Shown: piece after piece, positions 1-64,000 of the stretch
Layout: the number at the start of each line of letters is the position of its first letter
Position numbering within the stretch: position 1 is the first letter of the stretch
Assembly (NCBI RefSeq): GCF_003967195.1
Contig: NZ_AP018725.1
Span: forward strand, 1,488,001 to 1,552,000
Reading direction: 5' to 3'
DNA: 64,000 nucleotides
Source of the DNA: Sulfuriflexus mobilis
GTDB lineage: Bacteria; Pseudomonadota; Gammaproteobacteria; AKS1
Notes under the pieces: model-generated
What the model was told of the DNA's origin: nothing
Databases searched by the model: none
The model's input: the letters and a program-made list of their open reading frames with translations, nothing else
Translations under genes and position numbers: made by a program

Positions 1-47
1 CCTTCGGTGGTGGATTCACCTGGGGTTCGGCACTGATTAAGTATTAA
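1..47 (+). CDS. fabH: 3-oxoacyl-ACP synthase III, C-terminal end (partial)
   Basis: Only the last 14 codons and the TAA stop (45-47) are inside the window. They read FGGGFTWGSALIKY, the conserved C-terminus of FabH with its glycine-rich turn and final aromatic residue. FabH starts fatty-acid synthesis by condensing acetyl-CoA with malonyl-ACP. The gap to fabD is 21 bases, as expected for the fabHDG operon. The identification rests on this short but characteristic tail and on the gene order. Confidence 0.85.
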   Translation, partial: FGGGFTWGSALIKY

Positions 48-68
48 AGATTCAGGAATTCCTTACAC

Positions 69-1001
69 ATGTCATTTGCATTTATTTTTCCAGGTCAGGG
101 CTCACAGAGTATCGGTATGTTGGCCGAACTGGCGACAAGCTTCCCTGTTGTAGAAGAAACCTTTGCCGAGGCATCGAAAGCACTCGGTTATGATTTATGG
201 AAGCTTGTTCAAGAAGGCCCGGAGGAAGAGTTGAACAGTACCGACCGTACCCAGCCCGCCATGTTGACCGCCGGTGTGGCCTGTTGGCGTGTATGGCAAC
301 AGCAGGGTGGAGCGATGCCTGCCATGTTGGCCGGCCACAGCCTGGGTGAATACACCGCGCTGGTCTGTGCCGGTGCCCTGTCGCTGGCCGATGCCGTTAC
401 CTTAGTTGCTGATCGTGGCCGCTTCATGCAGGCTGCGGTGCCGGAGGGTGAGGGTGCCATGGCCGCGATCCTCGGGCTTGCCGACGAAGACGTGATCGCC
501 GTCTGTGAAGCCGCTGCACAAGGTGATGTGTTATCGGCCGTGAACTTTAATTCACCGGGTCAGGTGGTGATCGCCGGTAGTGCGGCGGCGGTAGAACGTG
601 CTGCACCGCTGGCCAAGGAACGCGGTGCCAAACGTGCCGTGATCCTGCCTGTGAGCGTACCATCACATTGTGCGCTGATGGCGCCTGCGGCAGTGAAACT
701 GGCCGAACGTTTACGTACTATCGACTTTACCAGCCCATCCATCCCGGTCATCAATAACGCCGATGTTGATGCCCCAAGCGCGACGGATGCGATTTGCGCC
801 GCGCTGGTCAAACAACTGGATCACCCGGTGCGTTGGGTCGAAACGATTAACAAGATGTCAGCCGAGGGTATTGATACCGTGATCGAGTGTGGTCCGGGCA
901 AAGTGCTTACCGGTTTGAATAAACGTATTAATAAAGCCATGCAGGCATTGCCCGTGTTTGATGCTGAGTCATTAAACGCGGCTATCGATGCCACTAAATA
1001 A
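69..1001 (+). CDS. fabD: Malonyl-CoA:ACP transacylase FabD
   Basis: A 310-residue cytoplasmic acyltransferase that moves malonyl groups from CoA to acyl carrier protein, feeding chain elongation. The N-terminal FPGQGSQ motif, the nucleophile loop GHSLGEYTAL (serine near residue 92) and the histidine of VPSHCALM near residue 201 are all present, as is the C-terminal VIECGPGKVL segment. The length is normal for FabD. It follows fabH and precedes fabG by 18 bases, so the three are probably co-transcribed. Confidence 0.97.
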   Translation: MSFAFIFPGQGSQSIGMLAELATSFPVVEETFAEASKALGYDLWKLVQEGPEEELNSTDRTQPAMLTAGVACWRVWQQQGGAMPAMLAGHSLGEYTALVCAGALSLADAVTLVADRGRFMQAAVPEGEGAMAAILGLADEDVIAVCEAAAQGDVLSAVNFNSPGQVVIAGSAAAVERAAPLAKERGAKRAVILPVSVPSHCALMAPAAVKLAERLRTIDFTSPSIPVINNADVDAPSATDAICAALVKQLDHPVRWVETINKMSAEGIDTVIECGPGKVLTGLNKRINKAMQALPVFDAESLNAAIDATK

Positions 1002-1019
1002 ACAATAAGGGAGCAGATT

Positions 1020-1763
1020 ATGTCTCTACAAGGTGAAATTGCACTCGTCACCGGTGCCAGTCGGGGTATCGGCATGAGTATCGTCCGCGACCTCGGTGCG
1101 CAGGGGGCGACCGTGATCGGCACCGCCACCTCTGAAAAGGGTGCGCAAGCGATTTCTGATTACCTGGCCGAGGCCGGTATAGCCGGTTCGGGTATGGCGC
1201 TGAATGTGACCGATGCGGATTCGGTTGATGCTACCCTGAAGGCGATTACTGATCAGTATGGTGTTGTATCTATTCTTGTGAATAATGCCGGCATTACCCG
1301 TGACAACCTGCTCATGCGCATGAAAGACGATGAGTGGAATGACATTATCAACACCAACCTGACCTCGATTTACCGCCTCTCCAAGGCCGTACTGCGACCG
1401 ATGATGAAGGCACGTAAGGGCCGCATTATCAGTATCGCCTCGGTGGTCGGGATCAGCGGTAATGCCGGGCAGACCAACTATGCGGCCGCCAAGGCCGGTG
1501 TGATCGGTTTTTCCAAGTCACTGGCCCGTGAGGTCGGTAGTCGTGGCATTACCGTTAACGTCGTTGCACCCGGTTTTATCGATACCGATATGACCCGCGA
1601 ACTGCCGGACGAGGTTAAAAACAGCCTGTTGAAGTCGATTCCGCTCGAACGCCTCGGCCAGCCGGAGGAGATCGCCGCCGCGGTCGGCTTCCTCGCCTCA
1701 CCCCTGGCCTCTTACATTACTGGTGAAACCATTAATGTAAATGGCGGCATGGTCATGGATTAA
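1020..1763 (+). CDS. fabG: 3-oxoacyl-ACP reductase FabG
   Basis: A 247-residue short-chain dehydrogenase that reduces 3-oxoacyl-ACP with NADPH in each fatty-acid elongation cycle. The cofactor motif TGASRGIG is at residues 12-19, NNAG near 89-92, and the catalytic Ser/Tyr/Lys set lies in the SIASVVG and YAAAKAG segments. The C-terminus NVNGGMVMD is typical of FabG. An AGGGAG-like ribosome site precedes the ATG. It sits between fabD and acpP, the standard order. Confidence 0.97.
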   Translation: MSLQGEIALVTGASRGIGMSIVRDLGAQGATVIGTATSEKGAQAISDYLAEAGIAGSGMALNVTDADSVDATLKAITDQYGVVSILVNNAGITRDNLLMRMKDDEWNDIINTNLTSIYRLSKAVLRPMMKARKGRIISIASVVGISGNAGQTNYAAAKAGVIGFSKSLAREVGSRGITVNVVAPGFIDTDMTRELPDEVKNSLLKSIPLERLGQPEEIAAAVGFLASPLASYITGETINVNGGMVMD

Positions 1764-1811
1764 GCGATTTTAGGCCTAAAAACTGTATATTTATCATAAA
1801 ACTAGCAATTC

Positions 1812-1840
1812 TGGAATCTGTGTCGGGTTTTCACTACAAT
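1812..1840 (+). promoter_or_regulatory. Possible acpP promoter
   Basis: The 125-base gap between fabG and acpP contains a TACAAT -10-like hexamer (1835-1840), with a weak TGGAAT -35-like hexamer 17 bases upstream (1812-1817). A separate strong acpP promoter is common because acyl carrier protein is needed in large amounts. The -35 match is only 3 of 6, so this is a tentative call. Confidence 0.4.
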
Positions 1841-1888
1841 ACGCACGCGGCACAGCAAAGCCAGATAATTTTAGAGGATTAGAGACTC

Positions 1889-2125
1889 ATGAGTACTATC
1901 GAAGAACGCGTAAAGAAGATTGTTGTAGAACAGCTTGGCGTTAAGGAAGAAGAAGTAACAAAAGAAGCATCGTTCGTTGATGATCTGGGCGCAGATTCAC
2001 TCGATACCGTAGAGCTGGTTATGGCTCTCGAGGAAGAGTTCGAAACCGAAATTCCTGATGAAGATGCCGAAAAGATCACTACAGTCCAGCAGGCCGTCGA
2101 CTACGTCAACGCCAACCAGGGCTGA
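1889..2125 (+). CDS. acpP: Acyl carrier protein
   Basis: A 78-residue acidic four-helix protein that carries growing acyl chains on a phosphopantetheine arm. The attachment serine is in the [14 protein letters not shown] motif near residue 37. Length and acidity fit AcpP exactly. A GAGGATTAGAG ribosome site precedes the ATG. A terminator-like hairpin follows it (2151-2190), so acpP can be expressed above the level of its neighbours. Confidence 0.98.
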
Positions 2126-2150
2126 TCGAAGCACTCATTAAGGTGTTCAT

Positions 2151-2190
2151 GGCCGCTTCCATGGTATGTGGAAGGCGGCCTTTCCTTTTT
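2151..2190 (+). terminator. acpP-fabF intergenic terminator/attenuator
   Basis: GGCCGCTTCC (2151-2160) pairs with GGAAGGCGGCC (2170-2180), leaving one bulged base and a 9-base loop. The stem is followed by TTTCCTTTTT. This is an intrinsic terminator between acpP and fabF and probably acts partially, lowering fabF relative to acpP. Confidence 0.75.
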
Positions 2191-2222
2191 CTGCCCTCGC
2201 AGAAACTGACAGGAGCAAACGC

Positions 2223-3461
2223 GTGACTAGACGTGTTGTTGTGACTGGCCTCGGTATTGTTTCGCCAGTTGGACTAAATATTAAAAATTCATGGGATAAC
2301 ATTCTTGCCGGCAAGAGTGGTATCACCCCGATCACCCATTTTGATGCCTCGGCCTTTGCCACGCAGTTCAGTGGTTCGGTGAAAGAGTTTGATGTCACCG
2401 AATACATGTCGGCCAAGGAAGCCCGCAAGATGGATACCTTTATCCATTACGGTATTGCCGCCGGCACTCAGGCCCTGAAAGACTCCGGCCTCGAAGTCAC
2501 TGAAGAGAACGCTCATCGTATCGGTGTTTCGATAGGCTCGGGTATCGGTGGTCTGGCGGGTATCGAAAAGGGCCATGACGCCTATCTGAAGGGTGGGCCT
2601 CGAAAGATTTCGCCTTTCTTTGTTCCCAGTAACATCATTAACATGATCTCGGGTAACTTCTCGATCATGCATGGTCTGAAGGGTCCGAACATCGCGATTG
2701 TTACCGCCTGCACCACGGGCACACACAGTGTTGGTGATGCCGGTCGTATGATCGCGCACGGTGATGCCGATGTTATGGTTGCCGGTGGTGCCGAAATGGC
2801 CACCTCGCCAATGGGGCTGGGCGGTTTTTGTTCCGCGCGCGCACTCTCATCACGCAATGACAGTCCAGAAACCGCCAGCCGTCCTTGGGACAAGGACCGT
2901 GACGGTTTTGTTCTCGGTGATGGTGCCGGTGTGCTGGTGTTGGAGGAATACGAACACGCCAGGGCACGTGGCGCGAAGATTTATGCCGAGTTAACCGGTT
3001 TTGGTATGAGTGGTGATGCCTATCACATGACCTCACCCTCCGAAGGTGGTGAAGGTGCCATGCGCTGTATGCAAAACGCCATGAATGATGCCGGTATCAA
3101 TGCCGATGCAGTCGACTACATTAATGCTCACGGCACCTCGACACCGGCCGGTGATGTCGCCGAGACCATGGCGATGAAAGGGGCCTTCGGCGGGCACGCC
3201 AGTAAACTGGCGGTCAGTTCCACCAAGTCCATGACCGGCCATTTGCTCGGTGCCGCGGGGGGCATCGAGGCGGTCTTTACCTGTCTGGCCATTCGTGATC
3301 AGGTGGCACCACCGACCATAAACATCTTTAACCAGGACCCGGAGTGTGATCTTGACTATGTGCCGGACACGGCGCGTGAGATGAAGATTGATGTTGCCAT
3401 GTCCAACTCGTTTGGTTTTGGCGGCACCAATGGCACGGTCATCTTCCGCAGGCTCGATTAA
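2223..3461 (+). CDS. fabF: 3-oxoacyl-ACP synthase II FabF
   Basis: A condensing enzyme of 412 residues that elongates acyl-ACP with malonyl-ACP. The Cys-His-His triad is visible: the cysteine in TACTTGTHS, histidine in [11 protein letters not shown] and histidine in [12 protein letters not shown] chose the GTG at 2223 because it has an AGGAG ribosome site (2211-2215) and gives the family N-terminus [16 protein letters not shown]. The frame is open further upstream to an ATG at 2166, but that start lies inside the acpP terminator hairpin. pabB follows 31 bases later. Confidence 0.96.
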
Positions 3462-3492
3462 GACTGACATCGCTGGTTGCGCTCCGGCAGCG

Positions 3493-4896
3493 ATGCAATC
3501 CATGAATACCCACAACCGGGAATCCTCTGCAAGCGTCACTTTTATTGAACCTGTGGAGGGTTTCCCGGACTTGCTGGCCCTGCACGAGGCCAATCCACAG
3601 CGTTATCCCTATCTGCTGGAAAGTGTCGCCCACGGTAACCCGCAGGCACGCTATGACATCCTGTTTGCCTTTCCCGGTGAGTCGCTGGTGCTGGATGCCG
3701 ACATGCACCTGCATGCCGACACACGCCGGCCTGAGGGTAATGACTTTCTGTCTAATCTCGATGCCTGGTGGCGGGAGGAACAACAACCCTCAAGCCTTGA
3801 CCAGGAACTGCCGTTTCGCGGCGGCTGGTTTATCTTTCTGGCCTATGAACTGGCAGGGCAGATTGAACCGGTACTGGATTTGCCGCGTGCTGAAAAACTT
3901 CTACCGACAGCCCTGGCAACACGTATTCCACTTGCCCTGGTTCGTGACCATGTCACGGAACGTTGCTGGCTGGTCGGCGAAAATGTCCAGCATGAAAAGG
4001 CTGCATTGGTGCATGCTGATCTTGATGGCCTGGTACCGCCGGCGACGAGTACAACGCCAGTAGAGTGCAGACTTGAGGAGGAAGCTGGCGATACCTATAT
4101 CGAGGCTGTTGAAAAAATTCGCCGTTATATTGTTGATGGCGATGTCTTCCAGGTTAACCTGTCGAGAAAGTGGCAGGGTGAGATTGATGAAGGCTTCAGC
4201 GATGCCAACCTGTATCGCGCTCTTCGCAGAAATAACCCGGCACCGTTTGCCGGTCTGATGCATTTCAACGGCAGTAGTGTGATCAGCTCTTCGCCAGAGC
4301 GGCTGGTCCAGGTGCATCGTCGCCATGTCGAGACACGACCCATTGCCGGTACCCGGCCACGCGGTGAGGCCATGGCTACCGACCGCGCACTCTCTGAGGA
4401 GCTACTGGCCCATCCCAAGGAACGTGCCGAACATATTATGCTTATCGACCTGGAACGTAATGACCTTGGCCGGGTTTGTGAACCGGGTTCGGTTGAGGTG
4501 AATGAGCTCATGGTGCTGGAATCGTATGCCCATGTGCATCACATTGTCTCCAATGTACGGGGCGAACTGCGTGAAGCTGTGACGCCGGGCCAAGTCATCG
4601 CCGCCACCTTCCCGGGTGGCACTATCACCGGTTGCCCCAAGGTACGCTGCATGGCGATCATCGCCGAGCTCGAACACAGCCCGCGAGAGGCTTATACTGG
4701 TTCTATGGGTTATCTGAATCTCGATGGTGATATGGACCTGAATATCCTGATCCGCACGATGATACGCCGCGGTAAGCAGATCAGCCTGCGCGCCGGTGCG
4801 GGCATTGTCGCCGACTCTGTTCCACATGCCGAGTTGCAGGAAACCCGTGCCAAGGCGCGTGGCCTGTTACGGGCACTGGGTTTGGGGGAGTCCTGA
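3493..4896 (+). CDS. pabB: Aminodeoxychorismate synthase component I PabB
   Basis: A chorismate-using enzyme of about 467 residues that makes 4-amino-4-deoxychorismate for folate synthesis, normally with glutamine amidotransferase PabA. Chorismate-domain motifs are present: ERNDLGRV, GTITGCPKVR and YTGSMGYL. The nucleophile motif reads PIAGT (4339-4353) rather than the PIKGT of E. coli PabB, so the covalent lysine is absent, as in the TrpE-like subclass. The frame is open upstream into fabF; the ATG at 3493 or 3502 is favoured because it brings the N-terminus in line with the family, but neither has a strong ribosome site. The adjacent pabC supports PabB over TrpE. Confidence 0.88.
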   Translation: MQSMNTHNRESSASVTFIEPVEGFPDLLALHEANPQRYPYLLESVAHGNPQARYDILFAFPGESLVLDADMHLHADTRRPEGNDFLSNLDAWWREEQQPSSLDQELPFRGGWFIFLAYELAGQIEPVLDLPRAEKLLPTALATRIPLALVRDHVTERCWLVGENVQHEKAALVHADLDGLVPPATSTTPVECRLEEEAGDTYIEAVEKIRRYIVDGDVFQVNLSRKWQGEIDEGFSDANLYRALRRNNPAPFAGLMHFNGSSVISSSPERLVQVHRRHVETRPIAGTRPRGEAMATDRALSEELLAHPKERAEHIMLIDLERNDLGRVCEPGSVEVNELMVLESYAHVHHIVSNVRGELREAVTPGQVIAATFPGGTITGCPKVRCMAIIAELEHSPREAYTGSMGYLNLDGDMDLNILIRTMIRRGKQISLRAGAGIVADSVPHAELQETRAKARGLLRALGLGES

Positions 4897-4897
4897 G

Positions 4898-5722
4898 ATG
4901 ATGCTGATTAACGGTGTTGCCACCCATACGCTGCCGGCCACGGACCGGGCCGTGCAGTATGGTGACGGTGTGTTTGAAACCATCGCCGTCTTTCGTGGTG
5001 AGCCCCGTGCCTGGCATCGCCACATGCGGCGACTGTTTGTCGGTTGTGCCAAACTGGGTATTCCTCAGCCGGATACCGAGCAGCTCAGGGCCGAGGTCAG
5101 CCGGTTATATAAAGCCTCGGGCGAGGGTCAGGAACGTGGGGTCTTGAAGATCATCATCAGTCGGGGGAGTGATGGGCGTGGCTATCGACCACCGTCTAGC
5201 CCCTCACCGACACGCATCCTCGCGCTGTACCCGTGGCCGACGCATACCTCTGAGTGGTACAAGCTCGGCATCCGCCTGCATGTTTGTGAAACGCCGCTGT
5301 CCTGCAATCCTGCCCTGGCGGGGATTAAACATCTTAACCGTCTGGAAAATATCCTTGCCGCGAGTGAATGGCAGGAGCAGGGTATTGCCGAAGGCCTGAT
5401 GTGTGATATGCAGGGCAAGGCTATTGAAGGTACCATGACGAATATCTTTGCCGTCTTTGATAACAGTCTGCATACCCCTGATCTGCGTCACTGTGGTGTT
5501 GCCGGTACGATGCGTGCCCGCGTTATCGAGGCGGCGGTTGAGCTGGGTGTTAAGGTCAGTGAGCGCAGCATCAACATGGAAGAACTGTTTACGGCCAATG
5601 AATTATTTGTGTGTAACAGTATTTTAAATATTGTCGGTGTCCGGCAGCTGGCGAATCACCCGTATGTGGCCCCTGGCGAGATGACACGCCGCCTGGCTGC
5701 GGTAACGCGAGACAGGGAATAA
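4898..5722 (+). CDS. pabC: 4-amino-4-deoxychorismate lyase PabC
   Basis: A 274-residue class IV PLP enzyme that releases pyruvate from aminodeoxychorismate to give p-aminobenzoate. The PLP lysine lies in GIKHLNRLEN. The YGDGVFET N-terminal motif and the C-terminal TANELFVCNS segment are typical of the fold-type IV family. The ATG at 4898 is one base after the pabB stop and has a GGGGGAG ribosome site at 4884-4890, so pabB and pabC are probably translationally coupled. The longer open frame starting at 4796 would overlap pabB and is rejected. Confidence 0.92.
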   Translation: MMLINGVATHTLPATDRAVQYGDGVFETIAVFRGEPRAWHRHMRRLFVGCAKLGIPQPDTEQLRAEVSRLYKASGEGQERGVLKIIISRGSDGRGYRPPSSPSPTRILALYPWPTHTSEWYKLGIRLHVCETPLSCNPALAGIKHLNRLENILAASEWQEQGIAEGLMCDMQGKAIEGTMTNIFAVFDNSLHTPDLRHCGVAGTMRARVIEAAVELGVKVSERSINMEELFTANELFVCNSILNIVGVRQLANHPYVAPGEMTRRLAAVTRDRE

Positions 5723-5733
5723 AGGACGGTTAC

Positions 5734-7409
<1,676 letters not shown>

Positions 7410-7417
7410 TTACGGTT

Positions 7418-8404
7418 ATGGAATATTTACCCTGGCAAACAGACCCCTGGCAATCGCTGCAACAACGTCGCCGCGCCGGTCGCATGCCGCATGCCCTGCT
7501 GCTTAGCGGGCCTGCCGGGATCGGTAAGTACGCATTTGCGCAGGCGCTCGCCAGGAGCCTGTTATGCCAGTCACCGACGGAGGCGGGCAGTGCCTGTGGC
7601 CACTGCAAGGCCTGTGAGCTACTGGCGGCCGGCAGTCATCCGGACTGGATGAGTATCGTGCCGGAGGAAGAGGGTAAGGCCATCAAGGTCGATCAGGTTC
7701 GCAGCCTGGCAGAATTTACCGCACTGCATGCCCATTATAGCGGTTACAAGGTCATTATCCTGCAGCCAGCCGAGCACATGAACCACGCCGCCGCCAATAG
7801 CCTGCTCAAGACCCTCGAGGAACCAAGTGCCGATACCCTGTTATTGCTTGTCAGCGCCCAGCCTCAGCGACTGTTGGCAACGATTCGCAGCCGTTGCCAA
7901 CAACTGCATTTTACTGCCCCGGCAAAGGGCGAGGCCCTGACCTGGCTGCGGTCGCAAATCGCCAATGCGGATGTCGAGCACCTGCTGGAGATGGCCTCCG
8001 GGGCCCCACTGACGGCACTGAAAATGGCCGATAGCGGCCTGGACAAGGTCTTTGACGATAGCCTCAAGAGTATCGAGTCCCTGTCAAGCCGCCAGGGCGA
8101 CCCGCTGCGGGTCGCCAGTGACTGGCAAAAGCAGGACGGAATGCAAACCCTGCACTGGTTTAGTGGCTGGGTCACCGATATGATACGACTGGCCAGTAGC
8201 CCGAATCCGCCGCACCTGGACTACGGTGCCCTGAGGCAACGTTTGCAAGCACTGGCAAAACGACTAGAATTAAATGCATTACACCGGTTTCTTGAACAGT
8301 TGAATGAAGCCAGAAGGCTGCTGGCGACCAGCCAGGTCAACCCGCAGCTGCTTTTCGAAGAATTACTGGTACGCTGGTCGGCCTTGCCGAGGCGCCAGGC
8401 GTAA
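7418..8404 (+). CDS. holB: DNA polymerase III delta-prime subunit HolB
   Basis: A 328-residue clamp-loader subunit. The AAA+ fold has a P-loop-like GPAGIGKYAFAQ near residues 30-41. A cysteine cluster of the zinc-binding type (CQSP...CGHCKAC, residues about 51-68) and the EEPSADTLLLLVSAQP and TIRSRCQQLHF motifs are conserved. The C-terminal domain is shorter and less conserved, as usual for delta-prime. It sits between tmk and pilZ, as in Pseudomonas and many other gammaproteobacteria. Confidence 0.93.
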   Translation: MEYLPWQTDPWQSLQQRRRAGRMPHALLLSGPAGIGKYAFAQALARSLLCQSPTEAGSACGHCKACELLAAGSHPDWMSIVPEEEGKAIKVDQVRSLAEFTALHAHYSGYKVIILQPAEHMNHAAANSLLKTLEEPSADTLLLLVSAQPQRLLATIRSRCQQLHFTAPAKGEALTWLRSQIANADVEHLLEMASGAPLTALKMADSGLDKVFDDSLKSIESLSSRQGDPLRVASDWQKQDGMQTLHWFSGWVTDMIRLASSPNPPHLDYGALRQRLQALAKRLELNALHRFLEQLNEARRLLATSQVNPQLLFEELLVRWSALPRRQA

Positions 8405-8431
8405 AAGACAATAACAAACAGGTAGAAATTC

Positions 8432-8788
8432 ATGGCAGCACCTAAAATGCCCGGCCGACAGGGTATCCTCTCCCTGACGATCAAGGACAAGAGCGCGCTG
8501 TATGCCGCCTATATGCCTTTTATCAAGAATGGTGGTTTATTTATCCCAACCAATAAAAGTTACGCGCTGGGGGACGAAGTCTTTATGCTCCTGACCCTGA
8601 TGGAAGAGACCGAGAAGATACCGGTGGCCGGCAAGATCGTCTGGATCACCCCAAAGGGCGCGCAGGGTGCGCGCGCCGCCGGCGTCGGCGTACAGTTCAG
8701 TGACCTGGATAACGGCGCGGCACGCAACAAGATTGAGACCTACCTTGCCGGCGCCTTGCAATCGGACAGGACTACGCACACGATGTAG
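8432..8788 (+). CDS. pilZ: Type IV pilus assembly PilZ protein
   Basis: A 118-residue single PilZ-domain protein. The holB-pilZ-tatD order matches the type IV pilus PilZ of Pseudomonas and Xanthomonas. Recognisable stretches are NGGLFIPTNKSYALGDEV, the GKIVWITPKG strand and the GVGVQFSD end motif. The RxxxR and D/NxSxxG residues that bind cyclic di-GMP in other PilZ domains are not seen, which is normal for this subgroup that acts in pilus assembly by protein contacts. An inverted repeat (AGGACTAC/GTAGTCCT, 8768-8792) spans the stop codon. Confidence 0.9.
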   Translation: MAAPKMPGRQGILSLTIKDKSALYAAYMPFIKNGGLFIPTNKSYALGDEVFMLLTLMEETEKIPVAGKIVWITPKGAQGARAAGVGVQFSDLDNGAARNKIETYLAGALQSDRTTHTM

Positions 8789-8812
8789 TCCTGACGTCAC
8801 AGCGAATAGACA

Positions 8813-8848
8813 AGGCGTGCCCGGCGAATAGCCGTACACGCCTTTTTC
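8813..8848 (+). terminator. Intrinsic terminator after pilZ
   Basis: AGGCGTG (8813-8819) pairs with CACGCCT (8837-8843), with a nested CGGC/GCCG stem inside the loop, followed by TTTTTCTT. It lies between pilZ and tatD, so tatD either depends on readthrough or has its own promoter. Confidence 0.8.
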
Positions 8849-8867
8849 TTGAACGACAGGAACAACC

Positions 8868-9662
8868 ATGACTGCTTTACTTGTTGATTCACATTGCCAC
8901 ATCGACCTCATGGATTATGAGAAGCTCGGTGGCGACCCGGCCCAGGCCGTGGCTGCCGCGGAGGAAAACGGCGTCGGCCACATGCTCTGTGTCGCGGTGA
9001 ACCTGGAGCAGTATCCATCGATGCGTGAAACCGTTAAGGATATGCCGAACGTGTATGTCTCTGTCGGCGTGCACCCGAATGAGTCAGAGGGTAAAGACCC
9101 GAGTATCGAAGAACTGGTTGCGCTGGCCGCCGATGACAAGGTCGTGGCGATTGGAGAAACCGGGCTGGATTATTTTCGCAGTGAAGGCGACCTTGAATGG
9201 CAGCGACAGCGTTTTCGCAGGCATATTGCAGCGGCCAAACAGACCGGTAAACCATTGATCATCCATAGCCGTGAGGCACGTGAGGACACCATTAAGGTGT
9301 TGCGTGAAGAACATGCTGAGGAAATCGGTGGTGTGATGCATTGTTTTGCCGAAGACTGGGACATGGCACAGCAGGCGATGGCGTTGGGATTTTATATTTC
9401 CTTTTCGGGGATTGTGACCTTCAAGAGTGCCACGACCCTGCAGGATGTGGCGAGACGTGTGCCACTGGACCGCATGCTGGTGGAAACCGATTCACCCTGG
9501 CTGGCACCGGTGCCCTATCGTGGCAAGACCAACCAGCCGGCCTATGTTAAACATGTCGCCGAATTTATCGCCGAACTGCGCGGCGACAGTTACCAGACGA
9601 TCGCGGCGGCCAGTACAGAAAATTTCTTCCGCCTGTTTAACAGCGCACACGCCGTCACTTAG
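8868..9662 (+). CDS. TatD-family metal-dependent hydrolase (YcfH-like)
   Basis: A 264-residue TIM-barrel metallohydrolase of the TatD DNase family. The metal ligands are visible in order: HCHID near residue 9, the glutamate of GETGLDYF, HSREA, MHCF and the aspartate of VETDSPWLAP. The length is standard. The holB-pilZ-tatD order marks it as the YcfH branch, whose members have deoxyribonuclease or D-tyrosyl deacylase-like activities; the exact substrate cannot be read from sequence. Its stop overlaps the convergent 9659-9937 gene by four bases. Confidence 0.9.
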   Translation: MTALLVDSHCHIDLMDYEKLGGDPAQAVAAAEENGVGHMLCVAVNLEQYPSMRETVKDMPNVYVSVGVHPNESEGKDPSIEELVALAADDKVVAIGETGLDYFRSEGDLEWQRQRFRRHIAAAKQTGKPLIIHSREAREDTIKVLREEHAEEIGGVMHCFAEDWDMAQQAMALGFYISFSGIVTFKSATTLQDVARRVPLDRMLVETDSPWLAPVPYRGKTNQPAYVKHVAEFIAELRGDSYQTIAAASTENFFRLFNSAHAVT

Positions 9663-9937
9663 TCGGCATTTTCCTTATGGCGGTGGTCACGGACAAACTC
9701 GATGGCATCCTCAACGGCTTTTGTAATATCTTTAGCCATGTTTTCACGTTCCTCTGAAGACATGTAAAAGGCCATATCGACCTGGTGACGAATGTAGCGG
9801 GCCGGCAGGTTATTCAGGGCCACGCAGGCCACATCGGCGAGGTAATCCAGGTCATCGCCATGGATTGGCCCCAATGTAGCCAGGATCCGGTCGTAGACGG
9901 GCTTTTCGTAATAATTGCTGATGGCTTCAAATGTCAT
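9659..9937 (-). CDS. ComFB-like late competence family protein
   Basis: A 92-residue soluble protein. The NYYEKPVYDRIL start, the VACVALNNLPARYIRHQVDM core and a C-terminal helical segment match the ComFB family, first seen in the Bacillus comF operon and in some bacteria linked to cyclic di-GMP signalling. The start has a strong GGAG site five bases upstream. The gene converges on tatD with a four-base overlap and is 72 bases from the fadD-like gene on the same strand. The family assignment is good; the role is unknown. Confidence 0.8.
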   Translation of the reverse strand: MTFEAISNYYEKPVYDRILATLGPIHGDDLDYLADVACVALNNLPARYIRHQVDMAFYMSSEERENMAKDITKAVEDAIEFVRDHRHKENAD

Positions 9938-10009
9938 ATAGGCTCCTTATCTGATACAGGTATCGGACAGTGGAGGAAAATATTGAGTCCGGCTGCCTGA
10001 TTATTTCCT

Positions 10010-11830
10010 TTAATGACCTTCATAGAGCTGTTCAATATCGGCGGCATGGTACTCAAGGATCCGGTTACGGCGTAATTTGAGTGTGGGTGTCATCATGCCA
10101 TTGTCTATATTCCAGTCCTGCAGGGACAGGAGCACACGCCGAATCTGGGCATAACCCGGAAACTCATGCAGGTCTTTGCCAATACGCTCGAGTAACAGCT
10201 GCTGTAAACGCTCGTCATGCAATGACTCGTCACTCTCGGTATTCGTGACCAGGCGCGAGGCAAAGCGTCGCCACTGGTCTTTATTCAACACGAGTAGTGC
10301 AACCAGATAGGGCCGCCCTTCACCAACGACCACTGCCTGGTCGATTAAATTATCATCGACGAGTGCCGCCTCCATATCCACGGGGGGGACCTTCTCGCCA
10401 TTGGCGAGTACCAGGATCTCTTTAAGTCGGCCGGTAATATAGAGGTGGCCATTGTGTAACTCGACCTTGTCACCGGAGTGCAGCCAGCCCTTGTCATCGA
10501 TGATTTCGAGTGTTGCCTCGGGGTTGTTCCAGTAACCGAGCATGATGCCGGGGCTACGGACCAGTAATTCATGGTTCTCCGCCAGTTTCAGTTCGACGTC
10601 GACCAGCGGGGTGCCAACACTGCCCGGGTCATTGTCATCCAGTTTATTGACACTGAGTACGGGGCTGGTTTCAGTGAGACCATAACCCTGTTCGATTTGC
10701 ACCCCCAGGCCGATAAAAATACGAGCGATCTTCTCGGGCAGTGGCGCACCACCACAGATTGCAAAGCGCAGGCGGCCACCGAGTTTGTTGGTCACCTTGC
10801 TGGCCACCAGTTGATTCAGTAGCGGCCATGCAAGCAGGGCAGGGTGCCAGTTGGCACGGTGTTGTTTAAACTGGAAACGTTGCCAGCCAATATCAACGGT
10901 CAGTTCGAAGAGTTTTTTTGCCAGTGCCGGTTTCTCATCCAGCTGAGTGTTGAGTTTTGCGTAGATACGTTCAAAGATACGTGGCACCGAGATCAGAATT
11001 GTCGGGCGTATGGATATAAGGTCCTCGGCCAGTTCCGAGATGGAACGTGCATAGGCGACGGTTGTTCCTGCCATCATGGGAATATAATAGCCGACCGTGC
11101 GTTCAAAGGTATGTGACAGCGGTAAAAAGGACAGAAACAGGTCCTCGGTGTAGACGCTGATATGCTGCATACCCGCCCAGGCGTTCCAGAGAATATTATG
11201 ATGGCTGAGCATGACCCCCTTGGGGTGGCCTGTGGTGCCCGAGGTATAAACGATGGTGGCGAGGTCATCGGCGGCGTTATCATGTTTATAGTGCATGACG
11301 CTGTCCGGCAACCAGCTGCTGGCCTCGATAAGACCTTGTTTATCATTCGGTGCTGGTGGCTCTGGCATGGGCTCGAGCATGACAACACGGAGCAGGCTTT
11401 CACAGCCGGCGAGTGCCGCATTAAGCACTGTCCATTGTTCGCGGGTCTCGATGAGTAAGAGTTTTACCGCGGCATCATTAATAATAAAGGCCGCATTGTC
11501 TGCCCGGTCGTTAGGGTAAAGGGGCACAACAACCAGACCGAGAGACAGGGCAGCCTGCTCAAACATAACCCATTCACAGCAGTTACGCATCATGATGGCG
11601 ACCCTGTCACCGGGGTTGAGTGATTCAGCGGCCAGTGCAGCGCGCCAATGGAGTATGTGTTCCTCCATGCTCGCCCAACTCATATCGCGCCAGGATTCTG
11701 TGGTTGGGTCGTAATAACGGTAAGCGCACTTCTCCGGGCTGCGACGTACACGTTCACGAAACAGGCCATCCAGTGTCCGGGCCGTATCAACAGCAATGAC
11801 ATCATGGCTTTGTTTATATGAGCGGTTCAT
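10010..11830 (-). CDS. AMP-dependent long-chain fatty acyl-CoA synthetase
   Basis: An adenylate-forming ligase of 606 residues that activates long-chain fatty acids with ATP and CoA. The AMP motif YTSGTTGHPKGVMLSHHN, the GYGLTETSPV motif and the C-terminal GRLKEILVLANGEKVPP motif are present. It resembles the FadD15/eukaryotic ACSL-like group more than E. coli FadD. The ATG at 11830 overlaps the upstream fadJ-like stop as ATGA; an alternative ATG at 11845 adds five residues. It is the last gene of the beta-oxidation operon. Confidence 0.9.
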   Translation of the reverse strand: MNRSYKQSHDVIAVDTARTLDGLFRERVRRSPEKCAYRYYDPTTESWRDMSWASMEEHILHWRAALAAESLNPGDRVAIMMRNCCEWVMFEQAALSLGLVVVPLYPNDRADNAAFIINDAAVKLLLIETREQWTVLNAALAGCESLLRVVMLEPMPEPPAPNDKQGLIEASSWLPDSVMHYKHDNAADDLATIVYTSGTTGHPKGVMLSHHNILWNAWAGMQHISVYTEDLFLSFLPLSHTFERTVGYYIPMMAGTTVAYARSISELAEDLISIRPTILISVPRIFERIYAKLNTQLDEKPALAKKLFELTVDIGWQRFQFKQHRANWHPALLAWPLLNQLVASKVTNKLGGRLRFAICGGAPLPEKIARIFIGLGVQIEQGYGLTETSPVLSVNKLDDNDPGSVGTPLVDVELKLAENHELLVRSPGIMLGYWNNPEATLEIIDDKGWLHSGDKVELHNGHLYITGRLKEILVLANGEKVPPVDMEAALVDDNLIDQAVVVGEGRPYLVALLVLNKDQWRRFASRLVTNTESDESLHDERLQQLLLERIGKDLHEFPGYAQIRRVLLSLQDWNIDNGMMTPTLKLRRNRILEYHAADIEQLYEGH

Positions 11831-13866
11831 GCCGGTGTCAGCCATTGCGCCCAGTCGTCATCAATATGGAAACGTTCACCATGTCGTTCCTCCAGTTTAC
11901 GCCATGTCTCGAGCAGGACCTGTTCATGCATGGATGCCATGTAATGCGTGGGGCCACCACGGTGTGGGGCAAAACCGGTGCCGAAGACCACGCCGGCATC
12001 GAGCAGTTCGGCATCGGTGACGATACCGTCCCGCAGGCAGTGCACGGCCTCATTGAGCAGGCTGCACATGAGGCGATCCGTCAGGTCGTCGGGGCGGGGA
12101 GAGTCCTTCGTCACGGGTTCATGGATGGCCTGGCCCTTGTGATAGCGATAAAACCCCTGACCCGACTTTTTACCGTGATGGCCACGCTCAACCTCGCTCT
12201 GTAATAGTGCAGGCACGGCAAAGCCGAGTTCTCTGGATAACTCCCCGGCTACCGACAGGCAGATATCAAGCCCGACCTGATCGGCCAGCTGAATGGGACC
12301 AACGGGCATACCAAAGTCGGTCGCGGCACGATCGATCACGCTGGCGGCAACACCTTCGTCGAGCAAGGTTACGGCCTCGAGTAAGTAGGGCATGAGGATG
12401 CGGTTGACAAGAAAGCCCGGTGCACTCTTCACAGGCAGGGGAAGTTTGTCGAGTAATACGGCAAAACGGCAGGCCCTGTCGACGACCTCGCTGTCCGTAT
12501 CCGCTGCATGCACAATCTCTATGAGTGGCATCTGCGCCACCGGATTAAAAAAGTGCAGGCCGACGAGACGCTCCGGTTGGGCCAATACCTGGCTAATGTC
12601 TTCGAGGGGAAGACTCGAGGTATTCGTTGCCAGCAGACAGTCTTGACTGGCATGTTCTTCAAGTTGCTTGAACAAGGTCTGTTTGGCCTGGAGGTCCTCG
12701 ATGATTGCCTCGATAATGATGTCGGCATGGGCGATACCGGCACCACTGACATCGGGGATCAGTCTGTCCATGGCCGCACGGATGTCACGGGGTTGTTTGA
12801 GTTTTTTCCTGAACAGGCTATGCGCACGTCCTACTGCCGAGGCAAGTGCCTGCGTACGTGTATCCTGCAGACTGACCCGCATCCCACGAAGGGCACACCA
12901 GGCCGCAATATCTCCACCCATGACCCCGGCACCGACGATGTGAATGTGTCGCGTGACCCTGTCATCGGCTTTGCTCCGGGCGAATTTTTTTAATCGTTCC
13001 CGTAACAGGAACAGGCGCACGAGGTTTTGTGCGGTATCGCCGATGACCAGTTCGGCATCTGAACGTGCCTCGGCCTGGAGCATGGACTTTTCGTTATTGC
13101 CATGGCGTCGCCACAGGTCAACCAGGGCATAGGGGGCCGGGTAATGTTCGCGTCTGACCTTTTTGGCCAGTGCATGATCAAAATACCGGCTGAGGGCATA
13201 ACGACAGGGCGTCGGCCTGAGCAAGGCATCCCACCATGGTGGGTGATGATGTGGGGGACGTGTGCGCAGATAACGTCGTGCCGCCGTGTGCAGGTGTCGT
13301 TCGGCAACCCGTTCATCGGCGATACCCATCTTTACGGCCGTATAGGCGGAGACCAACCGTCCGCTCAGCATCAGCGGCATGGCGGCAAGCACTCCGATGC
13401 GTTTAATCAGGCGTACCGTGCCGCCAAAGCCGGGGTGTATCCCCAGTTTTACCTCCGGCAGACCCAGGCGGGTGGCAGGCTGGTCGGATACAAGGCGGTA
13501 GTCACAGGCGAGAGCGAGTTCCAGACCACCACCCAGGCAGTGACCGTGGATAAGGGCAAGGGTTGGGCAACGGAGTTTTTCCAATTTGGCAAATAACTTG
13601 TGTGTGCGTTGAATGAAGTGCCTTGCCTTCTCTTGATCCCGCAGACCTGAAAAATATTTCACGTCTGCCCCGGCGATAAATCCCGCGGCCTTGCCCGAAG
13701 TGATGATCAGGCCCGTGGGTTTGTCTTTAGCGATTGTGTCGAGACACTTGTCCAGTTCGTTGAAGGAATCCTCGTTGAGGACATTGACTGAAGCGCCTGT
13801 CGTATCGGCATGTAGCCAGCTAATACCCTCGTCGTCAGTTGTCAGGTGCCAGTGATGGTTTTTCAT
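11827..13866 (-). CDS. fadJ: FadJ-like multifunctional enoyl-CoA hydratase/3-hydroxyacyl-CoA dehydrogenase
   Basis: A bifunctional beta-oxidation alpha subunit of 679 residues. The N-terminal crotonase domain (about 1-190) has the oxyanion segments FIAGADVKYF and HGHCLGGGLELALACDYR. The dehydrogenase part has an NAD-binding VGAGVMGGDIAAW motif and TNTSSLPLEDIS, LHFFNPVAQMPLIEI and KSAPGFLVNRIL. Its length and sequence are nearer FadJ than FadB. I chose the ATG at 13866, which overlaps the thiolase stop (ATGA); the longer open frame starts inside the thiolase gene. Confidence 0.88.
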   Translation of the reverse strand: MKNHHWHLTTDDEGISWLHADTTGASVNVLNEDSFNELDKCLDTIAKDKPTGLIITSGKAAGFIAGADVKYFSGLRDQEKARHFIQRTHKLFAKLEKLRCPTLALIHGHCLGGGLELALACDYRLVSDQPATRLGLPEVKLGIHPGFGGTVRLIKRIGVLAAMPLMLSGRLVSAYTAVKMGIADERVAERHLHTAARRYLRTRPPHHHPPWWDALLRPTPCRYALSRYFDHALAKKVRREHYPAPYALVDLWRRHGNNEKSMLQAEARSDAELVIGDTAQNLVRLFLLRERLKKFARSKADDRVTRHIHIVGAGVMGGDIAAWCALRGMRVSLQDTRTQALASAVGRAHSLFRKKLKQPRDIRAAMDRLIPDVSGAGIAHADIIIEAIIEDLQAKQTLFKQLEEHASQDCLLATNTSSLPLEDISQVLAQPERLVGLHFFNPVAQMPLIEIVHAADTDSEVVDRACRFAVLLDKLPLPVKSAPGFLVNRILMPYLLEAVTLLDEGVAASVIDRAATDFGMPVGPIQLADQVGLDICLSVAGELSRELGFAVPALLQSEVERGHHGKKSGQGFYRYHKGQAIHEPVTKDSPRPDDLTDRLMCSLLNEAVHCLRDGIVTDAELLDAGVVFGTGFAPHRGGPTHYMASMHEQVLLETWRKLEERHGERFHIDDDWAQWLTPA

Positions 13867-15176
13867 GCGGCCTCCCCTGGAACGCGTTCGATCAGCATGG
13901 CACCGCCTTGTCCACCACCAATACACAGGCTGGCCATGCCACGCTGCGCACCGGTACGTTTAAGGGTCTTGGCCAGGTGCAGGACGATGCGTGCGCCGCT
14001 CGCACCAACCGGATGGCCGAGACTGATACCACCGCCATCGATGTTAAGTTTTTGCGTATCGATTTCACCCATGGCCGTGCGCGAGTGCAGGTGCTCACGG
14101 CAATACTTTGCATCACGCCAGGCCGCGAGACAGGCCAGCACCTGGGCGGCAAAGGCCTCGTTGATCTCCCAGTAATCGATCTCGTCCAGACTTAACTTGT
14201 GGCGTTTCAGCAGCGGGGTCATGGCATGTACCGGCCCCAGTCCCATTTGTGCCGGGTCCAGTCCCGCCCACTCGCTATCGATAATGCGTGCCAGCACGGG
14301 TAAGGCATGTTTCTCAATGGCCTTTTCCGAGGCCAGTAGCAGCATGGCGGCTCCATCGGTGATCTGTGCGCTATTGCCTGGGGTCACCTTGCCATCGAGC
14401 CGATCAAAGGCGGGCCTGAGCCGGGCCAGTTGCGACATATCGCCCTCCCTGCGCAGGCCCTCATCCGTCTCGAACAGACGACCGTCATCGGCAAACAACG
14501 AGACGATCTCATCCAGGTATTGTTCATCCTCGGCGTGCGCCAGGCGTTCATGACTACGCAGTGCATAGGCATCCATTTCCTCGCGGCTGATGGCAAAACG
14601 ATGCGCGAGGACCTCGGCGGTTTGCCCCATTGATAATCCAACCACGGGGTCGGTCAGGCCACGCAACAGGCCAATAATCGGACTGAACATCGCCGGCCGC
14701 AATCGGCCTACGGCCTGCAGTCGGGCACCGACCGACCTGGCACGCAGCCACATCGACAGCCACTCGACCATCCTGTGGTTAAACAGGACCGGCGCATGAC
14801 TCATGGCCTCGGTACCCCCGACCAGCACCAGCTCGGCACGGCCCGAGGCGATATCGTGGGCTGCACTGTCTATGGCCTGCAGGCCGGAGGCGCAGTTACG
14901 CTGCACCGTCCAGGCCGGCGTTTGCTCACCGAGACCACAGCGCAGGGCGACGACACGGGCGATATTGGCCTCGTCGGCACCGGGCATGACACAGCCGAGG
15001 ATGACTTCATCAATGAGGCCGTCATTTGCTAACTGCCTTAATAACAGCGGACGTGCCGCCGCCACGGCCAGGTCCGAGGCGCTGAAGGGCCCGGGTTTAC
15101 CCTGTGCCTTCAGAAAGGGGCTGCGACTGCCGTCAACGAGGTAGACCGGTCTTGCGAAGCTTGTGCGTTTTTTCAT
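13863..15176 (-). CDS. Acetyl-CoA C-acyltransferase (thiolase, FadI/FadA-like)
   Basis: A thiolase of 437 residues that releases acetyl-CoA from 3-oxoacyl-CoA. The nucleophilic cysteine is in VQRNCASGLQAID, and the C-terminal catalytic elements are NEAFAAQ, GGGISLGHPVGASGAR and CIGGGQGGAM. The length fits FadI better than FadA. The ATG at 15176 has an AAGGAG site at 15185-15190, inside the 3' end of the upstream fadE-like gene, which it overlaps by 44 bases. The downstream fadJ-like partner starts at its stop codon. Confidence 0.9.
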   Translation of the reverse strand: MKKRTSFARPVYLVDGSRSPFLKAQGKPGPFSASDLAVAAARPLLLRQLANDGLIDEVILGCVMPGADEANIARVVALRCGLGEQTPAWTVQRNCASGLQAIDSAAHDIASGRAELVLVGGTEAMSHAPVLFNHRMVEWLSMWLRARSVGARLQAVGRLRPAMFSPIIGLLRGLTDPVVGLSMGQTAEVLAHRFAISREEMDAYALRSHERLAHAEDEQYLDEIVSLFADDGRLFETDEGLRREGDMSQLARLRPAFDRLDGKVTPGNSAQITDGAAMLLLASEKAIEKHALPVLARIIDSEWAGLDPAQMGLGPVHAMTPLLKRHKLSLDEIDYWEINEAFAAQVLACLAAWRDAKYCREHLHSRTAMGEIDTQKLNIDGGGISLGHPVGASGARIVLHLAKTLKRTGAQRGMASLCIGGGQGGAMLIERVPGEAA

Positions 15177-17601
15177 TATTATTTCTCCTTGCCAGCACAT
15201 CATTATCAAAGTCATCAACGGCGATCACCCGCAGGCGGGCCTCTTCTGCCTCATCTAAAATCTGTCGTTCCGTATCCGAGAGCAGGCCGCGGTGACTGGC
15301 CTCGGTGATCAGCACTGCCATGGCCGATGCCGGCAGGAGGCCTTTTTTCACGTGATCGCGAAGTCCTTGTTCGATTTTTTCGGCATTAACCATCTTTTGT
15401 AATGCATCCTCGACCGCACCGAGGGTCTCATCAATGCGGGTCGGTATGTATATACCAGCCGTCAACTGGTCGCGGGACGCACCGGGTTCGAAGATGAGGT
15501 TCGAGACGACACCTGTATCATGATCATTCGGCAGACCTTGACGCGCACCGAAGGGAAAACACAGGCGGCGCACGATACTGGAGAGCAACCTGTTGGGAAG
15601 ATTATTCAGCACGGCCAGAAGGGACTGCTCACAGGTATATAACTGTTCATCAAGCAGCCAGTCGACAAGTGGTCGCTGATGTGGCGGGTGACCATCATCA
15701 TGAAACTGTTTCAGGGTTGCCGACACCAGGTAAAGACTGCCAAGCGCATCGGCAAGGCGGCCGCTCATGGCCTCCTTACGCTTGAGGGCGGGGCCGAGTG
15801 ACAACACGGCAAGGTCAGACACGAGTGCGAAGGCCGCACTCATGCGGTCGACACGGTGCAGATAAGCCTGTAATGGCTTTGGCCGCGTTGAGGGCAGGGC
15901 ATGGGCAAGACCGAACGCCAGTAAAGGGGCGCGGACAAGTTTACTTAAGGTATGGCCAATAACGGCAAACAGTGCCTGATCGAATTGCGCCAGTTTGGCC
16001 GTGGTGGCCGCGCTGATAAGTCGGTACAACCACGGGTGACAACGCAGGGCACCCTGTCCGTATATGATCAAGGAACGGGTCAGGATGTTTGCACCCTCAA
16101 CCGTAATGCTAATGGGTATGGCCTGATAAGCACGGCCAAGCAGGTTGTGTGGGCCGAGACAGATACCATTGCCACCATGGATATCCATTGCATCATTAAT
16201 AATACGACGCATGTATTCTGTATGCTGGTACTTGACGATGGCAGAGATCACGGAGGGTTGTTCGCCAAGGTCAACCGCCGTGGCAGTCAGCCGCCTTGCG
16301 GCATCGAGCATATAGGTGTGGGCGGCAATCCGCGCCAGTGGTGCCTGGATGCCTTCAAAACGACCAATAGGCACCTTGAACTGCCGACGTATATGGCTAT
16401 AGGCTCCGCTCAGACGCGAGGCGAGCTTTGCCGCCCCGGTAGCGAGTGCCGGCAAAGAGATTGAACGACCGGCGGCCAGGCAATCCATGAGCATATGCCA
16501 GCCCTGGCCGACATAGTCACGTTCGCCGATGACCTGCTCGAGCGGGATAAAGACATCCTGCCCACGGTTCGGTCCGTTCTGGAAGGCGATGTCGAGTGGC
16601 CAATGCCGTTGACCGATCTCCACACCCGCTGTATCGGTGTTAATCAGTGCCAGGGTAATGCCCAGGTCCTCTTCTTCGCCGAGCAGATGCTCCGGGTCAT
16701 AAAGGCGAAAGGCCAGGCCGAGCAGGGTGGCAACAGGCCCCAGGGTGATATAACGTTTTTCCCAGTTGAGGCGGATGCCAAGCACATCCTTGCCATGCTG
16801 TTTGCCATAACAGACTTCGCCACTGGAGGTCAGGCTGGCGGCATCACTGCCTGCCGTCGGCTCAGTGAGGGCAAAGCACGGGATCTCCTTGCCGCCAGCG
16901 AGGCGGGGCAGGTAATGTTGACGTTGTCTCTCCGTGCCGTAGCGCAACAGCAATTCTGCCGGGCCAAGTGAGTTGGGTACCATGACGGTTACCGCAGCGG
17001 TGACACTACGGCTGGCGATCTTCATGACGATGTTGGAATGGGCCAGGGCTGAAAATTCCTTGCCACCGTAGAGTTTTGGAATAATGAGTCCAAAGAAGCC
17101 CTCGTCTCGGATATAGCGCCACACCTCCGGCGGCAAGTCGCCATCTTCGTGGGTAATAGTCCAGTCATCGAGCATCTCGCAGAGTGTTTCAACCGGGCCA
17201 TTGATAAAGGCCTGTTCTTCCTCGCTCAGAGAGGTTATCGCTGTTTCCAGCAAGCTGTTCCAGTTGGGCATGCCATTAAACAACTCCGCATCCCACCAGA
17301 CCGTACCCGCTTCCAGGGCGTCACGTTCTGTTTGTGAAATAGCCGGGGTGATCCTGGCCATGGCCGTCATGGCATAACGGCTAATGAGCTGTCGCCTTAT
17401 TGGTGGGAAGAGGAGCACGGTAATGACGAGCAGACTGATGAACACCATAACGGCGGCGGGCGTAATACGCATATCGGTACTGTAAAAATAGATGCCCGCT
17501 ACCAGCAAGACAGCCGCTATACCTAACCAGGATAATTGACGCCGGTACAGGCTTACCATGACAATGGCGGCAAGCACCAGCCAGTACAGCAGGGCACTCA
17601 T
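15133..17601 (-). CDS. fadE: FadE-like membrane-anchored acyl-CoA dehydrogenase
   Basis: A long acyl-CoA dehydrogenase of 822 residues (E. coli FadE is about 814) carrying out the first, FAD-dependent beta-oxidation step. Two hydrophobic segments at the N-terminus (about residues 3-35 and 40-70) are followed by the dehydrogenase fold with FALTEPTAGSDAAS and the DIHGGNGIC motif, then the FadE-specific C-terminal domain. The ATG at 17601 overlaps the stop of the upstream YiiX-like gene (ATGA). The frame is open to 17754, but that part lies inside the neighbour. Confidence 0.92.
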   Translation of the reverse strand: MSALLYWLVLAAIVMVSLYRRQLSWLGIAAVLLVAGIYFYSTDMRITPAAVMVFISLLVITVLLFPPIRRQLISRYAMTAMARITPAISQTERDALEAGTVWWDAELFNGMPNWNSLLETAITSLSEEEQAFINGPVETLCEMLDDWTITHEDGDLPPEVWRYIRDEGFFGLIIPKLYGGKEFSALAHSNIVMKIASRSVTAAVTVMVPNSLGPAELLLRYGTERQRQHYLPRLAGGKEIPCFALTEPTAGSDAASLTSSGEVCYGKQHGKDVLGIRLNWEKRYITLGPVATLLGLAFRLYDPEHLLGEEEDLGITLALINTDTAGVEIGQRHWPLDIAFQNGPNRGQDVFIPLEQVIGERDYVGQGWHMLMDCLAAGRSISLPALATGAAKLASRLSGAYSHIRRQFKVPIGRFEGIQAPLARIAAHTYMLDAARRLTATAVDLGEQPSVISAIVKYQHTEYMRRIINDAMDIHGGNGICLGPHNLLGRAYQAIPISITVEGANILTRSLIIYGQGALRCHPWLYRLISAATTAKLAQFDQALFAVIGHTLSKLVRAPLLAFGLAHALPSTRPKPLQAYLHRVDRMSAAFALVSDLAVLSLGPALKRKEAMSGRLADALGSLYLVSATLKQFHDDGHPPHQRPLVDWLLDEQLYTCEQSLLAVLNNLPNRLLSSIVRRLCFPFGARQGLPNDHDTGVVSNLIFEPGASRDQLTAGIYIPTRIDETLGAVEDALQKMVNAEKIEQGLRDHVKKGLLPASAMAVLITEASHRGLLSDTERQILDEAEEARLRVIAVDDFDNDVLARRNNNEKTHKLRKTGLPR

Positions 17602-18554
17602 GGCAGGCTCTCCCCAGTCTGCTGGCGAAGCGCCCTGATACGATGTTTCATCAGACGAAGAGAATGACGTGTCTTTGCCGCGATATCGGCTAAAGACGCC
17701 GGTGTATGTTGTTTGTTTATCTCTGCAGGTATATAGCCATTGGGTATAAAACAATCCCCGGGGGCATTACAGACAACACCGTCATCATGCCAGGGCAGTT
17801 GTTCATAGATAGTGCCACTTTCCAGATTGATGTACGGGTATTTGATAATGTCAAAATACGGCGAGTAATCAAAATCGCGCGGGGTGAAGCGTCTTGGATT
17901 ACGCTGATAAATTTTTGTTTTGCCCCCTTCCTCGTGGGCAATAACCGGCAAGATGGGAAAATACACCGACATAAAGGCCTGCGCCAACATCGTCGAGCAG
18001 ACGGTATGCGTGGGCATACCGGCATTGTGGTCAAACAATGACGAACGCCAGCGACGCGGCAAGATGCCATAAGGGAACAGAAAACGGGCCAGGTCGAGTA
18101 ACTGCCGCACATCATAGCCTGCGCCGAGACTATCAATGGCATAGTTACTGACTTGCTGTGCGTGCTTGGGGGTGAGCCCGCGGGGCCGGCAGATACGCGC
18201 ATGGTCTTCACGATATTGCCGCAAGGTACTGACAATCGTGCCCTTGCCCAGTATCGCTTCAATGATAAGTTGTTCATCAGGGCGGGCATCACAATGCTGG
18301 AGGATGGCCTCGCGCCGTGCCGGGTCCGCGATGTTATGCAGACGGCCGACATACAGGGCAGCGTGTGACCAGGGGCTTTGCGTAATGATCTTGATGACCT
18401 CGCTGACGCGACTGCGGCCTTCAATCAGGATGACATCGCCGGGTCGAATTTCGTAACTGAGGCGATCAAAATCACACAGCGGACTGCCGCTGGCAGGGGA
18501 GTCTTGAACCAGCCAGTCAGATATCTGTTTGCCCATCCAGCTTCGCAGACCCAT
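17598..18554 (-). CDS. Permuted papain-like YiiX/NlpC-P60-type protein
   Basis: A 318-residue protein with a circularly permuted papain fold. The RPGDVILIEG strand and the SPWSHAALYVG motif supply the histidine, and the later HTVCSTMLAQAF supplies the cysteine, the order seen in YiiX/YaeF and LRAT-like enzymes. No signal peptide is seen. An AAGGAGG site precedes the ATG at 18554. It is the first gene of the beta-oxidation operon, overlapping fadE by four bases. That context suggests action on lipid or acyl substrates rather than cell wall, but this is inference. Confidence 0.8.
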   Translation of the reverse strand: MGLRSWMGKQISDWLVQDSPASGSPLCDFDRLSYEIRPGDVILIEGRSRVSEVIKIITQSPWSHAALYVGRLHNIADPARREAILQHCDARPDEQLIIEAILGKGTIVSTLRQYREDHARICRPRGLTPKHAQQVSNYAIDSLGAGYDVRQLLDLARFLFPYGILPRRWRSSLFDHNAGMPTHTVCSTMLAQAFMSVYFPILPVIAHEEGGKTKIYQRNPRRFTPRDFDYSPYFDIIKYPYINLESGTIYEQLPWHDDGVVCNAPGDCFIPNGYIPAEINKQHTPASLADIAAKTRHSLRLMKHRIRALRQQTGESLP

Positions 18555-18581
18555 TGCAGGCCTCCTTGTATCCCAAATCAA

Positions 18582-18759
18582 TCCATGCCGGCCGGAACCG
18601 TATTATGGCTGATGCGCGGGGACTACAGCGGTGGTTTCAGGGTGTCCGCTCCGTGCGTGTCAGTCTGGTAACAGCCTGCTCCTATAATCTTTAGCGTCCA
18701 TTGCTGCAAAGATTTAAATACCTGTATAGAAGTATAGACACTATGTGCCCGAGTGTGTT
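18582..18759 (-). promoter_or_regulatory. Likely promoter region of the beta-oxidation operon
   Basis: This 178-base gap precedes the YiiX-like gene. Read on the minus strand it contains TTGCAG (18704-18709) and, 17 bases on, TATAGG (18681-18686), a weak sigma-70-type pair. No clear FadR-like palindrome or terminator was recognised. Confidence 0.3.
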
Positions 18760-19887
18760 TCATCCCATACAAGTCTTAAGTGTTTGCAGGGCGCGGTCGA
18801 GTTGTTGTGTCTGGGTGTAGAAATGTGGCGAAAAACGTATCCCGCCACCTCGCAGGGCACAAATCACACCGCTTTCCATTAATTGGCCATGCAGGGCGCT
18901 GATATCGGTTACTGGCGGGCAAAAGGTAACAATGCCGGCATGTTGCCCGGGGGCCTCCGGGGTGATGATCTGCATACCCGGGATCTGCTGCAGTTGCCTG
19001 AGCAGATAATCCGTATTGGCAAGGATACGCGCCGACACGTCTTCCATACCGGTTTCAAGCAGCAGCGATAAACTAGCGTGCAGGGCGTGGATACCGAGCA
19101 TATTCGGGCTACCACATTCAAAACGGCGGGCAGACCTGGCCTCTTTCCAGTCCGGGTTATCAAAGGCAAACATCTCCTCGACCATATGCCAGCCAAATTC
19201 ATGGTTCTTCAGTACGTTACGCGCAGTTTCTCGACTATAAAACACCGCCAGACCCTCGGGGGCCAGTAACCATTTGTGGCCATCGGCCATGACAAAATCG
19301 GCGTGGATCGCCTCAACATCCATGGCCAGGGCACCAAGGCTCTGGATGGCATCAACACAAAACAAGGTATGTGGCCGCGCCCGGCAGGCCCTGCCCAGGC
19401 GTTCCAGATCCATACGCAGACCGGTTGCGTATTGCACAGAACTTGTCGCCAACAGCCGTGTATTGTCATCCATGGCCTCAATAAGGGCCTCTTCCGGTGT
19501 GCTCGCACGGCGAATGTCTATCTTTCTGATTTCAACGCCGTAACGCGCCAGGGACTCCCAGACGATGCGATTCGAAGGGAATTCAATATCCGGAAACACC
19601 ACATTGTCACCGGGTTGCCAGTCCAGACCGTGGGCGACCATCGACAGTGCCTCGGAGGTATTTTTGACCAGGGCAATGTCATCGACGGATGCGGCATTCA
19701 GCAGGCTGACGAGCTGGCCGCGTAAGGCCAACTCAGTTTCCATCCAGCGTGGATAGTAGCGGGCACCATGGTGCAGATTTTCATCTGTGAACTGGTTGAT
19801 GGCATCGGCGGTACGTTGAGGCCAGGGGGCCACTGCGGCATGGTTCAAATAGACAAGGTCATTATCGAGGGGGAATTCGTTTAGCAT
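18760..19887 (-). CDS. Class V PLP-dependent aminotransferase (cysteine desulfurase-like)
   Basis: A 375-residue PLP enzyme. The N-terminus DLVYLNHAAVAPWPQRT is typical of class V enzymes. The PLP aspartate/histidine region is in VDAIQSLGALAMDV and the Schiff-base lysine is in MADGHKWLLAPEG. It resembles the IscS/SufS/isopenicillin-epimerase-like branch, but no SUF or ISC genes are near, so the substrate is unknown. It lies 7 bases after the acetyltransferase gene on the same strand and is probably co-transcribed with it. Confidence 0.82.
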   Translation of the reverse strand: MLNEFPLDNDLVYLNHAAVAPWPQRTADAINQFTDENLHHGARYYPRWMETELALRGQLVSLLNAASVDDIALVKNTSEALSMVAHGLDWQPGDNVVFPDIEFPSNRIVWESLARYGVEIRKIDIRRASTPEEALIEAMDDNTRLLATSSVQYATGLRMDLERLGRACRARPHTLFCVDAIQSLGALAMDVEAIHADFVMADGHKWLLAPEGLAVFYSRETARNVLKNHEFGWHMVEEMFAFDNPDWKEARSARRFECGSPNMLGIHALHASLSLLLETGMEDVSARILANTDYLLRQLQQIPGMQIITPEAPGQHAGIVTFCPPVTDISALHGQLMESGVICALRGGGIRFSPHFYTQTQQLDRALQTLKTCMG

Positions 19888-19894
19888 ATTGTTA

Positions 19895-20377
19895 TCACTT
19901 CTTATTAGGTCTTTCTTTTATAGGTTTGGCCGGGCTGCCTAGGCAAATCATGTTCTCCGGCATGTTACGGGTAACAACACTGCCGGCACCGATCACGGCA
20001 CCGTCACCAATGGTCACACCTGGGAGAATGGTCACGTTAGCACCTAGCCAGCAATCCGAGCCGATTTTTACCGCTTTACGTTCAATCGTGTGCAGGGCTG
20101 CTGCACCACGCTCATTAAGGGCATGGTTAGCGGTAACAATCGTGCAATTAGCAGCAATCAGCGTATAAGGACCAATTTCAATGGGGGCCTGGGCCTGCAT
20201 GACGCAATTTACGTGAATATTGACGTTATCACCGATTCTGATATTTGCCGGACGAGAGATACGCAGGCCGGGCTGGATAACGACACCTTCCCCAACCGAT
20301 TCCATCTGTCCCAGGTAATAACGCACACGTTGACGTTCTAACCAGTTCAGTAGGCTATGGGCAATATTTGCTAACAT
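19895..20377 (-). CDS. Hexapeptide-repeat O-acetyltransferase
   Basis: A 160-residue left-handed beta-helix acyltransferase, with repeated [LIV]-G-x4 turns such as IRIGDNVNI, IEIGPYTLI and VKIGSDCWLGANVTILPGVTIGDGAVIGAGSVV. The catalytic histidine is likely in the TANHAL segment. Such enzymes acetylate sugars or polysaccharide precursors (maltose acetyltransferase or WcaF-like). The acceptor is not known. It precedes the class V aminotransferase by 7 bases. Confidence 0.82.
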   Translation of the reverse strand: MLANIAHSLLNWLERQRVRYYLGQMESVGEGVVIQPGLRISRPANIRIGDNVNIHVNCVMQAQAPIEIGPYTLIAANCTIVTANHALNERGAAALHTIERKAVKIGSDCWLGANVTILPGVTIGDGAVIGAGSVVTRNMPENMICLGSPAKPIKERPNKK

Positions 20378-20503
20378 AATGACTTTCTATTTGGGTTATT
20401 TATTACAAAGGCCTGTGATTATAGGTGATTTACAGCTGCACGGGAGGAAAAAGGTATTTGAGCATAGGTTACACTACTTCGCATAATGTATATTATGTTA
20501 AGT

Positions 20504-20731
20504 TATGCGGTTGCCAGCAACATGCATATCGGCTCCATGTGGGTAAAACAGGCGATCAAGGCGACACCTTCCTCGGCCTACTCGATGGCCAATGCCGGTC
20601 TGCATGCGCTAACGCAGCCTCACCTGCCGTGGTCACTCTCCATATACGAATCCTTCATTGAACCGGAACAGGTCGATGAGGTACTGGCAACATGGGATGT
20701 CGATGGCGGCGTCATTGCCGGTAGGAACTAA
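20504..20731 (+). pseudogene. Decayed short-chain dehydrogenase/reductase remnant
   Basis: Translation gives pieces of an SDR C-terminal half: HIGSMWVKQA, then ATPSSAYSMANAGLHALTQ with the catalytic tyrosine region, and later IYESFIEPEQVDEVLATW. Between them the family's roughly 13-residue stretch (helix after ALTQ and IRV) is missing, and NAASPAVVT, the expected next motif, is in another frame. So there is an internal deletion plus at least one more frameshift. The N-terminal Rossmann half and the C-terminal NVDGG end are absent. It is flanked by a terminator-like hairpin. Confidence 0.75.
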
Positions 20732-20743
20732 AAATCCCCCTTG

Positions 20744-20786
20744 ATGCCAGGGATAGTCCCCTTCCATCGCCAGGAATGGCATTTTT
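20744..20786. terminator. Terminator-like hairpin between SDR remnant and LysR gene
   Basis: TGCCA (20745-20749) pairs with TGGCA (20777-20781), enclosing two smaller hairpins (GGGA/TCCC and TTCC/GGAA), followed on the plus strand by TTTTT. On the minus strand a TTTTT run lies about 12 bases beyond the stem, so it may also end the LysR transcript, whose stop codon it overlaps. Confidence 0.5.
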
Positions 20787-21684
20787 AATTTAAAGCCTTG
20801 TCATTACGAAGACGATCTACCATGAGGTCAACAAATGCCCTGACCTTTGAAGAAGCCAGCCGGCCTTCACGATGAACAATATTAATTGGCAACGGTGCAG
20901 GTTCATATTCGGGCATGATGATTTGTAATTTTCTTTCAGCAAGCTGCGGTACTACTTGGTAAGACAACAAGCGACTAATACCAAAGCCTTCAACCGTTGC
21001 CTCGATTGCCGCATCGTTTGTTGTCACCGTAAGACGCGGATGAACTCGCAGTGGTCGCTCGCCTTTGTCAGTTTGAAAGCGCCAATGCAGAGCATCACTA
21101 CTCGAACGTGAAGCAATCAATGAATGGGATAGCAGGTCATCCGGTGTGGCTGGTAAACAATTATCCTTTATATACTCTGGTGATGCGCACAGGATCAGCC
21201 TTACAAATCCCACATTGAGTGCCCGCATACTTGAATCAGGTAACTCACCGATACGGATACCGACATCAAGGCCTTCTTCCAGCAGGTTAACAACCCGATC
21301 AAGAAAAACTGCCGACACTTCTGTCCCTGGATATTGCTGCAGGTAATCAACAATGCCGGGCATAACAAACATGCGCCCAAACAAAACAGGGGCAGTAACC
21401 GCAAGATGGCCTCGTGGCTCAGCATTAATACCGGCGGCGGCTTCATCAGCTGCATCGACATCAGCAAGAATACGTCGTGCATCCTCAAGATAACGTTGAC
21501 CTGCTTCAGTTACGCGAACATAGCGTGTTGTTCGGTTAAGCAGTTTTACACCGAGATGTTCTTCAAGTGTTGCCACCGCACGGGTCACCGCTGGGGGCGA
21601 CATCTGCAGTCGTCTCGATGCAGCGGCAAAACCCTGCTCCTCAGCTACGGCAACATAGACAGTCATCAAATGAATGCGATTCAT
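20785..21684 (-). CDS. LysR-family transcriptional regulator
   Basis: A 299-residue LysR regulator. The N-terminal winged helix (about residues 1-60) includes AVAEEQGFAAASRRLQMSPP and LEEHLGVKLLNRTTR. The effector domain has the VGIRIGELPDSS segment typical of the CrgA-like subgroup. It is transcribed away from the AhpD-like operon at 21807, with a 122-base intergenic region carrying a LysR-type dyad. It is therefore probably the regulator of that operon and of itself. Confidence 0.92.
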   Translation of the reverse strand: MNRIHLMTVYVAVAEEQGFAAASRRLQMSPPAVTRAVATLEEHLGVKLLNRTTRYVRVTEAGQRYLEDARRILADVDAADEAAAGINAEPRGHLAVTAPVLFGRMFVMPGIVDYLQQYPGTEVSAVFLDRVVNLLEEGLDVGIRIGELPDSSMRALNVGFVRLILCASPEYIKDNCLPATPDDLLSHSLIASRSSSDALHWRFQTDKGERPLRVHPRLTVTTNDAAIEATVEGFGISRLLSYQVVPQLAERKLQIIMPEYEPAPLPINIVHREGRLASSKVRAFVDLMVDRLRNDKALN

Positions 21685-21688
21685 TATT

Positions 21689-21705
21689 ATTCCATTAAGT
21701 GGAAT
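21689..21705. promoter_or_regulatory. LysR-type box (T-N11-A dyad)
   Basis: ATTCCA-TTAAG-TGGAAT is a perfect 6-base inverted repeat containing the T-N11-A pattern of LysR sites. A second half-site, AAGTGGAAT, recurs at 21738-21746. The box lies immediately upstream of the LysR start codon, as expected for autoregulation and control of the divergent operon. Confidence 0.6.
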
Positions 21706-21764
21706 ATTAAATTATTGTTTATGGTTATTCTTTTTTCAAGTGGAATTTGCCAGACTTTCATCAT

Positions 21765-21785
21765 CGCAACACACAGTGTGTTGCG
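21765..21785. promoter_or_regulatory. Perfect 21-base palindrome upstream of the AhpD-like gene
   Basis: CGCAACACAC-A-GTGTGTTGCG has two exact 10-base arms around one central base. It lies 21 bases before the ATG at 21807. It could be an operator or, in the mRNA, a stem that masks the AAGGAG ribosome site just downstream. No T-tract follows, so it is not a terminator. Confidence 0.55.
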
Positions 21786-21806
21786 AGCCATTGAAAGGAG
21801 AACATC

Positions 21807-22352
21807 ATGAGCAGAATCAATGTGATACAGAACGACAGTGCCACCCCTGAGCAGAAAGAACTGCTGGATGCCATTAATGCACAACTTGGAATGGTACCCA
21901 ACTTCCTCAAAGTCTTCGCCAATTCCCCTGCTGCATTGCGTGCATTCCTCGGCCTGTACGGTATTGCCGGTGAAGGTAGCCTGGATGCCCAGACGCGTGA
22001 GCGGATTGCCATCTCGGTCGCGCAACAGAATGCCTGCCAGTACTGCATTTCAGCGCACTCGGCCATTGGTAGCAAGGCTGGCCTGAACGGAGAAGAGATC
22101 GATGCTAACCGTGCCGGCAGTAGCCAGGATGCCCGGGCAGCCGTTGCTGTGAAGTTTGCCAACGCCCTATCAGAACACAAAGGCCAGGTGACAACGGCAG
22201 AAATCAATGAAGTGCGTGATGCCGGCTACAACGATGCCGAGATTGTTGAGATCATCACACACGTGGGTATGAACATCCTCACTAATATCCTTGGCAAGGC
22301 CAGCCAGGTTGAAATCGATTTCCCCGAAGTTGATCTCAAGTTAGCGTCCTGA
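21807..22352 (+). CDS. AhpD-like/carboxymuconolactone decarboxylase-family protein
   Basis: A 181-residue protein of the peroxidase-related AhpD/CMD fold. The redox motif CQYCISAH (Cys77, Cys80, His84) matches the CxxC-x3-H active site of AhpD, which reduces peroxiredoxin partners. The ERIAISVAQQNACQYC and NILTNILGKAS stretches are typical of the family. It is the first gene of an operon with a PNPOx/FNR/ferredoxin fusion and an HPP protein, so a detoxification or redox role is likely. Good AAGGAG ribosome site. Confidence 0.88.
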   Translation: MSRINVIQNDSATPEQKELLDAINAQLGMVPNFLKVFANSPAALRAFLGLYGIAGEGSLDAQTRERIAISVAQQNACQYCISAHSAIGSKAGLNGEEIDANRAGSSQDARAAVAVKFANALSEHKGQVTTAEINEVRDAGYNDAEIVEIITHVGMNILTNILGKASQVEIDFPEVDLKLAS

Positions 22353-22365
22353 TTGAAAAACAGGT

Positions 22366-22399
22366 GCCACTACCGGCAGACGTATTCGCTGGTAGTGGC
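22366..22399 (+). other. Intercistronic stem-loop
   Basis: GCCACTACC (22366-22374) pairs exactly with GGTAGTGGC (22391-22399) across a 16-base loop. No T-tract follows. In the operon mRNA it would form a stable hairpin between the AhpD-like gene and the fusion oxidoreductase and could adjust their relative expression. Confidence 0.5.
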
Positions 22400-22432
22400 T
22401 AACAACCCACTCGACAGCCAAGCGGAACCATC

Positions 22433-23977
22433 ATGGGACACAAGTTCGCAGAAATTGCTTTCACTCCTGCCGTTCGTGCTGTGCAACTTGCACAGGGCAG
22501 TCATGATGACTATGACGGTATGCTTGGCGGGGAAGACTTCAGTCATGTACTGGGCGACAGTGAAATGCAGTTTATCCAGCAGCGTGACAGTTTTTACATA
22601 GCCAGCATCAGTGAAAGCGGATGGCCATATATACAACACCGTGGCGGTAAATTTGGTTTTATAAAAGTTCTGGACGATAAAACCATAGGCTATGCCGACT
22701 TTCGAGGAAACCGCCAATATATCAGCACGGGTAATATACTCAATAACAACCGTGTTGCTCTGTTCCTCATGGATTACGAGAACCGTAGTCGCCTGAAAAT
22801 CTTTGGCCACGCTCGGTTGGTTGATGCAAGAGAAACCGAAACCATGGAGATGTTAGAAGACCCTGACTATAGGGCACAGGTTGAACGTGGTGTGATTATA
22901 GATATTGAGGCATTTGATTGGAATTGCCCTCAACATATTACGCCTCGTTACACAGATAACTATATTAAACACCTTCTTGGGACATTCGATAATAAAAGTA
23001 AGCATACTTACTCATCAGAGCTTGGCAATGGTCCCTTGAAATTGGTTATAACCGGGGTTCGTCAACTCGCTTCAAATATACGTGCCTATGAATTACGTGA
23101 CCCGGAGGGAAATGAATTACCAGAAGTCTCTGCGGGCACAAACATACGCATCCCCGTGAAGATAGATGATGGCCCAACCGTTTACCGGCACTATTCAATT
23201 TGCTCAAACCCAACTCGTACAGATATGTATGAAATTGCTGTACTTCAACAACAGGAGGGTCTCGGTGCATCAATTGCAGTTCACGCCAATTTTGATATTG
23301 GCCTGGTATTGAATTGCCAATACCCTAAAAACCACTTTGAATTACATAAGGATCATTGCCCGGCCATCTTGATCGCAGGTGGTGTTGGGATTACGGCTAT
23401 CAAGCCGATGGCCCAACAATTGAAAGCGCGCGGCACAAACATACACCTTCACTACGCCGGAAAAAATCACAAAATGATGGCCTTTCGTGATCGCCTTGAG
23501 CGCGAATTTAATGACGCAATAACTATTTACAGCTCAGAAAACAACCAACATATGGATATAGAAAACATCATCGGAACTTCAGCTGAAGATGCAGTAATTT
23601 ATGCCTGCGGTCCAACTCGTCTGCTTGATGATGTTATAGCAACTGCTGCAAAACTACACATTAATCCGCAACGTATACGTATTGAACGTTTTAAAAACTT
23701 ACCCCGGGAAAATAGTAAACCCATTATTGTTAAGTTGCGCCGTTCTAACTTGGAGATTTATGTAAATAACACTGAAACCATACTGGATGCCATGCTCAAG
23801 GCCGGTGTTGATTCCCCCTATAACTGCCGAACAGGTGCCTGCAAATCGTGTGTAGTTCGAGTCATTGATGGAGAGCCGGAACACCATGACACGGTCTTAA
23901 GCAAAGAAGAACGAGAACAATTTATATGCCCCTGTGTGTCAAGGGCAAGAACTAACCATCTCGTACTTGATGTTTAA
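22433..23977 (+). CDS. PNPOx-like/ferredoxin reductase/2Fe-2S ferredoxin fusion protein
   Basis: A 514-residue three-part redox protein. Residues 1-180 form a pyridoxamine-phosphate-oxidase-like flavin domain (MQFIQQRDSFYIASISESGW, HRGGKFGF). Residues about 205-425 are a ferredoxin-NAD(P)H reductase module (YRHYSICSNP, LIAGGVGITAIKPM, YACGPTRLLDDV). The C-terminal 85 residues are a plant-type ferredoxin with CRTGACKSC and a last cysteine in ICPC. It should pass electrons from NAD(P)H to the N-terminal flavin site or a partner oxidase. The substrate is unknown. It is in the operon with the AhpD-like and HPP genes. Confidence 0.87.
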   Translation: MGHKFAEIAFTPAVRAVQLAQGSHDDYDGMLGGEDFSHVLGDSEMQFIQQRDSFYIASISESGWPYIQHRGGKFGFIKVLDDKTIGYADFRGNRQYISTGNILNNNRVALFLMDYENRSRLKIFGHARLVDARETETMEMLEDPDYRAQVERGVIIDIEAFDWNCPQHITPRYTDNYIKHLLGTFDNKSKHTYSSELGNGPLKLVITGVRQLASNIRAYELRDPEGNELPEVSAGTNIRIPVKIDDGPTVYRHYSICSNPTRTDMYEIAVLQQQEGLGASIAVHANFDIGLVLNCQYPKNHFELHKDHCPAILIAGGVGITAIKPMAQQLKARGTNIHLHYAGKNHKMMAFRDRLEREFNDAITIYSSENNQHMDIENIIGTSAEDAVIYACGPTRLLDDVIATAAKLHINPQRIRIERFKNLPRENSKPIIVKLRRSNLEIYVNNTETILDAMLKAGVDSPYNCRTGACKSCVVRVIDGEPEHHDTVLSKEEREQFICPCVSRARTNHLVLDV

Positions 23978-24021
23978 CCGCCAAATTATCATGTGCACCT
24001 TAACCAACAGAGACTGATGCT

Positions 24022-24522
24022 ATGAAAAAAAGTGGGCTTCTCAACATTCAAAAACTATTTAGTCGTGGCGAACCTGCAAAACCTGTTGCCGTCATTATTA
24101 TGGCAGGGCTAGGTGGCATGCTGGCCATCGCAATTGTCAGTTGGCTTGGTAATGTATCAGCAAGGGCATTATTAATGGCACCCTTTGGAGCCACCTGTGT
24201 GTTACTGTTTTCGGTGCCTGATAGTCCATTGTCACAACCTGCCAACGTAATTGGTGGCCATCTTATTTCAACAACTATTGGCTTGCTGGCTTATAGCCTG
24301 TTGCCCGTCGAATGGTGGAGTCTTGGACTCGCTGTAGGTTTGGCGATTTCTGCCATGGCAGCATTGCGCATTACCCACCCACCAGCAGGTGCCGACCCGC
24401 TAGTGGTTATGCTGGTTGGGCAATCATGGGGTTACCTGTTATTCCCTGTCGCCATTGGTAGCACAATATTAGTCATCATTGCAATGTTATATCGTAAGCT
24501 CGCACATAGCGATAACAGTTGA
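24022..24522 (+). CDS. HPP-family integral membrane protein
   Basis: A 166-residue protein with about four transmembrane helices and the family's HPPAGADP signature (in RITHPPAGADPLVVML). The first soluble stretch is short and basic. HPP proteins in cyanobacteria and plant plastids have been linked to nitrite transport; in bacteria the role is mostly unproven. It is the third gene of the LysR-controlled redox operon, 44 bases after the fusion protein, and is followed by a terminator. Confidence 0.88.
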   Translation: MKKSGLLNIQKLFSRGEPAKPVAVIIMAGLGGMLAIAIVSWLGNVSARALLMAPFGATCVLLFSVPDSPLSQPANVIGGHLISTTIGLLAYSLLPVEWWSLGLAVGLAISAMAALRITHPPAGADPLVVMLVGQSWGYLLFPVAIGSTILVIIAMLYRKLAHSDNS

Positions 24523-24569
24523 CAACACGATCCGCCACTTGTGCCAGGAATGGTCTCACTCCCTTCATT

Positions 24570-24590
24570 CGCCATGGATGGCGTTTTTTA
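24570..24590 (+). terminator. Intrinsic terminator after the HPP gene
   Basis: CGCCA-TGGA-TGGCG (24570-24583) forms a short GC-rich hairpin followed by TTTTTT. It ends the forward redox operon. The remaining 120 bases before the convergent kinase gene show nothing else recognisable. Confidence 0.75.
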
Positions 24591-24711
24591 TACGAGACCG
24601 CGTTCCTTATACGTATGGGTTACAATAAACAGTTAAGAAATATATAAGGATGAGATCGTCTACTTGTTTGTCTCTCTGTAGCGCCCATTTCTCTAAATGC
24701 CATTTGATGTG

Positions 24712-26379
24712 TCATTGGCCACCCGGAGAGCGTGATTTGTCAACCTCGCCGCCGGGATGAGTTTTACGTTCACGCGGATCAGCCGGCAAACAAAATGTAA
24801 AGCATGCCCCACCCTGCACCCTGTTGGAGGCCTCTATACGCCCCCCGTGCCCACCTTCTATAATTTCCTTGCATATGGCCAGGCCTAACCCTGTTCCTCC
24901 GGCATTGGTCTCTGTCTTAGTGCTTTGAAGAAACGGATTGAATATCTTTTCCGTTTCTCCCTCAGGTATCCCGATCCCTTGGTCGCAGACACTGACTACT
25001 CCACCGCCAACATCCGATCCGGACACATTGATTTCGATTGTGCTGTTTGGCGGACTGTAGCGTATCGCATTACAAAGCACGTTTCTGGTAACTTGCATAA
25101 GCTTGCTCCCGTCCATAACAAGGCTAGTATTCCGCCCACCCTCTTCTACAACGATTGTAATGCCGCTTTCTTCCGCCAGCGCCTGATACTCACATACAAC
25201 CTTACGCACCAACGGCAACAGTTCACCCTTTTCGTAATTATAGACCATGCGTCCAGCGCGCAATTTGGACAGGTCCAGCAAGTCCGTCACGAGCTTTAAC
25301 AATTCACCCCCGCTATCATATATCTCGGTAAAGAACTCTTGCAGTTTGTCAGGATTTTCTGTGTGGCTTTTCTTCATGCCAAAGCGCGCAAAGCTCAAAA
25401 TGCCGTGCAGCGGTGTTCTAAGCTCATGGGACATATTCGCCAAAAATCTTGACATGGCCCGCTCTGCCGCAAGCGCATTGTCCCTGGCGACAATCAGATC
25501 GCGTGTCTGCTCATCGACCAGCTCTTGCAGGTGATCTTTATATTGGACCAGCTCCCGCTGCACTTTCTCGCGCTCATCGATTTCTTGCTGCAACGTCTGC
25601 TTTTGCTGCAACAAACGCGTTGCGCGCTCTTCCAGGACTGACATCATTTTATTAAAAGCGCGGCCCATATTGATGGTCTCTCGCGGCCCACCGATCCCGG
25701 CCCTGACCCCTTCTTCGCCTTTTTCAGCGCGCCGCATAAGGTCTGACAGTGAGTTTAAGGGCTTTATCAGCCTGGATGTCACCAGCAAGAGCGCGCCAAG
25801 CATAAGCAGCGCGAACAGAAATGTGGTGACAACATTATTTATAAAAATATTATGACGCAGCGCATATATCCCCTCTTTTTTCATTTCGACATGGACATAC
25901 CCTATATACTCAGACGCCTGATCGTCCGCTGGGTACATCTCATCGTCAGCCCGGTCGCCCTTTTCTATGAATACGGGCGCGATAAAATGCCAGGCGCCTT
26001 CTGTCTCATGAGACAGCCCCACAGCGTGGCCAGGACTTGCATGACTATAACGTGGGTGCCACTCCGGAGTGGCGCCTTGCTGAAGCAACGGCTGGTGATT
26101 TCTATCATATACAGCAACATGAGAGACCCACGGGATACCCACCGTTGCAATAGCCGCCTCTTTTGCGTTATCGCCAATGCCATACAATAAAGAAACAACG
26201 CTTTGCCTGGCAAAGCCTTTCGTGATGTGCTCACCTTGGCCTATAAACGTATCGATCGCGCTACGACTGGCCTGCCAACTGTTTGCGAGCGCAACCACAA
26301 CGGCGAAAAACATAAATGCCAACGTAAACATAGCCGTGAGTCGCCGCCGGTATCCCCATTTTCTAGTATGCTTTATCAT
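24712..26379 (-). CDS. HAMP-domain sensor histidine kinase (orphan)
   Basis: A 555-residue membrane kinase. A first membrane segment near residues 13-35 and a second near 185-205 bracket a periplasmic sensor domain. HAMP, a coiled coil and HisKA follow (SRFLANMSHELRTPLHGILSF, phospho-acceptor histidine), then HATPase with N, G1 and G2 boxes (NVLCNAIRYSPP, CDQGIGIPEG, GGTGLGLAI). The ATG at 26379 has GGAG upstream. No response regulator is adjacent. It is the last gene after a PF04392 binding protein and a TonB receptor, suggesting it senses the same ligand. Confidence 0.88.
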   Translation of the reverse strand: MIKHTRKWGYRRRLTAMFTLAFMFFAVVVALANSWQASRSAIDTFIGQGEHITKGFARQSVVSLLYGIGDNAKEAAIATVGIPWVSHVAVYDRNHQPLLQQGATPEWHPRYSHASPGHAVGLSHETEGAWHFIAPVFIEKGDRADDEMYPADDQASEYIGYVHVEMKKEGIYALRHNIFINNVVTTFLFALLMLGALLLVTSRLIKPLNSLSDLMRRAEKGEEGVRAGIGGPRETINMGRAFNKMMSVLEERATRLLQQKQTLQQEIDEREKVQRELVQYKDHLQELVDEQTRDLIVARDNALAAERAMSRFLANMSHELRTPLHGILSFARFGMKKSHTENPDKLQEFFTEIYDSGGELLKLVTDLLDLSKLRAGRMVYNYEKGELLPLVRKVVCEYQALAEESGITIVVEEGGRNTSLVMDGSKLMQVTRNVLCNAIRYSPPNSTIEINVSGSDVGGGVVSVCDQGIGIPEGETEKIFNPFLQSTKTETNAGGTGLGLAICKEIIEGGHGGRIEASNRVQGGACFTFCLPADPRERKTHPGGEVDKSRSPGGQ

Positions 26380-26406
26380 ATGCACTCCACAGAGGGCCTG
26401 CCGACA

Positions 26407-27345
26407 TCACGGGAACAGGAACTCAATTTCCTGCCGCAGTTGCGCGGGCAGATGCAAGCCGAGTCGTTTGACGGTGCGGCTGTTAACTAACGGGGTGCCA
26501 CCTGTTTGTGGCGTTATTCGATTATTGGCATCGCCTTGTCGCAAGGCGGGTGGGCGTGATAAGAAGGGAACGGCCACCTCGGCGATACGGCGACCGATAT
26601 CGACGGGCTTGGAGTAAACGGTTAATAACGCGCCTCGTTGTACGTCGGAGGCGCGGTTTGAGAGTACGACGCCACGGTTTCGCCATGCGTTTTCCAGGAT
26701 GGAATGAAAAATCGGCTGTGCGGGGCGCTCCAGCAACCACAGCGCATGGTTCCTATGCTGGCTCGTTTCGAAGAAGCTACGGTAGAATAGCGCCGCGGCA
26801 CGCGCGTCTTCGGCATGCACGGAGGTCAGTGTGAAGCCATGACGAGAGGCGGCGCGCTCGGCCAGGCGGATCAACCATTCGAGTTCGTCCGTCGTGTAGA
26901 CGACCGAGACGTCGGTGATGTGTGGCGCCAACGCTCGGAGCCATGAGAAGAGAGACTCTGGCGAGGGATAGATACTGACACCCGCAACGTATCGTAACTC
27001 ACCGGAAGGATGCGTAATGGCACCGATAATCAGTCGCTTTTGGTTGATATCGCGGGCGACCTGCGTGGCGCGCCGCCCCAAGGCAATAACCAGTGGCTCA
27101 GATTGTTCGGCCAACCATGACTGCAGCGCTATTGTGTCAACATTTTTTTCGAGTGGCCGGGCAACCACGGCGTCGCCGAGTCGCTCTTTTATGCCCTCGA
27201 TGATTTGTACGAAGGTGGCTCGTTGTACATTCTCGGGGTAGAGCACAACTACTCGGGGCGCCTCAGCGTAGCCCAATGAGGCAACGCCAGCCAACAGCAG
27301 CAGCATCAGCAGCTGAGAAATGAACGTTCTAGAGAGGTTTGGCAT
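26407..27345 (-). CDS. PF04392-type ABC substrate-binding-like periplasmic protein
   Basis: A 312-residue exported protein with an N-terminal signal peptide (cleavage likely after SLGYA, about residue 27). The two-lobed fold segments RVVVLYPENVQRATFVQIIEGI, near the start, and VIALGRRATQVA resemble the ABC_sub_bind family. The later GVVLSNRASDVQRGALLTVYS also fits. No ABC permease or ATPase gene accompanies it, so it may serve as a sensor module for the downstream kinase. It starts 18 bases after the TonB receptor gene. Confidence 0.78.
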   Translation of the reverse strand: MPNLSRTFISQLLMLLLLAGVASLGYAEAPRVVVLYPENVQRATFVQIIEGIKERLGDAVVARPLEKNVDTIALQSWLAEQSEPLVIALGRRATQVARDINQKRLIIGAITHPSGELRYVAGVSIYPSPESLFSWLRALAPHITDVSVVYTTDELEWLIRLAERAASRHGFTLTSVHAEDARAAALFYRSFFETSQHRNHALWLLERPAQPIFHSILENAWRNRGVVLSNRASDVQRGALLTVYSKPVDIGRRIAEVAVPFLSRPPALRQGDANNRITPQTGGTPLVNSRTVKRLGLHLPAQLRQEIEFLFP

Positions 27346-27363
27346 CCTTTGCCTATCCCTCAG

Positions 27364-29436
27364 TTACCAGTGAACCTTTGCACCGAGGTAAAACCAACGG
27401 CCGGCAAGCGGTATATCTTTAGGGATCGCTGAAAAGGACGGTTCACGAACATCCGCATCAAACACGTTGCGTACTGACAGTGTCAAGTTCCAGGGGTCTG
27501 CGGAGCGGTGGATGGTAAAATCAACCGTCGCATAGTCGTCAATGTCCTGGCGCGGGTCATCCGCCCGGCGCGTGCGCCCACCCACCCAATTCGCTTGCGC
27601 ATTGACATCCCAAAGATGGTTCGCCTTCCATTCAATACGGCCGTATGCCTGGTGGCGAGGGGCGTTACCAACTTCAGTTTCGACACCGACGGTGTCGGCA
27701 CGCTGGTAGGCATAATTGCCGAGCAGACGCAGGCGCGGTGTCGGGCGCCACTCGATCTCGACCTCGCCCCCATGCCCATGCTGACTCCCTGCGTTGATGG
27801 CAGTAGTCGACGAATCCACGTTGGGCAAAAATCGAATAATATCGTCCATCTCGTAGTAGAAAAGATTCAGCCGGGTATTCAGGTCAAAGCGTGGTCGATA
27901 ATCGACGGCAACCTCGATGGTATCGATGGTCTCCGGATCAAGATCGGGATTGCCCACAGAGATGGGGTTGTTGATATTGTACAGCTCTTGAAACGAGGGA
28001 GGCCGAAAGGCGCGACCGTACAGGAACTTGCTGGTGAGATTGTAGTTCATTTCCCAAATGAGTGCGAGGCGTGGATTGACCGTAGTGCCGAAATCCGAAT
28101 ACTCATCATAACGCAACCCCGCAGTCAGCGTCCAGTCGGTGGCGAATTGCCACTCATCCTGGAGAAAGGCGTAGCGAATCCAGCGATCCTGCGGGCGCAT
28201 AAACACGAGCGCTTCATTATCGCTTACGTCGACGAGACTTCCCAATGGGGTGATGTTGTTATCTGTATTGATAAAGAAATTCTTCGTCTCCCCTATTTTG
28301 TAAAGGTCGCCATAGTGGAACCCAGTGCCGAGGCGCAGTTGATGTGAGCGAGCGCCCGTATACAAGGCAGTAAGTTCAGTGCGAGTATGGCGTTCGTATT
28401 GAGATGGGTTGCCAATGACCCCGTCGGCGAAGGCATTATTAAAGGCCCCCGGGGGAAACAGCATCAATTCAAATCGCGTTTCCAAGTCGTAGTAACTCAA
28501 CTGACCGGTGAACAGCCAATCGCGCCCCACATCAAACTTATAGCTGATGTCTGCGTTGAAGCGACGACTCTCAATCCTCCCGCCGGGGTCCAGCGCCTGC
28601 GCGACACCAACACCGGTGCCGATACGTCGATACTGGTAGCCTGCACGCAGCGTCCAGGCATCACGCGACAACTCCAGCCGACTGTCCAGTCGGTCGGCCC
28701 AGTCATTAATGGACCCGGGCGCGAGTGATGCCGTGGTTCCAAGGGCGCTGTCGATTTCGGTCTGCAGATCGGCATCAACGGTCCTGGCCGCGCCATCAAC
28801 ACCCTCGACCTGCATCGAAAATCCGACATCCCAACCGCCCCACTGGCTACCATGCAATAACCATCCGGCGCGCGTGTTGAAGGAACCGCCGCGCACGCCA
28901 AACTCAGTCCCTTGTATCTCTTGTGCTGATTTCGTGATGATATTAATCACACCGGCAAATGCATCTGCACCATAAACCGCTGAGCCGGGTCCTCGGATAA
29001 CCTCTACCCGTGATATAGCCTTGACAGGCATGCCACCCCAACCGAGGCCCAGGTTGCCCGTGTAAAAATTGGTTAGGGGGATGCCGTTGAGCAGCACTAA
29101 TATTTGAGGTTGGAATTCCGAGTTGATGCCACGAATGGAATAGATAGGGTAGTAGCCCCCCCCTGCCGTCGATACATGAAGGCCAGGTACGGTCTCTAGC
29201 ACCTCACCGAGGTCGGTTGCGCCAATGGCCTCAATGTCCTGCGCAGTGATGACAGTGGCCGCTGCGGGCGCGCGGTAGAGCGGTTGCGGCGTACCTGTGG
29301 CAATACTGACCCGAGGGTATTCTAATTCAAGGGCTTCCTCGTCGGTATACTCTGCACTCAGCGCGGGCATGTAAGATAATGTTAAAAACGGCAGAAGAAG
29401 AAAGGTTATTGCATATCGCATTCTGTATTCCCGCAT
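27364..29436 (-). CDS. TonB-dependent outer-membrane receptor
   Basis: A receptor of 690 residues. A signal peptide (MRYAITFLLLPFLTLSYMP plus ALSA) precedes the plug domain with TVITAQDIEAIGATDLGEVL, GLHVSTAGGGYYPIYSIRG and EVIRGPGSAVYGADAFAGVI. The rest is a beta-barrel ending in an aromatic residue (KVHW). Two starts are possible: 29436 (AGGA site, chosen) and 29421. The substrate is unknown; it resembles ferric-siderophore/vitamin receptors in general. Its neighbours are a methyltransferase, a binding protein and a kinase. Confidence 0.9.
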   Translation of the reverse strand: MREYRMRYAITFLLLPFLTLSYMPALSAEYTDEEALELEYPRVSIATGTPQPLYRAPAAATVITAQDIEAIGATDLGEVLETVPGLHVSTAGGGYYPIYSIRGINSEFQPQILVLLNGIPLTNFYTGNLGLGWGGMPVKAISRVEVIRGPGSAVYGADAFAGVINIITKSAQEIQGTEFGVRGGSFNTRAGWLLHGSQWGGWDVGFSMQVEGVDGAARTVDADLQTEIDSALGTTASLAPGSINDWADRLDSRLELSRDAWTLRAGYQYRRIGTGVGVAQALDPGGRIESRRFNADISYKFDVGRDWLFTGQLSYYDLETRFELMLFPPGAFNNAFADGVIGNPSQYERHTRTELTALYTGARSHQLRLGTGFHYGDLYKIGETKNFFINTDNNITPLGSLVDVSDNEALVFMRPQDRWIRYAFLQDEWQFATDWTLTAGLRYDEYSDFGTTVNPRLALIWEMNYNLTSKFLYGRAFRPPSFQELYNINNPISVGNPDLDPETIDTIEVAVDYRPRFDLNTRLNLFYYEMDDIIRFLPNVDSSTTAINAGSQHGHGGEVEIEWRPTPRLRLLGNYAYQRADTVGVETEVGNAPRHQAYGRIEWKANHLWDVNAQANWVGGRTRRADDPRQDIDDYATVDFTIHRSADPWNLTLSVRNVFDADVREPSFSAIPKDIPLAGRWFYLGAKVHW

Positions 29437-29504
29437 TATTCCTACTGGAAGAAGATCTTCATGATCCCTCACTGTATCGGCATGCGGGTAGCGTTCTTGA
29501 ATGC

Positions 29505-30302
29505 TTAGCGCAGCGGCTTCTGTCCCCACGCGCCAATGAAGGAAAAATCCATCAGCCAGTGATTAGGCGTCGCACGCGCGCGGAGGAACTCGTCAAGCTC
29601 CTCTTTAGACACCAAGCCAGTCGCGCACAAGGTATCGGTTAAGTGCGTCACGGTCATGGAATGCACGGTCGCCATGGGTGAATCCCCAGGCGTAATAGAG
29701 ACGATACCCTCGGCCTGCACGTTTTCTAGCCCCAGTTTTTGGAAATGGCTCGGCAGTTCGCGTCCGATATAGGGGTGTCCGCCCGCAGCCGTGATCGCCG
29801 CACGCATCGCTGAGAACGTATTGTCAATGGCGGGCTCGGTGCGCTGCATCGAACCCGACGGCGTGAAATCAGGCTCCTCAAGGAGCAGCCATCCCCCGGG
29901 TTTAAGCGCATGCACCATATGCTGCAGTGCAGCGCGGTACTTGGGTACATGAAGTAACACAAAGCGTGCGTGCACCAGGTCAAATCGCTCGTGGCCAATC
30001 CCTTCCTCGGCAATATCCAATCGTTCAACTTTAACGTTATCCGCTCGCAGTGGCTCCAGAAAGCGCGTGTCCAGATCTACCGCAACGACGGTCCCGCCTA
30101 ACCCCACTTGCTTGGCCATCCATCGCGTTATCGATCCTCCTCCGGCGCCCACCTCCAGGCATTGCCACCCGTGGGCGATGCCCACCCGCTTGAGACGCGC
30201 AATCGTGATCGGGTCGTATTCCGCTTCGAGACACTCTAGACGTTTGGACTCGTCGTGATCCTGGATGTCGGACAATAAGTAACGCTCGGCACATTCTGTC
30301 AT
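29505..30302 (-). CDS. SAM-dependent class I methyltransferase
   Basis: A 265-residue cytoplasmic methyltransferase. The SAM-binding glycine motif is LEVGAGGGSITRW near residues 50-62, followed by VVAVDLDTRF (acidic ribose ligand), DLVHARFVLLHVP and the PGGWLLLEEPDF post-motif. The acceptor is unknown. Its ATG overlaps the stop of the ThDP enzyme gene (ATGA), so the two are translationally coupled, pointing to a shared small-molecule pathway. Confidence 0.87.
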   Translation of the reverse strand: MTECAERYLLSDIQDHDESKRLECLEAEYDPITIARLKRVGIAHGWQCLEVGAGGGSITRWMAKQVGLGGTVVAVDLDTRFLEPLRADNVKVERLDIAEEGIGHERFDLVHARFVLLHVPKYRAALQHMVHALKPGGWLLLEEPDFTPSGSMQRTEPAIDNTFSAMRAAITAAGGHPYIGRELPSHFQKLGLENVQAEGIVSITPGDSPMATVHSMTVTHLTDTLCATGLVSKEELDEFLRARATPNHWLMDFSFIGAWGQKPLR

Positions 30303-32125
30303 TCTTCACCTCGTAAGACGTTTATTCTTGAGTTAATCGGAGGAACTTCGTCGGGATCGATACAAACATCCAGCAACGTCGGTCCGGCACGCTGAAAAAT
30401 CGCGTCAAAATCGATAGCGTCCAAATCGTCATGCGTCACAATGCGATAAGCTTCAGCGCCCATCCCCTTCGCCACTGCGCAAAAGTCAACCGCCGGCAAA
30501 TCAAAGGCGATCTGTTCGGCGCCTGCCAAACGCTGTCCATGCTTGACCATCCCAAGCGCTTGATCGTTAAGGACAACAAATATGACGGGAAGCGCTTCAG
30601 CCACCGCGACTGTCAATTCCTGTCCGTTCATCAATACACTTCCGTCTCCGGTGATACACACCACGTGGGCATGCCGATTACTCAGCGCAACCCCGATGGC
30701 ATTACCGATTGCCCATCCCATAGACGCAAACCGTGTACTGGTTCTGTACCAGCCTGGCTCAGGCTTGCTTTTACCGGATTCGCTGCGTGGGTGCAGATAA
30801 TGCACCGACCAGGCGATGCTATTGCCGACATCGGCCAGGTATCTGGTCCCGGGCGAGCAGCGGCTGGCAAGCGTCAGCATGAGACGACGGGCGCTTATCT
30901 TTGCTGTGTTAGCACCGACCACCTCGTCCCGGACGAAATCAGGCAGGACAGGTGATGCTAATTGAGGGCTCTCAAATTGGCTGTTGTCACGATGAGCGCC
31001 CTTAATGCCGTGTGTCTCAGTTTCGGCTCTCCTTATAAGATACTCGAACACCTTGCGTATATCACCGTGTACGTGCATATGCGCCATAGGTGAATTGGCG
31101 AGATGCTGACGCGAGCGATCGATATGAATGAGACGTTTATTTAGTAATGCTTCGCGATCCCAGCCTGCGGTGTCCCATTCTGAGAAGTCGGTGCCGGCTG
31201 CTAAAATAAATTCTGCGTCTGGATTACTTAATGCTTCCTGTGCGCTCTGATGTCCGGCAAACCCCGCGACACCTTTGTAGAGCGGGTGAAACGGATCGAT
31301 AAGGCCCTTTCCGCCTGGTGTGGTCACCACTGGCGCCCCTACCAATTCGGCAAACTTCAATATGTTTGGCATGCAGTTGACGCATGCGTCACCGACCAAT
31401 ATCACATAATTGCGTGTGTGGCATACTGCGTTCCAGAGCTCTCTGACCACATCTGTATCGATAAGGGATGCCTGTTCGGTCAACTTATATAAATCACAGG
31501 AGAGTTTACGTATCGGCAGTTGGGTTCGCAATACATCTGGCGGGATGCTTATGTGTACGGGGCCCGGTGTCTCGCTGTACGCCGCCATTATTGCCGCCAC
31601 CAGTTTATCCTCCAACTGCGTTATGTCTGTGACAACGGCGTTATATCGGGTGATATGAGAAAAGAGCCCCAGAGTATCAACGCCATTAGTCGAGGAATCC
31701 TGAAATGGGATGCGTCCACGAGAAACCATTGGAGTCTGTGCTGTGATTACAAGCATCGGAACCTCTTCCTGATAAGCGGATGCTACTCCCGTTAGAATGT
31801 TTGTAGCACCAGGGCCTGTCGTGGTGCAACACACGCCAAGTCTACCGGTGGCATCTGCATAGCCCTGCGCCATAAACGCAGCACCGGTTTCATGTCGCGA
31901 CACCACAGGGCGAGGGCCGCCGCGGCGTGCGCTTCTTGATAACGCATTATAAAGCGGCTCAATTGCACCGCCAGGCACGCCGAAGACATACTCAACACCC
32001 ATTTTCTCGAGGTAAAGACATAGCAGATCGCCAAGCTCATATGCTGCATCCTGTAATATCGGAACATGTTTTTCGAGTAAGTAGATGTTGTCTTCTGAAA
32101 TTGGTGGTACTGTTGCCATTAGCAT
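30299..32125 (-). CDS. Thiamine-diphosphate enzyme of the acetolactate synthase type
   Basis: About 608 residues with the three-domain ThDP decarboxylase/synthase layout. The N-terminal PYR domain has VFGVPGGAIEPLYNAL and the catalytic glutamate in SRHETGAAFMAQGYA. The central domain carries VVTTPGGKGLID. The C-terminal PP domain has the ThDP motif GDGSVLMNGQELTVAV ending VVLND. No regulatory subunit gene is adjacent, and with a methyltransferase and TonB receptor downstream a specialised role is likelier than valine synthesis. Starts at 32125 or 32119 both have AGGCAGGG upstream. Confidence 0.85.
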   Translation of the reverse strand: MLMATVPPISEDNIYLLEKHVPILQDAAYELGDLLCLYLEKMGVEYVFGVPGGAIEPLYNALSRSARRGGPRPVVSRHETGAAFMAQGYADATGRLGVCCTTTGPGATNILTGVASAYQEEVPMLVITAQTPMVSRGRIPFQDSSTNGVDTLGLFSHITRYNAVVTDITQLEDKLVAAIMAAYSETPGPVHISIPPDVLRTQLPIRKLSCDLYKLTEQASLIDTDVVRELWNAVCHTRNYVILVGDACVNCMPNILKFAELVGAPVVTTPGGKGLIDPFHPLYKGVAGFAGHQSAQEALSNPDAEFILAAGTDFSEWDTAGWDREALLNKRLIHIDRSRQHLANSPMAHMHVHGDIRKVFEYLIRRAETETHGIKGAHRDNSQFESPQLASPVLPDFVRDEVVGANTAKISARRLMLTLASRCSPGTRYLADVGNSIAWSVHYLHPRSESGKSKPEPGWYRTSTRFASMGWAIGNAIGVALSNRHAHVVCITGDGSVLMNGQELTVAVAEALPVIFVVLNDQALGMVKHGQRLAGAEQIAFDLPAVDFCAVAKGMGAEAYRIVTHDDLDAIDFDAIFQRAGPTLLDVCIDPDEVPPINSRINVLRGEE

Positions 32126-32816
32126 GCCCTGCCTGAATTTTTGTTCAAAATCATTGTGACTTTTACAATGCATCAATTCTGTGACGTAGTACACTGGAAA
32201 AAAACCATAATATAAAAGTGAAAATATATGGGGGTAAACAGCACTCTGTGCAGTTTCATTTGCCGTAAATATGCGTAGACGAATGATATGCAATCATTAA
32301 TATGGACCGGGCATATTTGAGGCGTAAATCGCCAGTATTCCCTCCTTCCGTTAATCAATTCTTTAATGGAAGGACCTTAGCTTGCATCATCGAGTAATTC
32401 ATTGCGCATGACTGTAACACTGGTCGGCGCGCCAAGCCTTTACTGTTAATGTTACGTATTTCCTTGTCAGTGCCCCTACATCTGGTCATCTAATTTAGGC
32501 ATTTCTGTGAACATAAATATTATTTAGATAGATCTGAGTATTCCAGATATTATTTTAGTGATTTTTGTTGACTGCGCGGGCCTAACGTGATGGGTCGATG
32601 ATTTGTTAATAAGGCCTATTCATTCAGAATAAACAGGGGCACTTGCCCTGCTAACGTTTGCCTTTGTTAATGTTGGTATGGCGTGTTTGTATTTATGAAC
32701 ATGGTGCACCCCTTAAGACCAGGTTGAATGCATACTTTGGGAGTTATATACACTCAAACGCCAGTTTATCCCAAGGGGTACATAATCATCGATAAGACCC
32801 TCTGTAAATAAGGATC
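32126..32816. promoter_or_regulatory. Long AT-rich intergenic region upstream of the ThDP operon
   Basis: The 691 bases between the CHAP and ThDP genes hold no convincing gene. CATTGT-N7-ACAATG (32152-32170) lies 27 bases before the ThDP start and looks like an operator. CTTCCGTTAA/TTAATGGAAG (32345-32372) is a near-perfect 10-base inverted repeat. ACCCCTT and AAGGGGT near 32711 and 32773 could close a larger structure. The rest is AT-rich with no feature I recognise. Confidence 0.4.
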
Positions 32817-33242
32817 TTATTTATATCTCTTTAAACCGATTAAATAATCATCTAACAACCAATAGCGTTTTTCAATTAACATAAGTGGAATTCGACGTTT
32901 GTGGCCCATGGGCTTAATGCCATTTATATAATTCTGTTCAGAGACAGTTACGGCATCACCATAGCTATTAATGTCAACAACGACGGCGACATGTCCCGTC
33001 CCCCGGTATTTCTCACTATAAATAACCAGGTCGCCAACCATCGGCGGGTGCGGCGAACCATTTAAGAGATTTTCAAGAGGGATCCTGGTGCTATCAGAAA
33101 TTCGGCTGTAAAAATTAATCTTATCCCAAATATCTGCTGCAATATTGACATCCTCAAAGGTAAGCCCCCTTTTTCTACACAACCAGTCCCGGGCATGCCC
33201 AACACATTCAGTTTTTGCTCTGCGGTCATTGATGTCTTTCAT
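32817..33242 (-). CDS. CHAP-domain amidase related to glutathionylspermidine amidase
   Basis: A 141-residue cysteine amidase-like domain. The catalytic cysteine is in ECVGHARDWL and the histidine in GTGHVAVVVDI. The NGSPHPPMVGDLVIY and SEQNYI stretches closely follow the amidase half of glutathionylspermidine synthetase/amidase, but no synthetase domain is present. The cysteine is only 13 residues from the ATG, and the upstream in-frame codons (YGTPGRI) resemble the missing family N-terminus, so the gene may be N-terminally decayed or start at a non-ATG codon. It lies 39 bases after a MAPEG gene. Confidence 0.75.
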   Translation of the reverse strand: MKDINDRRAKTECVGHARDWLCRKRGLTFEDVNIAADIWDKINFYSRISDSTRIPLENLLNGSPHPPMVGDLVIYSEKYRGTGHVAVVVDINSYGDAVTVSEQNYINGIKPMGHKRRIPLMLIEKRYWLLDDYLIGLKRYK

Positions 33243-33281
33243 GATTCTGCCGGGAGTGCCGTACTGAATCCCACAAATTGT

Positions 33282-33680
33282 TTATTTCAGGAGTTGATAT
33301 GCAAGGGTCAATGTTGCCCCTAAGCCAACGAACCATACAAAAGTCCTTAAAACCGGTACCTTGAAATAATAAAGTGGCGCATAGAGGAGCCGCGCCCAGA
33401 AATAGGTGGCAGCGGCCAGGATTGTTACATCATTACTCATTCCCGTAATATGGACGGCTATGGCCATAGGTGCGAACAAGGCAATACCTTCAAATGCATT
33501 CATGTGTGCACGATAGGCCCTGTGTGCCCATTCATCATCAAATGGATTATCACCAGGTAGTGGCCGGAGAAACGCTTGCCACAGGCCGCCAAGCTTATTC
33601 ACTCTGTAGACGGCATAAGGTATGACCATCGCCGCCGTCAAAACGACATTCCAGGTTAGCCAATAAATTTCGTCGGACAT
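33282..33680 (-). CDS. MAPEG-family membrane protein
   Basis: A 132-residue four-helix membrane protein. The AHRAYRAHMNAFEGIALFAP segment, with its conserved arginine, asparagine and glutamate, and the YFWARLLYAPLYYF segment are MAPEG hallmarks (membrane proteins of eicosanoid and glutathione metabolism). Bacterial members are mostly uncharacterised. It is transcribed away from the LysR gene at 33837 and is followed by the CHAP amidase gene, also glutathione-related by homology. Confidence 0.87.
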   Translation of the reverse strand: MSDEIYWLTWNVVLTAAMVIPYAVYRVNKLGGLWQAFLRPLPGDNPFDDEWAHRAYRAHMNAFEGIALFAPMAIAVHITGMSNDVTILAAATYFWARLLYAPLYYFKVPVLRTFVWFVGLGATLTLAYQLLK

Positions 33681-33786
33681 AAATAACTCCTAAATAAGTT
33701 TTATATATTTGCCTTTATACCTGCGTGGGCATGGATAGTGCGTATTACGACCCAGCCTTACCCTGGCCTGTAGAGGTAAACTAATA

Positions 33787-33843
33787 TATGCAGATAAGCT
33801 TGCATATAGAATTAACTGCATACACACTATGCATATATGCATA
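33787..33843. promoter_or_regulatory. Clustered TATGCA/TGCATA operator-like repeats
   Basis: TATGCA (33787-33792) and TGCATA (33801-33806) form an inverted pair. TGCATA occurs again at 33817-33822, and the palindrome TATGCATA occurs at 33828-33835 and 33836-33843, the last containing the LysR start codon. Such a cluster in the divergent LysR/MAPEG gap looks like a regulator binding region. Confidence 0.5.
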
Positions 33844-34727
33844 CCTTGGATTGGGACAATATTCGTTATTTTCTGGCAGTCGTTCATGCTGGCTCCGTCA
33901 GCCGTGCTTCTGAACAACTGGGTGTAAACCAGACAACGGTCTCTCGTCGCATCTCTGCGATGGAGTTACATTTAGGAAAAAAGCTTTTTGAACGATCCGG
34001 AAGTGGTTTTCTTATTACACCGGTTGCGGAACGACTTATTGCTTCAGCAGAAAGGATGGCAGAAGAAACCAGCACAATCGAACGTCACGTCATGGCAGAT
34101 AGCCACGAACTCAGTGGCGAATTACGCATAACGGTCGCTGATACGTGCACGCAACATTTGGTTGTTCCGGCAATTCAGACGTTTACCCGGCAATATCCTG
34201 AAGTCGACCTCCAGGTTATCGCAACACGAGATATACTTGACCTTACCGCACGCGAGGCCGACATTGCACTACGCTCGACCGATGAGCCGCCTCCCAATAT
34301 GGTAGGCAAGCGGGTTGCCCAATTAGCCTACGCGATATATGGCACAGAAGAGCTAATGGAGCGTGTACAGGCCAGTAGTAATATTGAGGATATCCCCTGT
34401 ATCACCTGGCTAGGCGATGGGCATAGTCGTCCGGCCTGGATAGAAAAAAGCTTTGCAAAGACCCGGCGCATTTACCGAAGTACTGAATTGGGTCTTATGC
34501 ATCAAATGGCGCGCCAGGGTATTGGTATGGCACAGATGCCATGCGCGCTTTGTGACCCGGACCCTCTCTTACATCGTATTCCATGTCGTTACGTCGAACC
34601 TGGTTGGGGGTTATGGGTACTGTCTCATGTAGACTTGCGAACAACCGCCCGTGTTCGAATATTCAGGGATTTCCTTGTTGAGGAACTTGAAAAGAAAAAA
34701 GACCTGATTGAAGGCAGGTCTGTTTAG
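33837..34727 (+). CDS. LysR-family transcriptional regulator
   Basis: A 296-residue LysR regulator. The winged-helix region includes FLAVVHAGSVSRASEQLGVN and LGKKLFERSGSGF, and the effector-binding domain has LRITVADTCTQH and DIALRSTDEPP, close to the group that regulates single-gene neighbours. No ribosome site precedes the ATG, which lies inside a TATGCATA palindrome, so the transcript may be leaderless or autoregulated. It is divergent from the MAPEG-CHAP pair. Confidence 0.88.
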   Translation: MHTLDWDNIRYFLAVVHAGSVSRASEQLGVNQTTVSRRISAMELHLGKKLFERSGSGFLITPVAERLIASAERMAEETSTIERHVMADSHELSGELRITVADTCTQHLVVPAIQTFTRQYPEVDLQVIATRDILDLTAREADIALRSTDEPPPNMVGKRVAQLAYAIYGTEELMERVQASSNIEDIPCITWLGDGHSRPAWIEKSFAKTRRIYRSTELGLMHQMARQGIGMAQMPCALCDPDPLLHRIPCRYVEPGWGLWVLSHVDLRTTARVRIFRDFLVEELEKKKDLIEGRSV

Positions 34728-34733
34728 GCCAGC

Positions 34734-35435
34734 TTAGAGATCCTTTAAGGCCTTTATAATCTCAGAGGTTGCCATGCGTTGTTTGTAATCGGTATCAGCG
34801 TGCATTGCACGTACAATGCCGCTTTTATCGATGACAAAACTACCTGGGACAGGCAATACCGTACGCCCGGGGCCATTATAGGCCGCGATGTCCAGGCCAT
34901 GTTTCAGATAGACCTCGTTGAGTTCCGGGTCCAGCTCGTAATAAAGCCTGAAGGCTTTCATTACCTTGCTGTCGAGGTCACTTAATACCTCAAAAGAATA
35001 ATCATCTTTCCTGATCTGTTGGGCTGAGCGATCGGGTTTTTGTGGTGTAATGGTAATCAACTGTGCCGCGTAGCGGACAAACTCGGGTTGTGCCTTTTTC
35101 AGCTCATGCAGGTGCAGGTTACAAAACGGGCACCAGGCACCGCGATAAAATACCAGCACTACCGGGCCTTTCTTGAGCTCCTTATATAAGGATACCGGCA
35201 TACCAAAGGCATTCGGCAAGGTAAAGTCAGGGGCCTTCTCCCCTACCCTTAGACCCGGCGCCGGCATTTTTTCTGCCAGTGAGCTTGCAGAGCGTTGCAT
35301 GATCGCCCTGTCTTCAGCTGAAAATTTTGAGCTGCCCTTTTTTGTCTGCGTGGCGCCCGCCGTCTCACCAGCCTGTATAAACCCGGCTATCAGGTATAAA
35401 AATAACAGCAAGGTCGTTTTGATAAAGCTATTCAT
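34734..35435 (-). CDS. Exported peroxiredoxin-like (AhpC/TSA) protein
   Basis: A 233-residue protein with a signal peptide (MNSFIKTTLLLFLYLIAGFI, cleavage likely near QAGETA). The thioredoxin-fold domain has FYRGAWCPFCNLHLHEL with a CPFC motif, then SYEVLSD-type strands and GSFVIDKSGIVRAMHADTDY. It matches the PRX-like 2 group. The ATG at 35435 has a GGAGGAAT ribosome site. It converges on the LysR gene with a 6-base gap. Likely periplasmic peroxide or thiol chemistry. Confidence 0.85.
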   Translation of the reverse strand: MNSFIKTTLLLFLYLIAGFIQAGETAGATQTKKGSSKFSAEDRAIMQRSASSLAEKMPAPGLRVGEKAPDFTLPNAFGMPVSLYKELKKGPVVLVFYRGAWCPFCNLHLHELKKAQPEFVRYAAQLITITPQKPDRSAQQIRKDDYSFEVLSDLDSKVMKAFRLYYELDPELNEVYLKHGLDIAAYNGPGRTVLPVPGSFVIDKSGIVRAMHADTDYKQRMATSEIIKALKDL

Positions 35436-35640
35436 TTGAGATTCCTCCCTGATTCGCTCGAAGTATATTATCCATACCAAGGCATAATGCCAATAATCAT
35501 TAGTAAGTACTTATATACTCAGCATTAGCGTTTAATTATAGTTTTTATCGCATGAGAGCACGATAACTGGGGGTTAATATTTGCATTTTATTTCAGTACG
35601 TTACAGGAAATTCCTCCATTAACAACACAAAACAACAATA

Positions 35641-35760
35641 TCGCTAAAGTTTCACCGATTCGAACCGAAATAGTTTATACAGCCACTCGGATATATCCGG
35701 GCAGACTGCTAAACAGGTTACCGGCTGCATGGTCAGCCGGGCTTTTAAATCCGGTATCAA
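35641..35760 (+). other. Structured leader with terminator-like hairpin
   Basis: Upstream of the PhnD-like gene, GTTTA (35673-35677) can pair with TAAAC near 35709-35713, around a CGGATATATCCG palindrome (35688-35699). Then CCGGCTG-CATGGT-CAGCCGG (35721-35740) is followed by GCTTTTAAAT. This resembles an aptamer-plus-terminator leader. It does not match a riboswitch class I can name. The region from 35436 to 35640 is AT-rich with nothing else recognised. Confidence 0.4.
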
Positions 35761-35779
35761 CGAGCAAGATAGGATGAGA

Positions 35780-36649
35780 ATGATGAAAAAAATAATCACA
35801 CTTATGATAACAGCGTTCTGTTTACATATCAGCCTGCCAGCATTTGCAGAAATAAAGGTCGGCGTAATGGCACCTCGTGGTGCATTAAAGACCATGAAGC
35901 AATGGGGTGAGCTTGGCACTTATCTGCAATCATCCGTTGGTAGCGAAGTAAAAATCGTACCCTTAAAGGCTAATGAAACCGTGGATGCCGTATTAAATGG
36001 TGCAGTTGACTATATGCTGACGAACCCGGTATTGACGGTCATCATGGAAAAGAAACAGGCTGGTACACCGATTGCGACGCTGAATCGTAAATCAGGCAGT
36101 CAATTTGCCGGTGTGATTATTGCAAAAAAAGGTAGTGGCATCACTAAAGGAACCGACCTCAAAGGCAAGAAGGTAATGGCTTTCAAATTCAGACGCTCGG
36201 CTGCCGCCTACGTATTTCAGGTTAAGCACCTGATTGATCAGGGTATTGACCCGCATAAAGACTTTGCATCCTTTAAAGAAGCCAAAAAACAGGACGACAT
36301 AGTGCTTGCCGTGAAGGCCGGCCTGGTCGATGCCGGTTTTATTAAATCGGGTCTTCTTGAAACCATGGCAAAAGAAGGCAAAATCAATATGGATGATTTT
36401 GAGATTGTCGATAAGCAGACTGATAGCCTGAAACATGTACATAGCACCATTCTCTATCCGGAGTGGTACATGTCGGCCTCAGTTAAAGCAGATGCCGCCA
36501 CAACTGCAAAACTGAAAGTCGCCCTGCTTAAATTAAATGCCGGCGACAAAGCCAGTCAATCTGCAGGCATCGTCGGCTTTGCTGATGCATTAAGCCTGAA
36601 CAATCTCGATGCAACATTAAAATCCCTGAAACTGCCACCTTACGAATAA
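35780..36649 (+). CDS. PhnD-like phosphate/phosphonate-type periplasmic binding protein
   Basis: A 289-residue exported protein with a signal peptide ending near LPAFA. The domain has KVGVMAPRGALKTMKQWGELGTYL written in two lobes, VDYMLTNPVLTVIM and GTDLKGKKVMAF, typical of the PhnD/SsuA2-like family. The ATG at 35780 has AGGA five bases upstream. No transporter genes accompany it; the next gene is a chemoreceptor 64 bases on, so it may act as a chemotaxis ligand-binding protein. Confidence 0.82.
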   Translation: MMKKIITLMITAFCLHISLPAFAEIKVGVMAPRGALKTMKQWGELGTYLQSSVGSEVKIVPLKANETVDAVLNGAVDYMLTNPVLTVIMEKKQAGTPIATLNRKSGSQFAGVIIAKKGSGITKGTDLKGKKVMAFKFRRSAAAYVFQVKHLIDQGIDPHKDFASFKEAKKQDDIVLAVKAGLVDAGFIKSGLLETMAKEGKINMDDFEIVDKQTDSLKHVHSTILYPEWYMSASVKADAATTAKLKVALLKLNAGDKASQSAGIVGFADALSLNNLDATLKSLKLPPYE

Positions 36650-36713
36650 CAGTGGCGGGTCTTATTTCAGGGTTTATTATTTGACTGCGAAATGAAAAAT
36701 GGAGAGGTATGGC

Positions 36714-38381
36714 ATGTCAGACACAACTACAACAACAAATGGGTTAAACCCGTTAAAGTGGCTTGCTCACCTGGATGTTACTAGCAAATTTATTGTTGCT
36801 ATGCTGGTCGGGATGAGTTTGCTGGCGGTCCTGAGTGAGGTCATATTGGTTAAGCAACAAGAAAAGTCATTTAACCAATTATTAACCTCTTCAGATAATA
36901 TCGTTGCAAAAATGTTTGAGGCCCAGAGTGAAAAATCAAAAGACGGGCTAAAAACAAAGGCTGAGAATCTTTCTGTGTTGCTCGCTGCGATAGCGCCAGC
37001 AGCTATCGCAGAGTTCGAACTCAGTGCACTATCTGACTATGCCAATGTGGTGCATAAGGATAAAGACATTTCATATGTCGCGATACTAGGCAATGACGGC
37101 TCCCCGTTGGCAACAACGGGCAGTAAAAGTGGATTAGGCAATAATCAATTTGTTAAATCCAAGGTAATGTCAGAAGACCTGGAACTCGGCAGCGTTGTTA
37201 TTGGTTACAACTTCGACAAGTTAAATACCGATTTATCTGAGGTTAGACAAAAAAGCGAGAGTGATCGGGCCGCCATGCAGGCGGCAAAGGATGATTCTCT
37301 GAATACTGCAACTTTCATATTAATTATTGCACTTGGTGTAATGATTATCGCGACCATTGGTATGGTTATCATGCTATTCAAATGGATCGTTGCGCAGCGT
37401 TTGTGTCTGCTGGAGAAGAATCTTCGCGCCATCTCGGAAGGTGAAGGTGACTTAAGGCGTCGCCTTGAAGTGAAGGGAAATGACGGCATTGATCGTTTGG
37501 GTAAATACTTTAATCTTTTTGTTGAGAAGATTCATACAGCTATTACGCGCGTGAATGATGCATCGATTCAACTCTCGGCCGCATCTCAACAGATGGCCTC
37601 TATCACGGATGAGTCAGCGCGGGCGATTGCCGAACAGCAATCTGAAACAACTCAGGTTGCTACAGCAATTAATGAAATGGCAGTAACGGTTGTTGAGGTG
37701 GCAAAGAATGCCTCCGAAGCCGCTACCGCTGCTCATGCTGCTGATACAGAAGCCTCCAGTGGCAAAAACGTGGTTAACAGCTCTGTTGCATCAATTCAGC
37801 AACTGGCTGATGATATAGAAAATGTGGCCCAAGTCATTTTACAACTCAAAAATGATAGCATCAGCATCGGTTCTGTACTTGACGTCATTCAGGGCATTTC
37901 TGAACAAACAAATTTACTCGCGCTGAATGCGGCTATTGAGGCAGCTCGCGCCGGTGAACAGGGGCGCGGTTTTGCTGTGGTCTCGGATGAAGTCCGCACG
38001 CTGGCAAAGCGTACCCAGGAATCGACTGCCGAGATTCAGGCCATGATTGAACAGGTGCAGAATGGGGCTGAAAAGGCGGTAACGGCTATGGAGGCGAGTC
38101 GTCAACAGGCACAGGCCAGTGTTGAAAAGGCCATTGAGTCAGGTAATTCATTCGAGACGATTACGGCGGCGATTGCAACCATCAATGATATGAACTCCCA
38201 TATTGCCAGTGCGGCGGAAGAACAAAGTGCAGTAGCGGAAGAAATTAACAAAAATATTAGCAAAATCAGTCAAATCGCTGAAAGTACAGCTGAAGGTGCC
38301 GGGAAAACAGATATTTCCAGTACTGAATTATCCAGCCTGTCTTCTGAACTTTCGACATTGATGACGCAGTTCAAAATATAG
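36714..38381 (+). CDS. Methyl-accepting chemotaxis protein
   Basis: A 555-residue chemoreceptor. A first membrane helix (about residues 19-42) and a second (about 190-225) enclose a small periplasmic domain, followed by HAMP and the signalling domain. The hairpin tip is very conserved: [20 protein letters not shown] and [19 protein letters not shown]. No C-terminal CheR-binding pentapeptide is seen. A GGAGAGG site precedes the ATG at 36714. It follows the PhnD-like gene and is ended by a strong terminator. Confidence 0.93.
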
Positions 38382-38387
38382 AAATTC

Positions 38388-38450
38388 GCGGATTCAATGT
38401 GCCGGCGCAAATCAATTTATAGTCCTGGCATATTGAATTCGCGTTATTTC
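38388..38450 (+). terminator. Long terminator hairpin after the chemoreceptor gene
   Basis: CGCGGATTCAATGTGCC (38388-38404) pairs with GGCATATTGAATTCGCG (38428-38444) over 17 positions, the two non-Watson-Crick positions being G-U pairs in RNA, followed by TTATTT. It closes the PhnD-chemoreceptor unit. Confidence 0.7.
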
Positions 38451-38484
38451 ATACACGGATTATCAACAGGTATTATGAAAGAAA

Positions 38485-38655
38485 CTAAAGAACTTGACTT
38501 AATAATAACGTAACCGATACACCAATATTCAAGGCCCAGGAAGTTGCCAGGCAACCCACGAGAAAGGCGAACATTAATAGTGTAAGCACAAGAGCATCAT
38601 AGGCATACATGAATTTTGACAGTCGTTTACCCGTCAGACCTTGCAATAACATCAT
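38485..38655 (-). CDS. Small single-pass or two-pass membrane protein (56 residues)
   Basis: This open frame encodes 56 residues starting MMLLQGLTGKRLSKF, with hydrophobic stretches ALVLTLLMFAFLVGCLATSW and NIGVSVTLLL. A GGGGG site lies 6 bases before the ATG at 38655. The gene stands alone between the chemoreceptor terminator and the DUF6316-type gene. Its basic N-terminus and one or two helices fit a small inner-membrane protein. I know of no family; the ribosome site and composition are the only evidence. Confidence 0.45.
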   Translation of the reverse strand: MMLLQGLTGKRLSKFMYAYDALVLTLLMFAFLVGCLATSWALNIGVSVTLLLSQVL

Positions 38656-38758
38656 TTCTACCCCCGATTTTTATTTGATAACACATATTTTTCTATACTT
38701 ACTGCATACCTATAAGTAACAGCAATTGCAGTATTTTAGAACTTAAAAATAAATTTCC

Positions 38759-39016
38759 TCATGCTTCCTTCTTGAGGCGATCATATATGGCTGCAGTATG
38801 ATGGATCGATTTTTTGTTAGTGGACTGCTGCTGTCGAATATAGGATTCGATGGCAAGTACAGCAACTGCCCTGCTTATGAAGGGGCCGTGATCAATCCCT
38901 TCACGCGTATTGAAGTACCAGCTGTTATTTATCGTGAATAAGCGCTGTGATCGAAATGCTGTTGTCTGTCTCTCACCATCGCGCAGTACTGTGTCCCATT
39001 TCATCGCAGTGTTCAT
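38759..39016 (-). CDS. DUF6316-like small protein
   Basis: An 85-residue protein with the core LRDGERQTTAFRSQRLF, then NNSWYFNTREGIDHGPF and a C-terminal helix. This resembles the DUF6316 family of gammaproteobacteria, function unknown. The ATG at 39016 has GAGGG seven bases upstream and is preferred over the ATG-like start at 39052. It is 40 bases after the first CxxC mini-protein gene on the same strand, so it is probably its operon partner. Confidence 0.6.
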   Translation of the reverse strand: MNTAMKWDTVLRDGERQTTAFRSQRLFTINNSWYFNTREGIDHGPFISRAVAVLAIESYIRQQQSTNKKSIHHTAAIYDRLKKEA

Positions 39017-39056
39017 ATTCTTTCCCTCTTGGTTACGTTTTGTATAGCCCATATGC

Positions 39057-39326
39057 TTACACTCTCATCAATACCTGTGCTTGATCGTCTTTTGTCTTCG
39101 GCTCGGTTTTCTCCAGCAATCTCTCAAGACCCTTCTGATGACAATCCGGGCACACATTATGATCTTCATGGGTTACGACCCAACCAAGCTTGCTGGCTTC
39201 ATGAATAGGCCCTTCATACCACGCGCGTCCGTCACTGATGCGGCGGCCAAAATGGTCGGCATTATGTATGCTGCGTATGGCCTGGGGGTTGCAGACATCA
39301 CAGAAGATAAATGTACGAATACTCAT
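39057..39326 (-). CDS. CxxC...CxxC mini-protein, paralog 1
   Basis: An 89-residue protein with MSIRTFIFCDVCNPQ, GRRISDGRAWYEG, EASKLGWVV and NVCPDCHQKGLERLLEK. The two CxxC pairs make a putative zinc ribbon. It shares the pattern [RT]F-F-C-x2-CNPx ... GRR-DGRxW[YF]EG ... EAS-x2-GWV ... G-x-N-LCPxCH with three neighbours at 39537, 39918 and 40354. I do not recognise a named family. A CRP-like palindrome lies 96 bases upstream. The DUF6316-like gene follows in the same direction. Confidence 0.75.
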   Translation of the reverse strand: MSIRTFIFCDVCNPQAIRSIHNADHFGRRISDGRAWYEGPIHEASKLGWVVTHEDHNVCPDCHQKGLERLLEKTEPKTKDDQAQVLMRV

Positions 39327-39394
39327 GACATCACCCGCCTGTATGTAATTTATACTGGAACACTTCAATTTTGTGTTCGCCTCAAGTTGAATAC

Positions 39395-39437
39395 AGTCTA
39401 GGCTCCGTTACAAAAATATGATGTGAGTTTTGCCACG
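39395..39437 (-). promoter_or_regulatory. CRP-like site and promoter of mini-protein paralog 1
   Basis: TGTGAGTTTTGCCACG (39422-39437) is a CRP-type palindrome with one good half (TGTGA) and one weaker half. On the minus strand, the -10-like hexamer TAGACT is at 39395-39400. Its position relative to the site centre is the same as at two sibling promoters, matching a class II activator site centred near -41.5. Confidence 0.6.
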
Positions 39438-39536
39438 TTGGCGGCCAATAATTGGCGCATGAAATCAGAACAGATAGTCTGCAGAGTGGTATCGCAGGGG
39501 TAAATACCAGAAACCCATTACAAGTTGTTGTTAGTA

Positions 39537-39722
39537 TTATTGTTTTTTAGCACATTTGAGACACAGGTTACGCCCGTCGTCGGTACTGACCCAGCCCAGT
39601 TTTGCTGCCTGATGGGCATGTCCCTCAAACCAGGCCGGTTGTCTGGCGGTGTTTTGTTCGTCTGCCCTACGATGGGCCCGTGGATTACATTTACCGCAAA
39701 AAACGAATGTTCGGGTGGTCAT
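39537..39722 (-). CDS. CxxC...CxxC mini-protein, paralog 2 (short form)
   Basis: A 61-residue paralog starting MTTRTFVFCGKCNPRAHRR and containing WFEGHAHQAAKLGWV and NLCLKCAKKQ. Both CxxC pairs are kept, but the GRR-DG segment and the GLERLL tail of its siblings are missing. The ribosome site is weak. A perfect CRP-like palindrome lies 78 bases upstream of the ATG. Confidence 0.7.
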   Translation of the reverse strand: MTTRTFVFCGKCNPRAHRRADEQNTARQPAWFEGHAHQAAKLGWVSTDDGRNLCLKCAKKQ

Positions 39723-39772
39723 AATGAAAATCTGCTTCTAGTGAACGTAAAGTAATAGACTTGTATAAGAAC

Positions 39773-39815
39773 AAGATATCTCGCCGGCTATCAGCAATAT
39801 GTGAGTTTTCTCACA
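39773..39815 (-). promoter_or_regulatory. Perfect CRP-like palindrome and promoter of mini-protein paralog 2
   Basis: TGTGAGTTTTCTCACA (39800-39815) matches TGTGA-N6-TCACA with perfect arms. On the minus strand the -10-like hexamer TATCTT is at 39773-39778, about 30 bases from the site centre, as in the two sibling promoters. This supports direct activation by a CRP-type protein. Confidence 0.68.
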
Positions 39816-39848
39816 CGGGGGAGGAAATTGGCTAGCGTGAAGATTTCA

Positions 39849-39898
39849 GGGAGAAACCCGGAGGCTTTCTGAAGCCGGCTGTAAAGCGCCGGTTTTAT
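39849..39898 (+). ncRNA. Candidate small structured RNA with terminator (plus strand)
   Basis: Three hairpins follow in series on the plus strand: GGG-AGAAA-CCC (39849-39859), GGCTT-TCTG-AAGCC (39863-39876) and CCGGC-TGTAAAGC-GCCGG (39875-39892), the last followed by TTTTATTT. The second and third share two bases, so they could be alternatives. No plus-strand gene precedes the terminator, so a short RNA is possible. A clear plus-strand promoter was not found, so confidence is low. Confidence 0.35.
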
Positions 39899-39917
39899 TT
39901 ATGAATAAGAGGAGATT

Positions 39918-40181
39918 TCACACATTCAGAACGACTTCTGTAGCCGCGGGTTCCACTTTTTTTTCGTCCAGTAACCTTTCCAGGCCCTTGGTATGACACC
40001 TTGGACACAGATTATGCCCCTCGCTGGTGCAGACCCAGCCGTTTTCGCTGGCCTCCTGTGGATCGCCCTCGAACCATGCGCGGCCATCTGCATAACGTCG
40101 CCCATACTGAGAACCGTTATCAATGGCACGGTTCCCCTGAGGGTTGCAGACATCACAGAAAATGAAAGTGCGTATGGCCAT
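39918..40181 (-). CDS. CxxC...CxxC mini-protein, paralog 3
   Basis: An 87-residue paralog with MAIRTFIFCDVCNPQGNR, YGRRYADGRAWFEG, EASENGWVCTSEGHNLCP and CHTKGLERLLDEKK. It has both CxxC pairs and the full-length pattern. The ATG at 40181 is preferred over a TTG two codons upstream. No good CRP-like site was found in the 172 bases before it, only a degenerate GTGATTGTCTCA near 40289, so it may be read from the promoter of paralog 4. Confidence 0.75.
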   Translation of the reverse strand: MAIRTFIFCDVCNPQGNRAIDNGSQYGRRYADGRAWFEGDPQEASENGWVCTSEGHNLCPRCHTKGLERLLDEKKVEPAATEVVLNV

Positions 40182-40302
40182 GTTCAATTCTATGCAACAT
40201 GCACGCCATTTATTAGCATTTGCTTATATTTCTGATAAGTCTTTATTTATATTGTTTATTTATGGATACGGTACGATTAGCCGGGATGGTGATTGTCTCA
40301 GC

Positions 40303-40332
40303 ATAGTGCATGGCTCTGGTGTCATGCACTAT
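40303..40332. repeat. 10-base inverted repeat between paralogs 3 and 4
   Basis: ATAGTGCATG (40303-40312) and CATGCACTAT (40323-40332) are exact complements around a 10-base spacer. It lies 22 bases downstream of the paralog 4 stop on the minus strand. No T-tract follows on either strand. It could be an mRNA 3'-end hairpin or an operator for paralog 3. Confidence 0.5.
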
Positions 40333-40353
40333 CCGAGGTATTGAGTGTAGACA

Positions 40354-40623
40354 TCAGGCACACCTGAGTAGCGGTATCGCGTGGTGCGGGGTTTGAACAT
40401 GTGTTTCAGCCAATATTTCCCCCAACCCCCTGGCATGGCACTTCGGACACAGGTGATGCCCTTCAGCGTTACTGACCCAGCCGCATTCACTTGCCTCACA
40501 GATATCGCCCTCGTACCAGGTACGACCATCATCGTTGCGGCGGCCATATTGGAAACCGTCGTTGATGGTACGGATCCCCTGGGGGTTACAGGCATCACAG
40601 AAAATAAAGCTACGTATGGCCAT
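40354..40623 (-). CDS. CxxC...CxxC mini-protein, paralog 4
   Basis: An 89-residue paralog with MAIRSFIFCDACNPQGIR, YGRRNDDGRTWYEG, EASECGWV and HHLCPKCHARGLGEILAE. It has the best ribosome site of the four (GGGAGGTGAGAGACC before the ATG). It is first in the series in transcription order and has its own CRP-like site 98 bases upstream. The 326-base gap to the divergent CRP-type regulator gene is shared. Confidence 0.77.
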   Translation of the reverse strand: MAIRSFIFCDACNPQGIRTINDGFQYGRRNDDGRTWYEGDICEASECGWVSNAEGHHLCPKCHARGLGEILAETHVQTPHHAIPLLRCA

Positions 40624-40693
40624 GGTCTCTCACCTCCCGTTTCTGAACGGATGTGTTGAATAAAAACGCATCAAATCTTCAAATATTGAGACC

Positions 40694-40736
40694 AGAGTAG
40701 CCTGATACAGCGCGGAATGATGTGAGAATTCGCACG
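40694..40736 (-). promoter_or_regulatory. CRP-like site and promoter of mini-protein paralog 4
   Basis: TGTGAGAATTCGCACG (40721-40736) has a perfect TGTGA half and a weaker second half. On the minus strand TACTCT (40694-40699) sits about 30 bases from the site centre, the same geometry as the other two promoters. The regulator gene starts 214 bases to the right, so the region may serve both directions. Confidence 0.62.
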
Positions 40737-40949
40737 ACCAGAGTCATAGCAGGCGGATAGTTCTATCCTGAACGCATAGAAGGTTATGGCAGCGGCCAGC
40801 GGGTACGTATATTATGGAGTGGTCAGAGAAACACTGGCACAAATATAGAACATGGTCGATACGGATTATCCCTCTGAACCTGAACGGATGCCGACTGGAT
40901 AAACAGTACTTATACTTATAGAAGATACTGCTTTGAGGATGACATCAAG

Positions 40950-41660
40950 ATGACGGATATTGTAAAGGTATCTCCAGCCATGATCGGTACGATCGAGGTA
41001 TTTCGGCAACTGTCGCAGCAACAACGCGAATCACTGAGTCCCCTCTTGAAAGCCCGAAAATATCTAGCCAATGAACACATTATTTCACGAGGCGATGACT
41101 CGAAAGATGTCTTTTTTATCGTCAGCGGTATGGTCAGAGTGACCAGCTATACGGCTGGAGGCAAAGAAGTGTCTTTCCGGGATATGTCAGCGGGCCAGAT
41201 GTTTGGTGAACTTTCAGCCATTGACGGCCAATCACGGTCTGCGGATGTGCTGGCCCTGACAGAGTCCGTACTGGTAGTGACGCCACCTGATACTTTCATG
41301 AGAATTTTACGTGACTACCCTGATGTGACCGAATTAATACTGCGACAGTTAACCAGGCTGGTCCGCAGTTTGGGCGATCGTGTTATTGAATTCAGTGCCC
41401 TGTCTGTAAAGAGCAGAATCCATGCCGAAATATTAAGACTCGCAAAAAAGAATATTCTGGATGATAACAGCGCAGAAATAGTACCTGCCCCGACGCATCT
41501 CGATATTGCGAATCGTATCAGTACACATAGAGAGGCGGTATCAAGGGAGTTCAGCGAACTATCCAGGAGTGGAATTCTACAGCGCGCAGACGGAAAGTTA
41601 ATCATCTATGATATGGCACGATTGGAAGGTCTTCTCGATGAAGTAAAAAGTGGGCCTTAA
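40950..41660 (+). CDS. CRP/FNR-family transcriptional regulator
   Basis: A 236-residue regulator. The N-terminal cyclic-nucleotide-binding fold keeps GEL (residues 86-88) and RSA (96-98), the phosphate-binding cassette positions of CRP. There are no cysteines, so it is not an FNR-type iron-sulfur sensor. The C-terminal winged helix has HLDIANRISTHREAVSREF; Arg194, Glu195 and Arg199 align with CRP Arg180, Glu181 and Arg185, which read TGTGA. It is divergent from four mini-protein genes, three of which carry TGTGA-type sites. Confidence 0.9.
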   Translation: MTDIVKVSPAMIGTIEVFRQLSQQQRESLSPLLKARKYLANEHIISRGDDSKDVFFIVSGMVRVTSYTAGGKEVSFRDMSAGQMFGELSAIDGQSRSADVLALTESVLVVTPPDTFMRILRDYPDVTELILRQLTRLVRSLGDRVIEFSALSVKSRIHAEILRLAKKNILDDNSAEIVPAPTHLDIANRISTHREAVSREFSELSRSGILQRADGKLIIYDMARLEGLLDEVKSGP

Positions 41661-41756
41661 ATGTCCGTGTTAACACAGGCAGAGCGATATCCAGAAAGGT
41701 AAAGGTGATTTAAGGTGTTATCTTGATTTTATAACACACAGATTATCAATAAATGT

Positions 41757-43103
41757 TCAGGGCTGGCTCGCAGGCAACTTCACCCAGAACAGGCTACCCT
41801 CCCCGTGCACGCTTTTAACACCTATTTCTCCGTTCATACGATGCAGGAGCTGCTGGCTAAGGCTCAGGCCAATACCGGTGCCATCAACATTATTTACGGT
41901 ATCGAGCCGGTGAAATGGTTTGAACAATTCCTCAATGTCAGTGGCTTTTATGCCTATACCCGTGTCACGGACCTCAATACAGACATTGCTACCATCGACA
42001 CTTGAGTCCAGCGTTACGCTGCCGTTAACTCGATTGAACTTGATTGCATTACCTAAAAGATTTATCAAGACCTCCTTTAAACGTAGCGGATCAGCGAACA
42101 CATGGTGCGATGCTTTGATATTGTTAATGATGGTAATGCCCTTTTTCTGGGCCATTTTTTCGACAAACGACAGACTTTCTTTTGTGCACTCTAAGACACT
42201 GACATCTTCAAGCGTCACGGTAAATTCGCCTTGTTCCAGATAAGAAAGATCCAGGACTTTATTAATCAAACCTAGCAAATGATCGCCGGCAACCATGATT
42301 TCTTTTACATGTTTGTCCTGTTCCCTGCTTAATGGGTTTTTCGTATCTATTTGTAATATTTGTGAGAAACCCAAGATTGCATTCAGTGGCGTGCGCAATT
42401 CGTGACTCATGCTTGAAAGAAAACGTGATTTTGCCTCGTTAGCCCGTTCCGCCAATATCATGGCCTCACGAATGGCAATGGCATCATGATGACTCTTGTA
42501 ACTCAACTCAATATTTTGGCGTGTGTTTCTGTACATCCTCAATGAGCTGGCCAAGATTGTCAGGTAAAATAAGATAGTCAATATAAATAACAGAAAGGCA
42601 TACTGGTGTTGTTCAGAATAAAATTGTATGGCCACTGGTGCAAGTATAATACTGATATAGCCAATACCCGTTATGCGCAGATAAGAAAGGGTAGTGATAC
42701 TTCCCGCAGCCATGCCGGCTGTAATAATTGCTAATAATGCCTGGCCGATAATATTGTTATGGGGAAACAGGTAGATCATCGCCCCGCCCCAGATACTCGC
42801 ATTGATTAACGTGGTAACGACAAATGCCTGTAACCAGAATAATGCACCAGAGTTAGTACTTCGTGCATAAGCCATGGCAAAGCCAGAGCGCACGATGGCG
42901 ATAACAATCATCATTGTCATCCAGACGATTACATGGCTGTGCTGGATAAATGGCCATTCGATATAAGAGAGTAAGCCAGCATTGAACAGGGTCATGACAA
43001 CACTAAACGGTATCGCGGTATATAAAAGCCGAGTCTGTTCACGTTGAATAGACACGCGCATATCATCGTCATCGTTCTGTATTTTTGTGGTGGCAGTGTT
43101 CAC
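41757..43103 (-). CDS. Multi-pass membrane sensor histidine kinase
   Basis: A 448-residue kinase with about six membrane helices in the first 190 residues, so the sensor is likely within the membrane. HisKA follows (KSRFLSSMSHELRTPLNAIL, phospho-acceptor histidine), then HATPase with NLLGNAIKFNRVNG, VRDTGIGI and DGTGIGLSLS. No response regulator is adjacent; a phosphorelay partner is likely elsewhere. The start used is a GTG at 43103; an ATG at 43061 is an alternative. It converges on the CRP-type regulator gene. Confidence 0.85.
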   Translation of the reverse strand: MNTATTKIQNDDDDMRVSIQREQTRLLYTAIPFSVVMTLFNAGLLSYIEWPFIQHSHVIVWMTMMIVIAIVRSGFAMAYARSTNSGALFWLQAFVVTTLINASIWGGAMIYLFPHNNIIGQALLAIITAGMAAGSITTLSYLRITGIGYISIILAPVAIQFYSEQHQYAFLLFILTILFYLTILASSLRMYRNTRQNIELSYKSHHDAIAIREAMILAERANEAKSRFLSSMSHELRTPLNAILGFSQILQIDTKNPLSREQDKHVKEIMVAGDHLLGLINKVLDLSYLEQGEFTVTLEDVSVLECTKESLSFVEKMAQKKGITIINNIKASHHVFADPLRLKEVLINLLGNAIKFNRVNGSVTLDSSVDGSNVCIEVRDTGIGIKATDIEELFKPFHRLDTVNNVDGTGIGLSLSQQLLHRMNGEIGVKSVHGEGSLFWVKLPASQP

Positions 43104-43729
43104 AACAATTCTTACCAGTGTTATCCTGTAGAGCGTCGGTTTAATATAAGGCAGAGTCCCGTCCGCGCTTTATTGCTACAGTAAATGCACAGGTAGAAAT
43201 GGCCTGGCCGTATACCGCTATCCGTCACCACAAGGCCTCCGCCTTGTTGTATAAGTATTGAATACTGCTCCAGACTACCGACAGGATGCGTTCAATAAAT
43301 TGTCCTGTTGGGTGTTGAGAGTAAGTGGCATGTGCTTAACGACACTCCCACACTTTCTAATTCTCAATGATAAAACCGGGCAAGAATAGCGCAGAGTGCA
43401 CATAATGGCTATTCAGTCCCCTTGTCAGGTCAATCCGCCATAATTTGAACCGCTTGCCGCTTGCCCGATCCGCCCTGAATTCTACCACGATAATAACATA
43501 TTAAAAACAAGGGTATTTCACGACGCTGTGGTGGCCGGCCTGCCTCACCTCACAGCAGGTATCTAAGAAAGGCACTACAATCTTCTCATATCCACATATA
43601 ATGTGAATCCCGGAAATGCCTGCTAGACGCTTTATAGATATACCCGATTGTAATTAAGATTTATGCCCTGGCCATATTTCGCAAGGCCGTATTGAGGCGG
43701 AAATTATAAAAATAAATGGGGAAGGTTCT
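43104..43729. other. 626-base intergenic region without a recognised gene
   Basis: This divergent gap between the kinase and the 1359-residue protein gene contains no open frame with a ribosome site that I trust. It includes a small perfect hairpin CAAGGC-CTCC-GCCTTG (43231-43246). The promoter of the large gene is probably in the AT-rich last 100 bases, but no good -35/-10 pair was picked out. A GGGGAAGG ribosome site precedes the ATG at 43730. Confidence 0.4.
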
Positions 43730-46700
43730 ATGCGTAATACCCGCTTCGTTGTGCTGTTTTTAGCTTGTTTGCTCCCGCTTACGGGTTTGTTTGCCAAGCC
43801 CATTTCTCAGCAGCAAATTCCAGATGAGCTGAAACCCTGGAAGGACTGGGTGCTGTATGGTGAAGAATCTCTGGCCTGCCCGTTTATTTATCATGATATC
43901 AGGCAAAGGCGTTGCGCCTGGCCGACAGGGCTAACGCTGGACCTGCGGCCTGCGGCGGGTACTTTTTCACAGCAATGGTATGCCTATACCGACAGCCTGC
44001 TGACACTACCTGGTGACAGCAAACACTGGCCACAAGAGGTCAAACTCAATGGTGAGGATGCGATTGTTGTCATGCAGGACGGGAGACCGTCGGTGTGGGT
44101 CGGCGCGGGGGCTCATCGCCTTTCGGGGCGTTTTCAATGGTCGCGGGTACCGGAGTCATTATTGATACCGGTCGATACGGGGCTCATCAACCTGACGGTG
44201 AATAACCGCAGCATCCCTGCAGCGGATGTCGATGCCACGGGCAAGCTATGGTTGCGCGAGCGCGATACCGGCAAGCAGGACAAGGACGGCGATCAGCTGG
44301 ACATCCAGGTATTTCGTCGCGTCAACGACCTCATCCCCCAACAGGTTACGACACGCCTGCTTCTCAATGTTGCCGGGGCACAGCGCGAGGTCGTGGTCGG
44401 CAAGGCCTTGCTCGAGGGGTTTATTCCATTACAACTGATAAGCCGCCTCCCTGCCCGGCTGGAGCCGGACGGTCGACTGCGCCTGCAGGTGCGCCCGGGT
44501 AAATGGACTATTGACCTCGTCGCCAGGGCCACGGCAGCGATCACACAACTAAACCCCGACAAGAACCCTGCGCCGTGGCCGGATGAGGAAATATGGTCAT
44601 TCGAGGCGCAAACCTCTCTGCGCCTGATTGAAATAGAGGGGGCGCCGACAGTCGACCCTCGACAGACCAACCTGCCCGCTGACTGGCGGAATTTTCCTGC
44701 CTATCGTTTGACCCCGACAACAACGATGGTCTTTAAGCAGATTCGTCGTGGTGACCCGGAGCCGGCACCGGATCAATTGTCCCTGAACCGGGAGTTATGG
44801 CTTGATCACGACGGCGCGGGTTACACGGTCAAAGACACGATACAGGGCAGCATGACACAAAAGTGGCGTCTCGAGGCGGGCCCCGGCCTGCAACTCGGCC
44901 GCGCGCTTGTCGACGGTCAACCACAATTTATTACCACCCTGCCGGGCAAGGCCTTGCGCGGTGTCGAGGTACGTCGAGGTGCCATCCAGCTGAATGCCGA
45001 CAGTCGTATGCATGGCAACATTGACACCTTGCCGGCCGTTGGCTGGCAACATGATTTCCAGTCGGTCCGCGCCAACCTGCACTTGCCGCCGGGCTGGGAT
45101 GTCCTGTCCGTGCGCGGCACGGACAATGTGCCGAATTCCTGGTTACAGCGCTGGACACTGCTGGACCTGTTCCTGGTGCTTATTATCGGACTGGCTGCCG
45201 CACGTATGTGGAACTGGGCATACGGTGGACTCGCGCTGGTTACGGTCACCCTGCTCTGGCATGAGCCACTGGCACCGACTTATATCTTTTTAAACCTGCT
45301 CGCCGCGATTGCCCTGTTGCGCGTTCTGCCCAAGGGGGTGTTTGCACGCATTATGCGCAGTTATCGTAGTATCAGTCTTATCGCACTGATCCTTATTGCC
45401 GTCCCCTTTATGGTGCATGAAATCCGAACGGGTATTTATCCGCAACTGGAGTTTCCCGGCAAGCTGCGGCAACCCTATTCGGCTACCGTCACGGCACCTG
45501 TGCCCGAGGAGGTGGCATCATCGCAGATTATGGAATTGTCGGAACCGCGAGGTCGCAAACAGGCCTTGTTCGATAGTTACAGTACCGTGCGTGAGGGTCT
45601 GCTATCCAGTAATATCCCGTTATCCAAAATAGACCCGCAGGCCAACATCCAGACCGGGCCGGGTCTGCCACAATGGCAATGGCGTTCCGTACCACTGAGC
45701 TGGAACGGGCCCGTTGCGCAACAGCAGCAAGTCGACGTGGTGTTTATTAACCCTGTTGCCAACCTTGTCCTGAGTTTCCTGCGTGTCATCCTGCTGGTGG
45801 TATTTTCCGCCTACCTGTTTGGAATCGATTTTCGCAAAGGCAGTGGTTTCAGTTTTAACACCCGCGCACTCATGCCCGTTATGTTGCTGGCGGTGTTACT
45901 ACCCTTTTCAATCTCTGATGCACAGGCCGGGCTGCCTGATGAAAACATATTAAAGGAGCTCAAGACTCGACTGACTGCGCCACCAGACTGTCTGCCCGGC
46001 TGTGCGCAATCACCGGCCCTGTCATTGACGATAGCCGATAATCTGATGACACTGCAATTTGATATTCATGCGCAGGAAAATACGGCCGTGCCCTTACCTG
46101 CGCATGTTCAGCAGTGGTTGCCAAAAACCATAAGTCTTGATGGTAAATCGCCGCAAGGCCTGTATCGTAACCCTGCGGGTGAATTATGGGTCAATGTCGA
46201 TAAGGGTCTGCACCGTATTGTATTAAGCGGTGACATGCCGCAACGTAACAGTTTTACCCTGCCGATGCCCCTGACACCACACCGTGTTGACGTCTCCGCA
46301 CAGGGTTGGGTCGTGGATGGCGTGCACGAAGAGGGCGTGCCGGATCGACAGTTACAATTGACTCGACTGCAATCACAACAGACAGCGGTGCAAAAAGATA
46401 GCCTGGAAGCCAACGTCTTGCCGGCCTTTGCGATCATCTCCCGGACACTGCGACTGGGGCTGGACTGGCAAGTGGAAACCCTTGTGCAGCGCCTATCACC
46501 ACTGGGCAATGCCATTGTTATGGAGTACCCATTGCTTAAAGGTGAATCTGTGATCAGCGAGGGCGTGCGGGTGGAAAACGGCCGTGTGCTGGTGAGTATG
46601 TCGCCAGGGCAGGCGCAGACCCACTGGCTATCCTCCCTCGAGAAGCGTGACCTGCTGAAACTCAATGCCATGCAAACGACGCAGTGGACCGAGATCTGGC

Positions 46701-47809
46701 GCGCTGACATCAGCCCGATCTGGCACGTCGAACTTTCCGGGATCCCTGTCGTGCATCACCAGGGACAGGGCGGGCAGTGGCTGCCGGAATGGCACCCCTA
46801 CCCCGGTGAGACGGCCAGCCTGACGATCAGCCGCCCCCTGGGCGTTACAGGCCAGACCTTGACCATTGATGACAGCCAGTTGACCATCAAACCCGGTAAA
46901 CGGGCAACGGCAAGCACCTTGGAACTAAATCTGCGCAGCAGTCAGGGCGGCCAGCACACGCTCACCTTGCCCGAGTCGGTGGCGTTACAGAGTGTCAGTA
47001 TCAATGGTGTTTCACAACCGGTACGTCAGGAGGACCGAAAAGTTACCCTGCCGCTCGTGCCGGGCATGCAGCAGTTCAACCTGAAGTGGCGTGACGAGCG
47101 TCCTGTCTCCCTGCGTTATCGCAGTGCGGCGATCGATCTTGGCGCCGCCAGTGTCAATCACCGTATTAACCTGCAACTCGGGAATGATCGCTGGGTCTTA
47201 TTGACCGGTGGGCCACGACTTGGCCCGGCCGTCCTCTACTGGGGAATATTGTTTGTCATCGTCCTGATTGCCATCATCCTCGGTCGCATCACGCTGACAC
47301 CACTGAGAACCTGGCAATGGCTGTTGCTGGCCGTTGGCCTGAGCCAGGTGTCGGTGATTGTCGGCCTGATTGTCGTCGGCTGGTTACTGGCACTGGGTGC
47401 ACGTTGCCGACTGCAAGACAATATCGCGCGTAGTCATTTCAATGCCATGCAGGTCCTGCTCGCTATCCTCTCAGTCATTGCCCTGAGCCTGTTGGTCGTC
47501 GCCGTTCAACAGGGTCTCCTCGGTTACCCTGACATGATGGTGGCCGGCAATGGTTCCTCGGCCTATAACCTGAACTGGTATCAGGATCGTGCCATGACGG
47601 TTCCGCAATCGGCCTGGGTGCTATCAGTGCCGATACTGGTCTATCGTTTATTGATGCTGGCCTGGGCCTTATGGCTTGCCTTTGCCCTGCTACGCTGGTT
47701 GAAATGGGGCTGGGCTTGTTATGCCACGAAGGGGCTATGGCGCAAGACACCGAAGATCATCAATAAGGAAAGCTCCGCAGTAAATAATGCGGCAACGGCA
47801 AACAAATGA
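43730..47809 (+). CDS. Very large secreted/membrane protein of unknown function (1359 residues)
   Basis: The protein begins with a signal peptide (cleavage near GLFAKP), then a soluble beta-rich part to about residue 470, a cluster of about four membrane helices (474-565), a periplasmic piece, two more helices (about 675-700 and 713-735), a second large soluble part (736-1165) and about five helices at the C-terminus (1167-1328). The two soluble parts start alike: DELKPWKDW...WPQEVKLNGEDA...SVWVGAGAHRLSG and ENILKELKT...LPKTISLDGKS...ELWVNVDKGLHRIVLSG, suggesting an internal duplication. No catalytic motif is recognised. It is a single-gene unit ended by a bidirectional terminator. Confidence 0.8.
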   Translation: MRNTRFVVLFLACLLPLTGLFAKPISQQQIPDELKPWKDWVLYGEESLACPFIYHDIRQRRCAWPTGLTLDLRPAAGTFSQQWYAYTDSLLTLPGDSKHWPQEVKLNGEDAIVVMQDGRPSVWVGAGAHRLSGRFQWSRVPESLLIPVDTGLINLTVNNRSIPAADVDATGKLWLRERDTGKQDKDGDQLDIQVFRRVNDLIPQQVTTRLLLNVAGAQREVVVGKALLEGFIPLQLISRLPARLEPDGRLRLQVRPGKWTIDLVARATAAITQLNPDKNPAPWPDEEIWSFEAQTSLRLIEIEGAPTVDPRQTNLPADWRNFPAYRLTPTTTMVFKQIRRGDPEPAPDQLSLNRELWLDHDGAGYTVKDTIQGSMTQKWRLEAGPGLQLGRALVDGQPQFITTLPGKALRGVEVRRGAIQLNADSRMHGNIDTLPAVGWQHDFQSVRANLHLPPGWDVLSVRGTDNVPNSWLQRWTLLDLFLVLIIGLAAARMWNWAYGGLALVTVTLLWHEPLAPTYIFLNLLAAIALLRVLPKGVFARIMRSYRSISLIALILIAVPFMVHEIRTGIYPQLEFPGKLRQPYSATVTAPVPEEVASSQIMELSEPRGRKQALFDSYSTVREGLLSSNIPLSKIDPQANIQTGPGLPQWQWRSVPLSWNGPVAQQQQVDVVFINPVANLVLSFLRVILLVVFSAYLFGIDFRKGSGFSFNTRALMPVMLLAVLLPFSISDAQAGLPDENILKELKTRLTAPPDCLPGCAQSPALSLTIADNLMTLQFDIHAQENTAVPLPAHVQQWLPKTISLDGKSPQGLYRNPAGELWVNVDKGLHRIVLSGDMPQRNSFTLPMPLTPHRVDVSAQGWVVDGVHEEGVPDRQLQLTRLQSQQTAVQKDSLEANVLPAFAIISRTLRLGLDWQVETLVQRLSPLGNAIVMEYPLLKGESVISEGVRVENGRVLVSMSPGQAQTHWLSSLEKRDLLKLNAMQTTQWTEIWRADISPIWHVELSGIPVVHHQGQGGQWLPEWHPYPGETASLTISRPLGVTGQTLTIDDSQLTIKPGKRATASTLELNLRSSQGGQHTLTLPESVALQSVSINGVSQPVRQEDRKVTLPLVPGMQQFNLKWRDERPVSLRYRSAAIDLGAASVNHRINLQLGNDRWVLLTGGPRLGPAVLYWGILFVIVLIAIILGRITLTPLRTWQWLLLAVGLSQVSVIVGLIVVGWLLALGARCRLQDNIARSHFNAMQVLLAILSVIALSLLVVAVQQGLLGYPDMMVAGNGSSAYNLNWYQDRAMTVPQSAWVLSVPILVYRLLMLAWALWLAFALLRWLKWGWACYATKGLWRKTPKIINKESSAVNNAATANK

Positions 47810-47815
47810 AGGCTG

Positions 47816-47846
47816 AAAAAGGGCCGGCATTGTCCCGGCCCTTTTA
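47816..47846. terminator. Bidirectional intrinsic terminator
   Basis: GGGCCGG (47821-47827) pairs with CCGGCCC (47835-47841) around a 7-base loop, flanked by AAAAA on the left and TTTT on the right. It ends both the 1359-residue protein gene and the convergent LysR gene. Confidence 0.88.
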
Positions 47847-47849
47847 TTG

Positions 47850-48737
47850 TTATGCGACCATTGCCTCACGTAGCAATTCAGCCAGCAGGCGAGTTCCCGG
47901 TCCGGGTTCACCCGGTTGACCATACACAAGGTACAGCGTTGCCTTATAGCTGCCACCTTCGCGCAAGGGCAATGGTTTAAGCCGGCCCGCTTCAAGTTGC
48001 TGACAAATACTGTGTTCGGGCAGCCAGCAATAACCGAGGCCTTCAAGCACGGCTGTGCTTGCTGTTTCTATGCTGCTGACACTCCAGCGGTGTTCGGCAC
48101 CGAGCCAACCGACATCACGCCGTTGTCGACCCCCAGAATCACGGATAACAATCTGTAGCTCCCGCTCCAGGTCAGAGGTCGTGATCAGCCTCCCGAGTTG
48201 TTGTAAGGGATGGTTAGTATGGGAAACAGCGATGAAATCGATATCGATCAAGGGTTCGCCGAGAAAACCGGGTGGTACATTGGCGCCAATAACGAGATCG
48301 GCACTGCCCTGTTCCAGCGCCTCTTCGGCACCGGACAACACGGCCTCATTGAGTTGCACACGGCTACCCTGACTGCGTGGAGCGAAACGGTTTAAGGCGC
48401 ACATGAGTAACCGTGTGGGAAAGGCGGCATCGACGACGAGCCGTACCTCTGTCTCCCAGCCCTGCTCCAGGCTATCGGCGAATTGTTCCAGCTCGACGGC
48501 CTCTTGCACGAGCTGTCTGGCCCGGCGCAGCAGCACCTGACCCTCGTCGGTGAGGATCGCCTTGCGCCCCTCGATACGCAGCACCGCAATCCCCAGCTGT
48601 TCCTGTAACTTTGCCACGGTGTAACTGACGGACGACTGGCTGCGATGCAGGGCCTTGGCGGCCTGGGCAAAGCCGCCGTTATCAACCACCGCCTGTAGGG
48701 CGCGCCATTGCTCAAGGGATACGCGTGGAGGGTTCAT
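47850..48737 (-). CDS. YhaJ-like LysR-family regulator
   Basis: A 295-residue LysR regulator. The winged helix covers LEQWRALQAVVDNGGFAQAA and SQSSVSYTVAKLQEQLGI. The stretch EQGWETEVRLVVDAAFPT is close to the corresponding region of E. coli YhaJ, which responds to aromatic and quinone-like compounds. It is divergent from DoxX, glutathionyl-hydroquinone reductase and pirin genes, the types of gene linked to YhaJ in E. coli. A LysR-type dyad lies just before its start codon. Confidence 0.88.
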   Translation of the reverse strand: MNPPRVSLEQWRALQAVVDNGGFAQAAKALHRSQSSVSYTVAKLQEQLGIAVLRIEGRKAILTDEGQVLLRRARQLVQEAVELEQFADSLEQGWETEVRLVVDAAFPTRLLMCALNRFAPRSQGSRVQLNEAVLSGAEEALEQGSADLVIGANVPPGFLGEPLIDIDFIAVSHTNHPLQQLGRLITTSDLERELQIVIRDSGGRQRRDVGWLGAEHRWSVSSIETASTAVLEGLGYCWLPEHSICQQLEAGRLKPLPLREGGSYKATLYLVYGQPGEPGPGTRLLAELLREAMVA

Positions 48738-48748
48738 ATCGTTAATAT

Positions 48749-48763
48749 ATCTAAAAAGTAGAT
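48749..48763. promoter_or_regulatory. LysR-type operator in the YhaJ-like/DoxX divergent region
   Basis: ATCTA-AAAAG-TAGAT is a perfect inverted repeat containing T-N11-A. It is 12 bases upstream of the LysR ATG and about 97 bases upstream of the DoxX gene, suiting autoregulation and activation of the divergent operon. Confidence 0.6.
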
Positions 48764-48859
48764 GAGTATGAGCTAAATTTTGCGCTTTTTAATTTAATTA
48801 AACAATATATATTTACATCCGTGAACACCACACACCCACACATAACAGAGGATAAGGCT

Positions 48860-49252
48860 ATGCAAAAATTCAGTAATCTGGCAGGACGTATACTCATCGC
48901 GCAGATATTCCTTTTGGCCGGGATTAATAAGATCAGTGGCTATGCCGGTACACAGGGCTATATGGAGGCCATGGGGATACCGGGCGCCCTGCTGCCGCTG
49001 GTTATCGTGCTCGAGGTCGGTGGTGGCCTCGCCCTGATTGCCGGATGGCAGACACGCCTGGTTTCGCTGGCACTGGCTGGATTCAGTATTGTTTCGGCAA
49101 TCATCTTCCATGCGGATTTTGCCGACCAGACCATGATGATCATGTTCATGAAGAACTTTGCCATTGCCGGTGGCCTGTTGGTGCTCGCTGCGCGTGACAT
49201 GAAGGACACCATCAGCATCGACAATCGTCTGCTGACACGGGCAAATGGCTGA
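48860..49252 (+). CDS. DoxX-family membrane protein
   Basis: A 130-residue protein with four membrane helices. The GRILIAQIFLLAGINKISGY start, LLPLVIVLEVGGGLALIAGW and FADQTMMIMFMKNFAIAGG are characteristic of DoxX/YqjF. The ATG at 48860 has an AGAGGAT ribosome site and is chosen over the frame's first ATG at 48821. It is the first gene of the operon with glutathionyl-hydroquinone reductase and pirin. YqjF-like proteins are associated with aromatic-compound response. Confidence 0.9.
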   Translation: MQKFSNLAGRILIAQIFLLAGINKISGYAGTQGYMEAMGIPGALLPLVIVLEVGGGLALIAGWQTRLVSLALAGFSIVSAIIFHADFADQTMMIMFMKNFAIAGGLLVLAARDMKDTISIDNRLLTRANG

Positions 49253-49319
49253 CAGGAGATGAACCGGGCTGTGGCCATACGGTCACAGCCGTTTCATTCT
49301 ATAAAATGTTAAGGAGACA

Positions 49320-50306
49320 ATGATGAGCCTGTTAATAAAAGGTCGCTTACGTGAAGACTGGCTGGAATCAGAACAAGAGGACGGTGAATTCGTTCGTAAG
49401 GACTCACAGTTTCGCAACTGGGTGACCGTGGATGGTGAACCCGGGCCAAGCGGTGAAGGCGGCTTCAGGGCCGAGCCTGGTCGTTACCACCTGTATATTT
49501 CCCATGCCTGTCCGTGGGCGCATCGCACGCTTATTTTTCGTGCGCTAAAAAAACTCGAAGAGATTATTTCCATCTCCGTCGTGCATCCTTATATGGGCAA
49601 GCAAGGCTGGACGTTTGCAGAATACCCCGGGGCAACTGCCGATAGTGAGAATGGTTTTGATTACCTGCACGAGGTCTATGCCCTGGCCGAACCTGACTAC
49701 TCAGGTATTGTCACCGTGCCGGTATTATGGGACAAACAACGCAAGACTATCGTCAATAATGAATCGTCCGAGATCATTCGCATGCTTAATAGTGCCTTTG
49801 ACGAATGGGCGGATACGCGTGTTGATTTATACCCGGATGAATTACGCGACGATATCGATACTATAAATGCATTCATTTATGACAACATCAATAACGGTGT
49901 ATACCGCACAGGTTTTTCCACCACACAGGACAGCTATGAAAAAAACCTTGAACGGCTTTTCAATGCGCTGGATAAAATCGAATATCATCTCAAGCATCAG
50001 CGTTACCTGGTTGGCGAGCATATAACCGAAGCCGACTGGCGATTATTTACAACGCTGCTACGTTTTGACCCGGTATATGTAGGTCACTTCAAATGCAATC
50101 TGCGCCGCATTATGGATTACCCTAACCTGTCAAACTACCTGCGTGATCTTTATCAGCACCCCGGTATCGCGAGCACTACTAATATGGAGCATATCAAGGT
50201 GCATTATTACACCAGTCATGATTCCATTAATCCGACCGGCATCGTGCCGAAAGGCCCGGTGCTTGACTATGCTGCGCCGCATGATCGTGATCGATTTGTC
50301 TCTTGA
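49320..50306 (+). CDS. yqjG: Glutathionyl-hydroquinone reductase (YqjG/Xi-class GST)
   Basis: A 328-residue Xi-class glutathione transferase that removes glutathione from glutathionyl-hydroquinones. The catalytic cysteine is in SHACPWAHRT (about residue 64). The NNESSEIIRM stretch and the C-terminal GEHITEADWRLFTTLLRFD are conserved. An AAGGAG site serves the ATG at 49320 or the next at 49323. Its context (DoxX before, pirin after, YhaJ-like regulator) supports a quinone detoxification role. Confidence 0.93.
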   Translation: MMSLLIKGRLREDWLESEQEDGEFVRKDSQFRNWVTVDGEPGPSGEGGFRAEPGRYHLYISHACPWAHRTLIFRALKKLEEIISISVVHPYMGKQGWTFAEYPGATADSENGFDYLHEVYALAEPDYSGIVTVPVLWDKQRKTIVNNESSEIIRMLNSAFDEWADTRVDLYPDELRDDIDTINAFIYDNINNGVYRTGFSTTQDSYEKNLERLFNALDKIEYHLKHQRYLVGEHITEADWRLFTTLLRFDPVYVGHFKCNLRRIMDYPNLSNYLRDLYQHPGIASTTNMEHIKVHYYTSHDSINPTGIVPKGPVLDYAAPHDRDRFVS

Positions 50307-50317
50307 GTATATTCACA

Positions 50318-51052
50318 ATGACCAATACATTTACAATTCGTCAGTCAATGGAAACCATGGAAGGTGATGGCGTTACCGTCAAGCGCCTCATGCCGATCCC
50401 GCAGTTTATGAACTTTGATCCCTTCGTACTCTGGGACCATTTCGAGCTAGGTGCAGGCGCGGGTTTTCCGGATCACCCGCACCGTGGTTTCGAAGCCATC
50501 ACCTATATGTTTCACGGCAGTATGCAGCATGCCGATAATCTTGGTAATCATTCAACCGTTATGGCGGGTGGCGCGCAACGTTTTACTGCTGGCAGTGGTA
50601 TTGTGCATTCTGAAATGCCGGCTGAGCACGGCAATAGCAGTGGTATACAATTGTGGATCAATCTGCCGAAGAGCCTGAAGGCAATTGAAGCTGGCTATCA
50701 ACAGGTCGATGCGCAGGACATCCCTGAACGACAGATCGGCAAGGCCGTGGTGCGCAATATCGTCGGTGCGGATGCCCCTGTTCACCTGCATACGCAGGTG
50801 CGTTATGCCGAGGTACTCCTTGATGCCGGTGGGAATTACCGGGAGGACATTGCCGAAGGCTTAAGGGGTTTTGTTTACGTGGTGAGTGGTCGGCTTGCGA
50901 TTAACGGCAAGGCCGTGGTTGCAGGCAGTGCCTGCTTTATGGAAAAAATCTCTGAACTGGATGTGTATGCAGAACAAACCAGCCGGTTTATGCTCTGTTT
51001 CGGCAGGCCGCATCATGAAGCCATTAAACAGTACGGACCGTTTGTTGACTAA
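50318..51052 (+). CDS. Pirin-family protein (YhaK-like)
   Basis: A 244-residue bicupin. The metal-binding motif is in FPDHPHRGFEAITYMFHGSM, with further conserved residues in SGIVHSEMP. Bacterial pirins, including YhiH and YhaK types, can have quercetinase-like dioxygenase activity or redox-sensing roles. The ATG at 50318 is 11 bases after the yqjG stop. It completes the DoxX-yqjG-pirin operon. Confidence 0.92.
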   Translation: MTNTFTIRQSMETMEGDGVTVKRLMPIPQFMNFDPFVLWDHFELGAGAGFPDHPHRGFEAITYMFHGSMQHADNLGNHSTVMAGGAQRFTAGSGIVHSEMPAEHGNSSGIQLWINLPKSLKAIEAGYQQVDAQDIPERQIGKAVVRNIVGADAPVHLHTQVRYAEVLLDAGGNYREDIAEGLRGFVYVVSGRLAINGKAVVAGSACFMEKISELDVYAEQTSRFMLCFGRPHHEAIKQYGPFVD

Positions 51053-51081
51053 TTAAGGCCACGGATTTATCAGCTGTTGCC

Positions 51082-51546
51082 CTAAATGCCCACCTGTCGA
51101 ATCACACCGGTGACAATGCCGAGGATCTGAACCTCTTCGTTGTGCAGCCAGATCGGCTCCATCTCGGGGTTGGCCGGCTGCAGGCGAATGCCCTCTTTTT
51201 CAACGTAAAACTTCTTCAGGGTCACCGTTTCACCGTTGATCATGGCCACCACGGATTCACCGTTGGCCGCGGTCTCCCGTTTTTCAATAACGATGACGTC
51301 ACCGTCCTGAATATTGTCATCAATCATGGAATGGCCACGTACGCGCAGGGCATAGCTGTTTGTCCGCACCATGCTGGCGGGTACACTCAGGTGCTCATCA
51401 TCCTCGCTGAGATCGACGGGCTGGCCCGCGGCGACCCAACCCAGAACCGGGATCTCCGTCATCGGCTCGGCATAGATATCCAAGGCCTCGAGGTCGGGTG
51501 TCCAGACCGGACGGTTATTCTTAGGAATCAAGTAGTTAACGTTTGA
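51082..51546 (-). CDS. LexA-like S24 autoprotease lacking a DNA-binding domain
   Basis: A 154-residue protein containing only the LexA/UmuD peptidase part. The cleavage site is Ala41-Gly42 (WVAAGQP), the nucleophile is Ser74 (GHSMIDDNI) and the general base is Lys112 (VTLKKF). There is no winged-helix domain before it, only about 35 residues. No umuC is next to it. The ATG at 51546 has AGGGG upstream. It could be a UmuD-like protein, a regulator of another LexA-type repressor, or a truncated repressor. Confidence 0.82.
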   Translation of the reverse strand, partial: SNVNYLIPKNNRPVWTPDLEALDIYAEPMTEIPVLGWVAAGQPVDLSEDDEHLSVPASMVRTNSYALRVRGHSMIDDNIQDGDVIVIEKRETAANGESVVAMINGETVTLKKFYVEKEGIRLQPANPEMEPIWLHNEEVQILGIVTGVIRQVGI

Positions 51547-51635
51547 CATTGACAGTTCCCCTGAGCTTTTAACCACAATAGCCTGTATCTATGATGAATG
51601 CAATCCTCCCAGGCCCTACCCCCTATTCTTGCGCT

Positions 51636-51908
51636 ATGTGTTTTTCCGCTACCGCAAGTTTTACCGCGAGCGCCTTGCTACTGCCGGTCGGGGTCTATTG
51701 TCTACATGAGGCACGGCAGGCGAAAAAACCCTACTGGCTGCTGGCCGTCATGCCCCTGTTGTTTGCCATTCAGCAATTCCTCGAGGGTCAGCGCTGGCTT
51801 GCCGTCCAAGCCCATCAGCCTGCGTCAAAATGGCGGTGCCGATTCAATAAGTATACTTTCGCCGCTAATAGGGTGTGCGAACGACAGGCTTGTCGCATGC
51901 AGGAGTAA
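51636..51908 (+). pseudogene. Truncated DUF6629 membrane protein gene
   Basis: MCFSATASFTASALLLPVGVY, written here without its next residues, is the strongly conserved start of DUF6629 proteins, which are about 200 residues with several helices. Family likeness holds to about EGQRWLAV (51806), then the frame runs into the reverse-strand rluA gene and stops at 51906. Most of the family length is missing. This looks like a deletion that joined the gene start to the 3' end of rluA. Confidence 0.7.
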
Positions 51909-52481
51909 ACGTTCTGCCCCGGCCATCGCCTCGGGGCTGGCATATAACCTGTCACCCAGTATGGCATGCCCTATTGACTGACAATGCAGGCGAAGTTGGT
52001 GGGTACGCCCCGTTACCGGTGTCAGCATAAGACGGGTTGTATTATGCTCCGGCATATATTCGATAGTTTCATAGTGGGTTTGTGCCGGTTTGCCCTTTTC
52101 AAAATCTATGATTTGCCTCGGCCTGTTTGGCCAGTCACAAATCATGGGCTTATCAATCAAGCCGACAGGATGTTCAAGTTTACCGGCCACGACTGCGGTG
52201 TAGTGTTTCAACACCTCACGTTGTGCAAAGAGATCACTCAGTAAGCGCTGTGTGTCTTTATCAAATGCCATGATGATTATCCCGGACGTCGACATATCAA
52301 GCCGGTGCACGATGAGTAGTTCTGGAAATTCAATCTGGGCACGTGAGATAAGGCAGTCCTGCTTGTCCTCACCACGACCGGGCACCGACAACAGACCGCT
52401 GGGTTTATCCAAAACCAGAAAATATTGATCTTGATAAAGGATATTCAGCCCATGATGGCGTGGTGGTTGATATGAACTCAT
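51825..52481 (-). CDS. rluA: RluA-family RNA pseudouridine synthase
   Basis: A 218-residue enzyme without an S4 domain, the size of RluA, which modifies 23S rRNA and tRNA positions. The catalytic aspartate is in HRLDMSTSGIIIMAF. The KPSGLLSVPGRG start and GRTHQLRLHCQSIGH motif are standard. The ATG at 52481 is used; an upstream TTG is unlikely. Its 3' end is complete although it abuts the truncated DUF6629 gene. Confidence 0.9.
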   Translation of the reverse strand: MSSYQPPRHHGLNILYQDQYFLVLDKPSGLLSVPGRGEDKQDCLISRAQIEFPELLIVHRLDMSTSGIIIMAFDKDTQRLLSDLFAQREVLKHYTAVVAGKLEHPVGLIDKPMICDWPNRPRQIIDFEKGKPAQTHYETIEYMPEHNTTRLMLTPVTGRTHQLRLHCQSIGHAILGDRLYASPEAMAGAERLLLHATSLSFAHPISGESILIESAPPF

Positions 52482-52582
52482 AGCCGACGACAACAGAAAT
52501 AATGAAACCTGCTGACATCATATCATTTTTTTCCATGGTGGTGGTGCCGGCCATGACGTGCTCAGATACGCTTTCAGACAGG

Positions 52583-53068
52583 TCAAGAGTCCTGCATAAT
52601 AGCTAGCGAGTCATCAATCGCTGCGTCCAGATAACCCCCATATAAGTCAATTGTGCCCAGTCCCATGATGCGCTGACTGATTTCATGTCCCCGGGCATCG
52701 AGGAATACAATGGTTGGTGTGAGTTCAATGCCGTAACGGGTGGCAAAGGTGTCTGAATCGACCAGTCTTCCAGTGAAATCACGTACATTCTCGCCGTCGT
52801 CTATATCGACCACGCGAATAATGACCTTGTCGGTATAATCGCCACTAATCAGTATGGGATTGATAAACTCCTCTATGACGACCGTGCAGTAGTCGCAGTC
52901 GCTGGACGAAAACAACACCAGAATGGGCAGCTTCTTGTCCACGGCCTCATGGGAAAGCCTCTGGAAGTCGGCAGGTTGGGAAGGATTAATCTCATCGGCG
53001 CGGCCCGTGTTCAACGCCACTGCCAAAAAGCCACTGATGACGCATGTCAGTAATATACCTGTCTTCAT
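52583..53068 (-). CDS. Periplasmic thioredoxin-like protein
   Basis: A 161-residue exported protein. A signal peptide (MKTGILLTCVISGFLAVALN) is followed by a thioredoxin fold with FSSSDCDYCTVVIEEF, the CDYC motif, and a cis-proline segment ELTPTIVFLD. It resembles SoxW/DsbE-like proteins that handle disulfides in the periplasm. It is next to a GlcG/HbpS-like protein gene and an exported hydrolase gene, all on the same strand. Confidence 0.83.
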   Translation of the reverse strand: MKTGILLTCVISGFLAVALNTGRADEINPSQPADFQRLSHEAVDKKLPILVLFSSSDCDYCTVVIEEFINPILISGDYTDKVIIRVVDIDDGENVRDFTGRLVDSDTFATRYGIELTPTIVFLDARGHEISQRIMGLGTIDLYGGYLDAAIDDSLAIMQDS

Positions 53069-53109
53069 CGCAAGATCCCTTTAGTTTCTGTTGCAGTGAT
53101 GAGAATCGC

Positions 53110-53643
53110 TTACTCAGAAAAATCAACCTCTTCCTGGATGGCGTTTATCCCTACCTGGGCACAGGCCCCATCGATGCTGTTTTTCTCGGACTTTCCCGGT
53201 GGTGCACCCGAGACACCAATGCCGCCAATAATCGCCCCTTGGTGACGGAAGAGTAGTCCCCCGCCAACCAACAGGGCCCCCGGGTTATGCTGCACCTGGT
53301 TCGGGATAATTCCTCTTTTCAGGAAATCGGCCAGGTCTGCGGTTGATTGATGAAAGCTATTCGCCGTCCATGCCTTCCTGATAGCGGTCTCGGTGGTATG
53401 TGGCCCGGCAAACCTGTCACGCAGAAATGCCTGCAGGTTACCGCCCCTGTCGACCACGGCCACGGCAACCGAATAGCCCTTCTCCCGGCAGTTTTTCAGC
53501 GCCGCCCAGGCGGCCTTATCGGCCAGTTCGACAGACAGCGACTTGAATGAATATAAAACTGCTTCATCTTTGGCATATAGAACATTGCAAAAAACCAGCA
53601 AGCCTATCGTTAACAACATCTTATTAATTTTCTTTTTCCTCAT
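53110..53643 (-). CDS. Exported GlcG/HbpS-family heme-binding-like protein
   Basis: A 177-residue protein. The signal peptide is near residues 8-24 (MLLTIGLLVFCNVLYA). The core includes YSVAVAVVDRGGNLQAFLR, TETAIRKAWTA, GGGLLFRHQGAIIGGIGVSGA and a C-terminal helix, the GlcG/HbpS pattern. HbpS binds heme and senses redox stress in Streptomyces; other members are of unknown role. It shares strand and spacing with the thioredoxin and hydrolase genes. Confidence 0.83.
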   Translation of the reverse strand: MRKKKINKMLLTIGLLVFCNVLYAKDEAVLYSFKSLSVELADKAAWAALKNCREKGYSVAVAVVDRGGNLQAFLRDRFAGPHTTETAIRKAWTANSFHQSTADLADFLKRGIIPNQVQHNPGALLVGGGLLFRHQGAIIGGIGVSGAPPGKSEKNSIDGACAQVGINAIQEEVDFSE

Positions 53644-53657
53644 AAACCCGCCGTAAA

Positions 53658-54422
53658 TTATCGCTGTAATGAATTCAGGCTATCCAGGAACTTGACCACG
53701 GCCTTGACCATCTCCTCTTCTTTACCGGCGAAAAAATGATCCGTGGCGGGAATAAGCCTCTGCCTTGAGGCAGGGTTGCCCTTCAGAGAGTCTTTACGTT
53801 TTTTTACTGCGGATAAGACATGCGGCAGGTCGTTTTCACCATAGATATCCAGCACCGGCACCGTAACACCATCATAGGTATCACCCTGCGTCATGCTGAT
53901 CGAGGCCCAGGCACTGACATCCGCAGGATTATTGGCCATATATACGCGACTCATGCGCGTGCCATTACTGTGTGAGGCAATAGCGATGCGTTTATAACCG
54001 CGTTGCCTCAGGTAAGCCACTGCGAGCTCCAGACGTTCAGCCGCTTCAGGAAATACTTGTGGGTATTCCTTATAACTTGCGTCTGCGGCGAGAACCGGCA
54101 TCTGTATGGAGAGGGTCGTATAACCCTCGTCTGCCAGGCGTTCACGTAAGGTATTGATCATGCCCCAATCGGGATGTATGCCCATGCCATGCACAACGAC
54201 CACACCTGCCTTTGCCTCGTCGGCCTCGGTCTGTATTGCGAGAAACTTGTGCTGGTTCTTCTGTGTCAGATAGACAACCTCACCGACGACAATAGCTGGG
54301 GTGATCTCATCCGCCCAACGTTTCTCGCGGGCATAATCTGCACCTGCCTGTGCCTGCAGGGCCGTCACGGACAAGCCGACTAGCACAGTGGTAAACATGA
54401 ATAGTTTTCTGAATACAGTCAT
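53658..54422 (-). CDS. Exported alpha/beta hydrolase (DUF3530-like)
   Basis: A 254-residue protein with a signal peptide (MTVFRKLFMFTTVLVGLSVT). The fold has an early VVVVHGMGIHPDWG oxyanion segment, a nucleophile elbow ASHSNGTRMS and the late ATDHFFAGKE with the histidine. The serine is in SHSNG (GxSxG variant without the first glycine). It matches DUF3530-type esterase-like proteins. The ATG at 54422 has an AGGAG site. It is the first gene of a reverse operon with the GlcG-like and thioredoxin genes. Confidence 0.8.
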   Translation of the reverse strand: MTVFRKLFMFTTVLVGLSVTALQAQAGADYAREKRWADEITPAIVVGEVVYLTQKNQHKFLAIQTEADEAKAGVVVVHGMGIHPDWGMINTLRERLADEGYTTLSIQMPVLAADASYKEYPQVFPEAAERLELAVAYLRQRGYKRIAIASHSNGTRMSRVYMANNPADVSAWASISMTQGDTYDGVTVPVLDIYGENDLPHVLSAVKKRKDSLKGNPASRQRLIPATDHFFAGKEEEMVKAVVKFLDSLNSLQR

Positions 54423-54519
54423 AACAACCTCTCCTTGCCTGGCTGGTGGGACAGGAATAACGTGAGGAATACTATCTAACGGCCTACAGATTGGTAGAAG
54501 GCCTGAAACCACACTCAAG

Positions 54520-54559
54520 ACTGTTATCACAGTGTCCGCTGACTGTGCATATGCACAGT
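54520..54559. promoter_or_regulatory. Two palindromic operator candidates before the two-component operon
   Basis: ACTGTTATCACAGT (54520-54533) has 5-base arms. ACTGTGCATATGCACAGT (54542-54559) is a perfect 18-base palindrome. They lie in the divergent region between the hydrolase and the kinase, 24 bases apart between centres. A TAATAT -10-like hexamer follows nearby. The longer one also fits the LexA form CTGT-N8-ACAG, but a response-regulator operator is equally possible. Confidence 0.55.
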
Positions 54560-54614
54560 TTTCATACGCCGAAATACGCTAATATAGGGCAATCCGGATT
54601 AACCCGAGTCCTAT

Positions 54615-55997
54615 ATGAAATTGCCATTCAGATACCAATTTATTCTCGCGCCGTTCATTATCGTCGTATTACTGGCTTGTCTGGTCGCCTATACATTACT
54701 GGAACTGTCATATATCAATAAGGCCAACGAGATCACCCGGCAGTGGGCCATCATCTCCGACCGGGCCCAGACTGCGATTTCAAGCGCCAGACAACTCAAC
54801 ACGATTATCCGCGAACTATCGTCCGAGGATATTCAGCAAGATGAGCAATTTTTCAGTTATCTCGAACAGACAAGAATCCTCTCGGACAGTCTGCATATTC
54901 CATACCTGCTTGAGCAGGTATCTCCGGAACTCCGGCAGTTGATCACTGACAGCGGGCAGTTACTCCGTGAACCGGAGCATGTCAGGCCTGAGGCCATCAG
55001 TCTTTCACTTGAGCGCCTGCTGCCAGCACTTGAATACCAGGCAAAGATATTTACGGCACAAAGGCGCACGACATTTATCGACAACCATCACAAACTCGTC
55101 GCAATAAGTTCACGCCTGACAACCGTGCTGTTAACGGCATTGATCATCTGTATCTCGCTGGCGACAGGGCTGGCACTCTGGGGGCTGACCATTACCCGCC
55201 GACGGCTTAAACGACTCACCCAGCGGGCGCATGATGTGTGTACGGGTGACAGCGTGCCCTTGCCCGCCCCCGTCGACACCCGGGATGAGCTCGACGACCT
55301 TGAACTCTGCCTTGCCAACATGACGACACGTCTATTGCAGGTAGTCAGTGTCGAGAATGTTTTACTTGGTGTCGAGGGAGAACGCCGACGTATTGCCATG
55401 GATATGCACGATGGCGTGCTGGCAGACCTTACTGCCATCAACAGGCGGCTCGACAAGCTGAATACCAGCATCGCCAAACAGGGCGGGATCAAAAACGATG
55501 AAATCAACGCCATGCGTGCAGATGTTGATAATGTCATTGATAACCTACGTTGCACTATTGATGATCTCCATCCACAGGTCCTGGAAACACTGGGCCTGGA
55601 ATCTGCACTGCATTCATATATTGAGCGTCACCGAGGCCGTGACGGCATGACGGCCTCCTTCCAAAATGTGCATTTCGAATTTGATCAGCGAATCGATTCC
55701 AGCTTGTCGACAAGAGACAAGATAAACTTGTTCAGGATAATTGCCGAGGCCATTAACAACGTCATCAAACATGCGCAGGGCGACCGGCTTGAGATAAGCC
55801 TGCGTATTGTTCAGGACAAGATCATTGCATGCATCGAGGATAATGGTATTGGTATGCCCAAAGAGATAAGGGGTGATGGCCATGGTTGTGCTAATATTTC
55901 CGAACGTGCCCGCCTGATTGGCGCAAAGATTCAATGGCGGACCTCGCGCTTTTCACAAGGTACATGTTTCGAGCTATCCCTGAGACTGAAACAATAA
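54615..55997 (+). CDS. NarX-type sensor histidine kinase
   Basis: A 460-residue kinase of the HisKA_3 type. Two membrane helices (about 10-30 and 165-190) bracket a periplasmic helical sensor, followed by HAMP. The phospho-acceptor region reads ERRRIAMDMHDGVLADL, and the HATPase domain has RIIAEAINNVIKHA, CIEDNGIGMP and GHGCANISERARL. The response regulator follows 15 bases after the stop. The signal is unknown. Confidence 0.92.
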   Translation: MKLPFRYQFILAPFIIVVLLACLVAYTLLELSYINKANEITRQWAIISDRAQTAISSARQLNTIIRELSSEDIQQDEQFFSYLEQTRILSDSLHIPYLLEQVSPELRQLITDSGQLLREPEHVRPEAISLSLERLLPALEYQAKIFTAQRRTTFIDNHHKLVAISSRLTTVLLTALIICISLATGLALWGLTITRRRLKRLTQRAHDVCTGDSVPLPAPVDTRDELDDLELCLANMTTRLLQVVSVENVLLGVEGERRRIAMDMHDGVLADLTAINRRLDKLNTSIAKQGGIKNDEINAMRADVDNVIDNLRCTIDDLHPQVLETLGLESALHSYIERHRGRDGMTASFQNVHFEFDQRIDSSLSTRDKINLFRIIAEAINNVIKHAQGDRLEISLRIVQDKIIACIEDNGIGMPKEIRGDGHGCANISERARLIGAKIQWRTSRFSQGTCFELSLRLKQ

Positions 55998-56012
55998 TAT
56001 GAAACTATCTCA

Positions 56013-56738
56013 ATGACACAACTCATTATTACCGATGATAATCCGCGTGATCGCACATTTCTTGCTGAGGTATTAAGTCAGTACACGCCGGTGATGACCG
56101 CTAACGCCGATGAGGCCATCGCCGCCTGCAGTGGCTCTGACGAACCCTGGCTGGTAACAGACATTCAAATGCCAGGTGGTAATGGTATTGAACTGGCCCG
56201 ACAAATATGGGCAAGCCATCGCACTGCGCGCATTCTATTCTGGTCACAGCACAGTGATGAAACCTATGTGCGGGCACTGGCCAAATTGATCCCGGCCGAG
56301 ACCGTTTACGGTTATGTGCTGAAAAACAACCCGGCAGAGACGCTGCTAAATGCCGCGCGTACTGTTTTTGAGGATTGCCAGTGCTGGATCGACCCACACG
56401 TTCGTCGTATTCAGGCCCGCAGTCAACGAAGCAGCGATGCCTTATCTGATGCGGAGTATGAAGTCCTGGTCGACATCGCCCTTGGATTGACCGATAAGAC
56501 TATTGCCGAACGGCGGTTTTTATCACGTCGTGGTGCCCAGAACCGCCTGCAGTCCCTTTATGCAAAACTTGGTGCCAACCTGGAGCACGCAGACAAAAGC
56601 AGTGACAGCGAATTATTGAACGTGCGTGCCCGTGCCGTCGCCCTGGCCCTGCAACGCGGGCTGATCAACGCCTTTGAATTAAAGGAAGAGGAACAGCATC
56701 TGGAACATTGGCTGGCATCAAGAAAAGAAAATTCATAA
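56013..56738 (+). CDS. LuxR/NarL-type response regulator
   Basis: A 241-residue regulator. The receiver domain has the acidic pair in ITDDNP, the phospho-acceptor aspartate in LVTDIQMPGG (near residue 50) and the lysine in YVLKNNP. The C-terminal helix-turn-helix is LSDAEYEVLVDIALGLTDKT, with RGAQNRLQSLYAKLG. It is paired with the HisKA_3 kinase just upstream. The palindromes upstream of the kinase may be its own binding sites. Confidence 0.92.
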   Translation: MTQLIITDDNPRDRTFLAEVLSQYTPVMTANADEAIAACSGSDEPWLVTDIQMPGGNGIELARQIWASHRTARILFWSQHSDETYVRALAKLIPAETVYGYVLKNNPAETLLNAARTVFEDCQCWIDPHVRRIQARSQRSSDALSDAEYEVLVDIALGLTDKTIAERRFLSRRGAQNRLQSLYAKLGANLEHADKSSDSELLNVRARAVALALQRGLINAFELKEEEQHLEHWLASRKENS

Positions 56739-56794
56739 CCTGTTATTGCCCTGCAGTAAGGTACGTTCTCTCCCCATGTTGTTAATGCTTTTTG

Positions 56795-59158
56795 TTAGCC
56801 GCGTGATATCCGCACATCATATTCCTTCCCGTCGTCCCATGACGTACCCGTGATCCGGAAACGTAAATAGTCAGCGTCTTCTGGCGGTACGGGCAGACGC
56901 GCCACATGCACGCCAAGTCCCAGGGCATAGGTGGCAATATCCTGGTATTCGGCCTCGTCTGTTCGCCACAGAATCGTCGCTGGCCGGGGCAGACAGAAGC
57001 CAAGCATCATTGCATCCGGTAAGGTACGGATCGGCGTTTGTGGCGACCAGTACCAGATGTGCACCTGCAATGGGAAGCCCCGATAACGTGCCCAGAGTGA
57101 TTCCGGTCGATCGACCGGCCTGCCTTCGAGTATGGAACAGGCCAGCTTGATATATTCAGCATGCGACCAGGCCAGCGGCATTGCCGAACCAGTCGGCCTG
57201 CCTGGGTACAGATGGTGCGCGCTAATGGCCTCACTGTCCCATACCTGTTCGGGTAACATACCGGCCTGCCCTGCCATAGCGGCCATCGTCTGCAGATAGG
57301 GCAAGGCATCGGCGCCGCGCAGCAGTTCATAGTGGCCACGTTCACCTGTGAGCAGCGGCCATGGACGTCCACGGCCGGTACCGTCGTAGGCAGTGCCATC
57401 CTGGTGTTCTCCATAACCATCACCTGTATAGCGGTGCCAGCAAGGCCCCGTGGGCAGTTCCTTGCGTAACAGCGCATCGACCAGCTGCAGTGTATCGCGC
57501 ACCAGGGGCGCATTCGCATCGCGCAGCCCGTAACGCACCAACTGCAAAAAATCCACGCCGATTTGCTCGGTGGCGTTCAGGCCGGGATCGTTTTGTCGAT
57601 TCTTAACCGCCATAACACGTGACAAGGCCGTGTCATCGCTGAGGGCAGACGTCGGCATAATACGAAGATAATAGCCATTCACACCGTGATGCCGGGCCAG
57701 CTCGGTATCGTACACGGCCGTCCAGTCATCAAGCCGCGCATTCCAGTAATCGGCCAATTCCAGCGCGAACCCCTCGGCTGAGGTAGACAAAAACCCCGCA
57801 CCGGATACCAGTGCTGCAATGCATACCGAGAGGGTGAAGGTATTTACGCCACTGTTCTCCTCCCACCGGTCCTGTGGACTGATCGGGCCGTGGCGGGCGA
57901 TAAAACCCAGTGCCCGCTGCGCCATGTCTGCCACCTCAATGCCATCGAGTGCATCGCGATCAGCCAGTGTACCCGCCAGCAGCACGGGAAACGCCACCTG
58001 GTCGAGCTGAATACCGGTCCAGTAAGGTTTTCCGCCCAGCCATTGGTTTTGGTACCAGCTACCATCCTCGCGCTGTGTCGCGATCAGGTAACGTAGTATT
58101 TCTCGTGCCTCGATCTCGGCACCCAGCGCCAGCAATGCACCGGCGGACTCGACGAGGTCTCGTGGCCACACCAGGTGATAGCCAGGCCGTTCCTCGCCGC
58201 TCTGTCCCCAGGGCACACTGAGACTGGCTACCATGGCACCACGAAAGTTTTGATCCTGGTGGGTGCGCAATACCATGGCGCTGGCTTTCAGCTGCGCACA
58301 TAAGGCCTCCGTTAATGCGCCGTGGTTGCTGGTTTTTTCATGCACACGACAGCTGCCGTGCCAATGCTGCCAATGTTCTATCTGTTGTGCCCAGATCAGC
58401 TCGAAGGGTTGCAAGAGTGATGAGACGGCAAGCGTTGCGGCCGCCTCATGGCTGGTGGCAAATCCCAGGCCCAGCACCGCGTGACGTGGTAAGGCCGCCG
58501 TTAAGGCCACGTTCCCCGGCCCGGCACGTTGAAAATGCCATTGCATCTCACCATGCTGATTGAAATCCTGCCAGCCATCGGAGTAACCGGAATAACCCGC
58601 ACTGCAGGCAGCAAAGGCGTCTCGTTGATGCCTGTCTACAGCCGCCAGCGCCAGTCCAAATGGTCCCTGTTGTGCCCACAACATTCGCCGGCCGTGATGT
58701 GAGCCTATCTCTGCCATGTTGTTGTAGCCAGTTCCACCCAGGTGGGGGGCGAGTAAAACGTAGGGCTGAAGTTGTTCATCGCCATCGAGTATAAGTTCAA
58801 GCAGAAGCACATCACGATTCGGTTCGGGAACAATACGTTGGGTGAGGGTAAAGCGCGGATGTGTATGCACAATTGTTACGGCGGGAACACCCGGCGATAT
58901 GTATTCAACCCGGCAATTCTCTATACCTTTGACCTCAACCCAGAAACCCTTACCATCGGCAACGATGAAGCCCATATCCCGTAGTTGTGGGATATCGACC
59001 CGTGGGTAATAGACTTCGTTGAGGATCCCCTGACCGATGGTAAACCAGGTACGTGATGATCCAAGGGTGGTGCCTACTGCCTGCTTGTCACCATTGCACC
59101 AATTCGGTGGTCTTCCCGGTGCACCGGGTGCATCATCTACGTCAGCGTTTTTGAACAT
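56795..59158 (-). CDS. GH15 glucoamylase-like enzyme
   Basis: A 787-residue glycoside hydrolase. The N-terminal glucodextranase-like domain begins with GTTLGSSRTWFTIGQGILNE and is followed by a GH15 alpha/alpha-barrel with YHLVWPRDLVESAGALLALG (catalytic glutamate/aspartate region) and the ENSGVNTFTLS segment. The C-terminal LAWSHAEYIKLA is typical. No signal peptide is seen, so it should act on intracellular glucans. Transaldolase lies 73 bases upstream on the same strand, linking it to carbon storage or mobilisation. Confidence 0.88.
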   Translation of the reverse strand: MFKNADVDDAPGAPGRPPNWCNGDKQAVGTTLGSSRTWFTIGQGILNEVYYPRVDIPQLRDMGFIVADGKGFWVEVKGIENCRVEYISPGVPAVTIVHTHPRFTLTQRIVPEPNRDVLLLELILDGDEQLQPYVLLAPHLGGTGYNNMAEIGSHHGRRMLWAQQGPFGLALAAVDRHQRDAFAACSAGYSGYSDGWQDFNQHGEMQWHFQRAGPGNVALTAALPRHAVLGLGFATSHEAAATLAVSSLLQPFELIWAQQIEHWQHWHGSCRVHEKTSNHGALTEALCAQLKASAMVLRTHQDQNFRGAMVASLSVPWGQSGEERPGYHLVWPRDLVESAGALLALGAEIEAREILRYLIATQREDGSWYQNQWLGGKPYWTGIQLDQVAFPVLLAGTLADRDALDGIEVADMAQRALGFIARHGPISPQDRWEENSGVNTFTLSVCIAALVSGAGFLSTSAEGFALELADYWNARLDDWTAVYDTELARHHGVNGYYLRIMPTSALSDDTALSRVMAVKNRQNDPGLNATEQIGVDFLQLVRYGLRDANAPLVRDTLQLVDALLRKELPTGPCWHRYTGDGYGEHQDGTAYDGTGRGRPWPLLTGERGHYELLRGADALPYLQTMAAMAGQAGMLPEQVWDSEAISAHHLYPGRPTGSAMPLAWSHAEYIKLACSILEGRPVDRPESLWARYRGFPLQVHIWYWSPQTPIRTLPDAMMLGFCLPRPATILWRTDEAEYQDIATYALGLGVHVARLPVPPEDADYLRFRITGTSWDDGKEYDVRISRG

Positions 59159-59231
59159 TACAAATGTCAGGATTTATTATCAGAGCAGACATAGCTTGTA
59201 ACGAGTTTTTCATTATTTTCTGTCTCCGACG

Positions 59232-60350
59232 CTACCCGCTCTTGCGCAAACTATCAAGCGTCGACAATACCGCTTGATACGGCCCGACGAATTTACGAAT
59301 ACCCTCTTCCTCCAGGGCTTGCATTAAGGCCGCTATATCGACACCCACACTGGCCAGTTGCGTCATGACCTCATCGGCATCCGCTATTGATTCCTCGATA
59401 CACAGGCTTGGTTGACCCTGCTCACGATAAGCATTCAGTGTCTCCAGGGGCAAGGTATTAACAGTATCCACTGCCACCAGCGGCTCTATATACTTGATAG
59501 TGCTATAAGCAGGATCCTTGGTACCCGTACTGGCCCATAACAGGCGTTGCGCGTTGCCACCGGCCCTGGCCAAGACCTGCCAACGCGGAGTTTTTGTTAC
59601 CGATTGAAAATGCCGGTAGGCGAGCGCGGCACTGGCGATGGCCGCGCGGCCCCGTAACACACGTGCTATTTTCGCCTCTGGCACATCGCCGACTATCTTG
59701 TCCAACAAAGCATCAATTTGAACGTCGATACGACTGAGAAAAAAACTCGCCACCGACGCAACATTACTCAACGGTAATCCTTGCGACAATCGCTCCTCAA
59801 GTGCCTGCAGATAAGTCTCCAGCACCCTGGCATAACGCTCCACAGAGAATAATAATGTGACGTTAACGTTAATACCTTCCGCCAACAGCGTACGTACTGC
59901 TGTCAGGCCCTCCTCTGTACCGGGTATTTTTATCATGATATTCGGTCGGTTTAAACGCCGCCATAACTCACGTGCCTCCTGAATGGAGGCCTCACTGTCA
60001 CGGGCCAGAAGCGGTGAGACCTCGATACTGACGTAGCCATCACGGCCGGCTGTGCGCTCATAGACGGGGAAAAAATGATCCGCAGCACTGCCGATGTCCT
60101 CGAGAATCAAAGACACATAAAGCATCTCAGGCGTCACCCCGCTATGGTCGAACCGGGCAATATCGTCAGCGTAGGTCGTATCTCGTGAAATGGCTTTCTC
60201 GAAAATAGCAGGATTCGATGTCAATCCAGCGAGATCATCATTCTGGATCAGACGTTTCAAGGTGCCATCAGAAAGTATCGAACGGTTGATAAAGTCTAGC
60301 CAGATACTCTGGCCAAAGCCATTGACCTTGTTAAGAGGGTTGTCACTCAT
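59232..60350 (-). CDS. tal: Transaldolase
   Basis: A 372-residue TIM-barrel enzyme of the pentose phosphate pathway. The Schiff-base lysine is in [13 protein letters not shown], and [25 protein letters not shown] and [11 protein letters not shown] are conserved. The length fits the mycobacterial/cyanobacterial type 2 transaldolases better than E. coli TalB. The ATG at 60350 has a GGAGGA site. It sits with glucoamylase, consistent with glycogen use. Confidence 0.93.
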
Positions 60351-60424
60351 GTCTGAGTCCTCCGTCAGGTATTATCAACTGGCCTCCGAAATGCCATAGA
60401 TGGCCTTCTATTTTATGTTCATCT

Positions 60425-61624
60425 TCAAGGTCGACTAAGCCCGGGTGGTACTCCATACCAGGCGTCTCCTTTCAAACCCATTTCATAACCTATTTCAAAC
60501 AAGCCTTTCATCTTTTCTGTGTTGAACTTTTCGTTCGCCGCCAGTTCGTATTCTGCAGGTAAGGCAACCCAATTAAATTCCAGTCCCTGCTCTTTGGCAA
60601 GTTCATATACTCGATTCAGGTCATTCAATGCCTGAGTCTTTATCAACGAGGCCATCGCCCGCCCGGATATTTCAGAAAGATTTCTGGGGACTTGCTTCGG
60701 CTTGGAAATTATCAGACCATTTCGAATGACAAAAATTCTGCTTTTCCGATCAGCATTAATAAATACACCTGATTTTTTTCTGAATTCCGTCAGATTCAGT
60801 GTCGCTGCAAGGAGGAATAACTGTGCCTTTATGCCGCCATCGACATGCATTTCATCATAAGGGACACCGTCAATATCCACATCGATGAGAACGGGCGGGA
60901 AGACCCCCGGGATAGATGATGAGGCAAATATGATTTTACGAAAAAGCTCCAATGCCTTCGGGTCTCTGCTATTCGCGATGACGCCCATATTCCATACAAC
61001 CAGTTGATCTGCGTCGAGATTGGTTGTGCCAATATAGAGCCTGCGACCCTGCCGGTGTGCCTGTGCTATTGCATGTAAAACATCTTTTGTAATGTAACGA
61101 TTTATCAGCATCTCTAAAGGTGCAGAATCTGCAAAGGCATCATTCCACAGAAAACTAAACCAGCGTGGTGCATAAATGTCTTTGGCGCTAATCGTGGTAT
61201 AGGCTTGCTTTAGTACGTTGTCATACCCCGGGCCAAGAAAGGCAAAAGGTGCGATAAGTGCGCCAGTGCTGACCCCGGTAACAAGTTTAAATTTAGGACG
61301 CAACCCTGATTGACTCCAGCCATACATGAAGCCTGCGCCGAATGCACCATAATCACTGCCACTCGAAAGCGATAAAATATCTGTAACAGGCACGGCTACA
61401 GATTCGCTTGCACTTGCATGCTTTAGTGCCTGTTGTACGGATAGCAGTAAATCTTTTTCGAACTGTTCACTAGCCGTACCTGACCAGGCACGAATACCTG
61501 TTAGTCCTGTGATTTCTGCACGTTGCATTTGATCGAGGGGTACTGGATTACGCGGAAGTGTTCCACAGCCGGAGATCAGGCCGAGGAAAATAAGCAGTGT
61601 GAGATAACGAGAGAGGTATTCCAT
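60425..61624 (-). CDS. Patatin-like phospholipase lipoprotein
   Basis: A 399-residue lipoprotein. The lipobox LISGC is at residues 16-20. The patatin domain has an oxyanion-like SSGSDYGAFGAG loop, the nucleophile motif GVSTGAL and the DGG dyad in VDGGIKAQLF. The usual GGGxxG oxyanion loop begins with S rather than G. It probably acts on membrane lipids in the periplasm. It lies downstream of MscS on the same strand, 124 bases away. Confidence 0.87.
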   Translation of the reverse strand: MEYLSRYLTLLIFLGLISGCGTLPRNPVPLDQMQRAEITGLTGIRAWSGTASEQFEKDLLLSVQQALKHASASESVAVPVTDILSLSSGSDYGAFGAGFMYGWSQSGLRPKFKLVTGVSTGALIAPFAFLGPGYDNVLKQAYTTISAKDIYAPRWFSFLWNDAFADSAPLEMLINRYITKDVLHAIAQAHRQGRRLYIGTTNLDADQLVVWNMGVIANSRDPKALELFRKIIFASSSIPGVFPPVLIDVDIDGVPYDEMHVDGGIKAQLFLLAATLNLTEFRKKSGVFINADRKSRIFVIRNGLIISKPKQVPRNLSEISGRAMASLIKTQALNDLNRVYELAKEQGLEFNWVALPAEYELAANEKFNTEKMKGLFEIGYEMGLKGDAWYGVPPGLSRP

Positions 61625-61748
61625 TCACGACACTCCAGATTTTATTCCTTCAATATCCCGCTGGATAATTTCAACATTGCAGAGTAATTCACAATATTTC
61701 ACTTTATTCCGGCTCATAAAAAAATTCCGGGCGGCTTGTTGTCTTAAC

Positions 61749-62558
61749 TTATACAGAGGCAGAAGTCGCCACATCTCTATTCAGATCAAAGCGTTCATGA
61801 ATAGCATCATAAAGTCGTTCTGTAATATCACTTGCCAATCGGCGTTCCAGGCGCACATCCAGTACATAGGCCTTGATGGTAAAACGCAACAGGCTGCGGT
61901 ATTCGTAACGCGGTTCCACCAGCACGCTAACGGGTTTTTTCAAATAGGTGTAAGGTGAACACATCGCCACCTCCCTGGCGATTTTTTTTATCTCGTTGAT
62001 GGCCACATCATCGGGGAAATCCACCTTCACCGTCACCATTTCCGCTAATTCGCCACTGTTGGAATTAACCACCGCCTGCTTCAGCAATTCGGCATTAGGC
62101 ACCATGATGGTATTATCGTCGAAGCTGCGTAGCCAGGTTACGCTGAGGTCGATGCGCTCTACTTCACCATAATGGTCGCCCAGTTGCACCATGTCACCGA
62201 CTCGAAATGGTGGGTTATAGATCATCATGAAGCCCGCCAACACATTACGAATGCCATCCTGGGCCGCCAGACCTACGGCTAAGCCGACTGCACCGAGGGC
62301 CGCGAACATAATCTCTGCCGGGGGCTTGATGATGCCGAACACGACATAGATCAGCACCATGCCCCAAACCACGATACGGGATACCGGGAAGGTCTGGCCA
62401 ATCTGCAATCGGTAACGGGGAAAGTGTTCCGCCAGATGTTGCAGGCTGAAACGGATAGCCAGCAGCAGCAGCCAACCCACCAGAATTGCCAATGCAGCAC
62501 TGAGGATACTCGACAGTGATAGCAGCTCAATAAGTTCCTTCAGGGTATTCACTTCCAT
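61749..62558 (-). CDS. MscS-family mechanosensitive channel
   Basis: A 269-residue channel with three membrane helices. The pore-lining helix is GLAVGLAAQDGIRNVLAGFM, followed by the beta domain motif FRVGDMVQLGDHYGEVERID and TIMVPNAELL. The ATG at 62558 has AGGT upstream; the GTG at 62567 adjoins the AAA gene stop. It is directly downstream of the AAA-type ATPase gene, with which it is probably co-transcribed. Confidence 0.9.
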   Translation of the reverse strand: MEVNTLKELIELLSLSSILSAALAILVGWLLLLAIRFSLQHLAEHFPRYRLQIGQTFPVSRIVVWGMVLIYVVFGIIKPPAEIMFAALGAVGLAVGLAAQDGIRNVLAGFMMIYNPPFRVGDMVQLGDHYGEVERIDLSVTWLRSFDDNTIMVPNAELLKQAVVNSNSGELAEMVTVKVDFPDDVAINEIKKIAREVAMCSPYTYLKKPVSVLVEPRYEYRSLLRFTIKAYVLDVRLERRLASDITERLYDAIHERFDLNRDVATSASV

Positions 62559-62567
62559 AAGCGGCAC

Positions 62568-63746
62568 CTAGTAGAGATAGTTGCTTTTATAGAGATGCTC
62601 ATATAAATGAGCGGTTACCATGGGTAGGATCCGGTAATACACACTAGAGCCGGTAGTCGCATGGCCGCGTTCCGCCAGCCCCATGTTACAAAGCTGATTC
62701 AGCCGCAATTGACTGTCTTCCGGCGACAGGCGAAAAATATGCTGATGCTCGACGACAGTCAGACTGCCATGCACTGCCAATTCCGCCAGGGTAAACTTTT
62801 CCTCCATCTCCAATTGCTTGAACACCGAGGTATCCAGGGGACGCAGCGCAGCGGCATCCTGCAAGGCCCCGCTCAGCAGATAGAGTAATAACAGGTCGGG
62901 TTTTCCCAGGCTCAAGGACTGCAGGCGTTGTATTATAGCGGGGGCAAGCTCGGTTTGTTCATCCCCTGCTGCACCCGTACGCGCGGCAATAAAATTAGTC
63001 AGTTCCACAGCATTGAAGTAATTCAGTGTGATGGCATGGGAGAAAAATTGATCCGCATGGTGCGTATAACCCATACGTCGCCAGGCCTGCTGGCGACAAC
63101 CCAACAGCCACAGGTGCCGGCCCTGGGTGGCCACCATAATGGCGCCCAGGCTACGCACGGCATCCCTCTCTCCATACAGCCGGGAGGCAAGATAATGGGC
63201 ATCATCAATAAAGAGGATTCTTCCAGGGAGCTCATTCAGACGTTCGCTCAGCGTCGAAGCATCGTGCGGCGGGTCTTGCAGGTCGAAAAGTCGCGCCACC
63301 AGGGCGAAGACATCCTGCTCATTGCAGAAACGCTGGCGCAGACATTCCCGCTTCAGGGTCTCCTCCGGCCGAATATGCAGCTGTAACTGGTTCACCAGGC
63401 TGGTAATACCACTCCCCTGTGGGCCACTCACTACGGCCATGGTAGGACGCCCGCTACGCCAGCCCTCCAGTGCAGCAAGCAGGTCGGACAGTTCCTTTTC
63501 ACGACCAATGAAACGTGGGTCACCGGCATCCAGGGGTAACAGGCTCAGGGCATCACTGCGCACCGAGGTGGTAACGGCCGCGGGGTTCTGTGCCAGGCGC
63601 ATAATATCATTCAATGACCAGAGGCTGCTTTCCTCGCGGCTGGAAGCGGGTTCCTGCTTAGTGCCTGCCCAGCGGCGCAAATGCCCCTGAAACTGCCCCC
63701 AAAGGGTGCGAAGGTATTGCCAGACCTGGTTTAACAATGGTGTCAT
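62568..63746 (-). CDS. AAA-type ATPase with altered Walker A, coupled to MscS
   Basis: A 392-residue protein with a Pro/Trp-rich N-terminus and an AAA/ORC-like fold. Walker A reads GPQGSGIT (63402-63425) with isoleucine in place of the lysine. Walker B is RILFIDDAHYL, and the C-terminus has a winged-helix-like segment. It is immediately upstream of an MscS channel gene. The lack of the lysine suggests weak or absent ATP hydrolysis, so a regulatory or scaffold role is possible. No family name is known to me. Confidence 0.8.
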   Translation of the reverse strand: MTPLLNQVWQYLRTLWGQFQGHLRRWAGTKQEPASSREESSLWSLNDIMRLAQNPAAVTTSVRSDALSLLPLDAGDPRFIGREKELSDLLAALEGWRSGRPTMAVVSGPQGSGITSLVNQLQLHIRPEETLKRECLRQRFCNEQDVFALVARLFDLQDPPHDASTLSERLNELPGRILFIDDAHYLASRLYGERDAVRSLGAIMVATQGRHLWLLGCRQQAWRRMGYTHHADQFFSHAITLNYFNAVELTNFIAARTGAAGDEQTELAPAIIQRLQSLSLGKPDLLLLYLLSGALQDAAALRPLDTSVFKQLEMEEKFTLAELAVHGSLTVVEHQHIFRLSPEDSQLRLNQLCNMGLAERGHATTGSSVYYRILPMVTAHLYEHLYKSNYLY

Positions 63747-63954
63747 GGGCGATCAGTATACATAGATGTTGGCCTCGGGATCACTATCCTACACCAGCGA
63801 TCCTGTATCGAGAAAGTATAAAAGCTCTTTCCTGTTGATGTGCATTTATTAATAGGGACTGGGAATTCACCTATCAGTTCCGTGAAATAATATAGATGAT
63901 AGATAACTCCTGACAATGTAGTTATACGTGGTAACTACACTTGTATAGCAATAA
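63747..63954. other. Intergenic region with an inverted repeat
   Basis: This 208-base AT-rich gap upstream of the AAA gene holds TGTAGTTA-N7-TAACTACA (63917-63939), an exact 8-base inverted repeat that could be an operator or 3'-end hairpin. No strong promoter pair was picked out. Confidence 0.4.
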
Positions 63955-64000
63955 TCAGGCACGTGCCTGACTGATATCCCGCAAGGCAATGCCGTGTAAC
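63955..64000 (-). CDS. C-terminal end of an unidentified gene (partial)
   Basis: Fourteen in-frame codons on the minus strand read LHGIALRDISQARA and end in TGA (63955-63957). The reading ends at a self-complementary TCAGGCACGTGCCTGA that overlaps the stop codon. The tail alone is too short to name the protein, and it may be chance. Confidence 0.3.
   Translation of the reverse strand, partial: LHGIALRDISQARA

Follow-up and report, generated by a model that had tools for sequence, protein, structure and literature searches.

Which protein drives a tandem array of genes for very small cysteine-containing proteins, when a gene for a CRP-type regulator stands divergently beside it? The window analysed here is a stretch of 64,000 nucleotides, positions 1488001–1552000 of a 3.11 Mb single-contig genome. 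In the window, four tandem minus-strand genes (39057–40623) encode mini-proteins of 61–89 residues, each with two CxxC pairs: M1 (39057–39326, 89 aa), M2 (39537–39722, 61 aa), M3 (39918–40181, 87 aa), and M4 (40354–40623, 89 aa). A DUF6316 gene (38759–39052, minus strand) lies beyond M1, and a CRP/FNR-superfamily regulator, the candidate activator, is encoded on the plus strand (40950–41660). A sequence-only reading of this DNA had placed all of these genes correctly, and had proposed that the regulator directly activates the array. A fifth mini-protein gene, M5, is found at genome position 1908513, 380 kb off the array.

The sequence motifs listed earlier as common to M1–M4 are present, with exceptions that should be noted. 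M2 lacks the GRR-DG segment and has LCLKCA, M4 has RSF, and M1 has VCPDCH. Though it is shorter, M2 keeps all four cysteines. M1, M3, and M4 are 59–68% identical to each other over 66 residues, and their comparisons give pS values of 0.66–0.89 versus pN values of 0.17–0.24. With synonymous sites close to or beyond saturation and the protein nonetheless kept, these three genes are old, translated, and constrained. About six residues found in M5 and in relatives elsewhere are absent from M1, M3, and M4, and the simplest reading, which we infer from the sequences, is that the array expanded from an M5-like gene.

TGTGA palindromes are present ahead of three of the four genes, as had been noticed before, all on the minus strand. 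The M1 palindrome CGTGGCAAAACTCACA (39422–39437) has two mismatches to TGTGA-N6-TCACA and is centred 103.5 bases before the M1 start. The M2 palindrome TGTGAGAAAACTCACA (39800–39815), centred 85.5 bases before the M2 start, has no mismatch; the genome has six such perfect TGTGA-N6-TCACA places in all. The M4 palindrome CGTGCGAATTCTCACA (40721–40736) has two mismatches, and its centre precedes M4 by 105.5 bases and the regulator gene by about 221. The upstream region of M3 has no TGTGA site, and M3 is probably transcribed with M4 by read-through. M5 has no TGTGA site of two or fewer mismatches in the 350 bases upstream. The DUF6316 gene starts 4 or 40 bases past the M1 stop codon, depending on the ATG; the alternative start at 39016 has the better ribosome-binding site, with GAGGGAAAGAAT in front. 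The M1 transcript probably ends with this gene, and the suspected inclusion of the gene in the regulon is thus borne out as probable.

Each palindrome is followed on the minus strand by a putative −10 hexamer, TAGACT for M1 (39395–39400), TATCTT for M2 (39773–39778), and TACTCT for M4 (40694–40699). The promoters read CGTGGCAAAACTCACAT-N20-TAGACT, TGTGAGAAAACTCACAT-N20-TATCTT, and CGTGCGAATTCTCACAT-N20-TACTCT, respectively, and have CTCACAT-N20-TAnnnT in common. The spacing already described, with TAnnnT at bases 30–35 from the palindrome centre, is exact in all three. A class II site is centred at −41.5 (PMC7192510), and bases 30–35 from the centre of such a site are the place of the −10 element, so the geometry is that of class II. 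CRP/Vfr class II promoters of the gal P1 type likewise have a 16-bp TGTGA-N6-TCACA-like palindrome centred 41.5 bases before the expected start, and the array hexamers match them in position. The array differs in carrying three such promoters along tandem paralogs, in a half-site that is mostly TGTGAG, and in that its starts are predicted. Rfam gave chance matches only, and at the settings used the region upstream of the regulator shows no inverted repeat of at least 12 bases.

Two proteins are candidates for binding these sites. The local regulator belongs to the CRP/FNR superfamily (PF00027, cNMP-binding, E = 6e-21; PF13545, Crp-type HTH, E = 1e-11). It is not a canonical CRP, scoring 64 bits versus the NCBIfam equivalog cut-off of 266. 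The canonical CRP/Vfr of the same genome (L010) scores 363 bits against that cut-off (NF008732), and its best PDB matches are Vfr and E. coli CRP. The two proteins are only 21% identical but have the same R-E-xxx-R residues in the recognition helix, which are R194, E195, and R199 in the local regulator. The presence of R-E-xxx-R, which had been taken to connect the local regulator with the TGTGA sites, therefore stands, while its power to distinguish does not: every one of the ten CRP-type proteins in the alignment has these residues, and the local regulator is not singled out by them. Of the phosphate-binding cassette, the local regulator has GEL and RSA. Its SLGD aligns with NTSR of L010, and the Thr127-Ser128 pair of the C helix, which contacts cAMP, is apparently not kept. 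The best full-length match among solved structures is Sinorhizobium meliloti Clr (7PZA, E = 5e-23). In the alignment, REAVSR of the local regulator corresponds to RPKVNR of Clr, and the site published for Clr, GTNNCNNNNGNNAC, differs from the TGTGA sites of the array (PMC10127613).

We favour, with about even confidence, the reading that the array is a class II regulon whose activator is most likely the canonical cAMP-CRP/Vfr, perhaps shared with the local paralog. A CRP-type dimer would bind the TGTGAG-N4-CTCACA-like sites centred at −41.5 at the three promoters, and would activate M1 (with DUF6316), M2, and M4 (with M3) by direct contact with RNA polymerase. The most likely dimer is that of the canonical cAMP-CRP/Vfr, which may share the sites with the local CRP-type paralog, and the 40721 site may in turn govern the gene of that local regulator. 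The products, predicted to be small C4 zinc-binding adaptors in several variants, would be made at high cyclic-nucleotide levels. Binding, activation, and the transcript starts are predicted here. Direct activation by the local regulator, as first proposed, is upheld as to the class II geometry, but not as to the activator, because a canonical CRP/Vfr with the same residues is also encoded. The shared residues, similar sites before other genes, and Vfr-like targets make CRP a candidate no weaker than the local regulator. The two mismatches in the M1 and M4 sites weigh against the favoured reading as a whole, and the divergent position of the local regulator favours that protein over CRP. With low certainty, we place CRP, alone or shared, slightly ahead. 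The locus is a natural setting for asking how a single set of sites is apportioned between two CRP-type proteins whose recognition residues are the same.

The sites elsewhere in the genome bear on this choice. The combined palindrome and hexamer pattern, with up to three mismatches, gives 14 genome matches versus two for the reversed control; only the three array promoters match it perfectly, the pattern having been drawn from those three. TGTGA-N6-TCACA at one mismatch gives 77 places per strand versus 36 in the reversed control, an excess of only about twofold, and many of the best genome-wide TGTGA places read lie inside genes. TGTGAGATTACTCACT with TAGCTT at class II distance (genome 591776–591818) lies before a LuxR-type regulator gene with autoinducer-binding and GerE domains, an arrangement that resembles the reported Vfr control of lasR. 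TGTGATGTCGGTCATA (genome 292883–292898) with TACTGT at class II distance lies upstream of a PilT-like gene, named from its sequence and not by family scan. In Pseudomonas, lasR and twitching are reported to be under Vfr control (PMC5449483), so targets such as a LuxR-type gene and pilT would be expected of CRP/Vfr. The best further match to the array pattern, with one mismatch (genome 1470131–1470173), precedes a gene for a 137-aa secreted protein without a Pfam match.

The strongest alternative, to which we give somewhat less than an even chance, is that the divergent regulator (40950–41660) is a dedicated activator of the array, reading TGTGAG half-sites and controlling itself from the shared intergenic region. 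Its divergent adjacency, with the 40721 site between it and M4, is in keeping with this, as is the presence of RE-xxx-R and, in the phosphate-binding cassette, of GEL and RSA. The regulator and the array are also both absent from three same-genus genomes, where the nearest CRP-type protein is about 28% identical. However, RE-xxx-R is common to canonical CRP and all aligned homologs, similar class II sites occur elsewhere in this genome, and a few comparable ones occur in the same-genus genomes that have neither the array nor a close copy of the regulator; class II TGTGA sites in these genomes are few, and their counts are near control. Nor is there a linked pair of mini-protein and CRP-type gene in 47 other loci of the family, described below. 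In two of the same-genus genomes, a class II-like TGTGA site lies before related lipoprotein-like genes of 143–148 aa (L158 and L167). In another genome (G039), one CRP-type gene (L161) also has a divergent class II site; it was set aside as a different arrangement, its partner gene being GST-like, with a likely start about 600 bases away.

Alternatively, the palindromes could be real and the regulator a repressor, or the start could be another one, with binding blocking RNA polymerase. TAnnnT resembles a −10 element only weakly, consensus scans find no sigma-70 promoter at the three array sites, and a palindrome that covers the −35 region can repress as well. A missing −35 and a weak −10 are, however, typical of activator-dependent promoters, and the spacing is exactly class II at three of three sites, so that we consider this reading improbable. 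On the plus strand, there is a weak sigma-70-like match at 40786–40815, by which the 40721 site would fall at about −92.5 relative to the regulator gene; shuffles yield matches of this kind at least as often.

In 2000 dinucleotide-preserving shuffles of the four upstream regions, sites of two or fewer mismatches in at least three of the four regions have P = 0.003, at least two class II arrangements occur in 0 of 2000 shuffles, and at least one occurs in 1%, these values being uncorrected for the locus having been picked beforehand out of 64 kb. When the promoters are aligned on the palindromes, 12–13 of 16 positions are identical inside the palindrome, whereas pairwise identity outside is near background (upstream 7–11 of 32, spacer 4–7 of 20, downstream 8–12 of 35). 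The palindromes at their fixed spacing are thus conserved amid diverged surroundings. With the flanks at background and synonymous sites near or past saturation, the kept palindrome and hexamer appear to be under selection and not to be recent copies, and the promoters of the array look real. It is therefore most improbable that these elements are functionless leftovers of tandem duplication, which could have copied promoters along with genes, or chance, for which the site P value alone, before allowing for the choice of finding, leaves some room.

We consider next what the mini-proteins may be. C9, C12, C59, and C62, which form the two CxxC pairs, are invariant in 48 family members, and Trp, Arg, and Gly residues are also conserved. 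These residues together suggest a C4 zinc site, and the mini-proteins may be small C4 zinc-binding adaptors. The description of them as zinc-ribbon-like is plausible as to the four cysteines, but no family or fold match reached significance: the best E values are 0.0045 for single members versus Pfam and 0.083 versus PDB sequences, and Foldseek with two AlphaFold models (pLDDT 77 and 81) gives best E values of 1.1 and 4.0. The second CxxC lies at the start of a helix in both models, and GATA-type fingers are among the non-significant fold neighbours. The two CxxC pairs, with the second at a helix start in the model, are features of C4 zinc ribbon and treble-clef proteins (FmdB, zf-FPG_IleRS, GATA type); the spacing of about 46–52 residues between the pairs and the absence of a significant sequence or fold match are not.

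The mini-proteins match no curated Pfam or NCBIfam model above the cut-off, in agreement with their earlier description as an undescribed family. A single-sequence scan of genome contigs for relatives found nothing, and a profile from eight members, scanned over one-genome-per-species assemblies, gave 47 other loci in beta- and gammaproteobacteria. The family is thus one without a curated model that occurs in many of these bacteria, including several methylotrophs and sulfur oxidisers. Marginal matches with E values of about 3e-4 to 9e-4 were set aside, two (L020 and L021) because they fall in the tail part of some larger protein of a different kind, and one (L022) because it runs antisense to a second gene. 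At the limits used, no relatives turned up in plasmids, phages, or viral contigs, and a phage or plasmid origin is unsupported. The three same-genus genomes have no mini-protein copy at the thresholds used, and no further close relatives of the genome surfaced.

The sequence-only reading would seek the pairing of a mini-protein gene with a divergent CRP-type gene in other genomes. None of the 47 loci showed a CRP-type gene within as much as 6 kb to either side, contig ends permitting, and no homolog of the local regulator has a mini-protein alongside. TGTGA sites of two or fewer mismatches are found upstream of five of the 47 members, about the chance level, and none has the class II TAnnnT. 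Mini-proteins without conserved TGTGA sites, which the sequence-only reading had itself named as evidence against it, are therefore what the 47 loci outside this genome show. The regulon, if it is a real one, is thus specific to this lineage, which the protein family is not. DUF6316 gives a similar picture. The neighbour of M1 is a clear member of PF19837 (E = 2e-18, 66.2 bits versus the gathering score of 28.5), but neither a mini-protein nor a CRP-type gene was found at 29 other DUF6316 loci (about 1.5 kb on each side), and TGTGA sites are not in excess there, those of two or fewer mismatches standing upstream of five of 29 genes (about chance) and none with the class II TAnnnT. The array offers a first regulatory handle on the family, in that its expanded form in one genome appears wired to CRP-type promoters, and such wiring opens the function of the mini-proteins to ordinary induction and deletion experiments.

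The gene contexts of the family vary by clade. In 16 Methylophaga-like loci (e.g. L055:6001-6219), a single-copy member lies between nrdR and ribD, and this constant position suggests co-transcription with riboflavin genes. Members in Methylomonas-type and some other loci adjoin genes for MSHA/type IV pilin, MshE-like, and PilC-like proteins, and in two loci (L027 and L028) the member is next to a PilT/PilU-like ATPase gene. Thiobacillus-like genomes have members in other places, for example by bacA or gpsA. These mixed contexts argue against one pathway-specific role for the family. Because relatives often adjoin MSHA/type IV pilus genes, the array could be imagined as a set of cyclic-nucleotide-induced zinc mini-proteins that serve as interchangeable adaptors, perhaps on surface pili, under a dedicated divergent regulator with its own TGTGAG specificity; we regard this combination as rather unlikely. 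A single one-domain copy is found in 45 of the 47 loci. The two exceptions, L057:769-1266 and L065:6001-6489, are fused double-domain mini-proteins with four CxxC pairs each, encoded near pilus-type genes.

Follow-up and report, generated by a model that had tools for sequence, protein, structure and literature searches.

The described systems closest to the genes analysed here are small cysteine-pair proteins on one side and CRP-regulated promoters on the other. FmdB-type zinc ribbons (TIGR02605) and Zn_ribbon_8 (PF09723) are small proteins that carry a CPxC towards the C-terminus. In treble-clef fingers such as GATA and ZZ, a first CxxC is near the N-terminus and a second one at a helix start; the CxxC of the rubredoxin knuckle is not known to lie at a helix start. 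Class II CRP promoters follow a spacing rule by which the box is centred near -41.5, and in E. coli CRP an R-E-x-x-x-R helix recognises TGTGA. With these systems we compared four related ORFs lying in tandem on the minus strand (39057-40623) of the window, i.e. the whole stretch of 64,000 nucleotides that was analysed (Table 1).

Table 1 Features in and around the tandem genes. Positions refer to the window; expectation values are those of the named Pfam models.
Feature	Position	Strand	Description
DUF6316 gene	38759..39016	-	PF19837 2.2e-18 (query: longer frame 38759-39052)
Copy 1	39057..39326	-	89 aa, full-length family member, begins MSIRTFIFCDVCNP
TAGACT, -10-like, copy 1	39395..39400	-	21 nt past box; putative -10
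CRP-type palindrome, copy 1	39422..39437	-	two mismatches to TGTGA-N6-TCACA
Copy 2	39537..39722	-	61 aa, short form, net charge +6
TATCTT, -10-like, copy 2	39773..39778	-	21 nt past box; putative -10
CRP-type palindrome, copy 2	39800..39815	-	perfect TGTGA-N6-TCACA
Copy 3	39918..40181	-	87 aa, full-length member
Hairpin stretch after copy 4	40285..40353	-	-21.2 kcal/mol (z -3.65), a stability reached by none of 200 shuffles
Copy 4	40354..40623	-	89 aa, full-length member
TACTCT, -10-like, copy 4	40694..40699	-	21 nt past box; putative -10
CRP-type palindrome, copy 4	40721..40736	-	two mismatches to TGTGA-N6-TCACA
Crp/Fnr-family regulator gene	40950..41660	+	divergent from copy 4; PF00027 5.7e-21, PF13545 1e-11

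Tandem copies and their age

An earlier note on this DNA had described four small tandem paralogs with two CxxC pairs and a shared pattern, a description borne out by the ORFs and by an alignment of the tandem copies with 18 invariant columns, including both cysteine pairs, W38, E40, G41, G50 and W51. For copies 1 and 3 the conserved ATG was taken as the start, the listed ORFs beginning in both cases at an upstream TTG. The genome, a single contig of 3.11 Mb, carries a fifth copy, of 110 aa, at 1908513, which is 380 kb from the tandem four. BLASTP among the copies (database size set nominally to 100,000 letters, no correction for composition) gave pairwise E values from 2e-36 to 5e-12, indicating that they are homologous and not alike by chance, and all five copies of the genome keep the pattern FCxxCN...W..G...A...W...CxxC. 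The GRRxxDGR loop is present in copies 1, 3, 4 and 5 and missing from copy 2, which retains the four cysteines, W, EG, A and GW; its description as a shortened form devoid of the GRR segment and of the C-terminal GLERLL tail was confirmed in the alignment.

The hairpin stretch that follows copy 4 could possibly be a transcript end; within the stretch no U-run follows the stem, and it is not among the matches of the terminator scan. Rfam gave no match at gathering thresholds between positions 30000 and 48000 of the window, and no tRNA was found in the window. The GC content of positions 32001-43700 is 0.451 versus 0.537 for the rest, and that of copies 3 and 4 is 0.54-0.55. The DUF6316 gene, the sole copy in the genome, lies 40 nt past copy 1 (4 nt if the upstream ATG at 39052 is used) and is possibly co-transcribed with it.

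In the ten pairs formed by the five copies, third codon positions were 33-54% identical versus 52-74% for the first and second positions, which indicated that the frames are coding; the gap was small between copies 2 and 4, with 66, 52 and 49% identity at codon positions 1, 2 and 3, respectively. NG86 estimates of dS ranged from 1.4 to 3.0 in 5 of the 10 pairs and were not computable in the other 5, with dN values of 0.29-0.69, the synonymous sites among the copies being saturated. The duplication with divergence proposed in the earlier note stands, but its recent date is rejected by these dS values: the copies are old and maintained. In a tree of 52 rows and 92 columns the tandem four formed one clade (support 99/96), within which the position of copy 2, placed on a very long branch, was unsure. 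Long ago, then, duplication of the gene gave rise to the tandem four, alongside a more typical copy elsewhere.

Predicted fold, family members and gene neighbourhoods

Structure prediction, one of the checks suggested in the earlier note, produced two mutually agreeing AlphaFold models (mean pLDDT 77.7 and 80.6) with the same order of elements. A strand precedes the first cysteine pair and a poorly modelled stretch comes next; WFxG...A then forms a strand and a short helix, after which two short strands lead to a helix whose start carries the second cysteine pair (C59/C62 with helix 60-64 in one model, C65/C68 with helix 66-72 in the other). Residues 21-30 form a weak loop in the models (pLDDT 56-57). 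The placement of the second pair suggests a treble clef, and zinc binding by the four cysteines is very likely, given their invariance and the predicted fold. Against the PDB, the best values for the first model were non-significant (VIA Z 3.4, Foldseek E 1.7), with weak library rows for ZZ, RING and GATA-type fingers at Z 2.2-3.0, and the second model gave no Foldseek match at E <= 10 and a single VIA row at Z 2.2. The zinc-ribbon likeness seen earlier is supported, but as a label for the family it is only approximate, since the models suggest a treble clef.

When 84,980 species genomes were scanned with a family alignment, 43 distinct loci were recovered, which is a lower bound because the scan needs short exact peptide patterns; an earlier genome scan using a single protein as query gave no match. 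All 43 relatives belong to the Pseudomonadota, and to the gamma or beta classes wherever the record title specifies it. By these titles they come from Methylococcales, Hydrogenophilales, Thiobacillus, other Betaproteobacteria, Gallionellaceae, Piscirickettsiaceae, one Chromatiaceae and one Pseudomonadales bacterium, 7 of the 43 titles giving only proteobacterium or Pseudomonadota. With the conserved start as the first residue, lengths range over about 70-104 aa; at some loci, e.g. L042, the open frame extends beyond this start in the upstream direction, and that stretch was assumed to be untranslated. The four cysteines are invariant in the 35 rows of one alignment and in the 49 rows of a larger one, and in the latter the family pattern holds throughout, with F8, C9, C12, N13, W42, G45, A50, W55, C65 and C68 invariant and M1, R4, F6, D10, P14, R18, E21, G33, R34, R35, D38, G39, R40 and G54 present in at least 90% of rows. 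The GRRxxDGR loop, whose GRR and DGR residues reach at least 90% of rows in the 35-row alignment too, is near-universal and was not used to define the family; a few relatives also vary in it, e.g. L045, L046 and L051. Net charge spans from -5 to +7 over 52 rows, many members being net acidic or neutral.

As in the earlier note, no named family could be recognised, since Pfam, NCBIfam, PHROGs and PADLOC returned no convincing match. Among 35 members the best E values were 0.0062 for Pfam, where 25 of the 26 families were shown, and 0.0025 for NCBIfam, with scores that fell short of the curated cut-offs, and ten proteins scanned against PHROGs gave nothing above noise (best E 0.011). At E <= 0.5, the families shown for these 35 members (25 of 26 for Pfam, 5 of 5 for NCBIfam) included no rubredoxin. 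A role in anti-phage defence was disregarded, the best PADLOC match having an E of 0.0018 in only 1 of 49 members. Ribosomal protein eL42 was likewise discarded as a relative: one distinct PDB sequence (4v8p_AC) matched at E = 0.2 and none other at E <= 10, which we took as chance. Searches of open-licence papers brought up no description of the family, nor of DUF6316. The family is real, sparse and without counterpart in the reference libraries searched. A phage or plasmid origin was rejected, as tblastn searches with one query each, copy 3 for phages and the Methylomonas member L032 for plasmids, yielded nothing at E <= 0.1. One viral contig carries a member 0.7-1 kb past phage-tail-module-like genes and beside host-like genes (by eye), a location that looks like a prophage edge.

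Copies per genome were also counted, as the earlier note had advised: each of the 43 relative genomes, whose completeness is not given, has one copy, versus five here. Of 370 genomes sampled from the class, 5 were matched (at most 14 candidates scored per genome): ours, with five copies, and four that have a single copy. Within the genus, three further genomes, only one of them more than 90% complete, showed no family gene. A sample of the phylum gave 12 matched genomes out of 397, namely our own, nine with a convincing distant form and two doubtful partial ones (G504, G704); the two distant-form matches in G430 are pieces of one ORF. This distant sister group shares the core and has DRR repeats between its cysteine pairs, and a profile-profile comparison (probability 99, E 9.5e-18) indicates that it is homologous to the family. 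It belongs to a different class, in which 16 of 48 genomes carry it, each in a single copy; two members scanned against Pfam gave nothing at E <= 0.01, and eight scanned against NCBIfam gave one match, at E = 0.059. Among the genomes searched, more than one copy was met only in this genome. The fifth copy, the single-copy relatives and the promoter element common to three copies (see below) all lay outside the view of the earlier note.

No partner gene is common to all lineages, and the DUF6316 gene was absent by BLASTP from loci L011-L053, for the ORFs extracted there. In Methylococcales, pilin-like genes (read by eye as MSHA-type) are near the family gene in 14-15 of the 43 loci, and in L029 the gene adjoins that of a DUF6701 protein. 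The gene is followed by a T2SSE ATPase gene in L011, and sits between nrdR-like and ribD-like genes in 3 of the 43 loci (names by eye). A histidine kinase is directly upstream in 4 of the 43, all from one lineage. A two-component gene adjoins the family gene in 8 of 17 other loci (16 of the distant class plus L122, of the window's class), always on the same strand. Across the 60 loci, 12 of 118 neighbours are two-component genes on the same strand, and 37 of all 602 genes are of this kind. In the second set, that of the 17 loci (figures by differences of counts), they amount to 8 of 33 neighbours versus 28 of 129 genes, so adjacency there is at the local level; in the first set they amount to 4 of 85 neighbours, all one lineage, versus 9 of 473 genes. 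In L118, L120, L121 and L142, from four related genomes of the distant group, genes for a regulator-cyclase, a hybrid kinase and a small protein of coiled-coil-like character surround the family gene (Pfam for L118 only).

CRP-type boxes upstream of three copies

A 20-nt repeat upstream of copies 1, 2 and 4 is the only shared repeat that stands out before the genes. The core of the repeat matches TGTGAGNNTTNNCAC, for which the genome of 3.11 Mb has five sites, including the three before these copies, and the reversed control has none; the other two sites fall in a murE-like coding stretch and within a 73-aa ORF (names by eye). Searched with two mismatches, TGTGAGNNNTCNCAC showed no enrichment in the window (9 found versus 16.0 expected): near-exact box matches, not loose ones, cluster at the copies. 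The boxes begin 111, 93 and 113 nt before the start codons of copies 1, 2 and 4, and a TANNNT always follows exactly 21 nt on. In 20,000 mononucleotide shuffles of the 60 nt downstream, a TANNNT offset common to the three arose in 0.035% of cases within 17-25 nt and in 0.01% at 21 nt, it being considered that the spacing had been noticed first and the test made afterwards. A plain sigma-70 scan (8 found versus 7.3 expected) does not list the promoters at the boxes. By analogy, the 21-nt spacing would centre the boxes at about -41.5, the position typical of class II CRP promoters, and from these upstream sequences we infer CRP-type activation of copies 1, 2 and 4.

Neither TGTGA nor TCACA occurs within 220 nt upstream of copy 3, and the box is absent from the fifth copy, the best site within 300 nt upstream having three mismatches. 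Conservation of the box in the relatives was rejected, as sites with two mismatches at best were found within 300 nt upstream in 6 of the 43 loci, about 5 being expected by chance; control through the box is therefore at most local to this genome. Here TGTGA-N6-TCACA with up to one mismatch has 77 sites versus 36 for the reversed pattern, suggesting that CRP-type sites are generally used in the genome. The divergent Crp/Fnr-family regulator gene makes its product a candidate activator of the boxes. It has R-E-x-x-x-R in the recognition helix, a feature shared by the regulator at L087, which we take to be CRP-like. It is one of several candidates to bind the boxes, as the genome encodes five Crp-type regulators, among which one is by eye nearer to classical CRP.

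Possible function and known counterparts

The reading that we prefer, although we hold it tentatively and do not reach even confidence in it, is that these proteins are zinc-held modules which offer an arginine loop to an anionic partner and which were expanded here and placed under CRP-type control. Each protein would hold one zinc with its four cysteines (FCxxCN N-terminal, CPxC near the end) in a treble-clef-like manner, and would display the near-invariant arginine-rich loop GRRxxDGRxWFxG which, as the most conserved non-metal feature in the alignments, should be the working surface. The arginines suggest an anionic partner; we propose that this may be a nucleic acid, a nucleotide or an acidic protein face, and that the protein could work as a small regulatory adaptor. 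A specific contact is favoured over general nucleic-acid binding because net charge varies so widely among the members. Copies 1, 2 and 4 would each have their own CRP-type promoter, and a CRP-family regulator, perhaps the adjoining one, would raise their level on its signal, and we propose that the loop-less copy 2 may either partner the full-length forms or compete with them. Since three copies share a promoter type, a fourth is without it and one is without the loop, our proposal is that the expansion points to graded or competing use of one contact.

Conserved arginines would also be expected of sequence-specific nucleic-acid binders, GATA- or treble-clef-type fingers setting the loop on DNA or RNA, whose copies would be paralogous regulators, and both the weak structural rows, which include GATA, AreA and a eukaryotic ribosome chain (presumably eS21), and the three loci between nrdR-like and ribD-like genes go in this direction. 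However, the best structural scores (Z 3.4, E 1.7) and the lack of any match at E <= 10 for the second model, the net acidic or neutral charge of many members, and an only PDB sequence match, eL42, at E = 0.2 make this reading possible but rather unlikely. The neighbourhoods might instead indicate accessory proteins of two-component or pilus systems, with a role tied to envelope sensing: the 12 same-strand two-component neighbours out of 118, the gene set with regulator-cyclase and hybrid kinase in L118, L120, L121 and L142, and the MSHA-like pilin, DUF6701 and T2SSE ATPase genes all argue for it. Yet these contexts come from few lineages, others have neither kind of gene, and adjacency in the second set (8/33) does not depart from the local share (28/129), the 4/85 versus 9/473 of the first set belonging to one lineage; we therefore consider this reading unlikely. 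A further reading is remote in our estimation: the GRRxxDGR loop, whose RxxD resembles that of c-di-GMP inhibitory sites, would be a second-messenger pocket on the zinc module, through which single-copy members would link two-component systems or type IV pili to a cyclic nucleotide, and the set here would be CRP-controlled, with copy 2 as a decoy.

The four invariant cysteines could alternatively serve metal handling or redox reactions, holding iron as in rubredoxin or buffering zinc, and by record title many hosts are methanotrophs, Thiobacillus-like bacteria and Gallionellaceae, organisms of heavy metal and redox metabolism. But a strongly conserved loop and W/G residues are unexpected for a mere buffer, no rubredoxin model was among the families shown for the 35 members, and in the models the second CxxC lies at a helix start, differing from the rubredoxin knuckle, so that we regard such a function as improbable. 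Very improbable, finally, is that the copies have little function and are duplicates adrift in a segment that is AT-rich and was perhaps acquired. The lower GC of positions 32001-43700, the conserved parts lost from copy 2 and the absence of the gene from three other genomes of the genus, only one more than 90% complete, would fit drift, but first and second codon positions are more conserved than third ones in all ten pairs (barely so between copies 2 and 4), the GC of copies 3 and 4 is 0.54-0.55, and the 20-nt box region is the sole conspicuous repeat shared by the upstream sequences.

The five divergent copies, three of them sharing a promoter element and one being a natural loop deletion, constitute a comparison set for the function of the loop; in other respects, this is one more uncharacterised small zinc protein family. 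The family is new to the libraries searched, and its sharp motif can be used for searches by others.

Compared with the described zinc proteins, the family resembles GATA, ZZ and other treble-clef fingers in having its first CxxC near the N-terminus and, in the models, the second at a helix start, but the best Z was 3.4 and no sequence similarity exceeded the Pfam cut-offs. With FmdB-type zinc ribbons and Zn_ribbon_8 it shares small size and the CPxC near the C-terminal end; unlike them, it matches over just about 18-26 residues around the second CxxC and far below both cut-offs (copy 1 against TIGR02605, E = 0.0088, 16.1 versus 31.3 bits; against PF09723, E = 0.047, 14.2 versus 34.4 bits), TIGR02605 being matched by 1 of 35 members at E <= 0.5. 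The likeness to the unnamed phage families phrog_17873, phrog_10682 and phrog_8303 is weak, lies mostly in the 'A..GW......CPxC' half and did not rise above noise (best E 0.011 of ten proteins). As for CRP-regulated class II promoters, the putative ones upstream of the copies differ in that two of the three boxes have two mismatches, but they are alike in the TGTGA-N6-TCACA-like palindrome lying upstream of TANNNT at a fitting spacing.

Elements near the tandem copies

The gene for a DUF6316 protein lies 3' of copy 1 of the four tandem minus-strand paralogs, which encode small putative zinc-binding proteins; the gap between the two is 40 nt, or 4 nt if an upstream ATG is used. This DUF6316 gene is the only one in the genome, and no mention of DUF6316 was found in a literature search of open-licence papers. 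For the strong hairpin 3' of copy 4 (-21.2 kcal/mol, z -3.65), no U-run follows the stem within positions 40285-40353.

Features in the window and in a viral contig
Feature	Location	Coordinates	Strand
DUF6316 protein gene	window	38759-39016	minus
Strong hairpin	window	40285-40353	minus
1359-aa protein	window	43730-47809	plus
Family member, IMG/VR contig	locus L068	5001-5225	

GC content was 0.451 in an AT-rich stretch of the window (32001-43700) vs 0.537 in the remainder. Copies 3 and 4 reached 0.54-0.55, indicating that the low GC of this stretch is not common to them. A search of the 64-kb window found no tRNA, and the Pfam search of the 1359-aa protein returned no family at E <= 0.001.

Neighbourhoods in other genomes

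In three relative loci (L021, L045 and L052), genes resembling nrdR and ribD, named by eye, flank the family gene almost without gaps. The viral-contig member lies 0.7-1 kb past genes reading as a phage tail module and adjoins genes of host-like appearance.

In four loci of the distant group, the sister form with DRR repeats (L118, L120, L121 and L142), the family gene sits among genes for a response regulator, a 153-160-aa protein and a hybrid kinase. According to Pfam assignments made from L118 only, the 153-160-aa protein matches ZapB weakly, and the response regulator carries a class III cyclase domain (PF00211).
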